Of a stretch of DNA of 64,000 nucleotides, positions 1-64,000 are shown piece by piece (position 1 is the first letter of the stretch; every line of letters begins with the position of its first letter). This DNA is from Saururus chinensis. Lineage: Eukaryota > Streptophyta > Magnoliopsida > Piperales > Saururaceae. Location of the stretch: the NCBI GenBank assembly GCA_035235625.1, contig CP141148.1, positions 14,385,057-14,449,056 of the forward strand, written 5' to 3'. Made by a program: the position numbers and the translations under genes. Below the pieces are notes generated by a model, which did no database searches, had not been told where the DNA came from, and was given only the letters and a program-made list of their open reading frames with translations.

Positions 1-2149
1 AATTCTTCATTCATTATTTCCCCTTTTCTGCTATGCACACATCCCTTTCTCTACTTCCTGTTAGAAGCAACACATTTCGTGATTTGTAGAAGGCTGCAAA
101 TCTGAGTTCCAGCAGATTTCTTCCTTTTCAGCTTAAGCACTCCACCCAATCACAAAGCTAAAATTCCATTTCTTGTCACCCAATCATAGCTCTTTCATTC
201 AGCCAGCCAATAGATGTCCCTTTCCAAAGATGTGAGCAGCCTTCAATTCATAGTTATATTCCTTCCTTTTGGGGCAATTTACTATGACATGCCAATTTCA
301 GATCTGCTCCCAACCAGCTTTTGTCTCTTAGGCAGTTTTATTTTTATACAGCTTGCATCCTTTCTCTTTCAGTTTATTCTTCCTTTTTTAGTTGTTGTTT
401 GTCTTTCTTCTTTTTCTTTTGCCCTCAAGCAATGATAACATCCCTCTCTCTTATTAATTCTCCTGAGTGGGGCCCAATTTGCAACATTGGAACTCCTCCA
501 GTATAGAAACTTCCTTACGCTTTCCTCTTTCCTCTTGCAGTCGTATGTTCTTAAAAGACCTTTGATTGTTGAAGTTTGCAAACCCATCTAGTCCAGGCCT
601 CTTCTGACTTGGGCTTGGCTAACTCCACTTAGATTGACATTGACACTTATATACATCTACAAACTATTCTTAAAAAACCTAATCAAACAAAAACAAACTC
701 AAATCAGATCAAAATCGACAAAAACTTAAGGCTAAAGTCCTAAGATTTCGGTTAGAGAGTAATAAATTTAACACACATCAGAAGACATTGATGGCATTTT
801 GGCAAAATAAATAAAGTTCCAAGATAAAGACGCTAGTCCCTCAAATCCACATATGCACTGTTGTGTATCATCTCCAGAAAGATAAATCCACACCTGTTTG
901 CCTTTATCCAAGCAACGCTGTCCCTGTTAAGAGTTTGGACAGGAAAACATCAACCAGTTGCAGAATTTCTCCCCCCTGCTTCATCTTCTACTGTGGATTT
1001 AATTGACGTCACAGCCAAGGAGAAGCCGCAGTTATCAGTGAATAGACATTGCAGAGAAAGAAAGTCAAAATGACTGAAAGTGATGAAACGAACAATTGTT
1101 AACAGGAGTTGTGGGAACCAAAATCAACAAAGCAAGCAAAACCAGCAATAACGACCTCTTTAAGGAAGAGAGAACAAAAGATAAATAATATAGAGAAGTA
1201 GGAAGAAAGGAAAAGATTGTGAGGGGAAGGGGGAGAAGGGAGATAGGGAACTAGGAATTGATATTCAATTACTCAAAAGTCTCATGCACAATCTCATGGG
1301 CAGTAAGCCCATTAAATAGTTTTAAACTTTCCCAATTACAATCACTTACTCCTAATCAAAGTGGGAAATAAAATAAATTGCTAAACTAAGCTTAAAAGCA
1401 TAATTCCTAATCAAAATAGAATTAACTAAGAATTTAGCAGTCCTAAATAAGTAGATCTCTCAAGGTCCATGGCAGAAATGTTGATGGCAGCAAGGGTATA
1501 ATCTGTTGTGTAACAGAGAGGTACACGGGATAACTTCAGAGGAAAGTTAGACAAAGGGGGAAATAGGACCTTTCAAAGAGCACATGGCTGAGAGAAGAAG
1601 AGGAATGGAGGTGGCAGAGAGATGAAGGCTTTTTACGTGTTCCTCCTACCTGTACAACCAAACAAGGGGAAAAGATTCATGTTTCTCTTTTTCCAGGTTT
1701 CTCTCTCTTTCTCCAGGTTCTAGGAAACCAAACAGAGCCTTAAAAGAGGGACAATGAAGAGAGGGATAGGCTAGAGTAGCTGCACTCCATACCCCTAGTG
1801 GAAGCTATTTGCTCATTCAAAATTGCATCAACCTGTTCTTATGTGCTAGTGGAACAGGTGGTGGTATTGGGTCAAGGATGAGGTCGGCAGTGGGGTGGGT
1901 CTATGAAAGACTTAAGAAAAGGATTATCAATAATAATCGCACTTGTATTGGAGGGAACCAATGACTTATTGAGACTCATATGAGGAAAAGAGCTAGAAGA
2001 AGAATCCATGAAAAGGCTTGACAAAGCTTTCTTACAAAAAGACATGGGTTCCCAACTAAAACAAGTTGGGAAGTGGCACATTGAAATTTTATATGAGTTT
2101 TCAGATCAGTCAGAAACCACATTGTCAACAATGTATTATTTTAGAAAAG
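1..2149. other. Unassigned non-coding sequence
   Basis: No gene, RNA or mobile element could be supported here. The stretch has only short open frames (under about 75 codons), with pyrimidine-rich tracts around 1-450 and 1680-1730. Some of it may be the unrecognisable upstream body of the Copia relic that begins near 2150, but no pol motif is readable. Confidence 0.5.
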
Positions 2150-2899
2150 GTGTAGAATGATAATCCTATGCCAATCTCATGTAAGCCTTGTGCTATGCCA
2201 ATCTCTTCCCCAAGCAAGCTGCATTCTAATGTCTTTCTATATGACAATCCAACATTTCATTGTCAGATTGTTGGAGCCTTACAGCACTTGACTTTAACTC
2301 GGCCTGAAATTAGTTTCACAGTTAATATTTCTTGTCAGAACATGCATTCTCCAGCGCTGGACAATTTCACTGTTGTTTTGTGCTACATCCAAAGCACTTT
2401 CCATCTTAGTCTTCAATTTACTCCTGGACCACTTATTTTAACAGCCTTTTTGAACTCAGATTGGGCATGACAACCTAGTGATTTTCAGTCTACCACTTGA
2501 ACTTGTACTTTTCTGGGCTCTAAACCGATCGCCTGGTCTGCAAAGAAGCAGACAATTGTTGCCATGTCTACTATAGAGCCAGAATATCATGCTACTTCTA
2601 TGGTTAATGAGCTTTTTCAAATACTACTCCATGATCTTCATCAATCTCTGAAGTCTACTGATTAGATATTATGTGATAATTTCTCAGCTACTCATGATCC
2701 AATAATCCAGTGTATCATGCTAGGATGAAACACATTGAGGTGGACTATCACTACGATCATGAGAAAATTCAAAATAAAGCTCTTACAGTTAAACATGTCT
2801 CCACTATTGATCAGATTGCTAATCTGTTTACCGTTATCCCATCAATGGCTTCATTATGTGATTTCCAGGTTCATGTTCACTGATCATGAACTTGAGGGG
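2150..2899 (+). pseudogene. Ty1/Copia polyprotein 3' relic (end of RT and RNase H)
   Basis: This is the decayed C-terminal part of a Copia retrotransposon polyprotein. The frame at 2168-2470 carries the RT/RNase H junction signature (IVGALQHLTLTRPEISF, then CQNMHSPALD), which matches the family pattern 'VGALQYLTLTRPDISFAVN...MHSP'. It is followed by the RNase H start (TAFLNSDWA) and a stop at 2468-2470. Past several stops and frameshifts the RNase H motifs continue: the SKKQ-like block near 2540, a 'CDNFSATH'-like block near 2670, and the 'KHIEVDYHY' block near 2730-2760. The rest of the element (gag, protease, integrase, most of RT) is not visible upstream, so this is a truncated fragment. 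It cannot encode a working enzyme. Confidence 0.85.
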
Positions 2900-3215
2900 T
2901 GTAAGAGTGTCAAGCTGAAAGTGGACACCTAAGTCAGCACTATGGACAAACCACCAGACATTTAGTCCGGTTTACTTCCATTTGGTTTATTTACATATCT
3001 CAGCTCATCTATCTGTATTCAAAATAACTTCATTTCAAATTGTAAAACAGTGAAATGACCACAAATTGTAGTCTCAGTTAGACTCTGCTGTATGCAGAAC
3101 ATTCTATAGAACAGACTATACTCAATTTGAGTCTGAGATGATTTGATTCAGAAATTCATCAATATTAACATAAATTTTCCGTTCTTTACTTTTGCTTCAT
3201 TCTTGTAGTGATACA
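2900..3215 (+). repeat. Probable 3' LTR of the Copia relic
   Basis: The end of the RNase H relic runs into a purine tract (GAGGGG, 2894-2899), directly followed by TGTAAGAGTG. This is the usual polypurine tract to LTR (TG...) arrangement of Copia elements. A candidate ...ACA end lies at 3215, with an alternative at 3228. No 5' LTR was found for comparison, so the right boundary is a guess. Confidence 0.5.
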
Positions 3216-3227
3216 TTTCTGCTCAAC

Positions 3228-4150
3228 AGTGAAGATGGTGTGGGAGGACGAATCTGCATGTAAGAGAGAAGATGTTGAGCGATGGTGTGATGCCAGCCAG
3301 CGTTTCTCTGAAGCCCAAGTCAAAGGAGAAAGGAAAATAATGTGTGGAATAAAAGTTCTTTGGAATAGGCTGTATACCTGTTTCTCTTCCTTTCCGATGT
3401 ATATATAATTGAATTAGTTTAGTAACTGCCCATGATTCCAGTCTGCTGCCCACATTTCCAAAACCCTTCAATGTAGGAATTAGTTATACCTAATTTTGGA
3501 AATGGTCAGAGGCCTGCGTGGCTTGATCCTGATGGTGGTGTTACTTTATCCTCATCAGTTGCCCCCCCAAGTCCTTTATCTTTAGGCATGGGGCTTGTTT
3601 CGTTGCAAGCATTTCAATTATGGACTTTTTGTGCTAGATATGTTATATCAAATTTCGATGAAACTATATTATTTGGGCAAATTAAAGTTAAACGCAACGA
3701 AGGTAACTTTAACTTTTTCTTTAGCTAAATAATATAGTTTCATCGAAATTTGATATAACATATCTAGCACAAAAAGTTCAAAATTGAAATGCCTGCAATG
3801 AAACAAGAGAAAGGATTTGTGGGGGGGAGCCAACTGATGAGGATAAAGTAGCACCACCATTAGGATCAAGCCACATGGACCTTTGACCATTTTCAAAATT
3901 AGGTATAACTATTTCCTACATTGAAGCCATATGGAAATGAATCACGGGTAGTTACTAAACTAATTCAAGTATATATACACAGGAAAAGGAGAGAAACGGG
4001 TACGGAGACTATTCCAAAGAACTTCTATACCACACATTATTTTTCTTTCTCCTCTGACTTGGGCATCTGAGAAGCTCCGGCTGCCATCACGCCCGGGCTC
4101 AACATCTTCTCTCTTACATGCAGATTCGTCCTCCAACACCATCTTCATCG
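3228..4150. repeat. Large fold-back (inverted repeat), about 0.45 kb arms
   Basis: The segment 3231-3690 recurs as its reverse complement at about 3703-4147, leaving only about 12 bases of loop. Both arms encode the same peptide piece (ESACKREDVE, then GERKIMCGI), on + in the left arm and on - in the right. They share the block around the 'GATGAGGATAAAGT' stretch and the inner 'AAATTTCGATGAAACTATATT' palindrome. The arms differ by scattered substitutions and small indels, including about 15 extra bases in the left arm. The protein content is not recognised. It could be a fold-back transposon, or an inverted duplication of a host fragment made next to the Copia LTR. A transcript through it would form a long hairpin. 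Confidence 0.85.
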
Positions 4151-5434
4151 TTAAGAGGAAATTTACCTCAACAATTTTCATATTTTCCACCAGGATGCAT
4201 GCCTTTAGTTCTGCAATGTTTAATTAGTCGCCGTTCATGATTAGTTCCTTTCACTATAAAAAAAGTGCGTTAAATTTCCATGTGTTTATCCCAAATCCAT
4301 TTTAACTCCACTCCATCTACCACCGTTTTTAGTGGTCTTAGTTAACAGCAATCTGTGTCTTTCTCTTTCGGTCGGCACTGTCTTCCATAAGTCCAAGTTT
4401 TAGCAAGACCGTCAATTTCTGAAACTTTGATGAACTTCTGGATCAACTCCTCTCACTACACCCTATCCCCTCCCCGAAAGACAAAATCGAAAGCACAGAC
4501 CTCGCAAAAGCCTGGTCGAACGAAAGAAGAGAGAGGCGATGATATTTCCTCGTATTGCTGAAACGCACCGACTAGAAAACAGAAGAAACAGGAAAAGAAC
4601 AGGATTGGGGCAATACCTGGCTTCTACAGGCAATTCGAGAATGGCAGCGGCCCTGTGAGGTAACGCGATGTCAGAGGAGGCGGCACGATGTCGGGGTCGT
4701 CGGAAGGGATACAAAAACAGGCTGCTGCAGCGGAGTGTAACACGAGCGGACGTCCATTCTTTTATTTTTAGTAAATTACACAAATACCCCTAATTTTTTG
4801 TTTTTATACTCATTCTTTACCGGGGTTAGTCAATTAAAATTTTAAATACTAAATTTTAAATATAATTTAAATTTTTAGATTTAAATTGTTAAATTTTAAA
4901 ATATTTAGATATTCAATTCTTGTATTACTAGAATCTCGGAATTTGAGCTCTTAATTTCAAAATAATTAACTCTTAAAATTTTTTATATATAATTTTAAAT
5001 TTTGACTAATTCATAATTTGAAAAAATGTAAAAGATGGTTATGAGCGGAGCAGGCAATACGATATGCGGAGGAAAAAAATCAAATTAGAGAATGGAAGAC
5101 AGCGGCGGTTGGAGGGTAAGAGAAGACGTTACCTGGCCACGATGTTTTCTCCGACAAGGATGGTGGCCTCCACCAAGCTCCAGTTGCCGCATAAAAATAA
5201 CAGCCTCCTCCAAGCCATGGAATGCAGTATCGATACAAATGATAGTATCGATGATCATAGATATAGGTACGCGCTGATGATACACTTGGTACGCACCAAA
5301 ACAGTCGTAAACACTTTGATATACATAAAAAAATATTATAACTAATAATATATCATTATAATACTTTATTTTAGAATATCGTATAAGCTGATACAAGTGC
5401 TCTAAAATTATTTCATTTTAGAATCATACACTTT
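4151..5434. other. Unassigned, AT-rich in the middle
   Basis: No supportable gene. A minus-strand open frame of 106 codons (4463-4783) has no recognisable motif and ends against a very AT-rich block (4780-5040). I see nothing else in the stretch beyond short 'GTATCGATAC'-like palindromes near 5230-5260, similar to ones near 5800-5870. Confidence 0.4.
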
Positions 5435-5778
5435 ACTCCCTCTGTCTTCTACAAACTATTATTCCCTCCGCCCCATATTAAATGTTCTAAAATTAATTTA
5501 TTTTAAAATTAAATAAAATTTTTAATGAGTCATATGAATATTATTGAGAAACTCATACGGTAGATGTTTAAGTAAATGCATAATTGAAATGAAAGCAATT
5601 ATATTTTAAAAAAAATTATGTAAACTATATAGACCCACTTATATTGATCTCATATAATTTTTTTAAAAATATTTTTAATATAATAAAAACATAGTCATTA
5701 GAAGAGGTTGAATTGAAATTATATTTTTTTTAAGAAAAACATTTTGAAAATTTTTTTTAAATAAAAAATATTAGAGTA
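5435..5778. mobile_element. Possible Stowaway-like MITE
   Basis: The block starts with two tandem copies of the grass/eudicot Stowaway end signature (CTCCCTCTGTC near 5437 and TCCCTCCGCCCC near 5463). The interior is strongly AT-rich and it ends near ATTAGAG/TA at 5776-5778. The right TIR is poor, so the boundaries and the class are uncertain. Confidence 0.3.
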
Positions 5779-6422
5779 TCAATACATATTGGTCGTATCG
5801 ATACCGTATGCCCGTTATGGCCAGTATATATCGAAGATGCATGTGGGGGTGTATCGCCCCCCATACCATATTAGTATCGACCTCTAGTGCGTGCCAGCCT
5901 CCATTTTCTAGTGCGTGTCAGCATCCATTTTCCAATGCTTCTATCATTTTACAATACCACCTCTAGAGGTGGTGTTGTAAAATCTCACTTGTATGTTATA
6001 AGTTTCCAGCAAAATCCTTTTAAGTCACAATCCTAAGATTTTTAACTAATGTTATATTTCAAATACAAAAATCAATTGTTTAACCACTAACGCGGTATTT
6101 AAAATATTGTATTTTAAATCATAATATAATTACACTAGATTGTAAATATGGCATAGACAATTTTAAATGACTAACTGTAAATTTTAAAATACTAACATTT
6201 TATTTTCAAATCTTAATTGACTAACCCCCTGTTAGGGCTAGTATAATCCTCGCACGGAAGTCCTTTATCCGTAAGATTGTAGCAAACACGCTAACATAGC
6301 ATCACGATGATTGAATTGAAGCTAAATGATAGATCTTAAATATCAAAGGCTCCCATTTGCAACTTATGCTAGGCTTTTTATTAGTCGGAACATGAATATT
6401 GATTCTCTTATTTACACCCTCT
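5779..6422. other. Unassigned spacer
   Basis: No gene seen. It contains short direct repeats ('CTAGTGCGTG', 5885-5925) and cytosine-rich inverted patches near 5845-5865. The last 5 bases (CCTCT) form the left flank of the solo LTR that follows. Confidence 0.35.
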
Positions 6423-9400
6423 TGTCACACCCCGTCGCCCTCTTCGATCCGAGCTGAACCCTGTCCAGGGGCTAGTCAAAGCACACGATTCAACTAAATT
6501 GTATTGCAGACGACTTAAACCCTTAAATTGGGTATTTAACACATATACGGAGTCGCGCACCTTTAGTCTTTTGAGTAAGAAAAATAAAGTAAAATAAAAT
6601 AGGATAATAATTCTAAAATAAATCCTCACTCTTAACCCACATACATAATATCTTGAGCCGACACATGGCTCGAAATAAGAAAATCTGATATAAGTCTAAG
6701 AGCATAAGATACACACGAGTCTAAAACATAAACCACCACACATGATGTTCTATAATTATAATAACATAAATCATAAGACAAAACAATGTCTGGAGGCCTC
6801 CACGCCTACTCTCATGCATATCCTAACTGTCCCTATACAGGGAAACCTGATTAACTGCATGTCAAGCCATGCAACCCCAAAACAAAACACAGAAAGAGGG
6901 GTGAGTAAAACTCAGTAAGGTTTGAAATACAATAACATTAATCAGAAAATAGTCACTGTACATCAACATGGTAATTCATATCCATATTTCACATAATATC
7001 CCTATTTACCCATAGGTAATTATCCTGCATACACATATCTCATACATATTAATCATGACATGAATAATCACATCATGGCATAACATCTATCCTTCTCACT
7101 CAATCGCATCCATAATCATGCATATCAAGTCATTCTCCTTCATAACTTTCAACCTACATAACATGTGTCTTCAACACGTAATCACATAATGCATATTCAC
7201 ATCATTTATCCATAGATCATTCACCTTGCACGATAAAAGTCTCAATCACACAATACTAAATCATGCATAATAAATCATATTCACATGTGTCACATAATCA
7301 TAATTATCACTATGCAACCTGTGCAACCTGGGTATAATATTATCTCATACACATGCATCATCAACAAATGGTAAATGTCTTCATCATGGAGAGAAATACA
7401 ATAATATCACCTGCTCTAGACAATTCACGAAAAAAGGTTTGAATCCCACACAGGGAACCTAGGGTGTTAGCCTGTTGTGGACATAGTCTAAATTCCATGA
7501 AGGAAATCTAGAGTGGCCGGGGTAGTCAACCCCTAAGTTTGCTTGCCCTGGACAATCCTGGCCAAGGATGTCCAAATCTCACACAAAGAACCTAGAGCCA
7601 GTGTGTTTGCCCATGACATCTCCTGCGGTAGGAAAAACCCGAATTCTCACACAGGGGACCTAGAACACATGGTAGCCAGTGCACGAAGGTATACCACTCT
7701 GGATTGTCAGGGTCCATATGACTATCTCAAGAAATCTCAACCATATGACAAGTATACAACTTGTCACCATTCAACTCATCTCAACATACACTTAGATCAA
7801 CTCAACCCGGGGAGTATTCATGTTCCACACAAGAACTCAAATCGAAATCATGTCTTTTTGGACCAACCAATTTTTGATAAGCCAACAATCGATTAATCAA
7901 GCATGCAACCTCACATCATTGCATCCAATTGATCAACCATGACTAAACTCGATAAAGTCTCAATTAAAAATCCGTTCATGATGCATGCAAAATGGTACAT
8001 ACGTGGGCAAGGCATACATGAAGCCTATTTATGAATTATGTTCCCATCAGTCCATCATACATCATTCATAATCATAACGTCAAGCATCATCATAATCATC
8101 CCCCACATGTGTGTATACATGATAGAAACATTCAACTCTAAGCATATAAACATACCTTGTAAATAACTCATTAGCACACCACACATGCTATTTAATATCT
8201 AATCATGTTCTTAACTGAAATAATGAGTGGAAAACCATTGAAAATCATCAATCAAGTCAAGTGTAACCTCATTCTAAACTTATACAAGCATATTCACACC
8301 ACACTTAAATCTAGACATTGCACCATCATTCACCCATGATTTAATCACATTATATGAAGACATACCAGTTCATTCTCATACTACAATATCGCTGGAATCA
8401 TACTTAAACATAAGGAATCATTCAATCATGGATTCAAGATAAGCAATATTAACATGTGTAACCAACAACATGTAATTTCACATAATACTTAAATATTCCT
8501 CATAATTCCCAACATTAATACTATTACCTTTCCAGTAGTTCATTTTAGCTTAAGTTACTCATCATGAACATAAAAAATGGTATTGAAGAGTAAAAGCATA
8601 AAAATAAGCAAAAGAAACAAAATGGCCAAAATTGCAGTATTGTCGTTTGATCGGCCTGCATGGTCGTTCGAATGCCAAAATGTGTTTTTCTAGTTTGTAT
8701 TCCCCACTTCAAAATCAAAATTGAAACTTCTCATAAATAACTTAGACTACCAAATCCTACTTCCAAGCATCACCAAAATCAAATCCGTGCTTAATAAACA
8801 TCAAATCTAGCCATTACTAAACAAAAACCCTAAGAAATTTCATCAAAGATTAAATTTTTATCAAATCATCATTAAAGCTCACAACCATGGAACCTATTTC
8901 AAAATTTCAACAAAACTTGAATCTTAAACCACTCCAATGTTTAAGACCAAAACACTTACCTTCTAGTAACTTCTTGATTCAAAATGGCTCTTCAAATACC
9001 TCCAAAACCTTAATCTCGTTTCTTTTATAGGAAAATGGGGATTAGGCTTCTAAGCTCTTGATCTCATACCATTCCTGATTGGGAAAGTGGTTGTTTATTC
9101 CTTTTATAGTAAAGGGTGGGGTATACTTAATGAATTTATGAGGTGCAAATACAATTTACTAATAAAAATGGAAAATATGTATAATTTAAGCCCAAATTAA
9201 GGTCTAAAAATTTTGAAATAATTATTTTTGGTCTTAGGTTAATGCTGGGGTCATTTGGGACTAATAATCCCAAATTCACACGTGGGGCCTACGGTGGGTC
9301 TCACACCCTAACTTTTTTGGGAAAATAGTAAAAATTCCAAAAAAATTTAAATGACTTAAATTAACTTAAACACCATAAATGTGAAGAAAATTTTTTGTAA

Positions 9401-9518
9401 AATATTTTTTAACCAATTAAATTTCAAAAATAGACAAAACCGATCAAAATTAGTATTAAACTACACAATAGCAATTAAATAGAATAAAATTAACCGGTTT
9501 AAGTTTAGGGATCTTACA
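6423..9518 (-). mobile_element. Degraded solo LTR (family 1, copy A)
   Basis: The 3.1 kb unit begins TGTCACACCCC and ends GGGATCTTACA. It is collinear with the units at 14815-18070 and 57219-60665: terminal GC-rich box 'GAGCTGAACCC..GTCCA', the 'GGGGTGAGT..AACTCAG' block, the 'CATGGTACATACGTGGGCAAGGCATACATGAA' region and the same right end. A TATA-type box reads TATAAAA on the minus strand at 9103-9109, so the LTR probably points leftwards. The flanking 5-mers are CCTCT (left) and TTTCT (right); they differ by two C-to-T changes, as expected for an old methylated target duplication. There is no internal retroelement domain, hence a solo LTR. Confidence 0.8.
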
Positions 9519-10667
9519 TTTCTAACCAAGAGTGGAGCATGAGGTTGCTCCCCCATCTATGGCACATGGTCACAAACTCCATGTTGGTCTATCCAAGATG
9601 TCGAGGTGGGGGAGTAAAAAAACCTTGTTGGAGACATTAGGGTGGGCGAGCAAGAACCCCCACCTAGTTGAACATCGGGGTAGGGGAGTAAGAACCCCGT
9701 TCCCTAGTACATTCATAAGGTGGATGAGCCCATTATGGTCACAACTTTCTTGTTGCCTCACCCTTAAAATTTTTCTAGGGTTGAGGTAGGAGAGGATAGG
9801 TAGCGTCGAGGAGTTAGGAAAAGATCAGTGTGAATGCCAAAAATATTTTTGTCTTTCAAACATAAAAATTAAAACTTAATTTTAAAAAAATGAGATGTTT
9901 ATATATGGAAAACTACCAAGGCAGCTAGGGTTTGTCCAAACCAATCAGACAAATAGTTTCAAAAAATTATTAGAGGGACACACTAAAAACCTAGGGTCAA
10001 TTGCACAAAACCCTAGTTCCAATGTCTAAAATACTCTCTTTCTATTATTGCCCTCCAACTCCATCTATTTTCCACCACCATCGCTCACCGTCAAAATCTC
10101 TTATCAATCACCATTTTTACCTTCTCTTCTATGGGAATGGAGTGGAAGAAGGCATGTGAATTTCAAGCAAGGAAAAAATCCAATTACTTCAAAAAAAAAT
10201 TGAACAAGGAGGCATATGAGATGAAATTTTCATTTAAAGTTTTATAGAGTGAGAGTAAGGGCAACTTATCTATTAACTTTTCCACTATCACTCCCTAAAA
10301 ACCAAACTCTATGCTACAAAAACTGCAATAATATGATTAACCTTTTGGATTTGAAATCACTCCATTTTCTTTTTAAATCACTCCTTATATACATGGTATT
10401 CACCATAATTCACAAGAAAAATATGTAGTCTTAGGAAGAGGAGGAAAGGTTAAAAATTTACCATGTGTGAGATATCATATTGTTCGATGAACCTAGATGT
10501 TTTTGGAGTAAAGGATCATCACAAGATTTTTTTTCGATGCAACCCTTTTCTTGTTTTGCTACAACCCTTTTCTCACTACAAACCCTCTCTCTTCATCACA
10601 ACTATTTGGAGAAGGAAATATCATAGTGATCAATCAGAAAGAGTCCAAAATGGAGTCTAATACCAAT
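9519..10667. other. Unassigned spacer between solo LTR A and the Copia element
   Basis: Nothing coding is supported. A G-rich patch (9600-9800) has quasi-repeats of 'GGGGGAGTAA..AACCC', and the rest is ordinary AT-rich DNA with open frames below 90 codons. Confidence 0.4.
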
Positions 10668-11306
10668 TGTTAAAGTGTGGAAGAATGTCCGGAATTGAGT
10701 GATCAATTGCTAGCACTAGGAAATCGATTAGTAAAGCTACTAGAAGTAAAGTGAGGCAACGATCGGTTGTCAAGTGTAGGTGATCAATCAATAAAGTTAT
10801 TGGAAGATGCATCTAGAGGAAGTGATTGATCATTCGGCCAAAAATATTGATTAATTAAAACACTAGAGGCGACAAAACATGAAATGATCAATTGTCAGAC
10901 ATGAACAATCAATTGGTCAATGACCATAAGTGTGGTTAGCTCCTATTTGTACTCTGTCAGATTGGCCACTACAGGATTTCCTTCCCTGAATAGCCATATA
11001 TAGGCTTGTATGTCACTTGGGATATTTAAGGGTTCTTAGAACCCTAGGGGAGTTTGGTTGAAGCATTACAAAAGCTTGTACTTTTGGGGTTTGGTTGTAG
11101 CATTGTAAAAGCTTATACTTTTGGGAGTTGAGAGGGTTTGAGAGCTTCATACTTGTAATCTTCTACTCTATATTATTTTTTATATTAATAGTGGATTCGC
11201 TTGTGATAGATGGAGGTTAGCACATTGCTAGATCACCTCAAATCTTGTGTGTTCCTTTGTTGTGTTCGTATATCACTGTGGATCTTGTATTGTTTGATTC
11301 CCAACA
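10668..11306 (+). repeat. 5' LTR of the Copia element
   Basis: It starts TGTTAAAGTGTGGAAG and ends ATTCCCAACA. It aligns along its length with the 3' LTR at 21613-22240 ('GTGTGGAAGA', 'TAGTAAAGCTA', 'GAGGGTTTGAGAGCTTCAT', 'GTGGATCTTGT'). It carries many half-sites of the form GATCAAT/GATCGAT and a local duplication of about 45 bases ('AAAAGCTTRTACTTTTGGGG') near 11065-11130. Confidence 0.85.
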
Positions 11307-11307
11307 A

Positions 11308-11320
11308 GTGGTAGATGAAG
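11308..11320 (+). other. Degenerate primer-binding site
   Basis: Two bases after the LTR end lies GTGGTAGATGAAG. Copia elements usually have TGGTATCAGAGC (initiator-Met tRNA complement) here; only the first five bases are conserved. Confidence 0.4.
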
Positions 11321-11324
11321 GAAG

Positions 11325-11803
11325 GTTCAACCGTGGCAGATAAAGGGAAGCTGAAGATTGAGAAGTTTAATGGCACAAGCTACATGTTTTGGTGCATGCA
11401 AATTGATAACTATCTCTTTATGACGGATTTGTGACAACCCATTGGAGGTTTGAAACAATAAATGATGTCAGAAGAAGAACAACAAATTTTGGGTCGAAAG
11501 GTCCTTGGTACTATGCATCTTGCTCTAATGACGTAGTCACACTAGTTACTTTGAACATGTTGAAGGTAATTTCTACAAATTTTTTGTTTGATGCTTTAAA
11601 ATGGTTATATGAAATTTTGGTTGTCACGAACTTCGTTAATAAGTTGCTTGAATTAATAATAGGTGAGGATGAGATAGTCCCCTCTTCAACAACTTTAATA
11701 ATCTCATGAATCATTTGGATGTAATAGATGTCTCATATGATGAGGATGTAAAATCCATTTCTCTATTGATTTCCTTGCTAAAAAATTGGGAGTCGTTGGT
11801 GAT
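11325..11803 (+). pseudogene. Copia gag N-terminal remnant
   Basis: The sequence after the PBS reads as a decayed Copia gag start. It includes a KLKIEKFNGTSYMFW-like block at about 11350-11395, fitting the family pattern 'KFDGTNFxxWKxxM', and a 'LNNLMNHLDVIDVSYDEDVKSISLLISL' region at about 11690-11790, matching the gag 'DEDxxxxLLxSLP' stretch. Several stops interrupt it. The frame is finally broken by the solo LTR at 11809. Stops in every frame exclude function. Confidence 0.7.
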
Positions 11804-11808
11804 TGCAT

Positions 11809-13240
11809 TGATAAGTATGAAATCTATATCTATTTTATATGCCTTTTTACCTTATTTGCTAGTATAGATTAGGTTAATTTAGAGTTAATTATGGTTTATT
11901 TAGATTAAGATAGATATTAGTATTTTAGTTTAATTATTAATGATTTTGTAGTTATTAGTTGTTTAGACATGTATTTAAATCAAGATGGAATTTTAGTTAC
12001 TTTCTACATGTCTAAAGTATGATATTTTATGTTTTGTAGGTAAAGCGCGCTTATCGAAGTACTTGGACGATGTTTGAAATGATTAAAAATAGTCTTCACG
12101 TGCTTTAAAGTGATTTGGACAACTTTTCGGAGTTATAAACAAGTTCGAAATTAATATCGACACGAAGGAAAGCTTAATGAACAAAATATGAACTATCCAG
12201 GAAAACTGTCCAGATTGCAGAAACACTGTAGCCGATCAAACGGGGTCACTTACCAATCGATCGGGATAACATGAATTCAGACAAAAATACAGTTCAAGCG
12301 TTCGAACGGGCATGCAGGGCGATCGAACGGCATAATATGCAGTTTCCTTGTTTGACCCAAATTTCAATCCTTTTCATATTGGACTTCTTCCTACGGAACT
12401 TATGCCTATAAAAAGACATATTTGGCTTAAAATTGGGGGATTCCAGTAGATTTTCTGAAGAGAAAAAAAAAGAAGAAGATGGAAGAGAACTCAAAGCTTT
12501 TAATGGAGATTCAAGTGCTTTCTTCTACAATGGAAGGCTAGACTTTTCTTTTACTTAAGAGTTAATGAAGCTATAGATAAGTTTCAGTTTCTTTTCTTTT
12601 TAATTTAGATCTCAGTTGTGAATGATGACAATTGTATGATATGGATTTCCTTTTTAATGGAAGAGCTTTTAATGTTTATTCAAGTCTATGTTGATTTATT
12701 GTCTTGTAGATGATAGATTGATATGGTTTTGATATTTGCATCGATTCTAATTTCTGTGATTTAGATGAGATGGTCATACAATAGTTTTAATGTTCAGTTA
12801 ATTAATGACTTAGATGAGTTATACTAAGATTAGACGGGTCATGCCTATAGCTAGTTTAGTGTAGATGATTCGTGCTATTGTTGAAGATAGTTCATGCCAT
12901 AGAAGTTAATTAATAATTCTTTTTGAAGTAATTCTAGCTTGTAGCTGAGAATACTTGTTCATATTCACACTAGATTTAGATTAAAAGTTAAGAAATTATT
13001 ATGGTTCTATAGTGGATTCAATTTCCTAAGTAAATTCCATCGAATTAATCTCTTGCTTTTAAACTAGTTGATTTCTTTCTTTTGCTTAATTTAAGTTTAA
13101 GTTTGTTTTAGTTTTTAATCAGCAAATTCCTCTTTAGATTTAGTAATAATTCATCCGTCCCTGAGGTTCAACAACCCTTAAATACTTATCCTAGTACAAT
13201 TACCTTGTACACTTGCAAAGGGTTTAATTATAAACGATCA
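11809..13240 (+). mobile_element. Solo LTR, family 2 (copy 1), TSD TGCAT
   Basis: A 1432-base unit, TGATAAGTATG...AAACGATCA, bounded by TG and CA and flanked by identical 5-mers TGCAT (11804-11808 and 13241-13245). It is nearly the same as the unit at 26377-27797. A TATA box (TATAAAA, 12417-12423) with purine-rich downstream sequence suggests + orientation. There is no internal domain, PBS or second LTR, so it is a solo LTR left by LTR-LTR recombination. It interrupts the gag of the older Copia element. Upstream of the TATA box it carries four variant GATCGATC palindromes (12229-12335). Confidence 0.92.
12229..12345 (+). repeat. GATCGATC-type palindrome cassette in solo LTR 1
   Basis: Four sites in two pairs: CGATCAAACG / AATCGATCGG (12233-12264) and GTTCGAACGG / GATCGAACGG (12299-12330). 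The second pair is separated by GCATGCAGGGC. The same cassette, with perfect GATCGATC cores, is in the sister copy at 26783-26890. It appears in reverse complement in the unrelated family 1 LTRs. Confidence 0.7.
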
Positions 13241-13245
13241 TGCAT

Positions 13246-14730
13246 ACACTCTTTTATCCGACAAAGAAAGGATATTGGAACATGACCATTTATGTTTATG
13301 CGCACTTATGTTTATATGATTCCATTAGTCACGTATTGACCATGCCTCATGCATGATATGGTTGTTATTAGCATGAATACTTATGCTTGCACATACTTAG
13401 CATTGCTCACATATGAATCATGCCAATACATTATGAAAATGATTTGTTAAGTCATGATTAACTGTGTTTAACCTTGATTAGCCATTGGGTGCCATAGGTT
13501 TTTAGATTAGTTGTATTGGATATTTGAATGAATTAGTTTTCCATCTAATGGGCGGGGTTTTTTGTTCAATGAGCAGGGTTTTCTATCCCGAAAGGGAGGG
13601 TTTCCCCCCCGAGAGAGTAAGGTGGAATGCTATAATGAGAAAAATATTGAGACTTCTGGAGCGAGCTCCAAGCTGGTTTGTCTGTGTGTACCGGCTAACC
13701 AAGGGCACTTCTAGTTATGATTTTTCAAACTTCTTAGGACTTCCCTCTTAGCATTTTGAGGGTGAGTAAGATGCTTAGGCATTTCCTTCTTAAGAATGTG
13801 AGAGTGAGTAGGATTGGTATCTTTGGGTATCAAGATTTCTCTATCATGAGACATTCATCGTGCTTATGTACACAAGGTTTGTGTATGGATTATAATGCTT
13901 ATGTTTACACATGTTGTGTATAGATTACGACACTTAATAATGCAGGATGGGTATAGATTGAGATACTATATCATGCATGAGGTGTATGGTTTATGATACT
14001 TGATCATGCAGGATGTGTATGGTTTGTAATTATTGATTATGCAGGATATGTATGGATTATAATACTTGAATACACAGGTTGTGTGTGTGGATTATGATAT
14101 ATTGAGCCATCTTGCATAGGTTATGATTATGAGTTGTGATGCATCAATGAGATGTTTGCACAGGTTTTGTGTAAGGGAATTGATGTGCTCTTGTGTTGTT
14201 AACACTAGTTTGCATGAGGTTTACATTATGCATCCTAAAGATTATATTTTGGTGTTAATGTGAGCTTTATATTTTCAAACTTTTACTAAGCAAATCTCAC
14301 CCTGTTTGTGTTCTTTTGGGGGTGTATGGTTGTGCCACGCATGTGCTTATGATTATCTATTTTACAAGCATGGAGGTGAGTAGATGCACATGGAGTGGGG
14401 ATAGATTTTATATGTTTTGGGATAGACTTTATGCTTAATTTTGATGTAACTTGTGACCTTTAAATATGTTATGGGAGAGCCTTAATTGTTGACATAGACT
14501 TTTGTGTTTGCCTTTTCGATGCTTGAGACTCCTTAGATGTTTTATGAGATTATGTAGATATGTATTGACTAAGAGACTTTAATTAATTTCTTTTAACTTT
14601 CATTAATTCTTCTGTACAAAGGGAGTCTTGTGTACTTCAATCTAGCCCAATTTTGTGTTAGTATTCACTTCGTCGCGTCTTCCATATCTCTCTTTGCTCG
14701 AGTTTAGGTCAAGGGGGCATGGTAGAGCAT
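13246..14730 (-). repeat. Antisense LTR-like fragment (relative of family 1)
   Basis: Read on the minus strand, this stretch resembles parts of the family 1 solo LTRs: repeated 'CATACACATCCTGCATGATCAA' blocks like the 'CATGCATGGATGTATCTCTAACATAC' repeats, and a 'GGGTGAGAT..AGT' plus GTGGCACAACC block near 14300-14335 like their 'GGGGTGAGT' region. The first about 25 bases and last about 30 bases may still be Copia gag. Ends and TSD could not be found. A 75-codon open frame at 13524-13751 has no recognisable content. Confidence 0.45.
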
Positions 14731-14814
14731 GACAGTGTGTACTAGAATTGCAGCCAAAAGGGGCATATGAAGGACTACAAAGCCCCTAAAAAGGATAATT
14801 AAAGAGGTAAAAAC
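14731..14814 (+). pseudogene. Copia gag zinc-knuckle remnant
   Basis: A NCSQKGHMKDYKAPKK reading starts near 14750. This is the second half of a CCHC zinc knuckle (CxxCxxxGHxxxxC) with the last Cys read as Tyr, and the first Cys is lost next to a stop. Its position between gag and protease fits Copia order. The downstream protease part resumes at 18076 after the solo LTR. Confidence 0.45.
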
Positions 14815-17800
14815 TGTCACGCCCCGGCGATGCCCGACCCGAGCTGAACCCGGTCCAAGGGCCGGTCAAGCGCGCGGGGGCGACGAAGTGAACATTGAGA
14901 AAACGATCTAGCGGAAGACTTAACCCTAACCACGGGCGATTAACAGCAACACGAAGTGCGCACAATCCTTTGAGCAAGAGTAAATAAAAGGGAAGAAAAA
15001 GGTGTTGCTTATCACAAAGTAAACAACAATCTCAAACCCACAAACTTAGTTAAGTAAAGCCCACACCGGCTCAAAATAAGTCATAATCATCACAACTGTA
15101 GTATATGACATAAATCCAAAACAAGAACCCTACACAAAGGTTTGAACATAAAGCATGAAACAAACGCAGGTAAGTCACTCAACGATCTCCATCATCACAC
15201 CCAAGCTACCTCTGACCTTTCCTCAAAGAGGCAATCCTGTCCGTCTGCGTGTCGCACCACGCAGCCCCAAATCAAAACACAAAAGAGGGGTGAGTTTTAA
15301 CACTCAGCAATGGTTTTAATATCACTAACAATGTTGAAAATACGATAGCATGGCGATATAGTCTTTCAAAAACAACGATGTACAAGGTGTATCACTTTCT
15401 GATCACATATTTACATCACTTATACACTGCATAACATCATAACTCAAACATGCATGGATGTATCTCTAGCATACAAATTTCCACATGCATTCACATCATA
15501 ACCAATCCCGCATGGACGTATCTCTAACATACGTATTCCCACATATATAATGTCATCACAACCAATCCCGCATGGATGTATCTCTAACATACATATTCCA
15601 CATGCATAGTATCAAATCAAACTCCATCAAGGAGTAACCACACAATAATGTCACACAGACAGGAGCATAGACAAGGCCACGAAGGCGTGTCATGGTCCAA
15701 AATTCTACACAAGAATTCAAGAAAGATCGGGATTGTCAATCCATAATACTGCTCGCCCTGGACAATCCTGGCCAAGGATGTCCCATTCTCACACAGAGAA
15801 TCTAGAGCAGGGGTGTTCGCCCAGGGACATCTCTTGCGGAGGGAAGAGCCCGAGTTCTCACACAGAGAACCCTAGAACACGTGGTAGCGGGGTGCACACG
15901 GCATACCACACTGGATTCTCAGGGTCCAGATGACACACATAATAATATTCTCACATATCCGCAAGACAAGTACACAACTCGTCCCCACATCATTCCATTT
16001 AACAAGACTCAACCCGGGGAGTGCACTCGTTCCACACAGGAACTTCAATTTGTTCCACACAGGAACTTCAAATCAAAATATGTCCTTCCGGACCAATCAA
16101 TTTGCGATTAATCCACGACCGATCAACCCAGCACACAATTCCATCACATTGCATCCAATTGGTCAAATTCGATTAATCACGATGAAGCCTCAATTGGAAA
16201 TCCATTTTCATGATGCGTGAAGCATGGTACATGCGTGGGCAAAGCATACATGAATCCTAATCATGATAAGTGCTCTCACCAGCCCCTAATGCATCATTCA
16301 TGATCACAATCTTAAGCTTCAACATCATCATCTAACCCCACATGTGTGTGTGTCTAGAAGAAGCATTCCACAAAATGCATATCAACATGCTTGAAAATCA
16401 ACTCATTACCACACTACACATGTGAATCTCTATCCAAACATGAATTCCAGCGGAAATCATAGAAGAAGAATCGTTGAAATCATAGCTAGATTCAAAACTC
16501 AACCACAAAGGCTAAACACATGTAACATCACTCATTTTATCATTGAGTCATGGCATTCACCAACATTCACACACCATTAACCACAATCTATCATGACAAG
16601 TCAGTCCAACAATGATTGTAGTCCTACTGAAATATGCTTAACCAAAGGGAAACAACTATTCATAATTTCAAAATAACGATTCCAACATCATGCCACAAAA
16701 CATAAGTCATTCCACCATCTCTAAGCATATATCTCAACTCCATAAACTTAATATCATGCATTTCCAGTAGCCTAATATAGCTTAAAACACTCCACATTCA
16801 TATAAAATTGGCAAGCTAAAGTGGAATCACCAAAATAGGCATCATACACACAACATACAATTTTTCTGTGTAGCCGATCGATCGCCCTTCAGGCCGTTCG
16901 ATCGGTTACACGCAAAAATTTGAAATTTACAGTTCAGCCGATCGATCGCCCTGCAAGGCCGATCGATCGCCAACACGGCAGAACGATCATCTTCTTCCTT
17001 TCGCAAATCCAAACCGAAACACCATAGATAACACTTCAAATCCACATCTAACACCCTAATCATCATCAAAAGTCCTCCTTGACTTCCAGAATATGAAACC
17101 AAACCATAATAATGCAAAACCCTAAGAAATCGGGATTAAATAATTCCATTTTCTAATCTTACCATTAACACACTAAATCAAGCAAACCATTTCGAAATAA
17201 GCCAACAATGAAGAGTTTTACCATGGACAAATAGAGATTTTGAAGACCCATTACCTCAGCACTTGATTAAGCTCGGATTGAAGAGTCACCCTTCTTGAAA
17301 TCCTTGAAAACACAATGAGTTTGAATCAAACACCAATAGAAATCGATTTACTTAAGAAATCCCTAATTAAACCTTAGATCTAGGGCTTGTTGGTAGTAAA
17401 AATCGAATTTTGAATGTTAGGGTTTGTAGTAAAACACAAATCAGTAGCTTTTGATGGTTAAAAATGAATTGAATCAAGGGGAAAATGGTAGATTTGGAAG
17501 AAATTAAGAGAAAAGCCAAGGATTAGTGCTTAATTAGAGTAAGTTTACCTTAATCGGCTTCTAATTCGGGCCTAAGTGGGGATTAGGCCAGCCCTCCTTC
17601 CTTAGCCTATTCCCAAAAATGGAAATGGCTCTGGTTTGCCCTTTTATAGTAAGGGTTGGGGTATGCAAAGGTAAGTTTTGGGGTGTAAATATGAAAAGTA
17701 GGCTAAAAGTGGTTATTTTGCAAATTTAAGCACGAATTAAGCCTAATAAAATTCTGAAAATTTTTGTGTGACCTTAAGTATATGTCTAGGGTCATTTGAC

Positions 17801-18070
17801 ACAAAAATAAAAATTTTGACCGTGGGGCCCACAGGGGTCCCGCCAAAACCCTAATTTTTGGGAAAATAGTGAAAATTCCAAAAAATTCCAAAAATTCACA
17901 TTTGGTTTAAAATCACTTAAAACCACTAATATTGAAGTTAATTTTAGTTAAAACCATCACAAACACTATTTATTTACGAAATCACCGAATAAGATTAGAA
18001 AACACGTAAATCTCACGATAATCAATAATTAAAGAAAACCAAAACTGGTTTAAAGATGAGGGTCCTTACA
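14815..18070 (-). mobile_element. Solo LTR, family 1 (copy B), TSD AAAAC
   Basis: The 3256-base unit runs from TGTCACGCCCC to GGGTCCTTACA with perfect 5-base duplications AAAAC (14810-14814 and 18071-18075). It is collinear with copies A and C. The minus strand has a TATAAAA box (complement at 17642-17648), so transcription would run leftwards from about 17.6 kb. No gag-pol domain is inside. It sits between the gag and protease remnants of the host Copia element. The LTR contains short tandem blocks around 15430-15610 (unit about 60 bases, 'CATGGATGTATCTCTAACATACATATTCC') and a palindrome cassette at 16868-16990. Confidence 0.93.
16868..16990 (-). repeat. GATCGATC-type palindrome cassette in solo LTR B
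   Basis: Four sites: CCGATCGATCGCCC, CGTTCGATCGG, CCGATCGATCGCCC and CCGATCGATCGCC, in two pairs separated by TTCAGG and TGCAAGG. In reverse complement the second pair closely matches the family 2 cassette (CAGGGCGATCGATCGGC). Confidence 0.75.
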
Positions 18071-18075
18071 AAAAC

Positions 18076-18750
18076 ATTGTCAATCTTATCAATGATTATG
18101 ATACTCAATGTATGTTATTATCTCTTGAATCTCATTGTGAGTCATGAGTGTGTCATTCCATGCTACATCTAAAAGGGAATTGTATGATAGTTCTTACAAA
18201 CAAGTGGGAATGGTAGGGGTCGAAGGATATTGATCTTGTTTTTTTTAAGACTATGTTTATGGAAAGCAAGAAAAATGTAACTTTACTAAAGTAGTTCAAG
18301 AGAGAAAATTAGAATGTCTAGAGTTGGTGCTTACTAAAGTATGGGAATCCTCTCTGGCACCTTCTCATGGTGGTGATGTGTATTTTGTCATTTTTATTGA
18401 TTATGCTTCTAAGAAGTTATGAGTTTATTTCATAAAGATTAAGTATGATATATTTGATGTCTTCGTGAAGTGAATAGCCCATGTAGAAAATGAGACGGGT
18501 TTGAAATTTAAATATTTTAAATCTAATAATGGGGCAAAGTACTATGGTAGGAAGTTTCAATCCTTCAGTGATAAGAATGGGATTAGGAAACTCTTGACTA
18601 CACCGAGAAAGCCCAAACAGAATAGTGTGGCAGAGCAGATGAATGCGACTATCTTGGAGCGTGATAGGAGCATGTAGGTTTATTCTAGTTTGTTGGCTTT
18701 GGACATGCAATCAACACAGTGTACTTGCTCAACAAGTTCTCATTGTACTT
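18076..18750 (+). pseudogene. Copia protease and integrase remnant
   Basis: Just after the solo LTR, 'LLSLESHCESW' followed by a shifted 'SxxFHxTS'-type stretch (18110-18190) fits the region before and around the Copia aspartic protease (family: ESWVLDSGASFHAT); the catalytic DSG is not readable. From about 18360 the integrase core is clear: VYFVIFIDYASKKLWVYFIK, then VENETGLKFK, SNNGAKYYG (family SDNGGEY) and KQNSVAEQMNATILERDRSM (family QQNGVAERMNRTI). The catalytic D of the DNG motif is read as N, and stops are present at 18420, 18472 and 18675. It ends where the LTR-like segment starts. Confidence 0.85.
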
Positions 18751-18752
18751 CT

Positions 18753-20157
18753 TGGCAGGAAGTTTTCCAAATTTTAACTTTCACAAGCCTTTGAACTAGA
18801 ACCCAAGCTAGGTAATTAAGTATTATATTAGGTTAAACTACAAGGGTAAAATAGTAATGTCATAGTCTTTGGGAGTTTTCCCTAGCCTAAAACTTAGTCC
18901 AGGCACTCTACATACTCTCTTGGTCATTTAGTAAACTTTACAAAAAAATTTGACGATTTTAACCCCTTGAACCAGACCTAGTTCAGTCCCTTTTGTTTTT
19001 TTAAACCAAACCAGTTGGACCTAGGCCAAACTCAAGTCGACAAGGTCCTAGCCCCCATACTCGGACCCGACCCAATGACCCACTTTGCTGGTTGTCCTCC
19101 CCCTGATCGGGCTTGCTAGCCTTTGGCGGCACCTCCCATGGCTGTGATGGTGGGGCAAGGGCCAGGCCTGATTACGTTGGCCTTGGCCTTGGTGTTGTCG
19201 AGGGGCCAAAATGCCATCCCTTTTTTTTAACATAGAAGCTAGCCAAGGCTAGCACTGTGGTGGTCGCCATGATAGGAATATGGACCAAGGTCTACTGCTT
19301 AGCTGTTGTCCTGTGATTGCAGGAGCATTGGTTCCTCCTCTGGCCACGCCCAGAGCCAAAATAGCTCCGGTTGTCTCTGTAACTAGCGCCATGGATGCGA
19401 GGGGGTGCCTGGCCCTCGCGGCCATGGCTGAAGCAATAATTGGTCAACATGCATTGCGGGTTTTGTGGCCATGGTCAGCCCGACCAGCTCAATCCGCCTA
19501 TTTGCCGCATGCAACTCTACCCTCCCCCAAGCCTTTAAACATTAATTTCTATCAAAATCTCATAATTAAACATATATCACAAAAAATTAATTATAAACCA
19601 TATAAAATTAGTGTTAATGAACGATCTTACCTCATCATTTCTCCAATCTTCATGCTCATTTCACCCTTCATGGCCAAAAAACTCCACCTCCGGCAGCTCC
19701 CTTTCTCTTCTTTGTCCTAAAGGCCAAAAGCTCCCTTTAAGAAGCCCTAGATGGTCTTATATAATTAATTAGAATTACATTCATAATCCCCCAAGGAGTT
19801 TGGGCCAACTCAACCTCCATTTGGCAACTAAATGGGGCCTCCTAATTCCATTTCTGTCACTTTAGTTAATCAGACCCATAGAGCGAATGAAATGACCCAT
19901 TTGGACATTTAGTTTGGGTAAATGGGCCCCACACACGATGTTTAACTTCGAATGTCCATATCTCTTTTATACTAACTCTGATCTATGCATTCTTTGTGGT
20001 ATTTCAAAGCTCTTCACATCTGCTTTCTAATCACATTCGTCTCGGCTTTAAATTCTATCTATTTAGGAAGTTATTTAAATGATAAAGTCAAGGTTTCAAA
20101 CACACTATTTTCTACATGGTCAAGTTTAGAAACCTAAAAAAATCCCAGATATTACCA
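18753..20157 (+). mobile_element. LTR-like insertion in the Copia element (family 3, copy G)
   Basis: This segment separates the Copia integrase and RT remnants, so it is inserted. Its right part (19920-20155) matches the right part of 54222-57049: 'TTAACTTCGAA', 'CATATCTC', 'TTCTTKGTGGYRTTTCRAAGCTCTT', and the terminal 'AAAAATCCCRGAYRTTAC' block. A start at TGGCAGGAAG (18753) is supported by a weak match to the other copy's 'TGTCAGGGCC'. No convincing TSD is seen (CTTCT left). An open frame at 19280-19720 lies wholly within it and has no family similarity I know. Confidence 0.6.
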
Positions 20158-20334
20158 ATTATGTACTTTTGTGTTGACATTTTTTGGGCATGTTAAGCCT
20201 TGTTTTATAACTTCTAAGATTATGTAAATTGATTGAAAGTTACTCGTTTGTGCATGGTTGATCTTGGCCCACTTTGAACTTGAATTGATGGAATTCCAAC
20301 TTTTAATTTCATGTAAAAATTTGGGTCATCACTC

Positions 20335-21490
20335 ATCTTGTGTGGGAGCATGCCATGGATATGAAATGGAGTCAGTGATCTCAAACAAAACTTGTGAACT
20401 TGTTATGTTGCCCAAAGGGAAGAAAACTCTTCACTAAAAGTGGATCTACTTGCTGAAGAAAGAAGCCAATGGAAGCAAGCAGTACAAGGCAAGGCTTGTG
20501 GTAAAAGTTTTGAGCAACAACATGGGGTATATTTTATAGAGATATTTTCATCCATTGTCAAAATCTGCACAATCAGGACTATCTTGAGTTTTGTAGTAGT
20601 TTAAGACTTACATCTAGAGTAGTTAGATGTGAAGACAATATTTCTACATGGAGTCTTAGATAAAGAAATCTATATGCATAAGCCACTTGGGTATGTTGTG
20701 ACAGGAAAGGAGAATTTGGTGTATAGGTTGAAGAGGAGCTTGTATGGCTTGAAACAGTCTTCCATTGGCCAAATACTTTAAACTTTCTAAGGATCAAGCC
20801 TCATTTAGTTCAGATGAGTGGAAACCCATGGTAGGTGTGCCCTATGCCTCAATAGTTGGAAGTTTTACGTATGACATGCACCATGGTCGACATTGCTTTT
20901 GTAGTGGGAGTAGTAGCCCAATACATGAGTGAATTACGTAAAGAACACTGATAGATGGTAAAGTGGATTATGAAGTATCTTAAGGGTTACTTCAAGGATA
21001 GCTCTCTTTTGGCAGGATAGAGGTAAAGTTGCAAGGGTATGTGGACTCAAATCTATCAAGAGACTTTGATAGTAGGAAGAGCACAACTGGGTATGTTTTT
21101 ACATTAGTTGGTGATGTTGTTCATTGGCAATCACAACTACAAAAGATGGTGATAGTGTCTTCCAAAGAGGCAAAATACGTTGCAACAATAGAGGTGGGCA
21201 AGGTAATGGTTGTGTTGAAGGTATTCTTGAAAGAAATAGGCAAGGAAAATAATGAATGTTGGTTGTACTCATACATCTAAAGTGTTATTTACCTTGCAAA
21301 GAATGCAATATTTCATTTGAGGACAAAATATATTGACATCAAGTATCATTTTATTAGATCACTTGTGGAAGAAGAACAACTTCGGCTTGAGAAGAACCAC
21401 AACAAGGAGAACCTTATGGACATGTTGACTAAAGTGGTTACCATAGTGAAGCTGAGTACTTTCTCAGCTTTGATTGGTCTTCATTGATTG
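20335..21490 (+). pseudogene. Copia reverse transcriptase and RNase H remnant
   Basis: The RT start reads as 'EMESVISNKTCELVMLPKGKKTLH' in pieces, followed by 'KEANGSKQYKARLVVK' (20440-20510) and 'GVYFIEIFSSIVKICTIRT', the RT N-terminal signature of Copia. Internal RT, including the YVDD box, is deleted after about 20770. RNase H is readable at 21029-21280: YVDSNLSRDFDSRKSTTGYVF, then WQSQLQKMVIVSSKEAKYVA, with the 'KYIDIKYHFIR' block at about 21325-21360 and 'LMDMLTKV' at about 21412. Stops and frameshifts are frequent. The deletion of most of the RT is independent of the nested insertions. Confidence 0.88.
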
Positions 21491-21598
21491 TAGACTGATG
21501 TTTGTCAAACAAAATTACTCTATTTGCTAAAGAATGACTTGAAGATTGTTGAGTTTAAGTGGGAGATTATTTGAAGGAAGATGAAGTCCGACGAGTCT

Positions 21599-21612
21599 CC
21601 CAAGTGGGAGAT
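21599..21612 (+). promoter_or_regulatory. Copia polypurine tract
   Basis: CCCAAGTGGGAGAT lies directly before the TG of the 3' LTR, the standard Copia plus-strand priming tract. A second copy of AAGTGGGAGATT occurs at about 21558, so this region was locally duplicated. Confidence 0.7.
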
Positions 21613-22240
21613 TGTGAAAGAGTGTGGAAGATTGTTTGGAATTATGTGATTGATTGCTAGCATTATCCAATCATTGGTAAAGGTATTGGAAGTTTACTTG
21701 AGATGTGCGATCAATCGCTAGCATTGGGCAATCGATTAGTAAAGCTATTAGAAGTTGAGTCGAAGATAATGATCGATCACCAAATGCAAGTGATTGATTG
21801 ATAAAGTTACTGGATGATGAATCTAGTCAATTGTCGAGCTAAAATGATCAATTGAAGTGATCGATCACTAGGAGCAGGCGATCGATTGGTCGATGACTAG
21901 AAATGTGGTTTGCTCCAATTCAGCCTCCTTCTGATTAGCCGCTCACAATTTTATTCTTCAAATAGCCATATACAGGCTTGTATGTCCCTTGGTGTATTTA
22001 AGGGCTCTTAGAATGCTAGGGGGTTTGGTTAAAGCATTGTACAAGCTTATGGCTTTAGGAGTTTAGAGGGTTTGAGAGCTTCATGCTTATAATCTTCTCC
22101 TTTGTATTTTTTTTAATTAATAGTAGATTTGTGTATGATGGGTGGACGTTAACACTTTGCTAAACAACCTTAAATCTCGTGTGCTCTCTTGTTGCGCTTG
22201 TATATTGTTGTGGATCTTGTGTTATGTTTTTTTTCTAACA
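21613..22240 (+). repeat. 3' LTR of the Copia element
   Basis: TGTGAAAGAGTGTGGAAG to TTTCTAACA, aligned with the 5' LTR at 10668-11306. It is richer in intact paired sites than the 5' LTR, for example GATCGATCAC and GCGATCGATTGG about 20 bases apart near 21858-21890. Confidence 0.85.
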
Positions 22241-22526
22241 ACAACAACCCTATATTTGCCTCACTCCATTCAATTCCCCACTACAGTAATTTCCTAATCA
22301 CAACCGATCAATCTTTTTATAAGTCTCACATCCATTTCCTCTCCCTTTACTTGACTTTGGTCTCCAGATTTTGATCTCTTCCTTTGTCTCTCGCTCTTAT
22401 CTTTGTTTCCTCTTCTTTATTTTGTGAATGCGGTCTGTCCATTGGACAATGAAAAGTCATAATAAACAATGAAGAGTTGCATTACTTGCATAAATAAGTC
22501 AAAATATATAACGAAAAGTCACAAAA
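22241..22526. other. Short spacer between the Copia element and the MULE
   Basis: Pyrimidine-rich non-coding DNA with no gene seen. Its last nine bases before the MULE (TTACTCGAA, 22527-22535) form the left target duplication. Confidence 0.5.
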
Positions 22527-22535
22527 TTACTCGAA

Positions 22536-22875
22536 GGGAAAATTATTAAAATAATAATTAAAAAAAATATTTACCAAAATATACCACTTTGGGAAATATT
22601 TCCCAAAGTGGTGTTCCTTTTTGCCACGCAGGCGCCAGCGTGATTTTTTTTTAAGTTGATTTCGTCGTTTAGAACGACGAAATTGGTTTAAATACGATTT
22701 CGTCATTCTAAACGATGGAACCTTTTATTACTTGACCCGGTTTCGTCGTTCAGAACGATGAAATCAACTTAAGCTGATTTCATCGTTCTAAACGATGAAA
22801 CTCCCGCACTTATCCCTTTTTGCCCTTTGGTCTCGCCTACAACACTAATTTCGTCGTTTAGAACGACGAAATCAT
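22536..22875 (+). repeat. Left TIR of the MULE with five tandem palindromes
   Basis: An outer AT-rich part (22536-22610) is followed by a GC-rich box (TTGCCACGCAGGCGCCAGCG). Then come five palindromes of half-site TTTCGTCGTT and its complement at 22659-22683, 22696-22721, 22740-22765, 22776-22801 and 22847-22873. Compared with the right arm it lacks two palindrome units between 'CTCCCGCACTT' and 'TGGTCTCG'. An extra short inverted repeat (CCACTTTGGGAAA / TTTCCCAAAGTGG, 22586-22611) is only in this arm. Confidence 0.92.
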
Positions 22876-25800
22876 CGTCTTTTTAGATTGCCCGTCCGCT
22901 CTGCCTCCATTCGGGTTTTACAGTGAGTTTTTGAGTTTTCAGAGATCAGTACGCTCCATCGCCACCATCTCGCCGCCTCCAGCCCGCTGCCATCTCGCTT
23001 CCCCCGGCCGGCCGCCATCTCGTCTCCTCTGGCCGGCCGCCAGTCTCTAATCCTTCGGCCCGCCGCCATCTCGCCTCCTCCGGCTTTGTAGTGAGTTTTC
23101 CCTACGCTCCACCACCTCCTCTGGCTCATAGACAGTCTTGCCTCTTCCAGCCTGCCGTCATCTCACCTCCTCTGGCCCACCGCCGGTCTTGCCTCCTCTT
23201 CCCCACCGCCTTCGCCGTCGGCCCCCATTCTAACCACGCCAATTTCGTCCCTATTCTGTGGTACGTTAATTCCTTCATTTTTTTTAATAATTACATTAAA
23301 AATGTGTTGATTAAAAGTATGTACTTAAATTAAATATTTGATACGTGTCTAGAGAATTTGGTTTGTGACATTGCATAGTTTGTGACATTAATTCGGTATT
23401 TTGGTGTAACTTGTGATTTGGATGGTTTAGTTAAAACTAAACATTTTTTGTTGAGTGGCTTTAGATGCTTTTTTTTACGGCTTATATGGTTTGTGACATT
23501 GCATGCGTTATTGTATCAATTGTGTAATTTTATTGTTTAGAAAATTTGCTTATTAATATAAAGTATTCATGATATGCTTATATAATTGGTAAATCTATTA
23601 ATTTCTATGCGTATATATTTTGAAAATATATTGGTTAGGGTAGATATTAGTATTAGTTTGTTTAATCTAATATTAATTTAATTTATTGTTTATGAATTAA
23701 TTGAATAGAAATGGCAGAAGAAATGGTTAGTTTTTTAATTAACTACAACCGCCGCATAAAAGGATTATTAATTAAGAAACCGTCTACATTTGATGAATTT
23801 GAGATGCACGTAGCAAGCAAGGTTGGGTTGGAACGAAGAAGATGGAAAATTACTATCAAATATAATATTCCGTCCTATGGATCGAGAATGATACTAATGC
23901 ACATAAATGATGATGCATCAATGGCTTTTATGTTTCACCACTCGTGTGAAAAAATTTCTATTGAGTTATTTCTCGAAAAAGAGGCTCGAGTGACTAGTGA
24001 AAGGCGAAGTAGTTCACATAGGAGCTCTCACAAAAGCTCACACAGGAGCTCAGATAGAAATGTGAACAATGAAGGTCATATGCAAATGCTGGTGGACGAT
24101 GAAGAAGAAAGAAATTTATCTATGACAGTAGCTTCAAATGAACGTCATAGGTCGTCTGCCCCTATTTACAATGGAAGTGGACCTAATTGGAGGTAAGGTT
24201 GATTTAGTTGTGAATACGTTTTCAATCTTATTATCCTTTAATGAAAATACGTTTATCTAAATTTTGAAAATTTGTGTGTAATATGGAAGGTCCACGACGC
24301 ATGCACACGAGCCATTTAGCGTTCAAATGTCTCAAGGCGGTGCATGGTATGAAACTCAAAGTTCGATGGGCCTTCATTACCCCTACACGTATGTTGGTCA
24401 TACTGATGCTGGACCATCTAATCAAAGGTGAAATCTATATTTATAAATGAATTCAACTTTTTTAGGCTTACGAAATTTAATACATATGCGATGTTTATAT
24501 GTAGAGGGGGATATGTCTACGGTGAAGATATTGATGAAAATAAGGATAATGAAGGTGAAGATAATATTGACGAAGTAAGTGGAGAAGATTCTGACATTAA
24601 TGTAGAAGGGGTTAGAGGTGAAGAAAGTGCTCAACAGATGGTTGACGGCGAGGGGGATGATGCGGTCGACAATGCTGTTGCTGGGAATGATATGAATGTA
24701 GATGATGAAGAGCCGTTGTACTGTGAAGTGGAGCCACTTTATGCACACATCACAGATGAGGAGATAGATGCGGCAATTAATTCTACAATGGTTATGGACC
24801 AACAAAATGAAGATGAGTTATATGTTGGTCGTATCTTTGAGAATAAAGAAGTATTCGTTACATCCTTGTAGGAGTTTTCTATTCAAAATCATGTCGAATA
24901 CAAGGTTGTACGAACAAATCCGTCGAAGTATAAAGTAAAGTGCATTAATAGCACTTGTCCTTGGAGAGTGCATGGCTCAATCAAAAGGGGTGGTGGGTAC
25001 TTTAAATTGAAGACGTACAAAGGTGATCACACATGTCAGAATGCCCAACTTAGCACAGATCATAGGCAATGCAGTGTCTCCTTTATTTCAAAGGTCATAA
25101 TGCCCGCTATCCAAGCCGAATTAACTCTAACACCAGGGGATATTATTCAAAGAATGAAGGAGAAGTACCATGTTGACATATCTTATAAGAAAGCATGGGC
25201 AGCAAGGAATATGGCGATCAAGGTTATTTATGGAGATTCGGTAGAATCATATAAACTGTTGCCAATGTACCTAAGGGCGGTACAAGAAGCGAATCCTGCC
25301 ACCTACTACCGCTTAGAGGTTGATGAAGTACATCGTGCAGATGGTGCCATATGTAGGAGATTTAAGCGTTTGGGCCGTCTATTGCAGGGTTTCGACATTG
25401 CATCCCCATGATTGGTGTTGATGCCACTCACTTGTATGACAGATACCCCGGTGCTCTTATGGCTGCAACGGCTACAGATGGAAATAATGGGTTATTTCCT
25501 CTTGCATTCGGGCTTGTCGGGTAGGAAGATGGAGACAATTGGAAATGGTTTCTAATGGAATTGAGGGATCATTTACTGATGGGCATGACGAACATCATCA
25601 TTATTTCAGATCGACATAAGGGGCTTCAAAAGGTAGTGCCTGAGGTTCTTCCAGAGCCGGATTACCACCATCGTTTTTGCATCCATCACATAAAAGCAAA
25701 TTTTAAGAAGGAGTTCAAAAATGATACACCGACGGACTTGATTGGGGCAACAGCTTGTGCACTCACAGTAGAAAAGTTTGATGCTAAAATGGACTTGATT

Positions 25801-26376
25801 GGTCAAGAGAGTCCTAGGGCAAAACATCTCCTCTTAGGAGGAGAATTGCATCCTGCACAGTGGTCCCTTGCACACGATGGTTTTATGACATTTGGCATGA
25901 CGACTACAAATATGGCTGAAAGTTTAAATAGTGTCTTAAAGGGGGCACGAGGTTTACCTATGCAGGCTTTAGTGTCAACTATCTTTTATCGGCTCATAAA
26001 ATTTTTTGTTAAACGATCTTCTGCCGCCTCTGCCATGACCACCCCATATACTCCTAGAGTGGAAGCCATATTGAGAGAGCAAACAAGAAAAATTGGGGAG
26101 TATATAGTTAATATGATCAACATGAGTCAATACGAAGTAACATCAATTCGTGCCCAAAAGGTTATGGTAAATGCTGCGATGCATACTTGTACATGCAACA
26201 TCCCTCAGGTTTATGGTTATCTTTGCTCGCACCTTATCACCGTGTGGGCAAAGCGGTGGGAGCCAATCCATGCATCACTGTTTTACACATCTTCTACTTA
26301 TAAAATGTGTACTCCGCAAAATTTTATTCTTCTCGTGGTCGGGAGTATTGGGAGAGGGATATACCTTTTGTGTTAT

Positions 26377-27797
26377 TGATAAGTATGAAATCTATATCCA
26401 TTTTATATGCTTTTTTACCTTATTTGCTAGTATAGATTAGGTTAATTTAGAGTTAAATATAGTTTATTTAGATTAAGATAAATAATAGTATTTTAGTTTA
26501 ATTATTAATGATTTTGTAGTTATTAGTTGTTTAGACATGTATTTAAATCAAGTTGGAATTTTAATTACATTATACATGTCTAAAGTATGATATTTTATGT
26601 TTTGTAGGTAAAGTGCGCTTATCGAAGTACTTGGACGATGTTTGAAATGCTTAAAAATAGTCTTCACATGCTTTAAAGTGATTTGGACAACTTTTCGGAG
26701 TTATAAACAAGTTAGAAATTAATATGGACATGAAGGAAAACTTAATGAACAGAATATGAACAGTCCGGTAAAACAGAAACACTGTAGCCGATCGATCAGG
26801 GTCACTTACCGATCGATCGGGATAACGTGAATTAAGATGAAAATACAGTGTATCCGATCGATCAGGCATGCAGGGCGATCGATCGGCATAATGCGCAGTT
26901 TCCTTGTTTGACCCAAATTCCAATCCTTTTCATATTGGACTTCTTCCTACGGAACTTATGCCTATAAAAAGACATATTTGGCTTAGAATTAGGGGAGTCC
27001 AGTAGATTTTAAGAGGAGAAAAAGGAAGAAGAAGATGGAAGAGAATTCAAAGCTTCTAATGGAGATTCAAGTGCTTTCTTCTACAATGGAAGGCTAGACT
27101 TTTCTTTTACTTAGGAGTTGATGAAGCTATAGATAAGTTTCAATTTCTTTTCTTTTTAATTTAGATCTCAGTTGTGAATGATGACAATTGTATGATATGG
27201 ATTTCCTTTTTAATGGAAGAGCTTTTAATGTTTATTCAAGTCTATGTTGATTTATTGTCTTGTAGATGATAGATTGATATGGTTTTGATATTTGCATCGA
27301 TTCTAATTTCTGTGATTTAGATGAGATGGTCATACAATAGTTTTAATGTTCAGATAATTAATGACTTGGATGAGTTATACTAAGATTAGACGGGTCATGC
27401 CTATAGCTAGTTTAGTGTAGATGATCCGTGCTATTGTCGAAGATAGTTCATGCCATGGAAGTTAATTAATGATTCTTTTTGAAGTAATTCTAGCTTGTAG
27501 CTGAGAATACTTGTTCATGTTCACACTAGATTTAGATTAAAAGTTAAGGAATTGTTATGGTTCTATAGTGGATTCAATTTCCTAAGTAATTTCCATCAAA
27601 TTAATCTCTTGCTTTTAAACTAGTTGATTTCTTTCCTTTACTTAATTCAAGTTTAAGTTGTTTTTAAATTTTAAATAAGCAAATTCCTCTTTAGATTTAG
27701 TAATAACCCATCCGTCCCTGAGGTTCGACAACCCTTAAATACTTATCCTAGTACAATTACCTTGTACACTTGCAAAGGGTTTAATTATAAACGATCA
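26377..27797 (+). mobile_element. Solo LTR, family 2 (copy 2), TSD GTTAT, inside the transposase gene
   Basis: The 1421-base unit, TGATAAGTATG...AAACGATCA, is flanked by perfect duplications GTTAT (26372-26376 and 27798-27802). It is very similar along its whole length to 11809-13240, with a TATAAAA box at 26963-26969. It splits the transposase C-terminus. The transposase reading frame is continuous across the site when the LTR and one GTTAT are ignored, so the insertion came after the MULE had settled. Its GATCGATC cassette at 26788-26888 has perfect cores, unlike copy 1. Confidence 0.95.
26783..26890 (+). repeat. GATCGATC palindrome cassette in solo LTR 2
   Basis: Four near-perfect sites: CCGATCGATCAGG, CCGATCGATCGGG, CCGATCGATCAGGC and GCGATCGATCGGC. 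The last two are separated by ATGCAGG. It lies about 80-180 bases upstream of the TATA box. Confidence 0.75.
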
Positions 27798-28068
27798 GTT
27801 ATACCCACCGATAGCAACAAGGCAACCCGGTCGCCCACGGTCTGTTCGCATTAGGAATACTATGGACCGCAAAACAATGGAAAGAGATGGTAGAGGAGGA
27901 TATAAATGCGGGAGGTGTAAACAAAGTGGGCATAATAGTAAATCATGTAGAAACCCTCCTGTTGATTGGTAAACATATAATCAACCTTTGTATTTATTAT
28001 ATTTTTTTAGTTATGTACGCATGTATTCCTTACGATTAATGATATGATCTTCATTTTCCACATATCAT

Positions 28069-30205
28069 ATGGATCATGCAGAGCCTTGTTACGGGCCAGG
28101 CCTGAGTGACGCTTCTTTACTCGTAGAGCAGGAGTCACATAGGTCTGCTGCTATTTGGAGAGGAGAGGTATGATAACTTTTTTTAAAATTTGTTTCATTT
28201 TTTTTGGTTGATATAGTACGACATGTTATAATTTTAAAATTTATTATAGGACCCCGGGTGCCTTGAGTGCACTGAACATTTTAAATATCCCCGCCATTGG
28301 CCCATAGATGAGCGTATGTTACCTTATATCGAGCAAGCGGGATTTGGCCATTTCATTCATCTACAGTATGTCTGTCTCGATCGGCCTCTATTGACAGCTC
28401 TTGTTGAGAGATGGAGGAGGGAGACACAGATGTTTCATTTGTCATATGGAAAGATGTCCATCACGCTCATGGATGTGCTAGTTCTATTAGGACTCCGTAT
28501 TGATGGACGTCCGGTGACAGGCACGACAGGAGGAGCTCATATGGATATATTAGTTAGACTTCTTGGTAGAGCTCCTCCTACTACAGTGATGCGTGGTAGC
28601 CGAGTGAGCCTACGATGGCTCTTGCAGGAGTTTCGCGAGCTCCCAGCATATGCTACAGAGATAGTTATCGAGCAGCATGCACGAGCCTATATATTGCATT
28701 TACTTGGAGCCACCATATTTGTGGATACCACGAGCAGCCACGTGCATGTTTCGTATCTCTCTCTCCTTGCCGACTTTGACATGGCTGGCACTTATTCATG
28801 GGGTAGTGCTACTCTCGCATTCTTATACCAAGAGTTAGGAAATGCATGCCAGGCCATGACCTCGGGGATTGCGGGCTGTCTGACCCTTCTTCAGGTAATT
28901 AATTGTGTAACTTTACTTGGTGTTTTAGTCACGTATAATTTTTTAATTCTAATATTTGTTATCACTATTTTATGACATAGTTATGGTCGTGGGAGCACTT
29001 ACACGTCGGCCGACCAACTGCTGAGATGGATCGCTTGGTCGAGGGTGCTCCATTAGGGGCGAGGTAGGTTGTATTTATGTTTACCACATTACTTTTTAAG
29101 CAACATTTTACGTACATATGCTGAACTCATTTCTTAAATTTAACTCCTTAAGGTGGAATGTTCAGAAGATGAGAACCGAAAATCCACAAGGAGTCCTCCG
29201 TTTGTATAGAGGGGAGTTAGACCACCTGCGGCCATACCAGGTAATTTTATTACCGTGTTGAACTTTTTTATGTAATGATTTTAAAATTTTTTGTCATTAT
29301 TTAAACTAAATTATCTTTATATATTGTATAGATTATTTGGCAGCCGTACTCGGAGGACTTGTTGGCTGTGATACCTCCACTCTGCACGGACGGTTGAGAG
29401 GTGTGGCTTTCTCGAACCCCTCTAATATGTTACGAGATTATAGAGATGTATGTGCCAGATCGTGTAATGCTCCAGTTTAACCTGGAGTATTGTCGACTTT
29501 GTCCATCCCATCGCTCGACAGGGCCGCCATATTACCGACTGGGCTATATATCATGCGTCGTATATTGCTCGATGGGAGGATAGGAGAGCCACTGTTATTA
29601 GAGGGGAGATGGCTACGACATTGCAAGATGTTCGTAGTACTTATATGCACTGGTATTTACCGATTACACGGCGATATATTTTACCGCGCGATGATGTAGA
29701 GGAGATGACATATCAGCCTAGGGGAGCATCTGAGGTAACTCTAGTAAGTACAACTTTGTTAATTAAGGCATATATTATTTTCTTATTTAGTTTTAATTAT
29801 TTATCTAATATTTAATTTATTTTTTTATAGCTTCGTCAGATTCGACATACTAATGCGTATTTGAGTGATGCACTTGTCACCTGTACTTCGTGCGAGGACT
29901 TAGCAGCAACATGTGAGTCGGTGATTAGAGTGTCTAATGATGTCCTTCGTAGCTTGCCACTACTTCATTCGGTGATCACGGATGTTCATCGAGATTATCC
30001 TGTCGACGAGGCCGCTCAGACGCAGCCGATGCACTCTTCATGCCCTGATATTCCATCATCATCAGCAGCATATAGCTCTCTTCCAGGTTCATCATTTCCA
30101 GACACTACACATGTCGCTCAGCCAGATCCGATTTTATATTATAGACGACATCGGCCAGCTTGTATTGTACCATCTATTACTTATGCTGAGCCGGAGCTGG
30201 AGCCA

Positions 30206-30239
<34 letters not shown>

Positions 30240-30361
30240 AGGAGCCTGACATGGAGTCACAGCCGGAGCCGGAGCCCCAGCCCCAGTTGGAGCCAGAGCC
30301 AGAGCTAGAGGTAGATCATGAGGAGCTCGTACACCACCGTCGAGGACGAGGTCGAGGATGA
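28069..30361 (+). pseudogene. Plant mobile domain (PMD, MAIN-like) protein, disrupted
   Basis: Six exons fit GT/AG rules and frame: 28069-28167, 28250-28894, 28981-29063, 29153-29240, 29332-29743 and 29831-30361. The product is a PMD/aminotransferase-like protein, related to MAIN and the 'phosphatase 7 long form' family. It shows HLQYVCLDRPLLTALVERWR (start of the domain), SITLMDVLVLLGLRIDGRPV, then LWSWEHLHVGRP and TYMHWYLPITRRYI. The C-terminus has a Glu-Pro dipeptide run (30190-30310) and an Arg-Gly tail (RRGRGRG). Exon 5 holds an in-frame TGA (29395-29397) and a net +1 frameshift near 29480-29500. Cellular MAIN proteins act in transcription/TE silencing in Arabidopsis; the role of transposon PMD is unsettled. 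The start lies about 100 bases after the transposase stop, same strand. Confidence 0.88.
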
Positions 30362-30584
30362 GGACGAGGATGTAGGAGATTATGACATTACTTATGATGT
30401 ATTATATTTGTTACTCGTCTATGATGTACTTTACTTATATTTGTTATGGTGATATTCATGATAGTGATATTTGTTATGGGTGGAATGAATGAAGTCGTGC
30501 ATGTATTGTGTATGTTTTGAATGAATGAACAGGGACAGGTGATAAAATTAGTTTTAAATGGTAATTTTTAAAAAAATTTAATTT

Positions 30585-31005
30585 GATTTTGTCTTTTAGA
30601 ACGACGAAATCAGTGTTGTTCCGAGACCAAAAGCCGAAATTAGCCAAGTTTGGCAGTTTCGTCGTTCAGAATGACGAAATCAGCTTAAGTTGATTTCGTC
30701 ATTATAAACGACGAAATCGGGTCAACAAGTGCGGGAGTTTTGTCGTTCAGAACGACGAAATCAGCTTAAGTTGATTTTCTCGTTCTAAACGACGAAATCG
30801 GGTCAACTAATAAAAAGTTTCGTCGTTTAGAACGACGAAATCGTATTAAAACCAATTTCGTCGTTCTAAACGACGAAATCAACTTAAAAAAAAGCCACGT
30901 TGGCGCTAGTTGCTTGGCTGGTGCCTGCGTGGCAAAAAAGAACACCACTTTGGAAAATATATTTTAATAAATATTTTTTTTAATTATTATTTTAATAATT
31001 TTCCC
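30585..31005 (-). repeat. Right TIR of the MULE with seven tandem palindromes
   Basis: The reverse complement of the left arm, with seven palindromes (starts 30585, 30656, 30691, 30737, 30772, 30817 and 30854), the GC-rich box (TGGTGCCTGCGTGGCAAAAA) and the AT-rich end. Units are spaced about 35-45 bases apart, often joined by AGCTTAAGTTGAT, itself partly palindromic. Confidence 0.92.
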
Positions 31006-31014
31006 CTACTCGAA

Positions 31015-31582
31015 ATACCTAACTTAGTAGAAAATTGCAAAAACTGCCAATTTAGAGCCACAAAAATAATAGTTGAAATAGCCAATATAAAGTGCAGAAT
31101 TAGTCAACAAAGAGTCAATACCCAACATAAAATCGCATAAAATGGTAGAAATAGCGAGAATAAAGTGGAAATAAAGAGTAACTTGGCCAGCATAGAGTTG
31201 AAAAAGAATCAAAATAGAATCTAGTAAAATAGTAGAAATATTTAACATACAGTGGATATAAATAATAGATTTCGCCAGCATAGATTTGCAAAAAGAAATA
31301 AAATACCCGACATAGAAACATAAAAGAAGTCGAAATACTGATAGAGTCAAGATACCCAACATATAGTCATGTCAGATAGTAATAGCTAACATAAAATGAT
31401 TGCAGTAGATGATAAAGAATTGCAATCGACGAAAGAGGTGGAGAAAAAGGTTGTCATTGACAAATACATATTCTCCTTCCAAATTTTGTTCCAGGTGACC
31501 TTCCTCACGTGTAGAATGCTCTGAAACATAAAAAAATCATGACAAAAAGTGAAAAGCATACAAATAAGGTCTTTTTAACAAT
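31015..31582. other. Unassigned AT-rich spacer
   Basis: No gene seen. It has loose quasi-repeats of 'CCAACATAAA/GGTAGAAATA/GCCAGCATAGA' (31080-31380). Long minus-strand open frames are caused by base composition. Confidence 0.4.
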
Positions 31583-31584
31583 TA

Positions 31585-31881
31585 CTCTCTCCCTGTCATA
31601 TTAAATACTTTATTTATATATAAATTAAATTAATTTTTAAAAATTAAATAAGACACTATGACGAAGGGTTATGTATAGGTGACTTTAGAATGAAAGATAC
31701 AACTGAGAGTTTTTGATATTCCCTGTTCTCGGTAAGCCGTGAAGAATGGTATTATATATTAACATGCATACAATCGATCTTATAAAAAAATAATTATTAA
31801 GTATTTTATATATTAATATGTATACAATCATGGATAAATTATATTAAAATTTTCTTATATTGGGCTTATGGTAAATGGGAG
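31585..31881. mobile_element. Probable Stowaway-like MITE
   Basis: The left end CTCTCTCCCTGTCATATTAAA fits the Stowaway consensus and the right end reads GGTAAATGGGAG. Both are flanked by TA (31583-31584 and 31882-31883), and the interior is AT-rich. The size (297 bases) is typical, but the TIRs match only partly. Confidence 0.45.
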
Positions 31882-31883
31882 TA

Positions 31884-32187
31884 TTAAAAACTCTTCCCAT
31901 TACCAAATATAGCCCTTCATTCAGTTTTGATTATACATAATACAGGTCAAAGTCCACCCTATAAACATTTATGAAACAAAATCTTCTACTATAAGAAATT
32001 GATAACCACCCAAACGAATATGGACTAGCGAACGGGCGTAGCATTTCTCCATTCATAAGAGGTCAAGGCCGTCAGCCCTGAGCCATTGCAGGGATTCTGC
32101 CCGAACGAGGCATAAGGAACAAACCTCTCCAAGGCCCGGAAGCTCCTCTTCCCGTCTTCCGAGGCCAGAGAGGGAGAGAGAGAGGAG
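31884..32187 (+). promoter_or_regulatory. Upstream region of the DUS2 gene
   Basis: The 300 bases before the start codon should hold the promoter and 5' UTR. No clear TATA box in good position is seen. A purine-rich GAGAGAGGGAGAGAGAGAGG tract lies directly upstream of the ATG (32165-32187), like GA-rich 5' UTRs of plant housekeeping genes. Confidence 0.4.
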
Positions 32188-36308
<4,121 letters not shown>

Positions 36309-37140
36309 CAGCATGATTCCGCTATAATCTACAGCAAGCATAGCATGGATCCCAACATCAGAGAATACCTGGGTGACACCCCCTGCTAATTTTAACTTTG
36401 ATGTGTGGCTAGTGTTTCTTTTAGTTTCTAATTGATGTTGCTATCTTGCAGGTTCTTTTTTTCTGAAACCATCTTGAATGAGAAAATTGATGAGTCAAGA
36501 TAACCCTGACTGTCAAACATATCACAATTTGAGTGATACTCATTGTTGGCTATTTCTTAACCAAAGAATTTCTTTGGTTTTTTTTGCCTTTAGAGTGTCT
36601 GCTCTCCCTTGTGTGCTGATACTCATCTAGTTGAAACTCCACAAAAGTAGATTTCGTGGCTGAGGCAGGAGGCATGGGATCTACGGTTAGTTCTGATGAT
36701 TATATATTTTTAATCTTCTGAAGAGAGCTGTCACGAGTTTGTAACATTGAAATTTTGTATGCGGGTTTAAAATTTTTTTGGTGAATGGTGACTAAATGGC
36801 CAACACGCAGTGACTGTATAAAAGAGTGAAGAGGTAAAGAATTGAAGCTGATGCTCGTGATCTATTATTTTCTTCAATGGATAAAGAAGGTTTGGCGGAA
36901 GATCTGTTAACGCTTACCACTTAAAAGCAATTTCCTGGGAAAAGATTATTCAAGATAATGCCCATGTGATGAAAAAAATGTAAGAGTAGGGATGCTGATG
37001 TTTCTTATTCTGGTCTCATATTTCATTTATCTGAGTTATACACATCTCATCACTTAATTTCTCTTTTAAGATAGTTGGAATCTATTGCCATAACCATAAA
37101 TTAAATTCTTTAAATCATGATAAAATTTATCATAATCAAC
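36309..37140 (+). other. DUS2 downstream region / presumed 3' UTR
   Basis: Non-coding. It presumably includes the 3' UTR and polyadenylation signals. No second gene is seen. Confidence 0.4.
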
Positions 37141-37395
37141 AGTATTTAGAGGTGAAATGTTTTAAAAGACTTGAAACTACTACACAAGGATTTTTGCAAT
37201 AAAAGCAAATTTTTTTATTTTGGCAATGCAGTCAATTTTAGGATGAAAAGGATTTTTTTTTTAATTTCTAGTATTTAGAGGCGAGATGTTTTAAAAGACT
37301 TGAAACTACTACACAAGGATTTTACAAGCAAATCTTTTTTATTTTGGCAATGTAGTCAATTTTAGGGGGAAAAGGATTTTTGTTTTAATTTCTTC
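37141..37395. repeat. Two-copy tandem repeat, about 125-bp unit
   Basis: The block from GTATTTAGAGGTGAAATGTT to GGATTTTTTTTTTAATTTCT (from 37142) is repeated from 37270 (GTATTTAGAGGCGAGATGTT onwards) with few differences. No coding content. Confidence 0.85.
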
Positions 37396-38184
37396 AAGCT
37401 CATTGTTCATACTCAAAAATTAACAATTATATCATCACATACACTTGCATTAATATATGTTAAATTTTAGAGTTTTTTTCATATTGCCTTGCTAAAGAAC
37501 CCAATATTTCTTATTCTTTGGATTTTAAAACTCAAATGTCATATTACCTATTTATGACAAAATTGCCCTTAGGTTTTAAACAAACCTACTACCCAATGTA
37601 TTATAATAAATAAACATTAGAATAGTGCGATGCTATTTTGGTCGGGTGGGATTCATTGGCAATAGTCGAAAGTCGTCGGTAGAAGGTGACCAGTGATGAC
37701 TCACCGGCGAGTACCGTTGTTCAATAAAACCCATTTGTCTTACACTCCAGCAGTTGTTTAGGGCTTCAAAGGCTTTATTTTGGTAGATTCAATCACCCTT
37801 TAACCCCTGTAATGAATAAAATTAATATTTGTATACATTACAATGGAGAAGTAGATAATAATAACATGTATATAGGTGGAAAGACACTTGATGAATATTG
37901 ATCTATAGGTGAGGTTCAGCGAGTTGTTGCTTCAAGTCAAAGAATAACTTGAATAACTTGTCGTCAATGGTAAAGTCACTTTTGGAGTATTTAATTGGAA
38001 AAATTTACATAGCGTCCTCAATTTTACATTAATTTTATATAACTTAAGGTGGTAAGTTTTTAATTAAATAATATTTATCATAAATTTCATATTTTCATAT
38101 AATGACAGCTACGTAAGTTTTTTTTCATTAATACCTAAATTACCCTTCTCTTTTTATTTTCCTCCTTGTTATACGTTTCCTGTC

Positions 38185-38575
38185 TAACTAGGGAAAGGAA
38201 AAGCCAAAGCCGCAGCTTTGTTATTTGTTTATCGTTGAAATAGTGAAGCGCCGCCCCTCTTTAGCCTTTTGGGTGGCTTGGAAATTGAACTCTACATGGA
38301 GGCATGTTTCATATAAATTTTCGCAATTGGGCAGTTTGAAGAATCGTTTGATGTTAATTGGACTGTCTGTTCATTGGTTGGTGCCCAATTTTAAAATCTA
38401 GCTCAAGGATTGCATTTCTGGAACTTTTCTTGTCTTTTCCATCTTGGTCTATCAGTTGCCTTAGATCGACAAGTTATCATCCCGGTCATTTCGTCCTTTC
38501 ATTTGAATTTCTAGGTTCGTTTCTGATTCACATCCTAAACTCTTTGTTATATTTTTGCATATGATGGAACATTAT
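38185..38575. repeat. Direct repeat, left copy (about 390 bases)
   Basis: Contains GAAGCGCCGCCCCTCTTTAG, TTTTGGGTGGC, CATATAAATTTTCGCAA and CATCTTGGTCTATCAGTT. It recurs at 39065-39440. A TATA-like CATATAAATT inside both copies raises the possibility of a promoter/5' UTR piece. The 68-codon frame it holds is not recognised. Confidence 0.85.
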
Positions 38576-39064
38576 CCTTCGATCAAGCATTTGAAAGCTG
38601 TAGGTTTTTAAAAGAGACCGAGTTTTGCTTACCAGTATCTCCATCATTCGGTCTATCATTTTGCTTATGCCTTTTACATGCTTGCCAGCTTTCATGGATC
38701 TCAATCACATGCTTTCTGTCACAGTACCCCAATGGTAGGGTGTAAGCATAGTATATTTATGTTTAGAATTTATTCATTGTATCTTGTATAATTTGATTTC
38801 AAGTGAATAGAAAAATGCAGCGTCTTGATTGTCCATTCTGAATCATGGTTAAGGTCAAATTTGTATAGATACAATTAATATATTGCTAAAAAGTGAACAT
38901 ATTTGAATCTAGTGTCCAAATTTCGAAATAGCTGTTGTAGAATTATTTTATTTTTACTATTTGGCAATCGTTGGCCATCTTTCTAACTACATTGTTTGAC
39001 CCACAAATAGCATGATCAACTTATTGTAGCCCTTGCAAGAATTTGATTTATGCTCCTGTCTGAG

Positions 39065-39440
39065 TAGGGATTGGGAAAAGCAGTAGCTCTATTAATCGTT
39101 TGACATCGGAATAGGGAAGCGCTGCCCCTCTTCCGCCTTTTGGGTGGCCTAAAAATCAAGCTTTGCATGGAAGTGGGTTTCATATAAATTCCCGCAACTA
39201 GGAAATTTGAAAGAATCTTTCAATGTTAATTGGACTGTTTGTTAGTTGGCTGGTGTCCAATTTTTGTATCCAGCTCAAGGACTGCATTTCTAGAACTTTT
39301 CTTGCCTTTTCCATCTTGGTCTATCAGTTCATTAGATCGATGAGTTATCATCCTGGTCATTTCGTCCTTTCGTTTGAATTTCAAGGTTCGTTTCTTATTA
39401 ACATCCTAAATTGTTTGTTGTGTTTTTACATAGGATGGAA
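39065..39440. repeat. Direct repeat, right copy
   Basis: The second copy of 38185-38575 in the same orientation, 880 bases downstream, roughly 88-90 percent alike by eye, with matching GAAGCGCTGCCCCTCTTCCG and TATCATCCTGGTCATTTCGT. The sequence between the copies (38576-39064) has no gene. Confidence 0.85.
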
Positions 39441-39499
39441 TAGTTTATGTGTGATTTTGATAGGGCAACACACTTCTTTGTGTGTTATTTCTATCTAGT

Positions 39500-40708
39500 T
39501 ATCTGCTTTGCTTGAATCAATCTCTTTGACAAATCTTTCCTGATCCTGTTATTGAAAAAAAAAGTCCCAAACCATGGACAAGAGCTATTTGGGATGGTTG
39601 TATTCTGGATTTGGCATGCAATACTCGTTTTCTTTTTGCCAAATTGGACTGAGAGGATACTCTTTGTTATTGCAATTTTTGCTGTGACTGGAATTTAACA
39701 TGTCCAATTCTGTTTGAACCATTTCTCTAGTGCTGTTTATGTGGGTAAGCCTTCCAGGAATGACTAGTTTGAGAAGCAGACAATAGGTACTATTAACATA
39801 TAAAATCTATCTTCCTTTCATAGTAACATGAAATGAAAGAATTAAATAATTTTGACAAGATAGCAAATAATGGCATGTGTTAATGGTCAGGATCAAAATT
39901 TAGACTATTACACACAATATGATGAGCATTGTGATTAAGTTATCTTCCACCACGCAATGCTAATACCAACCAAACAATTATTTGTTAGAATTTGAACCAA
40001 AGGATTATAGGAAGAATTTGACATTATTTTGTAGTGACATGACAGGTTGTTGTCTAAATTTTAATTGTAATAGTGATTTGAGCTTTTTTAAAATTTATGC
40101 ATTTCATACTTAATTTTTGGATTCACTGTCATAATTGAAACCATTTTGAATTTCAATTCTTTGACTTCCCTATATCATGATTGAGTTCTTTTTGCTAGAT
40201 AAAACTTACTTTTGTAGGATATGTTAAGCCGCATCATGGATGTCATTTAGTAAACTATTTGCCATGAGTAACATACTCAAGAGGTCATTGATTCTTCAGA
40301 TAGAAGTTCAGTTATTCTAAATTCAACTTTTTTTGTAGACATTTTAGAGACCTAGCTCAGAGAGTGTCAGTTTATCATATAGGCTGACTTCACAATTCAG
40401 TCAAGCTATTAGATGTATTTAACAAGTTATAATTTTTGAAATATTGTGTACTAGTTTCTTTTTTTATTTGTAACCATGTATGATAGATCATGTCGCTATT
40501 GTAATAAATGTTAGATGAGTTGTTATCCTAGAGCCAATTGTTTTATAGAATGTATAACTTGATTAACAGAGTTAAAAGCACCATAATTTTCTAGTTTTGG
40601 TAGTGTAATGCTGAAACATATTAACGTTCTTGATCTTAACGTTTTTGGTACTAAATTAAAAGTTTGGACCAAGATATTTTTATCTAAAAGGTAAAGCTTC
40701 ATTGTAAT
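39500..40708. other. Unassigned AT-rich sequence
   Basis: No gene, RNA or repeat was found. Its last 5 bases (GTAAT) are the left TSD of the next solo LTR. Confidence 0.4.
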
Positions 40709-43700
40709 TGTAACGCCCAAGATTTTTCATATATTTTCCTCAAAATTCACGGAAATTTTTTGCAATATAATTGCTATAAATTAGAAAAAATGTCGAATAT
40801 GAAACCTGTGAAAGCAATTTTATAATTTAAAACATAACACATTGGTTTTCCAATACAAATTTTTACTCATTCGATCAAACATCATACGACTAAACCGAAC
40901 ATCCTTAGGCGCTACTCGAAAACAACTGTATGGATAAATTGCTATGATCATAGACTTTAAATACAAATATCTCTGAGGCATCCCTGAGTGCAAGTCTCAT
41001 AACAGTCCAAAGTCTAATCCAAATGAAAGTTCAGAATATATAAACATCTTAGTTCTCGTCTCACCCAATACATCAGATCATGGCACAAAATAATACTCAC
41101 AGTGAGCTAAGTGTATACCTGAGTCCAAGGGAATCAATCCACCTCGAAAATGAGCATTTATCTCCAGGAGCTTTCTGTCACAAACCTGCAAAAGCCTCCC
41201 TAACAACTGGCCTAAAAAAAATAGGGTAATGAGTATTTTCATACTCAGTAGGAAAATACCCAGTAGGGGAGTTCTAAACAGTGAACTCAGTAAATCCATA
41301 CATAGAAGCGTTCATGCAATTCAAACATGAAGCAAACAAGTATATCATAATCACGCTCATATGCATACAAATACGCATATCATCATGCTAAAATCATACC
41401 ATCAAACCGATCTTGCACATACACTCTTAATCATAGTCATATAAACTTACTCGTACCACCGTATGCTTTCTCAAACAACTTACACATACCTGTACGACCC
41501 TACTCGTACAATCATATGCTTACTCATACAGCTTACACATACTTGTATGACCTTACTAGTACAATCTTACACTTGTTGTATGACCTTACTCGTATAGTCA
41601 TATGCTTACTTGTACGACCTTACTCATACAATCTTACTCAGAATCATACTCTTACAGTTGTGCTCATATTCATACTCTTACAGTCTTACACATACTCATA
41701 CTTATACTCTTACCGTCGTGATCATACTCATACTCTTACAATAAGTCGTACACATACTATCAATCACTGAAGCTCATTACAACTAATAAGCTCCAATGTC
41801 GAAATAGAAAAGAATGTCACTGGGGCATCACCTTAACCTCCAGGGAGTGACTAGACGCCATGGACTTTTCTGAAGGCAAGGCACACCAATGCTCATGGGC
41901 ACAGGATCAAACAGGTAAGAGCAGGTCCATGATACTACTTACCTAAGCGTGCAAACATAAGCACCCATACATAAGGGGTCATACAATTGCCCACCATAAT
42001 GGGTCTTATAGTGCCAATGCCACTCTTGGGCAAAAACGTACAATGCCACTCTTGGGCGGAATCATACAACGCTCTCAACAGAGCATCAAACATCTGGGCT
42101 TATACAGCACACAGACCAAATCGGAAACATACATCACTCTCAACAGAGCATCAAATGTATGAGCTTATACAACACACATACTAAATAAAAAATATATGTC
42201 GCTCTCAACAGAGCATCAAATGTCTGGGCTTATACAGCACACAAACCAAATCGAAAATATATGTCGCTCTCAACAGAGCATCAAACTCTAGTGCTTTATA
42301 CAACACACAGACAACATCCCGCAGGATAAACACCATGGCAAGACATGAGAAATACTCAGTCAACTCATTATCCGCTAGCTCAAACAAAGAACTTAATCTG
42401 TCAAACCCTCAAGCCTCAAACTCACAATGCTATCATTAGCTGTGCTTATAATTCAAGTTTGAATTAAGTAAATTATGCGGTACAATTATGCCAAACAAAC
42501 TCACAGTCCTCGACTGATCAAACCAAAGCTGAGCTAGATCAAAACCTTGTCAGGGCAGCAAACTTCACTTAACCCGTCCGAATCATGATCAACTCATTGT
42601 ACATCAAATCCTTACAGTCTTACATACTCCACCATCCAACTTATGGCCAAAACATCATACACAAACGTCATCAAACTAAGCTCCTCATAACCAAACCCAG
42701 TTATCACCCTCTTACTTATACCTCACTTATTATGCTTACTTTTTACTTCATAATCTGTACGTTGTGCTTGTACAATTATGCACACTCTTACTGTCTGACA
42801 ATCCCCAACATGTGCTCTGATCCAAAATAATCCACTCTAATCCTTGCCTGTCATACTCATATCCTCTATCATCCGTCATACGTTTGCACATCCATATCCA
42901 TATCCATATCAAACACTGTCACTTCTTACCATCCATAGCCCATACCTCTGCCCACATGCACATACATATATCCATAGCATAGACAAATAACCATCATACA
43001 TACGTATGTCCATCACACATACGTATAACATATACATACGTTCATACACACGTAGCTTACAAACATTCTCACTAGTCATCACTAGCGCATACATACACAT
43101 ATGAAGCTTACCAACAAACACGCTAGCCATCACTAGCACACTCAATCATACAAAGCTTACCAACAAGCACGCTAGCCATCACTAGCACATACTCAATCAA
43201 CAGATGAAGCTTACTAACAAACATGCCAGCCATCACTAGCACATACTCAATCCACATACGAAACTTACCAACAAACATGATAGTCATTACTAGCACATAC
43301 TCGATCAACATACGAAGCTTACAAACAAACACGCTAGCCATCACTAGCACATACTCAATCAACATACGAAGCTTACAAACATACACGCTAGCCATCACTA
43401 GCACATACATACATCTAACATACTTACAGCCAACATGCATGTCATATGCATTTCAACATGGCATAATTCATCCTCTTATATCATGCAAATGGATCATAAT
43501 CTAACATCCATAGCATTCAATCATATAGTCCTAGCATGTTGCTACTCATTTAAAGAATGGTATCATGAAATTATAAGTTCAAAGCTCCCCTACCTCGTAA
43601 TCATGACGTTTGATGGCGAGCACATGACGGTGGCAGCGTCGATAATGAATTGGCGGCCACAAGCATTGCCAAGTTGTGAGAACTATTATCTTGAGGATTT

Positions 43701-45135
43701 TAGGAAATACCGGAAACAATCACGGCTAAACGGGGTGTTAGAAGTCAATGCAGCAAAATCCGCGACCAACGGCGGCACACTAGGCGGCCGGGAGAAAGGT
43801 CAAGGCAACATGAGTGGCGGTGCGACTAGATGTCGAGGGTGTACTCACTAAAGGTCGGCCGGCAGCTAAGAAGTACTCTGTCGGCCGCAAGACGTCAAAA
43901 TCGGCTATGGACAGCACCCAACGATGACAATTTCAAGTCAACAAGGGCCAGCATACTGGTGGAGAGCATGGGGTGATGCTCGAGGACAGAGGGAAGATGG
44001 GTTGGACAGTAACAACCCAAGGCGCACAAAGGGGCAATGGAGCTATGGCTAGAAAGTGGTGGCCGATCAGAGCAGCGACATTGCCAATCACCACCCACAA
44101 CCAACAAATTTGGTGTGGGCAGCTGTGCATATAGCACAGTATAGGGCCAAGGCAAGCGGGCCATTCTAAGCGGAGGTATAATCGGGCCAAGTGGGGCTGA
44201 CCCTTACTATCACGGAGCCGGGGCAAAGCCCACGATGGTCAAATGGCCCATGGCTCGCCGATGGCAATGACCCGAGACACACCCAAAGCTTCTAATCGGG
44301 CGGAGCAAGACAATAGGGGTGAAATGGGGTCGGAAACGGCAACCCCCTACCGACATTGGGTCGATGTAGGCTAGGCGAAGTCCGTCTGGTGGCCAGACAA
44401 TGACTGGAAACACACCGGCATCTAAAAACATCATGGACATTGAAATGAAATATAGGAACAAAAACCTGACCAAAGTACCGGTAGCTCACAACAGAGCAAA
44501 GAAAGCATGGTGGCGGCTCTAGCCAGCGCTTATGGGTTCCTAGCGGCCAACTAAATATAAGTCTAATTGAGGGCGGCCACAAATGACATCAAAATCGCAC
44601 CCCCACAGCTCAAAAATCAGATTTGAAGGAGAATAAAACCGAAGAAAAGTTCGGTACCTCATGGAGGAGCGAAGAGGCCATGGCAGCGGTCATAGCCGGT
44701 ACCTACGGACTCGTGGCAGTGAGGCAAAGAGGATCCCAACAAGAATTGGCAAAATCCGACAATGGAGGAGGGAGAATGGAGCGACCAGAATCTCACTCGG
44801 GTTCTCACAAAAGTCACTGGACGTGAAAAAGTTTCTGGGTTCAAAACTTACTGGAATCTGATGTTCGGATTTCAATTTATATACTCTTTTTAAGTTTTCC
44901 ATTTATGTCCCCAACACGCTTTCCCAGTTACGCGTTGTAGCTCCAAAATTTATGCCATAAGCGGGTGATGAAGCCTACGGTCCACGACTAAGCCCTACAC
45001 CCGACTCTACGCGTATAAATATTGGAGAAAATACACAAATATGAATACACTGAAGCGTCACATTTTCACGCCGAAAATGACTAGAAAAATAGTAGAAAAA
45101 ACATAAAAAATCGTAGAAAAATCAAGGACCTTACA
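40709..45135 (-). mobile_element. Solo LTR, family 4 (copy D), 4.4 kb, TSD GTAAT
   Basis: The unit runs TGTAACGCCCAAG...AGGACCTTACA with perfect 5-base duplications GTAAT (40704-40708 and 45136-45140). It is collinear with 48839-53557. On the minus strand it would start TGTAAGGTCC, like family 1 (TGTAAGGACC), and a TATATAAATT box lies near 44874-44884 on that strand, so it probably points left. The interior has tandem blocks (41500-41770 CATACTCTTACAGT type, 42060-42300 CGCTCTCAACAGAGCATCAAA type, 43040-43420) and a GC-rich part (43620-44830) with open frames but no known domain. No gag-pol. Confidence 0.92.
43040..43420. repeat. Tandem repeat inside solo LTR D, about 55-58 bp unit
   Basis: About seven copies of ACGCTAGCCATCACTAGCAC followed by ATACTCAATCAACATACGAAGCTTACAAACAA. 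Each copy contains the inverted pair GCTAGCCATCACTAGC. The array makes long open frames on both strands that are not genes. Confidence 0.9.
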
Positions 45136-45170
45136 GTAATTATCAGTTTTTAAATTGTATTTTCTTTTTT

Positions 45171-45691
45171 GTAGGTTAATGGATTATTTCCTTCTTTTCT
45201 GTTGCAATTACGACAAGAGTAATGTTGCTATACGACTTCTACCTATAAGGACTTTATTCAATTGATTTGCAATAGATGGAAACAACTCAATGTTGATTCT
45301 CTTACTTCATCTTCCACCTAAAAGGATATTATTCAATTAACAACTATTCTTACTCTTGTCATCAGTGGTAGATAAATGGTTTCCATTGTGTACATGCTTT
45401 AGCAGCATTGATAAAGAGTGATAAGGATATTCATTCTTATTTTGAATAATATTTCACAAAAGAGTGGTTTCAAAAGTCTTACATGATGACAATTATGTTC
45501 CTGCCATTGAAAGTGAGGTGCAAACTACTAATGAAGTTTTTATACTACCTCCACTATCTAAGAGACCACCTAGGAGGCCAAAGTAAAAGCGAATACGTTT
45601 TCATGGTGAGCATATACCAAGGAAGATGACATGTAGAAGATGTGGAAAAGTTGGTGGTCAAAACAAGAAAAGTTGTAAAGAACCAATTTAA
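45171..45691 (+). pseudogene. MULE transposase C-terminal relic (second MULE family)
   Basis: After the solo LTR, pieces of a transposase tail appear: HCVHALAALIKSDKDIHSYF (the SWIM CxH and the following helix, about 45385-45440), then LPPLSKRPPRRPK (the 'PPxxxRPPGRPKKxRI' linker). A zinc knuckle follows, CRRCGKVGGQNKKSC, where the His of CX2CX4HX4C is read as Gln (CAA). The end is KEPI and TAA at 45689-45691. Stops and shifts interrupt it. The tail differs from that of the element at 22.5-31 kb, so it is another MULE family. The catalytic part is not in the window; solo LTR D abuts its 5' side. Confidence 0.75.
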
Positions 45692-45904
45692 ATACATTGA
45701 TTCAATTTTTTATTGAATTTTATGTTTACATTTACCTATTATTTTTTTTATTTTTATTTTTTATTAGTTCAAACTAATTACTCATTATCAATACATACAT
45801 AGCTTTTATATTATTTCTTTTGATTAATAATGAATTCTTTAAAAAATTATTTTTAGAATTTACTATATCAGGTGAAGAAAATTGAAATTTTTAGAAGTGC
45901 TTTT

Positions 45905-46665
45905 TAATATTCATTTTTTCGCCACAACACTATCATGTTGTCCAATGAAAATACGTTATTAAATATTAAAAATTTTATAATATTTAATGTGTTTCATGCC
46001 TTACACCTTTATTATAATTTAGACAATAGAATTGAATCAAAGTTTTCAAAGTTTACTCTTTAATGAGTTTTTTTTTGCCTTTTTCCGCAACTGCACTTTC
46101 ATGTTGTCCTAAGAAAATACATTATTAAATATTTAAAATTCTATAACATTTAACATGGTTCTGCCTTACACTTTTATGATAACTTAGATAATATAATTCA
46201 ATTAGTGTTTTTATATTTTGCTCTTTAATACGTCCTTTTGCCTTTATTTGCAATAGCACTATCATGCTATCCTAAGAAAATACATTATTAAATATTTAAA
46301 ATTCTATAACATTTAATGTGGTTCATGCCTTACAATTTTATGATAATTTGGACAATATAACTCCATTATAGTTTTTAAATTTTGTGCTTGTACGAGTTTT
46401 GTTTTCCTTTTTTCGCCACAACATTATCATGATGTACCATGAAAATACGTTATTAAATATTTAAAATTCTATAACATTTAATGTGGTTAATGCCTTATAT
46501 TTTTATGATAATTTAGACAAGAGCATTCAATTAGAGTTTTCAAATTTTTTCCTTGTACGAGTTTTTTTTGCATTTTTCCGCCACAACACTATCATGTTGT
46601 CCCATGAAAATAAGTTATTAAATATTTAAAATTTTATGAAATTTAATGTGGTTAATGCCTTATTG
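45905..46665. repeat. Tandem array, about 165-bp unit, five copies
   Basis: The landmark CGCCACAACACTATCATGTTGTCC recurs at 45920, 46086, 46250, 46414 and 46579. Each copy is followed by GAAAATACGTTATTAAATAT and 'TTTAATGTGGTTCATGCCTTA'. The spacing is 164-166 bases with scattered substitutions. The unit length is near that of plant centromeric satellites, but there are only five copies. Confidence 0.93.
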
Positions 46666-47103
46666 TTTTTACACCTTTCTTACCTATGTTTAACCTTTTT
46701 CCAATCATGAGGAATGTTATTTTCTTTTCATTACTTTTTTATATTTGAGATTTTTAAATAAACTATTGTCTTTATTGAGGTGCCCTATAAAATATTATGT
46801 TTTAGCTTGGCTGCCTATTATACATGATTAGCAAAGTTATATTTTGGGTGCTTATACAAATTCAATGGAAAATGTTTAAAGTGCAGTCTAACCGAACACC
46901 AAAATTTAGCTGATAGGACTAGATTTCAAAAATTTCTTATATTGAGCATTCATCTATATATCTCAAGAATAATATTATTTTGCAAACAAAACCTCAAAGG
47001 TGGCAACATGACCAAATTTACATAGCATTTAGATGGTTATCAAAGAAAAAAAGCAACTTCAGAACAGTTATTATAGAGACATTTTCTGCATTGTTGGAGC
47101 TCC
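46666..47103. other. Unassigned spacer
   Basis: No feature was seen beyond general AT-richness. Confidence 0.4.
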
Positions 47104-47290
47104 ATATCATCAGCCTACCATTGAGCTAGGCCATGAGCCTCTAAAAACTTCTGTGGTCCTTTGGTATTGACAAACAACTTCGCAGTAGGTAGTTCTTGCA
47201 AAACATTCCTTGCTTTTCCTGAAAATTTATGTGGATTCATTTCACCTTTTGTAGTCCTTGCAGGCTGAGTATTAATGGTAGGGCGACTCC
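47104..47290 (-). pseudogene. Possible terminal exon of an unrecognised minus-strand gene
   Basis: The minus strand from about 47285 down to the stop at about 47130 reads PTINTQPARTTKGEMNPHKF, then SGKARNVLQELPTAKLFVNT and a tail ending HGLAQW and a stop. The amino acid composition looks like real protein, but I know no family for it. A frame change at its upstream end suggests decay or an unseen splice site. Confidence 0.3.
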
Positions 47291-47705
47291 GTCATCATTG
47301 CTTTCTCCTCTTCTTTCAACTTTTCTCAAGTTTTTACTCCTTCAGTTTTCCGGATTATATGTTTTACTTTATCTTTTCGTACTTCCCTCTATAGAGATAT
47401 AGATGCTAAATAATAAGAAGTTAGCTCATTCAATAATTGTATGACTAATCACCTTCAAGAGTTGAGCAATAATCTGGCAGAATCAACTGTAAGTGTGTAA
47501 CTCAACAAATGCTCACCACCAGAAGGAGTTTTCTGTCTTAAAGTATTCTCAGTAAAATGTGCTCTTATTGCAATTGTCATATGAATGGTAGTCATAACAT
47601 AGGGTGCCACAAATGACCATGATAAATAAAAGTGTCAAGAGAACAAAGCCCGATTCATCAACCAGTTAACTCTAGATATATATGACTAGAACAAAAGTTT
47701 GCTTC

Positions 47706-47976
47706 CTAAGTAGTTCCAATATCTAAAAAAAACAACTTTTCAGAAGAATCAAACCTAGAAATTTTTTTTCTACAATTTCCTAGCTTCGGAAAATTCACAA
47801 TCCTTGCATTCCCACAAGAAAATTCTGATATATCTCTAGCATCTGATATGACTACCACACCATTCTCAGACAACTTTTGGTCAACCAGAGCATGACCAAA
47901 TTCTAAAGGTTTTTGCAACTTAACTTTCTCATCTGTGAAACCATCTGCTAGCTTTCCATCCCAGGCCTGCATTGTA
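47706..47976 (-). pseudogene. Possible exon of an unrecognised minus-strand gene
   Basis: Downstream (minus strand) of a good acceptor (ACAATGCAG, about 47968-47976) an open frame reads AWDGKLADGFTDEKVKLQKP, then LEFGHALVDQKLSENGVVVI and more, ending LDIGTT and a stop at 47706-47708. Balanced composition and the acceptor suggest a genuine exon, perhaps of the same gene as 47104-47290. It is not recognised and could be a fragment carried by a transposon. Confidence 0.35.
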
Positions 47977-48011
47977 TGTGATACATGCCAGTTAGCACAC
48001 CATGATGACAC

Positions 48012-48838
48012 TTAAGTAAATCAATCCCCTAAGAGCACTAGCATAGGAATTGTCCCGACCCAAATTTTTAAAAACATTTTTAAATTGCACGAACGGTAGG
48101 TAGGGAATTTTTTTTTGTTTAAATACAAAACAAACCCTTCGATTAAATATCCAGGTCATGATAACTGGGGTTCACAAATATAAATATCAAATCATATGAT
48201 ATTATTTAACATTTAAAAATTCATAAAGACCAGCTCATCTATCTAAGTACAAGTCTGTCACCCGTCTAAAAATAAATAACAAGTTGAATCTCACGTTAAA
48301 GATACACAAACGTATCGGAGTTACAAAAGCGCAAAAACTTCTTCTTGTGCTCACCTTTCTTGGTCTCACTTGTCGTGGCCTGGAGAATCTGCAACAAGCC
48401 AAACAAAACAACCACAACAGCAACAATGGAATTTCTCCACGTTTAGGAGAAGAGCTTCCAAAGGGCAAAAGGTTTTATTAATATTTTTCGAATTAGGCCA
48501 ACATCACCCGATGTTAGTTGCCTACGTACTCATCAGACAACATCTCCAATGTTTCCAACAAGATCGGATCCAGACGTAGTTCTGCCTAAAAACTACACTA
48601 TAATAAGAAGCATAGCATCACGCATGCAATGCTTAAGTATTTTAAAGAAACCTACCTTTTATGCAAGTTCTTTAATCGTTCCACTTGTCTAATTAACAAG
48701 CAATATCAAATAATGTTATCCATTATCTCTCAAACCATTGTTCAATAATTAACACTAACAAATTTGTATTCACTTAGAGACAACTCGCCCGTCAAGAAAT
48801 CTCCAAACACAAGACTCCAACATGCAGAACATTAATAT
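48012..48838. other. Unassigned spacer before solo LTR E
   Basis: Short open frames only. Its last 5 bases (AATAT) are the left TSD of the next solo LTR. The patch near 48050-48140 ('GTCCCGACCCAAATTTTTAA') resembles the GC-rich start of other LTRs here but has no partner end. Confidence 0.35.
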
Positions 48839-49496
48839 TGTAACGCCCGAGATTTTTCACACATTTTCCTTAAAATTCACAGAAATTTTTTTTCAATATA
48901 ACGTCTGTAAATCGGAGGAAAAATGACGAAACCAAAACCTGATAAAACAGTTTATAATTTAAAACATTAAACATCCACATACGGTCAATCATCGTACGGC
49001 CAAAGCAAATATCATCAGGCGCTACTCGAAAACACACGTACGAATAAATTTGCTATGATCATAGACTTTTAAATACAAATCACTCTCCCAGGCATCCCTG
49101 AGTACAAGTCCCATAACAGTCCACTGACTGATCCAAATGAAAGTCCAGAATAAACATCTTGTGTTCTCATCTCACCCAATACAGGAGATCGTGGCACAAA
49201 TAAACTCGCAGAGAGTCAAGCAGATACCTGAGTCAACGGGAATCAATCCACCGTTGAAACGAGCGTCCATCACCAGGAGCTCTCCGCACAACCTGCAAAA
49301 CCTCCCGTACAACGGGGCTAAAAATAGTAGGGTGAGTATTTTCATACTCAGTAGGACCCAGTAGGGGAAATCCCAAATGGTGAACTCCAAGTTCAAAAAT
49401 GCATGCATCATGCAACTCAAACATGAAGCAGTCAACATAATATAATCATATCGTGCACATACGCATACGATCATACTAAATGCACTATCGTGCCAA

Positions 49497-49622
49497 AGAC
49501 ATACCAAATGCACCACCGTGCCAAAATCATATCAAGGCATCATCGTGCCAGAATCATACCGAAGGCACCATCGTGCCAGAATCATACCAAAGGCACCATC
49601 GTGCCAAAATCATACTATCCAA
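49497..49622. repeat. Tandem repeat in LTR E, about 31-bp unit
   Basis: Four to five copies of CCAAAGGCACCATCGTGCCA plus GAATCATA; hardly present in copy D. Confidence 0.9.
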
Positions 49623-49849
49623 ACAACTTACACAAACACCCTTATCCAGGGTCATACAATTTACTCGTACCACCGTACGCATACTCATACAACATACGCA
49701 TACTTGTACGATCTTACTCGTACAATCGTATGCTCACTCATACAGCTTACCCATACATGTACAACCTTACTCGTACAATCAGACTCGTACGACCTTACTC
49801 GTACAGTCTGCACAAAATCATACTTATTGTCTTACTCAGAACCATATTC

Positions 49850-50065
49850 TCACAATCGTACTCATCCTCTTACAGTCGTGCTCATACTCATACGCTTACA
49901 GTCTTACTCATACTCATACGCTTACAGTCTTACTCATACTCATACGCTTACAGTCTTACTCATACTCATACACTTACAGTCCTGCTCATACTCATACACT
50001 TACAGTCCTGCTCATACACATACAGTCGTACTCACACTCATACAGTCGTACTCATAATCGTACAC
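49850..50065. repeat. Tandem repeat in LTR E, about 26-28-bp unit
   Basis: Copies of CTCATACTCATACGCTTACA followed by GTCTTA/GTCCTG. The array is open in three frames on +, which explains the 180-200 codon frames at 49480-50098. These are repeat artefacts, not genes. Confidence 0.9.
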
Positions 50066-50294
50066 ATATCAACGACCACTGAAGCTCATTACAACTAATA
50101 AGCTCCAGCGTCGAATTGGAAAAGAATGCCACTGGGGCAACACCTTAACCTCCGGGGAGTGACTAGACGCCATGGACTTTTCCGAAGGTAAGGCACACCA
50201 ATGCTCATGGGGCCTTTGGATCAAACAGGTAAGAGTAGATCCATGATACTACTTACCTGAGCGCGCAAACATAAACACCCACACATAAGGGGTC

Positions 50295-50475
50295 ATACAG
50301 TTGCCCACCATAATGGGTCTTATAGTGCCATAGAATCGCCCACCATAATGGGTCTTATAGTGCCAGAGAATTGCCCACCATAATGGGTCTTATAGTGCCA
50401 TAGAATTGCCCACCATAATGGGTCTTATAGTACCATAGAATTGCCCACCATAATGGGTCTTATAGTACCATTGCC
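50295..50475. repeat. Tandem repeat in LTR E, about 35-bp unit
   Basis: Five copies of TTGCCCACCATAATGGGTCT plus TATAGTGCCATAGAA. Copy D has a single unit at 41979-42013, so this array expanded after the two LTRs diverged, or shrank in D. Each unit contains the inverted pair GCCCACCATAATGGG. Confidence 0.92.
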
Positions 50476-50519
50476 ACTCTTGGGCAGAAACGTACAGTGC
50501 CACTCTTGGGCGAAAACAT

Positions 50520-50765
50520 ACAACGCTCTCAACAGAGCATCAAACGTCTGGGCTTACACAGCACACAGACCAAATCAGAAACATACGTCGCTCTCAGCAG
50601 AGCATCAGACGTCTGGGCTTATACAGCACGCAGACAAAGTCAGAAACGTACATCGCTCTCAACAGAGCATCAAACGTCTGGGCTTATACAGCACGCAGAC
50701 CAAATCAAAAACAATGTCGCTCTCAGCAGAGCATCAGATGTCCGGTGCCCTATATAGCACACAGA
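50520..50765. repeat. Tandem repeat in LTR E, about 60-bp unit
   Basis: Four copies of CGCTCTCAACAGAGCATCAA plus 'ACGTCTGGGCTTATACAGCACACAGACC'. Each begins with the hairpin-like CTCTCAACAGAG. Similar copies are in D at 42061-42300. Confidence 0.9.
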
Positions 50766-53747
50766 CAACATCCCGCAGGATAAACACCATGGCAAGACAT
50801 GATAAATGCTCGGCCAACTCATCAGCGGCCAGCTCAAACACGGAACTTAATCCGTCGAACCCTCAGGTCTCAAACTCACAACGCTATCATTAGCTGTGCT
50901 TATAATTCCAGTTTGAATTAAGTATATTATGCGGTACAATTATGCCACACAAACTCACAGTCCTCGACTGGTCAAATCGAAGCTGAGCCCGATCCGAAAC
51001 CCAAGTTCGTCAGGGCAGCAGACTTCACTTACCCGTCCACATCATGGACAAAACTCATCGTACACCAAACCCTTACAGTCTTACACTTCGCCATCCATCT
51101 TATGGCCAAAACCTTACACTGACATCCTCAAATAACGCTCCTCAGAGCCAACCCAGTTGTCGCCCTCTTACTTATATCTCACTTATTATACTTATTTTTC
51201 ACTTCATAATCTGTACGTTATGCTTGTACAATTATGAACCCTCTTACTGTCTGACAAATGCCCAACACACAATCCACCCCAAACTGATCCATTCTAATCC
51301 TTGCCTGTCATACTCTTATCCTCTGTCATACGCTTACACAACCGCATCCAAATTCAGACAGAGCTTCTGTCACCTCTTACTGTCCATCGCCCATACTTTT
51401 GCCCACATACTCTTACACCTACCCAAAGCATAGGCAAATGCCATCATACATATGTATGTCTCACACATACATAGAACATACACATACGGTCATACATACA
51501 TAACTTACAAACATGCACGCTAGCCATCACTAGCACATGCATACATCAAATGTACACGCTAGTCATCTCTAGCACGTGCACACACATTCTTACATACTTC
51601 AAACATGCACGCTAGCCATCACTAGCACATGCATAACCCATACATAGCATATTGACATATTTGCTAGCCATCGCCAGCGCATACATAATCCACATCCATA
51701 AAACATGCATACATCTCATGCCTATCAATCATACCATACAATCATGCTTACACGCACCTCATGCAATCGGATCGTTACTTAACATCCAAGCATGGAATCA
51801 TACAATCCTAGCATGCTGCTACTCATTCAAAGCATGCTTCATGAATTTACGAGTTCAAAACTCCCCTACGTCGTAATCATGGCGTTCGATGGCGAGCACA
51901 CGACAGTGGCGGCGTCGGCGGCGGAGTTGGCGGTCAAACCGTTGCCTGGCTGAGAGAGCTGCTGTCCCGAGGATTTTAGGATGCGCCAGAACTATCACGG
52001 CCAAACAGAGTGTTAGAACTCAAAGCGGTAAAACCCGCGATCCACGGCGGCACACCAGGGCGGCCGGGAGAAATCTCATGCCAACATAAGTGGCGGTGCG
52101 ACCAGAAGTCAAGGGTGTACACTCTGAAGATCAGCCGGTGGCTAAAACGTGATCAGCCGGCCACAAAGACATCGAAATCGGCCGTGGACAGCACCCAACG
52201 GCGACGATTTCGGTCAACAAAGGCCCACATAAGGGCGGAGAGCGTGGGGCAATGCTCGAGAATCAAAGGAGAGGTGGAGGACGGCTCTAGTGGTCAACTC
52301 CACTCGGTGGCAAAGCCAACCGATGGTTAGGCGGCAAGAATGCGGCGCCTAAACCCAGAAGTACACGCGTGGCCACATGCACACGCGACCCAAAAGGGCG
52401 GGGGAACTGGCTGAAATGAGGCGACTCATGGCCCACAAAAGCCAACCGGGCTAAGGCCCTAGCGGTGGCCAATCTAAGTGGCGACATCGCCGATCGCCAC
52501 CCACAACCAAAACCCATGGTGTGGGCGGCTATGCATCTCGCACGGTATAAGGCCATGACAAGCGGCCCATTCCGAGCGGAACAATAATCGGGCCAAGTGG
52601 GGCTGACCCTCACTGTCATCGAGCCGGAGTAGAGCCCACGATGGCCAAATGGCCCATAACTCGCCGATGCCAACGACCCGAGACGCACCCAAAGCGTCTA
52701 ATCGGGCGGAGCAAGGCAATAGGGGCGAGGCAGGGTCGTAAACGGCAAACCCCTACCGACACTGGGTCGAGGTAGGCTGGACGGAGTCCTACCGGTGTCC
52801 GAACGGCAACCGGAAACCCACCGGCGTCCAAAAACTCCCACGGACAGTGAGATGGAATAGTAACAAAAACCCGACCAAAAGATCGGTAGCTCACCACGGA
52901 GCGAAGAAAGCATGGCGGTGGCTCCAGCCAGTGTCTATGGGTTCCTAGCGGCCAACTAAACATAAGTCTAGTTGAGAGCGGCCGCAAACGATGTCAAAAT
53001 CGTACACCCACAGTGCAAAAACGGGATTGAAGGAGAGAAAAACCCAAAAAAAAGTTCGGTACCTCGTGGATGAGCGAAGAGGCCGTGGCGGAGGTCATGG
53101 CCGGTACCTACAGACTCGTGGCGGTGAGGCAAAGCGGATCCTGACAAAAATCAACGGAATTCGACGACGGAGGAGGGAGAACGGAGCGACCGGATATGCC
53201 CTCGGGTTTTCTCTTCTCCTCTCTGGACGTGAAATTTCTTCTGTAAGTTTCTGGAACGAAACTTACTGGAGATGGCTTTTTAAGCCGTGATTTTTCTATT
53301 CACCTTTTTTATTTTTATATCTATGTCCCCAATGCGCGTTAACTCACTGGTTACGCGCTATAGCTCCAAACTTCGCGCCGTAAGCGCGCAACAAGGCCTG
53401 TGGCCCACGACTAAGCCCCACACCCGACTCTACGGGTATAAATACGGGGAAAAGACACAAATACCCATACGCTGAAACGTCACATTTTCCCGCCGAAAAT
53501 GACCAGAAAAATGGCAGGAAAATCCCAGAAAATCGTAGAAAAATCAGGGACCTTACAAATATACAGTGGCACACGTAAAGTAATATACAGAGCACTGAAT
53601 ATAACATAGTTCAGAAACATGGCTGACCTTTAACTAATAAAGACCAACACAATGCACAAGACAATGGACACCGTTCAGGAAACAATGCACTAATTGTTAC
53701 TTGAAAAATACCGACTCCCGCTCAAAAGAGTAATTGTATGCTAACAG

Positions 53748-54155
53748 AAATCCTAGCATCTCTAGAGATCCACTTGGATCAGCCATGGGCCTATAGTTGT
53801 AGGTACCAGCTCTGCTCATGGACACACTGGCCGGAGGTAGATGAGCCTTCCATGATGCTCAAAAACCTGGTTTGCGCATTTGCAGGGATCCATCGTCCCA
53901 AAGAAATGGAGACCATAAAGGTCTGAAAGATTACTGCCATGGCTATTATCAGAAATCCTAGCATCTCTAGAGATCCACTTGGATCAGCCATGGGCCTAGA
54001 GATGTAGGTACCAGCTGTGCTCATGGATACATGGGCCGGAGGTAGATGAGCCTTCCATGATGCTCAAAAACCTAGGTTGCGCATTTGCAAGGATCCATCG
54101 TCCCGAAGAAACGGAGACCAAGAAGGTCTAAATATCCACCATGGCTATTACTGTG
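53748..54155. repeat. Tandem duplication, about 202-bp unit
   Basis: GAAATCCTAGCATCTCTAGA begins two head-to-tail copies at 53748 and 53950. On the minus strand the unit is open (53791-54024) and reads EMLGFLIIAMAVIFQTFMVS, a membrane-like segment, but crosses stops in the other copy. It is not recognised and is probably a non-coding duplication or a duplicated exon of a lost gene. Confidence 0.85.
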
Positions 54156-54876
54156 AGCTTAAACTTTTACTCTGAGAACATCCATAACCACCATCGATTC
54201 ATTAACCAAGGTAAAATTCTATGTCAGGGCCCCGTTCACTCCATGAACTGGTCCCAACCCTAAAGAGGGTATTTTAGTTATTATCTTGATTAGGTGTTCT
54301 TCCCCCAATCCAAAGACAACCAAAATCTCTTGATTAGTCTTTATTAACCTTAAGCTACTGATATAACTTTAAACATCAATAATAAAAGCATACATCAACA
54401 TAATCAACATGACAAGAACTTAGACTCATGCTGAGATGAACTAGCCAATTCAACATTATAATGAAAAGGACTTGGGGCTGAGATGCATAACTCAAGTTAT
54501 ACACCTAACATGACAAGGTTATGCTGAAACAACCATCAACATTCACCCTAATGTATATCACAATCAAGGCTAAAATTCAGGGATAAATTAGCTTAATTTC
54601 AAAGGCATCTTAGGCTCAAATTCAGAGACTTAATAAATATGAATATATCATGAACTAAGGCTCAAAAGTCAAGGATTGAATCAACAAGATTATAACCTAA
54701 ATCAAAGCTAAGAATCAAGTATTAGGTAGGCAATAATGCAACCTAAACTAGGGCTGAAACTTAGATGTTCTCTCAGCATGATTATAACATAAATTAAGGC
54801 TGAGAATTTTGTATTACATTGGCTAAAATAGAGCCTAAAACAAGGCTTAAAAATACTGATCTAAGTAAGCAAAAGC

Positions 54877-55775
54877 AGAGCCTAAACCAAGGCTTCAAAT
54901 CAGGGATTTGAGTAGCCAAAGTATGGCCTAAACTAAGGCCATGAATCAGGGATTAAATTGGCCAAATTATGGCCTATGGTAAGGCCACAAATCTGGGATT
55001 AAATTGGCCAAAGTATGACCTAAAGTAAGGCCACAAATCAGGGATTAAGTTGGCCAAGGTATGGCCTAAAGTAAGGCCACGAATCAGGGATTAAGTTGAC
55101 CAAAGTATGGCCTAAAGTAATGCCACGAATCAGGGATTAAGTTGGCCAAAGTATGGCCTAAAGTCAGGCCATAAATCAGAGATTAAATTGGCCAAAGTAT
55201 GGCCTAAAGTAAGGCCACAAATCAGGGATTAAGTTGGCCAAAGTATGGCCTAAAGTTAGGCCACGAATCAGGGATTAGATTGGCCAAAGTATGGCCTAAA
55301 GTAAGGCCACGAATCAGGGAATAAGTTGGCCAAAGTATGGCCTAAAGTCAGGCCACAAACCAGGGAATAAGTTGGCCAAACTATGGCCTAAAGTAAGGCC
55401 ACAAACCAGGGAATAAGTTGGATAAACTATGGCCTAAAGTAAGGCCACAAACCAGGGAATAAGTTGGCTAAACTATGGCCTAAAGTAAGGCCACGAATCA
55501 GAGATTTAATTGGCCAAAGTATAGCCTAAAGTAAGGCCACGAATTAGGGAATAAGTTGGCCACAGTATGGCCTAAAGTCAGGCCACGAACCAGAGATTAA
55601 ATTGGCCAAAGTATGGCCTAAAGTCAGGCCACGAACCAGAGATTAAATTGGCCAAAGTATGGCCTAAAGTAAGGCCACAAATCAGGGAATAAGTTGGCTA
55701 AACTATGACCTAAAGTAAGGCCACAAACCAGGGAATAAGTTGGTCAAACTATGGCCTAAAGTAAGGTCAAAACTA
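54877..55775. repeat. Tandem array, 46-bp unit, about 19 copies
   Basis: The unit reads AGGCCACGAATCAGGGATTA then AGTTGGCCAAAGTATGGCCT then AAAGTA. It contains the inverted words GGCCA/TGGCC at regular spacing. Copies differ at a few fixed positions (AATCAGGGATT against AACCAGGGAAT), giving sub-families in blocks, as in an array grown by local duplication. Confidence 0.96.
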
Positions 55776-56529
55776 GGGAATGAATTCAGTAGAGTGTATG
55801 CCCAAATCATGGATAATAAACATGACTAGAATAAGAATCATTCATGCCTAACATATGGCTAAGATAAATGAAAAAAATCAGCAACATGCTTGAATGAATT
55901 AAGGCTAGTTCATGACATCAAAAGAAACCCCTAGAACCAAGCTGAATTATGACTGAATTACATCTATCAAAACCTCATGCTTAAGGTGTAAAAAGAAGCA
56001 CATACTTGTATAAACTTGTCCCCAAAACTCCTAGCCCTTGCTCCTACACTTCTAAGCCTTCAATTCAATCCAAAAATGGCTATTTTGTGCCCTCTAAAGC
56101 TGCTAGCTATGGAGGTCCTTGCTAAGAGAAGGAAGAGGAGAGAAGAGATGGAGAAGAAGGAGGCTGAACCAAAATCAATCCTTTCTTATATAAGGCTTCC
56201 CCTCTTCAGACTCTTGGGTGCCCTCCTCCTCCTCTAAGACTCTCTATTAATTACAATCCCGGAATTACAATCCCTGCCCCATTAACAATAGGAAACCAGC
56301 CTACATACATGCTCAAAACAGTCCCAAAAGTTTTCTAACCCAACTAGATGTATAGTTGATCCCTCCTCCAACTTTTTCCACCACTCCTAGCACTCTTCGG
56401 ACTCCTACTTGGGCTAGAAGTCCTATGCTCACATGCTATCTCACATCAACAAAGTTTTAGTTGGGTCCTCTTCTTCCTTAGAGTCCTTAACCAGCTAGAA
56501 CTCTTTGCCTCTTTAAAATCCTAGTTCTT

Positions 56530-56815
56530 TTAAGACTTCTAATTTCTAGTACGTTTAGGACTCCTAACTCCTAGCACATTTAGGACTCCTAATACCTAAC
56601 ATGATTAGGACATCCAACTCCAAGCACGAGTAGGATATCTAACTCCAAGCATGAGTAACTCCAAGTACGAGTAGGATATCCAACTCCAAGAACGAGTAGA
56701 ACATCCAACTCTAAGCACGAGTAGGATATTTAACTTTAAGCACGAGTAGGACGTCCAACTCCAAACATGAGTAGGACATCCAACTCCAAGCACGAGTAGG
56801 ACATCTAATTCGGGT
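56530..56815. repeat. Minisatellite, about 22-24-bp unit
   Basis: About a dozen imperfect copies of CCAACTCCAAGCACGAGTAG plus GACAT, earlier ones as CTAACTCCTAGCACATTTAG. The minus-strand frame across it is a repeat artefact. Confidence 0.9.
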
Positions 56816-57049
56816 AAAAGGGCCCTATGCAATAAGCTTAACTTCGAACAATCATATCTCCCTCATCCGAACTCCGATTCACACGTTCTTGGTGGCGTTT
56901 CGAAGCTCTTTCTGTCTACTTTCTAACTACATAGGTTTCATACATCACTTCTAACTTATGAAGAATTTATTCTAACGAGAAGGTCAATGGGTATAGCACC
57001 CTAATCCCCACGCGGGCATCAAGAATTTTGAAAAATCCCGGACGTTACA

Positions 57050-57218
57050 TGAATTATCTACGACTTCAAAACATGTGGGCCTCCAATGGCCCAAGGCTCC
57101 CAGTGAAAGCCCACAAAACTTGGCCCATTCCTAGATGTAGGCCATTCCATTCAAGGCAAATTCGCATTGATTTAAAGGCTGGTGAGCTAAAACGTTACAT
57201 GCTCAAATGGAAGGGCAC
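57050..57218. other. Short spacer, TSD of the next LTR at its end
   Basis: Non-coding; ends with GGCAC (57214-57218), the left TSD of solo LTR C. A second word AAAACGTTACATGCTC at about 57189 resembles the end of the preceding element. Confidence 0.5.
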
Positions 57219-58305
57219 TGTCACGCCCCAGCACTGCCCGACCTGAGCCGAACCCGGTCCAAGGGCCAGTCCAGCGCACAGGGGCAACAATATTGAAAAC
57301 GGTTAAAGAAATAGCAGAAGATTTATGCCCTTACCATGGGCGATCTAATTAACGGAGTTACGCACTACTTTGAGCAAGAGTAAATAGGTAGAACCAAAAG
57401 AGTTACTTAAACTCTAAATTAAACCACAAATCTTAAATCCACATACTAATAATCCATAGCCAACACACTTGGCTTAAAACAAGGTCTCAAACAAAACTAA
57501 AGATATAATATATCACAAGTTTGAAATAAGAACCATTCCACAAGGGTTCTAACATCATAACAAAATAATCAGAGAGAGATGCAAAATCTAGTGGCCTCCA
57601 CTCCTACTCCTAAGCTCTCCCTGACCTTTCTTCATAAAGAGGATCTTGTCCGACTGCATGTCATGCCATGTAGCTCCAAAACCAAACAAGGAAAGTGGGG
57701 TGAGTATAAAAATTCAATAATGGTTTGAATACAACTGTAATAATCAGAAAACACGACAACATGACAATGTAGCAATTTAAATCCAAAATTAACATGCTAT
57801 ACCACTTTCTGATCATTTACTAGCTAAAACCTCTATTTAACCATAAACATAAGAACTAGCTTGCATAAGACATACCTATTAGGTCAAGTCAAAAATATTC
57901 AAGTTATAACCTAACATGCATCCCACATAGGTATTTGTTCATATCTACTCAAATCATGCATGATAATCCCATAAATCACATAAGAAGTGTCTTTCACACC
58001 TTTTTTTGATCATTCAACCATATCACCTAAACCTGCATAATAGGGTCACATTCACACACTTTCTGATCATGCATTCATATCACATAAACCTGCATAATAG
58101 TGTCTCTACCACACATTCAGATCATGCATTCAACATCATATAAACCTGCATGAGATGTATCTCTAACATACATTTCAAATTATGCATCAACATCATATAA
58201 ACCTACATGAGATGTATCTCTAACATATATTTCACATCATACATTAACATCCTTATTTATCATGCATGTATAAGTGTCTCACACACACTAATCTAACATG
58301 CAAGT

Positions 58306-58466
58306 CCACACATAGAGAGAATAAACCTTCTCTTCAAGGCTGAAGCCTTCGTCCAAACCCATACCAAATAGACATGCTCCTCATGCAAGTCCACACATAG
58401 AGAGAATAAACCTTCTCTTCAAGGCTGAAGCCCTCGTCCAAACCCATACCAAATAGACATGCTCCT
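58306..58466. repeat. Two-copy tandem duplication, about 81 bp
   Basis: CAAGTCCACACATAGAGAGA ... CATGCTCCTC occurs at 58306-58384 and again immediately after with one substitution (GAAGCCTTCG against GAAGCCCTCG). The near-identity marks it as recent compared with the rest of the LTR. Confidence 0.92.
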
Positions 58467-58467
58467 C

Positions 58468-58775
58468 AAGGCCAACGCCTTTGACCCTGTTCCTCAAGGC
58501 CAACGCCTTTGAACAACCCCTGCTCCTCAAGGCCAACACCTTCGAGTAACCCCTACTCCTCAAGGCCAATGCCTTTGAGCAACCCCTGCTCCTCAAGGCC
58601 AAAGCCTTTGAGCAATCCCTGCTCCTCAAGGCCAAAGCCTTCGAGCAACCCCTGCTCCCAAGGTCAAGCCTTCGAGCAACCCTTGCTCCTCAAGTTCAAA
58701 GCCTTCAAGCAACCCCTGCTCTTCAAGGCCAACGCCTTCGAGCAACTCCTACCCATCAAGCCTAAACTCCCGAGC
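58468..58775. repeat. Minisatellite, about 30-bp unit, ten copies
   Basis: Copies of CTGCTCCTCAAGGCCAACGC plus CTTTGAGCAACCC. Because 30 is a multiple of three the array is open on both strands (58381-58635 minus, 58509-58844 plus), giving peptide repeats such as KALALRSRGCS that are not evidence of a gene. Confidence 0.93.
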
Positions 58776-60670
58776 AACCCTGCTTATCAAGACCGAAGTC
58801 CCAAGCAACAATACTTGGTAAGCCGGTGCACTCGAACAAACTAGCTGGATTCTCAGGGTCCAGATAATCTCAACAACTAGCTGAAACGTGCTCCTAATCA
58901 GTCCCCTCATGCATCATAATCAAAGCATAATTAACTACAATTTCGTAGTAGATTCCCCATCTGTGTGTGTATTCATGCATAATCTAAGCACATAACTAAT
59001 GCTTGACATAAACTCATAAGACAATCTACGCATGCTTAAACACATTCAAAATAATGATTCCAAACTGAAATCAAAGTGAAATCCACCATAAAGCTAAAAT
59101 CCATCCATGTGAAATCGAACTTTCACTCCCACAAACATGATCACATCAATTACCCATAAACTATCCTCATTATAAGAGAACACATCTCACCATTTTCCAT
59201 ATAATATCCCTGCTAGAAACATAGTCTAATCATAAGAATTCCAACATTCAAAAGTTCATTGTACTTCAATATCAACATGCATAATTATGAACATAATATA
59301 ATGCCACATGACCACACTTAAACACATTCCATACACTTCCATTATCAATTCCACACCTCCAGTAGCCTAATTTCAACATAACACACCTCCCATAACCATT
59401 ATAATCATTAGATGGAGTAAAACATTGAAATGAGTATAAATTTCAAAAATAGCAAAACTGCTATGTAGCCGTACAATCGCCCAAGGCCATTCAATTGGCT
59501 AAACTAAAAATCTGCCAAAAATGTAGTGTTGCTGATCGATTGGCTTGGTAGGCCATTCGATCGCCAACAAAGCAGTTTTGACCTTCTTCTTCATTTTGAA
59601 AATTAAAACCAAGACACCATGAAAATACCTTAAAATCTTCACCCACGGTCTCATACACTATCAAACACTCATCAAACCTTCCAGAATACTAATATAAACC
59701 ATTCTAAGACAAAATCCTAATAAATCGAAGTAAAAGATTAGTATTTATTAAACCCACCATTAGAGTCCTAATCATGCACAACCCATTCAAATAAAATAAT
59801 GAAAAATAAGATTTTTACCACCCAAAGCTAAGATTGAAGAACCCATTACCTTTCCTTGTTCATTGGGTCAGAATGAACCTTCAATCTCCTTCAACACCTT
59901 CCAAAAACATGATTTTAAGATAACATCAACTAATTTCGATTTAGCTTTGAAAAATCAAAAATAAACATTAGATCAAGGGTTTTAAAAGCCTGAAAACTAG
60001 ATTTTGAAAATTAAGGCTTGAGAAGAGAGGTAAAACAATAGTTTTATGCTTTCCAAATGAATTAAAACAATGATTGAAGTCAAGATTAAGAATGAATTAA
60101 AAGAAAACCTAGGGTTTAGGCTTGATTAAAGAAGAATATACCTTAATTCATTTCTAATTCAGGCCGAATTGGGGAATTAGGCCTTAATCATCCTCTCCCA
60201 GCCTATTCCCAAATGGGGAATGGCTCAGCCTTTTCTATTTATAGTAGGGTTTGGGGCATACCTAATGAACTAGTAGGGTATAAATAGAAATTCTAGCTAA
60301 AAATGGATATTTTGATGATTTGAGCACTAATTAAATTTGAAAAATTTCTAAATTTTTTTATATAAGCTTATTTTAATGTCTAGGTCAATTTGGTCTAAAA
60401 ACCTTAATTTCATTGGTAGGGCCCACAGGGGGTCCCGCCAAATCTTAATTGTTGAAAAATTGGTGAAAAATAAGAAAAATCCCAAAAATTCAGGTTTGAC
60501 CCAAAATCACTTAATACTAATAATTGTGAAGTTGGTTTTGATTAAAATATTTAGAAAATACTCAAATATAGAAAATCATCGCAAACTTATCAGAATTAAT
60601 ATTAAACCACAGAAAAGCATTTAAACAAAATGAATTCAAACCAGTTTACAATCAGGGATCTTACAGGCAC

Positions 60671-61300
60671 CATGTGTTAGGACCAAATTGATGGTCCCCA
60701 AGTAGGGTCATCTTTTCATCCCACTTGGCCCCACCATCATGGGTGCACTGTGGGGACCACATGAAGCGATTTGAAAATTATCCACTATGCAAGGGCTTGC
60801 AGGGGATTATTATCCAGTTTTATAATATAATCAATAGCAACAAGATGTTTTTGATGTGGCTGCAAATGCTCAAACCATTTAGGTAACATATATGAAAGTA
60901 ATTTCACAATTGTCCCCCACAAATTAAATTTAGAGTCCTGTTTCTAAAATTGTTGCTGCTTCAGCTTTCTCTCCTGTAGCAATTTCTGACGACCTTCATA
61001 AAATGCAGTCATAAAAAAATGTAGACCCTACTGATATGTTCCTTGAATATTTTTAGCATTTCAAGCCCTTGCTCTAAGTTCACCTACACCATAAAAGAGC
61101 TAAAAGTTACTCATAACATTAAAAACACTCCACAAATAAAGTAAAATCATTTACATAAATCAATTACAACAAAAAAACATCCTAGATATCAATTGCGATT
61201 ATGTTGCTATTTGAAATTCAGTGGAAGTTGTACAACATCATGATTAAGCAGCCTTTGAAATCCACTGAAAATTGCATGACAACTTAATCCTACTATACTT
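60671..61300. other. Unassigned sequence after solo LTR C
   Basis: Starts with a GC-rich 100 bases (ATGGTCCCCAAGTAGGGTCA, CACTGTGGGGACCACATG) with partial inverted symmetry GGTCCCC/GGGGACC, then AT-rich sequence. No gene is seen. Confidence 0.4.
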
Positions 61301-61329
61301 TGAAATCTATTAGAAATTTCATGGCACCA

Positions 61330-61870
61330 TGATCATGCTGCATTTCATTTCCAGTTGATTTCAAGGGCAGGAGGATTATGCTACCCCTTTGAAATCCAGT
61401 AGAAAATGAAGGGCAGCATGATCATGCTGCCCCTTTGAAATCAACTGGAAGATGAAGGGCTCATGCTACCCCTATGAAATCTAACGACCCTTTGAAATCC
61501 AGTGGAAAATGAAGGGCATCATGATCATGCTGCACCTGTTATATACCTATATTTCGTATAACTCTCAAACTCCATAAACATAAGCTGTATAAAAAACCAC
61601 TTTAAAAAATTTCATTTTTGCAACTAATTCTACAGTGCACAACATGCGAATGAAAAAACTATTTATACATATATCAGATAAGTATAAACATATTACGAGC
61701 AAAATGAGTACCAAAAGCAGCCATTGAAACATAACTGGATTGAATACAATAATTCAAAATCAATTAAATAGTACTCACATTTTGGGGCAAAAAGGACAAC
61801 ATAATCATGTTGCCCATTTTACACTTGATTTCAAATGGCAAATGACAACATGATCATGTTGCCGTTTGAA
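61330..61870. repeat. Array of CATGATCATG palindromes in inverted repeats
   Basis: Palindromes with core ATGATCAT occur at about 61328, 61408 (GGCAGCATGATCATGCTGCC, a perfect 20-base palindrome), 61520 and 61845 (CAACATGATCATGTTG). They are flanked by alternating TTTGAAATCCAGT and AATGAAGGGCA words, so each palindrome sits in a longer inverted repeat. No protein is encoded. Confidence 0.85.
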
Positions 61871-62024
61871 ATCAAGAAAATACACAAACAAATTAACAGG
61901 TCTACAAGAAAATCAAAGCGAAAAGAGAAATAATGGAGACATACTTTAAATTCCCCTAAAATGGAAGAAAAGTGAAAAAATATGGGTAACATACTTGAAT
62001 GAAAAGAGTGGAGAACAAATTCAC

Positions 62025-62335
62025 AAGAAGACTAAAGAGAGAGTCGTCGAAGGACTAAAGATAGAGTCGCCGGAGGACTGAAGAGATAGTTGCCGAAGGA
62101 TTGAAGATTGAGTCACCAAAGGACTGAAGAGAGAGTTGCCGGAGGACAAATGAGCAAATTACCAGAGAACGAATGATATAATCACAGGAGAATGGAAGAA
62201 AGAACCATCAAAGGATGGAGGACTAAATCGCCGGAGGATGGAGGACAAAATTGCCGAAAGAGGGAGGAGAAAATCGCTGGAGTAAATCACCACATGAGGA
62301 GGAAATTTCGGAGATCTGATATGAAATCGACGGAG
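62025..62335. repeat. Degenerate minisatellite, about 28-30-bp unit
   Basis: Copies of GAGAGAGTCGTCGAAGGACT / GAGTCGCCGGAGGACTGAA continue with increasing divergence to ACAAAATTGCCGAAAGAGGG. Consensus GGACTGAAGAGAGAGTCGCC. No supported gene. On the minus strand it is followed by AT-rich sequence and could be a 5' leader of an unseen unit. Confidence 0.8.
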
Positions 62336-63063
62336 GAGTAGAGCAAAAAGGATTTACAAGGGTGGGTATTTTTGTCTATTTATACAACCATCACCATTAA
62401 TGACGCTTTATGATAGGTAAATTTATTAATGGAGGTTTTTGTAATTATTATATTTTCTTTGTCGTTATGTGTTAATGCCCCTATTTAATTGCATCCTCCT
62501 AACCATCTATTATATATGAATTATAAGACGTCGAGGACTTGCAATCAGTGTTTTTCATTCATAGAAGGCAAATAAGTAGGTATTATCATTGTATACCGAG
62601 ATAAAAGAGCCCAACAACAGTGACAAATCACCAAAAATAAAAAGGAATCACATATTCAATAGAGCTAAATCATCAGTGGTAATGGCTCAACCCAACTCTA
62701 ATTTTGGATTGTAGACGGGGAGTCAATGATACACAATGTACTTTTAAAATTGTCAGGTAACAATGAATTTTAGATTACAAGAGATTGTACTTTATTGTGT
62801 ACTCTAGCACACGATATTGAATATATTGTGTTCAGTTCAAAGTATATCGTGTGAAGGAAAAACACGATTTTCATTCTATTGCATAAGTAATGATGCAACC
62901 TACACATGCAATATAACATTAATTATTTTAAGCCTAGATGTAATAACATGACTTATATTCCTATCGTGTTAGCATTAACACGATATGATTTGTAAGCATA
63001 TAACCGAATATATGATGTCGGGTTATATCGTATATTGATTAACATGTTAATATCTAATGTAGA
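62336..63063. other. AT-rich region with repeated AACACGA / TCGTGTT words
   Basis: No gene. Short words TCGTGTT, AACACGA, TATCGTG and TATATCGTAT recur at about 62810, 62845, 62865, 62965, 62980 and 63025, in both orientations, and again after the transposase relic (63905-63935). They may be subterminal repeats of the MULE whose transposase relic follows. Confidence 0.4.
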
Positions 63064-63930
63064 TTGGGAGAACTGGGAAATTTGCGTTCAAGAAATCCAT
63101 GTCGTTCTTCTTACATCAATCTAATGACTACAGAATCCATGATAGAAGTCAATCAGACTGGATTAGAAGAAATGTCTCTAACGATAGGTGCGATAAGGAC
63201 TCCATTTGATAACTATGAATCCCCATACAGACCTTGTAATTACGATGGCGAAGAATTTGAAGAAGTGTGCGGTGATGATCAATGGAATGAGAATGATATA
63301 ATTGACATGGAAAGTATGTCTAACCACGAAGAATTCGGACACAACAAGATACCCAATTACTTTGATGTTGAGGCCGAGGCCGAGTGGGAGACAGTTGATG
63401 ATCTCAACCTTTTGGAACCGAATATTGGTGAGGGCGAGCTAATGACAGGCAGTTTGTAAGCAAAGGACTGCAAAAATCTACTTGAAATGGGTGCATGTTT
63501 TCTAAAAATGTTACATTTCAAGAGGGTTTTGATCGACCTAGCAATAAAGGCAAATTTGACTTACCGTGTTGTGGATGTGAATAGGGATACGTACGCCACA
63601 AAGTGCTTTGATTAGTCTTGTAACTAGTACATAAGGGCTTCAAATATAGGAGATCATGTGACAGTGACGAGGTTAGTGCCCAACCATTCGTGTGAAATGC
63701 AAACGAAGTCATTTGACCATCCTCTAGCATCGCACCTTCGAATAGTGAAAAAAATTCTATGGGCTATTTAATGATTCAATAGACATTACACTGAGAGACA
63801 TAATAAATTATATTTTGAAGTACTAGGGTATAACTGTGAACTAGAAGAAATGCTGGCATGCAAGTAAAATAAACTTATGAGACTCCTTCGAACATGTGTT
63901 CAGTAACACGACATTTAAATATGACGTGTT
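63064..63930 (+). pseudogene. MULE transposase N-terminal relic (third MULE), truncated
   Basis: The open part (63064-63459) encodes a 131-residue acidic leader (EEFEEVCGDDQWNENDIIDM) ending in a stop. After a frameshift the MuDR DNA-binding region is readable from about 63486 to 63700: LEMGACF...FKRVLIDLAIKANLTYRVVD, then ATKCFD, SCNxYIRAS, LVPNHSCEMQTKSF. This follows the family order 'F....AL..YAI..N..Y...C....CxWxIRAS....HxC'. A further piece to about 63850 (GYNCELEEMLACK) matches the block that normally precedes the catalytic domain ('GYxVSYxxAWxAK'). At least four stops interrupt it. The DDE domain would lie at or beyond the window end. Confidence 0.75.
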
Positions 63931-64000
63931 ATCAGGCACACGAGAAGCCTATTGTCGCATTTTCTTACAACACAACTTAATTACCTATCATGTTAATATG
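63931..64000. other. Window end, no feature
   Basis: The last 70 bases carry no readable protein motif; the transposase relic may continue outside the window. Confidence 0.4.

Follow-up and report, generated by a model that had tools for sequence, protein, structure and literature searches.

A dead copy of a two-gene Mutator-like element family with a plant mobile domain gene in Saururus chinensis

Main finding

We analyzed a 64,000-nt stretch of the Saururus chinensis genome (the window) and found that positions 22536-31005 are a complete Mutator-like element (MULE), whose transposase gene and plant mobile domain (PMD) gene share one strand. Comparison with its siblings shows that it is a dead member of a two-gene MULE family with terminal inverted repeats (TIRs). 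In this family the PMD is a gene of its own, located downstream of the transposase gene on the same strand and co-inherited with it. PMD genes within MULEs have already been described, reportedly first by Babu et al. in 2006, and the window element is a further member. The passages on PMD genes in PMC5418596 and PMC8616336 leave open the reason for their retention in MULEs. As the family is large and has both close and deeper copies in one genome, it allows selection on the PMD gene, its splicing, and its partner sites to be assessed with the transposase of these elements as the reference.

Structure of the element

The ends of the element comprise the following features.
22527..22535, unstranded: left target-site duplication TTACTCGAA, 8/9 match to the right copy
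22536..22885 (inner border approximate), + strand: left TIR, about 345 nt, 5 palindrome units
22660..22871, unstranded: left array of 23-nt palindromes TTTCGTCGTTNNNAACGACGAAA, starting at 22660, 22698, 22741, 22778, and 22849
30580..31005 (inner border approximate), - strand: right TIR, 7 palindrome units, starting at 30587, 30657, 30694, 30738, 30775, 30818, and 30856
31006..31014, unstranded: right target-site duplication CTACTCGAA

The outer 38 bp of the TIRs are 100% identical in inverted orientation, and the inverted-repeat arms (I1) extend over 180 nt with 91% identity. When 22536-22900 was aligned globally with the reversed 30560-31005, an alignment that runs past the TIRs at its inner end, 282 of 350 ungapped columns were identical. 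The right TIR (about 426 nt) is longer than the left by an 81-nt palindrome pair. An earlier note, made from the sequence of the window, had described complete ends and two genes on the same strand within one element; both descriptions were confirmed. The long TIRs, the target duplication of about 9 bp, and a Mutator-type DDE transposase domain are those of a MULE. No tRNA genes and no Rfam families at gathering score were found in the window.

The transposase gene is interrupted by a solo LTR.
23711..24192, + strand: transposase exon 1
24290..24427, + strand: transposase exon 2
24505..26376, + strand: transposase exon 3, with PF03108, PF10551, and SWIM (below cut-off), ending at the solo LTR
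26377..27797, unstranded: solo LTR, TG...CA ends, 1,421 nt, a later insertion and no part of the MULE
27798..27972, + strand: transposase C-terminus with a CCHC knuckle (zf-CCHC_2 2.2e-3, below cut-off), stop TAA 27970-27972

The transposase matched PF03108 (2.3e-7) and PF00872 (8.8e-6). Its match to PF10551, a profile named by the earlier note, was split in two, one part below the cut-off (1.9e-4) and one above it (2e-8). The putative zinc fingers scored 18.7 bits for SWIM (cut-off 19.6) and 18.2 bits for CCHC_2 (cut-off 27), with a cysteine pattern visible by eye. A genome-contig collection scanned with the transposase core contained no relatives, and a PDB sequence search with the transposase gave two insignificant matches only (E 0.23 and 0.66). 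The insertion that the earlier note had subtracted from the element is real: the solo LTR has GTTAT on either side (26372-26376 and 27798-27802), a perfect 5-bp duplication, and its site is empty in all 20 siblings in which both flanks aligned gap-free.

The PMD gene consists of six exons.
28069..28167, + strand: PMD exon 1, ATG 28069
28250..28894, + strand: PMD exon 2, PF10536 positions 1-181 (6.3e-47)
28981..29063, + strand: PMD exon 3
29153..29240, + strand: PMD exon 4
29332..29743, + strand: PMD exon 5, carrying a stop and a frame change
29831..30361, + strand: PMD exon 6, with an EP-repeat and RG-rich tail, stop 30359-30361

Exon 2 alone matched PF10536 at 6.3e-47, and the exon-joined reading, with X at the lesions, matched at 1.4e-84 over positions 1-346 of 347, so that the PMD product proposed earlier has a full-length profile match. 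Viral contigs scanned with exon 2 contained no relatives, and a PDB sequence search with exon 2 gave no match. Most sibling rows have no stop at the place of the exon 6 stop.

The earlier description of this copy as having only a few lesions was generous. The transposase reading has in-frame stops at 24869-24871 and 25522-25524 and frame changes at about 25360 and about 26300, and is also broken by the solo LTR. In the PMD gene, a stop lies at 29395-29397 and the frame changes between 29487 and 29510; relative to the siblings, a splice acceptor (28062-28063) is also lost.

Distribution of the two genes among siblings

The element belongs to a large family within its own 516-Mb genome. Siblings were selected by TIR matches, leaving out matches under 100 nt, and 20 were read. 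All 20 contained PMD sequence and 18 also contained transposase sequence, with gene order and strand the same as in the window copy; the position of the PMD gene is common to siblings. Single-gene copies, for which these 20 were checked, were limited to two PMD-only siblings with 1.6 and 3.3 kb between their TIRs, which we read as deletion derivatives, and transposase-only siblings numbered 0 of 20. Both ends were located in 18 siblings, a count that omits TIR matches starting after query base 12; of these, the target duplication was identical at 9/9 positions in 13 and at 8/9 in 3. The genome also contains a distant PMD, L003, that shares 38% identity with exon 2 over residues 27-215; the 4.3 kb of its sequence examined contained no palindromes.

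Selection and co-divergence

Divergence of the transposase and the PMD was correlated across 23 sequences (r = 0.86), and also across 18 sequences after removal of five deep copies (r = 0.65); in each case 0 of 2,000 permutations reached r. The sibling alignment was anchored on the window copy, insertions relative to it being left out. Copies with >=15% gaps in a segment were dropped (20% for deep-comparison dN/dS, no filter for CpG-excluded dN/dS), and codons with stops or gaps were omitted from all dN/dS counts.

In two sets of deep comparisons, dN/dS of PMD exon 2 was 0.16 and 0.17 (shifted frames 0.96-2.06), values similar to or lower than those of the transposase DDE segment (0.28 and 0.26; shifted frames 0.62-1.58); the five deep copies were chosen by best PMD score, which favours low PMD dN. 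With CpG-touching codons excluded, the five copies gave 0.19-0.24 for the PMD (shifted 0.43-3.36) and 0.24-0.36 for the transposase (shifted 0.58-1.81). A copy picked by its TIR (L012) gave 0.35 for the PMD against 0.64 and 0.91. In the TIR-selected set, the intervals overlapped the shifted-frame controls: 0.48 (0.37-0.62) for the PMD domain (shifted 0.63 and 0.76), 0.59 (0.49-0.70) for all PMD exons (shifted 0.52 and 0.76), and 0.53 (0.39-0.72) for the transposase core (shifted 0.58 and 0.73). PMD exons 1, 5b, and 6 showed no clear constraint in this set; even in deep comparisons, constraint was slight for exon 5b (0.74 for L006/L008) and for exon 6 (0.65 and 0.53).

These comparisons support purifying selection on the PMD domain in the family, with the caveat of how the deep copies were sampled. 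The constraint found in the deep copies argues that the PMD gene does something for the element. This suggests that the family has retained the gene under selection and not as a passive hitch-hiker.

Candidate leader and probable inter-ORF intron

Two further features are predicted from the sequence.
22890..23260 (start approximate), + strand: candidate 5' leader exon, GC-rich, without ATG, followed by a GTACGT donor
27969..28063, + strand: probable 95-nt intron between both ORFs, donor retained, acceptor AG at 28062-28063 missing from this copy

The region 22880-23260 contains no ATG. The distance from the transposase stop to the PMD ATG is 96 nt, in line with the gap of about 100 bases given earlier. 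These 96 bases are probably an intron in the siblings: the donor is kept in 22 of 22 rows and the acceptor in 19 of 24 (the window copy being counted in both), with the caveat that many rows hold a second T-rich AG inside it. Joining the conserved donor (27968) to the conserved acceptor creates a TG|A stop, and the PMD ATG follows 4 nt later in another frame. The argument that the short gap would suit co-expression is not upheld as written, since the gap looks like an intron in siblings and splicing leaves the ORFs in different frames.

Palindrome array in the TIRs

The palindrome array is conserved and CpG-dense. With up to 3 mismatches, 12 palindromes were found in the window, all inside the TIRs, against 0 in 100 shuffles, and exact sites numbered 1,152 genome-wide. 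Palindrome arms were 99.1% identical at non-CpG columns compared with 89.4% for the spacers, although the arm value may be inflated, since the alignment relied on the similarity of the palindromes themselves; palindromes with >4 mismatches were dropped from unit counts and kept in column identities. Homogenisation could be an alternative cause of this likeness. CpG transitions made up 174 of 194 arm changes, and 10 of 13 in the window array, a mutation pattern of the kind left by methylation. The conserved palindromes are candidate sites at which binding can be sought.

Proposed mechanism and alternatives

We favour, with slightly better than even confidence, a two-gene MULE family in which the PMD is selected, a leader is spliced to either ORF, and the PMD aids the element against silencing or tunes expression via the TIRs. 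Transcription would begin with the GC-rich, ATG-free leader, within the left TIR or close to it. Depending on whether this leader is spliced to the acceptor directly ahead of the transposase ATG or to the one directly ahead of the PMD ATG, one protein or the other would be made. The transposase would act on the TIRs. The PMD protein would help the element against host silencing or tune its expression, and its place of action may be the TIR chromatin with its conserved CpG-dense palindromes. A narrower proposal, which we consider doubtful, is that the PMD is an anti-silencing factor acting on the palindrome array and made from the transposase promoter by alternative leader splicing, that is, a TIR-based counterpart of VANDAL/VANC built from a host silencing-factor family.

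The PMD protein might instead be a structural or catalytic transposition partner, like a second Mutator protein, and not a silencing antagonist. This is possible, at a clearly lower probability than our favoured reading, and the present evidence fits both alike. PMD constraint is comparable to that of the transposase, both genes co-occur in siblings, and the RG-rich tail could bind nucleic acid; against this, host PMD proteins are described as working with PP7L in silencing and in the regulation of genes (PMC7156037, PMC5418596, PMC8616336).

A fused protein, a neutral passenger, and a nested Ty3 insertion each rank below the favoured reading. That the PMD gene was captured from the host (transduplication) and has spread with the element while doing nothing for it seems improbable to us. 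Captured gene fragments are reported as frequent in MULEs (PMC5418596, PMC13317346), and close-sibling constraint is weak, overlapping the shifted-frame controls; yet deep copies, albeit picked by PMD score, and the TIR-picked L012 show lower PMD dN/dS than their controls, PMD sequence is universal among the TIR-selected siblings, and it co-diverges with the transposase. Slightly less probable again is a single transposase-PMD protein, as described for grass and Amborella MULEs (PMC5418596). On the window copy, in-frame joins can be enumerated via other, unscored GT/AG pairs, but the conserved splice sites lead to a stop and a PMD start in another frame, and the unspliced transposase ends at TAA. 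We give almost no credence to a PMD-bearing Ty3 element having jumped into the MULE. Such elements exist (PMC5418596, PMC9289625), but no long direct repeat pair surrounds the PMD gene among 20 of 57 repeat families listed, and the sole recognised LTR is the solo LTR in the transposase gene, absent from 20/20 siblings with both flanks aligned. The TIR-selected siblings, a set that overlaps these 20 but differs, all hold PMD sequence, and the gene's position is shared.

Comparison with known systems

PMD-bearing plant MULEs include groups 42 and 45-50, e.g. MuDR-9_OS, MDR, MUDRAVI2, and MUDR (Dupeyron et al. 2019, PMC6446971, Table 1); we take "PMD", which sections 6 and 7 of that paper do not spell out, as plant mobile domain. 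The window element resembles these groups in its 9-bp duplication and PMD as an extra motif or ORF, and perhaps in the SWIM or CCHC finger of their transposases, which is putative here, and resembles most of the PMD groups in having TIRs of tens to hundreds of bp. Unlike groups 47-50, where the PMD is described as sometimes, often, or mostly antisense, the PMD here is sense and downstream.

PMD-C/MULE fusion proteins have been described in grasses and Amborella (Ikeda et al. 2017, PMC5418596), and they likewise link a MULE transposase with a PMD. They differ in having a single reading frame, whereas here two ORFs lie in different frames with a stop and a probable intron between them. An anti-silencing role of the MULE PMD is speculated on in PMC5418596 and suggested in PMC8616336. 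The host genes MAIN and MAIL1 (Nicolau et al. 2020, PMC7156037) share the PF10536 domain and silence TEs with PP7L, while the window PMD is TE-encoded.

VANDAL elements, too, are MULEs with an extra gene and short-motif arrays, and their noncoding-region arrays serve as binding sites of VANC and as targets of RdDM (Sasaki et al. 2023, PMC10398659). Unlike VANDALs, whose TIRs are lost or degenerate, the window element has long TIRs with the array inside them.

The PMD gene as a component of the MULE

Both ends of the MULE at 22536-31005, its target duplication (8 of 9 bases matching) and its transposase and plant mobile domain (PMD) genes were located where an earlier note had placed them. The outermost 38 bases of the two ends are identical in mirror-image orientation, and the terminal inverted repeat (TIR) has an arm of 180 nt with 91% identity. 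The element and its surroundings contain the following features.

11809-13240, second LTR of the family found inside the MULE, to which it is 93.9% identical; probably also solo, since a separate 5-bp duplication, TGCAT, flanks it
22660-22871 and 30587-30878, palindrome array, confined to the TIRs in this window
22915-23465, stretch with the GC-rich candidate 5' leader, as compared with L019, L021 and other siblings
26377-27797, solo LTR inside the MULE, duplication GTTAT
40707-45135 and 48837-53557, large direct duplication, main pieces about 77-83% identical
54813-55781 and 58297-58809, local tandem repeat arrays, from window self-comparison

The profiles that the note had named for checking, PF10536 and PF10551, both matched in the window copy. 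Transposase pieces matched PF03108, PF10551 and PF00872, with SWIM and CCHC matches both under the profile cut-offs, and the translation retains readable acidic residues in GVDATHLY, IISDRHKG and NMAESLNS, as expected of a Mutator DDE; these are putatively the catalytic residues. The PMD gene has six exons, and all five introns have GT and AG ends. Its joined exons, with X at lesions, covered positions 1-346 of 347 of PF10536 (1.4e-84), and its tail carries EP and RG repeats.

We then searched the source genome (516,460,831 bases, 11 contigs). PF10536 gave at least 186 matches, a figure that should not be taken as a number of genes or as exhaustive because exon pieces were counted and 117 of 2,740 candidates were scored. 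With the TIR as query there were 2,401 first-look candidates, and 40 of them were scored; the sibling set is the best 20 of 39 non-self full-length TIR matches, a choice that under-samples the older or shorter members of the family. PMD sequence was found in all 20 siblings and transposase sequence in 18, always transposase then PMD on one strand. The note's expectation of two genes between shared TIRs held for 18 of 20, with no transposase-only sibling in this set. The other two, L014 and L020, are PMD-only, and their TIRs lie about 1.6 and 3.3 kb apart. All searched segments of both genes were present in 11 of 20 (L009, L012, L013, L015, L016, L017, L019, L021-L024), where L009 and L013 are counted with a partial match to a single transposase segment apiece. 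PMD exon 2 was absent from L010, L011 and L014, and was the sole PMD exon in the stretch examined of L026.

Both ends were located in 18 siblings, which have 8 to 13 palindrome units each. Nine end choices were tried for each target duplication and the best one kept, a procedure that favours matches where the flanks are A/T-rich. On this score the duplications were 9/9 in 13 siblings, 8/9 in three (L010, L015, L019) and unconvincing in L024 (7) and L027 (5); that of L022 falls in a TA repeat and is ambiguous. Among the eight loci found by the PMD profile, seven (L001, L002, L004-L008) have the transposase of this family. The eighth, L003 (G000:C1:36967275-36968531), matches PMD over its full length but does not belong to the MULE family; it has 38% identity over most of exon 2 and no TIR palindromes in the stretch examined, and may be a host gene or a PMD carried by a Ty3 element. 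The PMD gene of the MULE is part of the element.

Tests of selection on the two genes

The TIR-selected siblings are young, mostly decayed copies, and their dN/dS intervals, for PMD and transposase alike, overlap the shifted-frame controls. Exon 2 (0.49) and 5a (0.30) are the better-constrained PMD segments in this set; clear constraint was not seen in exon 1 (1.31), 5b (0.62) or 6 (0.68). L012, the sibling most diverged in PMD, gave 0.35 for PMD (shifted 0.64, 0.91) and 0.55 for the transposase (shifted 0.58, 0.70).

dN/dS in the TIR-selected set (bootstrap interval) and in two deep comparisons (L001, L002, L005; then L006, L008), with shifted-frame values
TIR-selected, PMD domain: 0.48 (0.37-0.62); shifted 0.63 and 0.76
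TIR-selected, all PMD exons: 0.59 (0.49-0.70); shifted 0.52 and 0.76
TIR-selected, transposase core: 0.53 (0.39-0.72); shifted 0.58 and 0.73
TIR-selected, all transposase segments: 0.52 (0.43-0.65); shifted 0.54 and 0.85
Deep, PMD exon 2: 0.16 and 0.17; shifted 0.96-2.06
Deep, PMD exon 5a: 0.26 and 0.18; shifted 0.64-2.92
Deep, PMD exon 5b: 0.37 and 0.74; shifted 0.59-1.66
Deep, PMD exon 6: 0.65 and 0.53; shifted 0.54-0.99
Deep, DDE segment: 0.28 and 0.26; shifted 0.62-1.58
Deep, transposase C-terminus: 0.24 and 0.14; shifted 0.89-2.23

Given the exon 6 values, the PMD tail is hardly constrained. With CpG-touching codons removed, the five deep copies gave 0.19-0.24 for PMD (shifted 0.43-3.36) and 0.24-0.36 for the transposase (shifted 0.58-1.81). 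The PMD gene in this MULE family is probably under selection, as these substitution patterns suggest; the chief weakness of this result is that the deep copies were chosen for their PMD scores, and such a choice pushes PMD dN towards low values. Pairwise distances of the two genes were correlated (r = 0.86, 23 sequences), also without the deep copies (r = 0.65, 18 sequences), and none of 2,000 permutations was as high in either case.

Synonymous divergence of L001, L002 and L005 from the other siblings was 0.52 in PMD exon 2 and 0.26 in the DDE segment; this roughly twofold difference perhaps reflects module exchange between sub-families.

The junction and the 5' leader

The junction between the two ORFs is probably spliced. 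A donor, GGTAA, lies at the transposase end in all 22 ungapped rows, a count that takes in the window copy. In 19 of 24 rows the PMD ATG is preceded at 5 nt by an acceptor AG, the window copy being among the five that lost it. The 95-nt interval is intron-like at 73% identity in the deep comparisons (PMD introns 74-85%, PMD exon 2 85%). Joining these sites creates a stop (TG|A) with the PMD ATG 4 nt further on, so they yield no transposase-PMD fusion. A second T-rich AG within the interval in many rows may be an alternative acceptor.

The transposase ATG also directly follows an acceptor, and the window copy's GC-rich candidate leader lacks an ATG. A common leader spliced to either ORF would account for the acceptors before both ATGs; alternatively, PMD could be made from a separate promoter or by translational restart.

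The leader itself exists as at least two GC-rich sequences in the family that cannot be aligned with each other. One is shared by the window copy, L011, L012 and L027; the other is represented by 11 of 17 compared siblings, which align with L019 across nearly the whole stretch. The TIR and intron do align between the two groups, and leader exchange or capture is likely.

A conserved palindrome array in the TIRs

The 23-nt palindrome occurred in none of 100 shuffles, which served as the chance expectation. Its exact form occurs at 1,152 sites genome-wide (reversed control 0), and both strands report the same sites because the arms are their own complement. Read inward, the spacing is 38, 43, 37, 71 at the left end and 38, 43, 37, 44, 37, 70 at the right, the same pattern with one additional 81-nt step. 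Over 40 TIRs, identity was 99.1% in non-CpG columns of the arms, 87.8% in their CpG columns, 89.4% in spacers and 95.8% in the outer TIR. The 194 arm changes in 193 units comprised 174 CpG transitions, 10 other CpG-site changes and 10 elsewhere; CpG transitions made up 10 of 13 changes in the window copy's array. CpG density is high in the TIRs, with observed/expected ratios of about 2.0 in one and 2.2 in the other, compared with 0.60 for the window. We read the palindromes as having been kept by function or homogenisation during the family's active period; the mutation pattern suggests that they were methylated afterwards.

Comparison with known PMD-bearing elements

A search of a literature library made up mostly of open-access papers returned no identifiable study measuring selection on MULE-borne PMD genes and, within the same limits, no identifiable description of the 23-bp TIR palindrome array. 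Both the observation and the reading of the earlier note are sound, and the kind of element is already known. Published sources report PMD-C/MULE transposase fusions and two captures (PMC5418596), tabulate several plant MULE groups with PMD (PMC6446971), restate the PMD-MULE association (PMC9289625) and propose counter-silencing for PMD proteins made by transposable elements (PMC8616336). What the present analysis adds is the family: PMD as an element component, its probable selection, the probably spliced junction and the conserved TIR array.

What the first reader, a model, noticed from the sequence alone, without database searches (positions are those of the whole stretch)
22536..31005. A MULE carrying both a MuDR-type transposase and a plant mobile domain gene, with complete ends
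Both TIRs, a 9-bp target duplication (8 of 9 identical) and two genes on the same strand can be read in one element. The PMD family includes host silencing factors (MAIN, MAIL1), and PMD copies inside MULEs and Ty3 elements are known, but why a transposon keeps one is unsettled. This copy has only a few lesions, so the ancestral two-gene structure can be read exon by exon. The PMD start codon follows the transposase stop by about 100 bases, which would suit co-expression.
Basis: partly seen in the sequence, partly recalled or inferred. Interest (0 to 1): 0.7.

Follow-up and report, generated by a model that had tools for sequence, protein, structure and literature searches.

The report
Plant transposon carrying anti-silencing PMD gene
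A broken plant jumping gene, one of a large family in its genome, carries next to its transposase a second gene whose protein is predicted to fold like VANC21, a known transposon anti-silencing protein, so the second gene would likely help the family escape silencing by the plant.

Summary
Window 22536-31005 is a complete Mutator-like element (MULE): terminal inverted repeats (TIRs), an 8-of-9 target duplication, a broken MuDR-type transposase gene and, 96 nt downstream on the same strand, a broken six-exon plant mobile domain (PMD) gene. A solo LTR sits in the transposase gene. The family is large: among 150 scored PMD exon-2 places, 149 are other copies at 88-94% identity. Eight of 9 fetched siblings keep stop, 96-nt spacer and start; 68 of 142 listed transposase hits have a listed PMD hit just downstream (chance 0.17). 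MULEs with PMD genes, and the guess that such PMDs counter silencing, are already in print: a new member of a known kind.

The parts
22527..22535 (.). left target-site duplication TTACTCGAA
   Evidence: 8 of 9 identical to 31006-31014
22536..22880 (.). left terminal inverted repeat, about 345 bp
   Evidence: inverted repeats I1, I2, I4, I5, I12; CpG o/e 2.02 against 0.60 for the window
22660..22871 (.). five copies of the palindrome TTTCGTCGTTNNNAACGACGAAA (up to 3 mismatches)
   Evidence: none in 100 shuffles
22881..23259 (+). inferred non-coding leader exon of the transposase transcript
   Evidence: by eye: C/T-rich stretch before a GT at 23260 and an AG just before the transposase ATG; the donor scores low; inferred
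23711..24192 (+). transposase exon 1
   Evidence: splice-consistent open frame; its start MAEEM is shared with P0120
24290..24427 (+). transposase exon 2
24505..26375 (+). transposase exon 3: MuDR DNA-binding domain, MULE catalytic domain, weak SWIM; two in-frame stops and frame changes
26371..26375 (.). GTTAT, left target duplication of the solo LTR
26376..27797 (.). solo LTR inserted in the transposase gene (secondary event)
   Evidence: TG...CA ends, 94% to 11807-13240; site without LTR in 8 of 9 siblings
27798..27802 (.). GTTAT, right target duplication of the solo LTR
27803..27972 (+). end of the transposase gene with CCHC-type zinc knuckle and TAA stop
   Evidence: zinc knuckle below cut-off; TAA in 8 of 8 siblings that hold it
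27973..28068 (+). 96-nt spacer between transposase stop and PMD start; 6 of 8 siblings have an AG 6 nt before the ATG, this copy does not
28069..28167 (+). PMD exon 1
28250..28894 (+). PMD exon 2, 215 aa; its model matches the VANC21-DNA structure
28981..29063 (+). PMD exon 3
29153..29240 (+). PMD exon 4
29332..29734 (+). PMD exon 5 with an in-frame stop at 29395-29397 and a frame change between about 29468 and 29525
29831..30361 (+). PMD exon 6 with a Glu-Pro repeat and an RGRG tail
30580..31005 (.). right terminal inverted repeat, longer than the left by an extra repeat unit
30587..30878 (.). seven copies of the palindrome (up to 3 mismatches)
31006..31014 (.). right target-site duplication CTACTCGAA

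Best explanation
This is a broken copy of a plant MULE that carries, 96 nt behind its transposase gene, a PMD gene whose protein is predicted to fold like VANC21 and would likely act as the element's own anti-silencing factor by binding the palindrome array in its terminal repeats. Shown: the two-gene anatomy, the large family with the same gene order and spacing in the siblings examined, palindromes in both TIRs of this copy and near one or both ends of the listed family members checked, and one significant fold match. Predicted: the fold itself (AlphaFold2 models). Inferred and untested: that the PMD protein binds the palindromes, that binding removes silencing, and how. In an intact family member, transcription would start in or near the left TIR; the transposase would cut the element at its TIRs; the PMD protein, made from the same strand by splicing or readthrough, would load on the CpG-rich palindromes at the ends and keep the element hypomethylated and expressed, as VANC proteins do for VANDAL elements. 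The host proteins MAIN and MAIL1, of the same PMD family, would then be host relatives of a transposon-borne DNA reader.
Confidence: 0.45

Rival explanations
1. The PMD protein likely helps the transposon in another way: as a partner of transposition (compare the second gene of maize MuDR, recalled) or as a competitor of the host MAIN/MAIL1/PP7L complex, while the palindromes are binding sites of the transposase.
For: Host PMD proteins work in a complex with PP7L (PMC7156037 passages); anti-silencing by a MULE-borne PMD is a speculation in Ikeda et al.; TIRs are where a transposase must bind, and the palindromes are in the TIRs.
Against: The nearest solved fold is a protein-DNA complex of an anti-silencing factor encoded by another MULE, which favours DNA reading by the PMD itself.
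Confidence: 0.3
2. The PMD gene is a captured passenger: once transduplicated from a host gene, carried along by hitchhiking, with no benefit to the transposon.
For: MULEs often capture host genes (PMC13317346 passages); the dN/dS outside the query exon is not distinguishable from out-of-frame controls; in 8 of 9 fetched siblings the mapped PMD exons hold at least one internal stop.
Against: The same order recurs in siblings, with the same spacing in 8 of 8, and in proteins from magnoliids, orchids, grasses, grape, legumes and others. The distances in both genes go together, which speaks for long joint inheritance.
Confidence: 0.15
3. The palindromic TIRs matter mainly as a source of hairpin RNA and small RNAs, so the array is a target of silencing and not of an anti-silencing protein.
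For: The TIRs can form many hairpins; their CpG changes look like methylation decay; in tea, 175 loci that make phased small RNAs lie at PMD genes (PMC10673657 passages).
Against: Does not explain why a VANC-fold gene travels with the array. Not exclusive with the best explanation.
Confidence: 0.08

Closest known systems
PMD-bearing MULEs of flowering plants (groups 42 and 45-50 in the table of Dupeyron et al. 2019, PMC6446971; MULE-linked PMD-C of Ikeda et al. 2017, PMC5418596)
   Same: MULE transposase and PMD gene in one element, with TIRs and 9-bp target duplications in several groups (table and passages seen).
   Different: Here the PMD is a separate downstream gene on the same strand; Ikeda et al. 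describe fusion proteins, and the table often lists antisense PMDs. The TIRs carry a palindrome array, on which the passages seen say nothing. Ikeda et al. found MULE-linked PMD-C in grasses and Amborella; two-domain proteins found here also come from Aristolochia, Dendrobium, Vitis, Senna, Cuscuta and Heliosperma. Which MULE group of the table this transposase belongs to was not tested.
VANDAL elements with VANC anti-silencing proteins (Arabidopsis; PMC5735166, PMC10398659)
   Same: MULE with a transposase plus a second protein; the second protein has the fold of VANC21 (predicted); a motif repeated in non-coding DNA of the element.
   Different: VANC is described with DUF1985 and DUF287, not PF10536; the VANC21 motif is 9 bp, in non-coding regions including introns and upstream regions, not a 23-bp palindrome in TIRs; hypomethylation is demonstrated for VANC only. 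On TIRs the sources differ: a review calls VANDALs non-TIR, while the table of Dupeyron et al. gives its VANDAL group TIRs of 46-174 bp and 'PMD and/or DUF in half the members'.
Host PMD genes MAIN, MAIL1, MAIL2
   Same: Same Pfam family PF10536; the N-terminal pattern with L(L/Y)xxQxxHxS is shared with a protein its source names MAIN-LIKE 2 (P0163).
   Different: Host genes on short branches, not inside TIRs. The 11 rows that I labelled genic (by name or short branches) as one clade against 16 MULE-linked rows is not rejected (p-AU 0.107).
Maize MuDR (mudrA/mudrB) (recalled)
   Same: Autonomous MULE with transposase and a second gene.
   Different: From memory, mudrB is unrelated to PMD and is transcribed towards mudrA; here both genes run the same way.

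Membership tests
MULE (MuDR-type) | terminal inverted repeats | tested here: met
MULE (MuDR-type) | target duplication of about 9 bp | tested here: met
   8 of 9 bases
MULE (MuDR-type) | MULE transposase domain with MuDR DNA-binding domain | tested here: met
   PF10551 4.3e-19, PF03108 1.8e-10
MULE (MuDR-type) | SWIM or CCHC zinc finger at the C-terminus | tested here: inconclusive
   both found, both below their curated cut-offs; SWIM over cut-off in relatives P0120, P0128, P0131
MULE (MuDR-type) | transposition | not testable with these tools
   needs new insertions or an assay
PMD family PF10536 | match over the curated cut-off | tested here: met
   283.8 bits against 34.9, profile 1-346 of 347
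PMD-C clade (MAIN/MAIL) | groups with Arabidopsis MAIN and MAIL proteins against PMD-A and PMD-B | tested here: inconclusive
   only rows named MAIN-LIKE or similar by their sources were in the trees; no Arabidopsis row and no PMD-A or PMD-B outgroup
VANC anti-silencing proteins | encoded in a MULE beside the transposase | tested here: met
VANC anti-silencing proteins | fold of VANC21 | tested here: met
VANC anti-silencing proteins | DUF1985/DUF287 sequence domains | tested here: not met
   only PF10536 found at E up to 0.1; so not filed as a VANC
VANC anti-silencing proteins | binds motifs repeated in the element and removes DNA methylation | not testable with these tools
   a repeated motif exists; binding and effect need experiments
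VANDAL elements | transposase of the VANDAL group; ends without or with short TIRs (sources differ) | tested here: inconclusive
   long TIRs here; the sources disagree on VANDAL TIRs; no VANDAL transposase was placed in the tree by name

The most novel reading that the evidence does not exclude
PMD and VANC are one ancient superfamily of transposon-borne DNA readers. PMD-MULEs like this one are the palindrome-reading counterpart of VANDALs: each family's PMD protein reads its own CpG-rich array in the TIRs and strips silencing from that family alone, and the host silencing factors MAIN and MAIL1 are domesticated or shared versions of the same reader.
Probability: 0.35. Interest if true: 0.85.

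Novelty: new member of a known kind. Interest (0 to 1): 0.66.

Why it matters
The PMD is described as a domain of unknown function (PMC7156037 passage), and why transposons keep it is open. That transposon PMDs may counter silencing has been proposed (PMC5418596, PMC8616336 passages), without a mechanism. A match between the PMD fold and a DNA-bound anti-silencing protein, in an element whose ends carry a dense family-specific motif, gives a named protein, a named candidate binding site and a named effect to test. It would also give MAIN and MAIL1 a likely biochemical activity, sequence-specific DNA binding. None of the papers listed by my ten searches, as far as their listings and the passages I opened show, links the PMD with the VANC fold (most direct searches). 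The paper belonging to entry 9LNJ was not seen, so priority cannot be judged.

Tried and rejected
Fusion of transposase and PMD by splicing: with a simple score of my own, the best donor-acceptor pair that joins the two frames without a stop sums to 5.4 and removes most of PMD exon 1; pairs that keep more of it reach 5.1. Seven of the eight introns listed for scale sum to 6.1-8.7, the inferred leader intron to 3.1 (top eight pairs printed). Two separate genes is the better reading; a fusion is not excluded.

Purifying selection on the PMD: the first result (exon 2, dN/dS 0.24, 45 of 45 pairs with dN below dS) was set aside as evidence, because siblings were picked by similarity of that very exon; other PMD exons and the transposase piece show no clear difference from frame-shifted controls.

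Number of captures: I tested whether the 11 rows labelled genic can form one clade against the 16 MULE-linked rows; not rejected (p-AU 0.107), so neither one nor several captures is shown.

Sequence homology of PMD and VANC: no solved chain by profile search. Foldseek on the P0002 model: no significant hit.

20 loci fetched around PF10551 hits, picked by me from the list mostly for long open frames, are other MULEs: 0 of 20 hold a PMD match at E 1e-5, and the transposase query matches weakly in 7 of 20 and not in 13. DUF1985 and TIR searches of the own genome did not complete.

Rows dropped: the PMD tree left out matches spanning under 180 residues and rows to which I had given no species code (85 rows kept); the transposase tree left out stretches under 200 residues and uncoded rows (54 kept); the congruence test used 13 of the 33 two-domain proteins plus the window, chosen by me for coverage. 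One search used the whole of both listed sets (150 and 142), themselves capped samples of 2136 and 2952 candidates, copied by hand. One search used the 50 listed palindrome places, not all 1152.
Full report
WHAT IS THERE. The element 22536-31005 is complete end to end. The TIRs pair in three main blocks at 91-96%, and the flanks carry TTACTCGAA and CTACTCGAA, 8 of 9 identical. Gene 1 (+ strand, exons 23711-24192, 24290-24427, 24505 onward) is a MuDR-type transposase: PF03108 1.8e-10, PF10551 4.3e-19, with SWIM and zinc-knuckle pieces below their cut-offs. It has two in-frame stops and at least two frame changes. A solo LTR, 26376-27797, with TG...CA ends and GTTAT on both sides interrupts it. 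Gene 2 (+ strand, six exons 28069-30361) is a plant mobile domain protein, PF10536 E 2.5e-84 over profile positions 1-346 of 347, with one in-frame stop and one frame change, both in exon 5.

TWO GENES RATHER THAN A FUSION. The transposase stop and the PMD start are 96 nt apart. All 8 siblings that hold the junction keep TAA, 96 nt and ATG. Splicing pairs that would fuse the frames score poorly on a simple scale of my own. The relative P0120 also starts with MAEEM and ends soon after its zinc knuckle. In 6 of 8 siblings an AG lies 6 nt before the PMD ATG, as one lies just before the transposase ATG; a shared leader spliced to either start is a plausible, untested way to make both proteins. The window copy and two siblings lack that AG.

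THE FAMILY IN ITS GENOME. The source assembly has 516 Mb in 11 contigs. PMD exon 2 has 2136 candidate places; the 150 scored are the window copy and 149 others at 88-94%. The transposase piece has 2952 candidates, 142 scored. Both lists are capped samples. Even so, 68 of 142 transposase hits have a listed PMD hit within 8 kb downstream on the same strand, 65 of them 1.1-1.4 kb away from start to start, with 0 on the opposite strand, one pair in the reverse order on the same strand, and 0.17 expected. Nine siblings came back as loci L030-L038. Eight hold transposase sequence before the PMD and lack the LTR; L032 has a deletion inside the transposase. The ninth, L030, matches only from PMD exon 1 onward. 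Several transposase hits have open frames of 711-712 aa without stops in the match, and one of the nine fetched PMD copies (L032) has no internal stop in its mapped exons: less damaged copies exist.

RELATIVES ELSEWHERE. The nearest PMDs are from Aristolochia fimbriata and A. californica. The PMD trees place the window with Aristolochia at good support (98; 100/99; 90/88). The transposase tree agrees with weaker support (89); in the smaller set only a group of Aristolochia, Dendrobium and the window is well supported (99/96). The host is therefore probably in or near Piperales; 11 contigs and 516 Mb would suit Saururus chinensis (chromosome number and size recalled, not checked). A search with both genes found 102 proteins. 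Among all 223 proteins then held, 33 match both genes, and in 32 of 33 the transposase comes first. Gene models merge neighbours only if they lie on one strand, so this count favours same-strand pairs. Their plants are Aristolochia fimbriata, two Dendrobium, two Vitis, Senna, Cuscuta, Heliosperma, Setaria and Lolium. Distances in the two genes correlate over nine units (Mantel r 0.67, p 0.00085), as expected if the pair has long been inherited together; relatedness of the plants alone could produce part of this. Ikeda et al. proposed two independent captures, in grasses and in Amborella (PMC5418596, passages). The spread seen here fits a wider and perhaps older association, as does the table of Dupeyron et al. 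(PMC6446971, passages), but the clade test does not decide the number of captures.

THE MOTIF. The palindrome TTTCGTCGTTNNNAACGACGAAA occurs 12 times in the window at up to 3 mismatches, all within the element's two ends (5 left, 7 right), against none in shuffles. The genome holds 1152 exact copies, and none of the reversed control. Only the first 50 places, on contig C1 up to 25.94 Mb, are listed. Of these, 34 lie within 10 kb of a listed family hit against 0.72 by chance, and 16 do not. Of the 10 listed PMD hits in that stretch 10 have a palindrome within 12 kb, mostly at about -4.0 kb or +2.4 kb, the places of the two TIRs; 4 have them on both sides. One of the 7 listed transposase hits there, C1:7878859, has none listed near it. 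Of 13 departures from the consensus in the window 10 are CpG transitions, which suggests past methylation.

HOW IT WOULD WORK. Taken together I read the PMD as a VANC-like reader of the TIR palindromes that keeps the family expressed. The array is shown and the fold predicted; binding and anti-silencing are inferred. That transposon PMDs may counter silencing was proposed before (PMC5418596, PMC8616336, passages); the fold and the array add a mechanism to test. Against it stand the lack of sequence similarity to VANC, the simpler view that palindromes bind the transposase, and the absence of a clean selection signal: dN/dS is 0.24 in the query exon, 0.72 in the other PMD exons and 0.53 in the transposase piece, the latter two no clearer than some out-of-frame controls.

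VERDICT. As an element it is a new member of a known kind (PMD-bearing MULEs). Its value lies in the fold match plus the palindrome array, which turn an open question into a direct binding test. Papers were seen as search listings and found passages only (passages).

Noticed in passing
window 11807-13240: A second solo LTR of the same family as the one in the transposase gene, flanked by TGCAT on both sides.
   Followed up: partly
window 41391-44751 and 49658-53156: Two blocks about 8.1-8.5 kb apart whose pieces match each other at roughly 82-91% and carry several short tandem repeats each: a large local duplication.
   Followed up: no
window 54770-55897: Tandem array of 46-bp units.
   Followed up: no
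window 58473-58799 and 56491-56811: Tandem arrays of about 33-bp and 25-bp units.
   Followed up: no
window 22584-22611: A perfect 28-bp palindrome in the left TIR; the right TIR lacks 15 bases there.
   Followed up: no
window 26790-26885: The solo LTR holds repeated CGATCGATC-type motifs; short matches to this part also occur at 16873-16969.
   Followed up: no
protein P0133 (Cuscuta epithymum): The only one of 33 two-domain proteins in which the PMD comes before the transposase.
   Followed up: no
G000:C10:6250269 and 6255287: A pair of family hits on one strand with the PMD upstream of the transposase, against the usual order; perhaps two neighbouring copies.
   Followed up: no
window 30196-30320: Glu-Pro peptide repeat near the C-terminus of the PMD; VANC proteins also have variable regions with tandem peptide motifs (PMC5735166 passage).
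   Followed up: no
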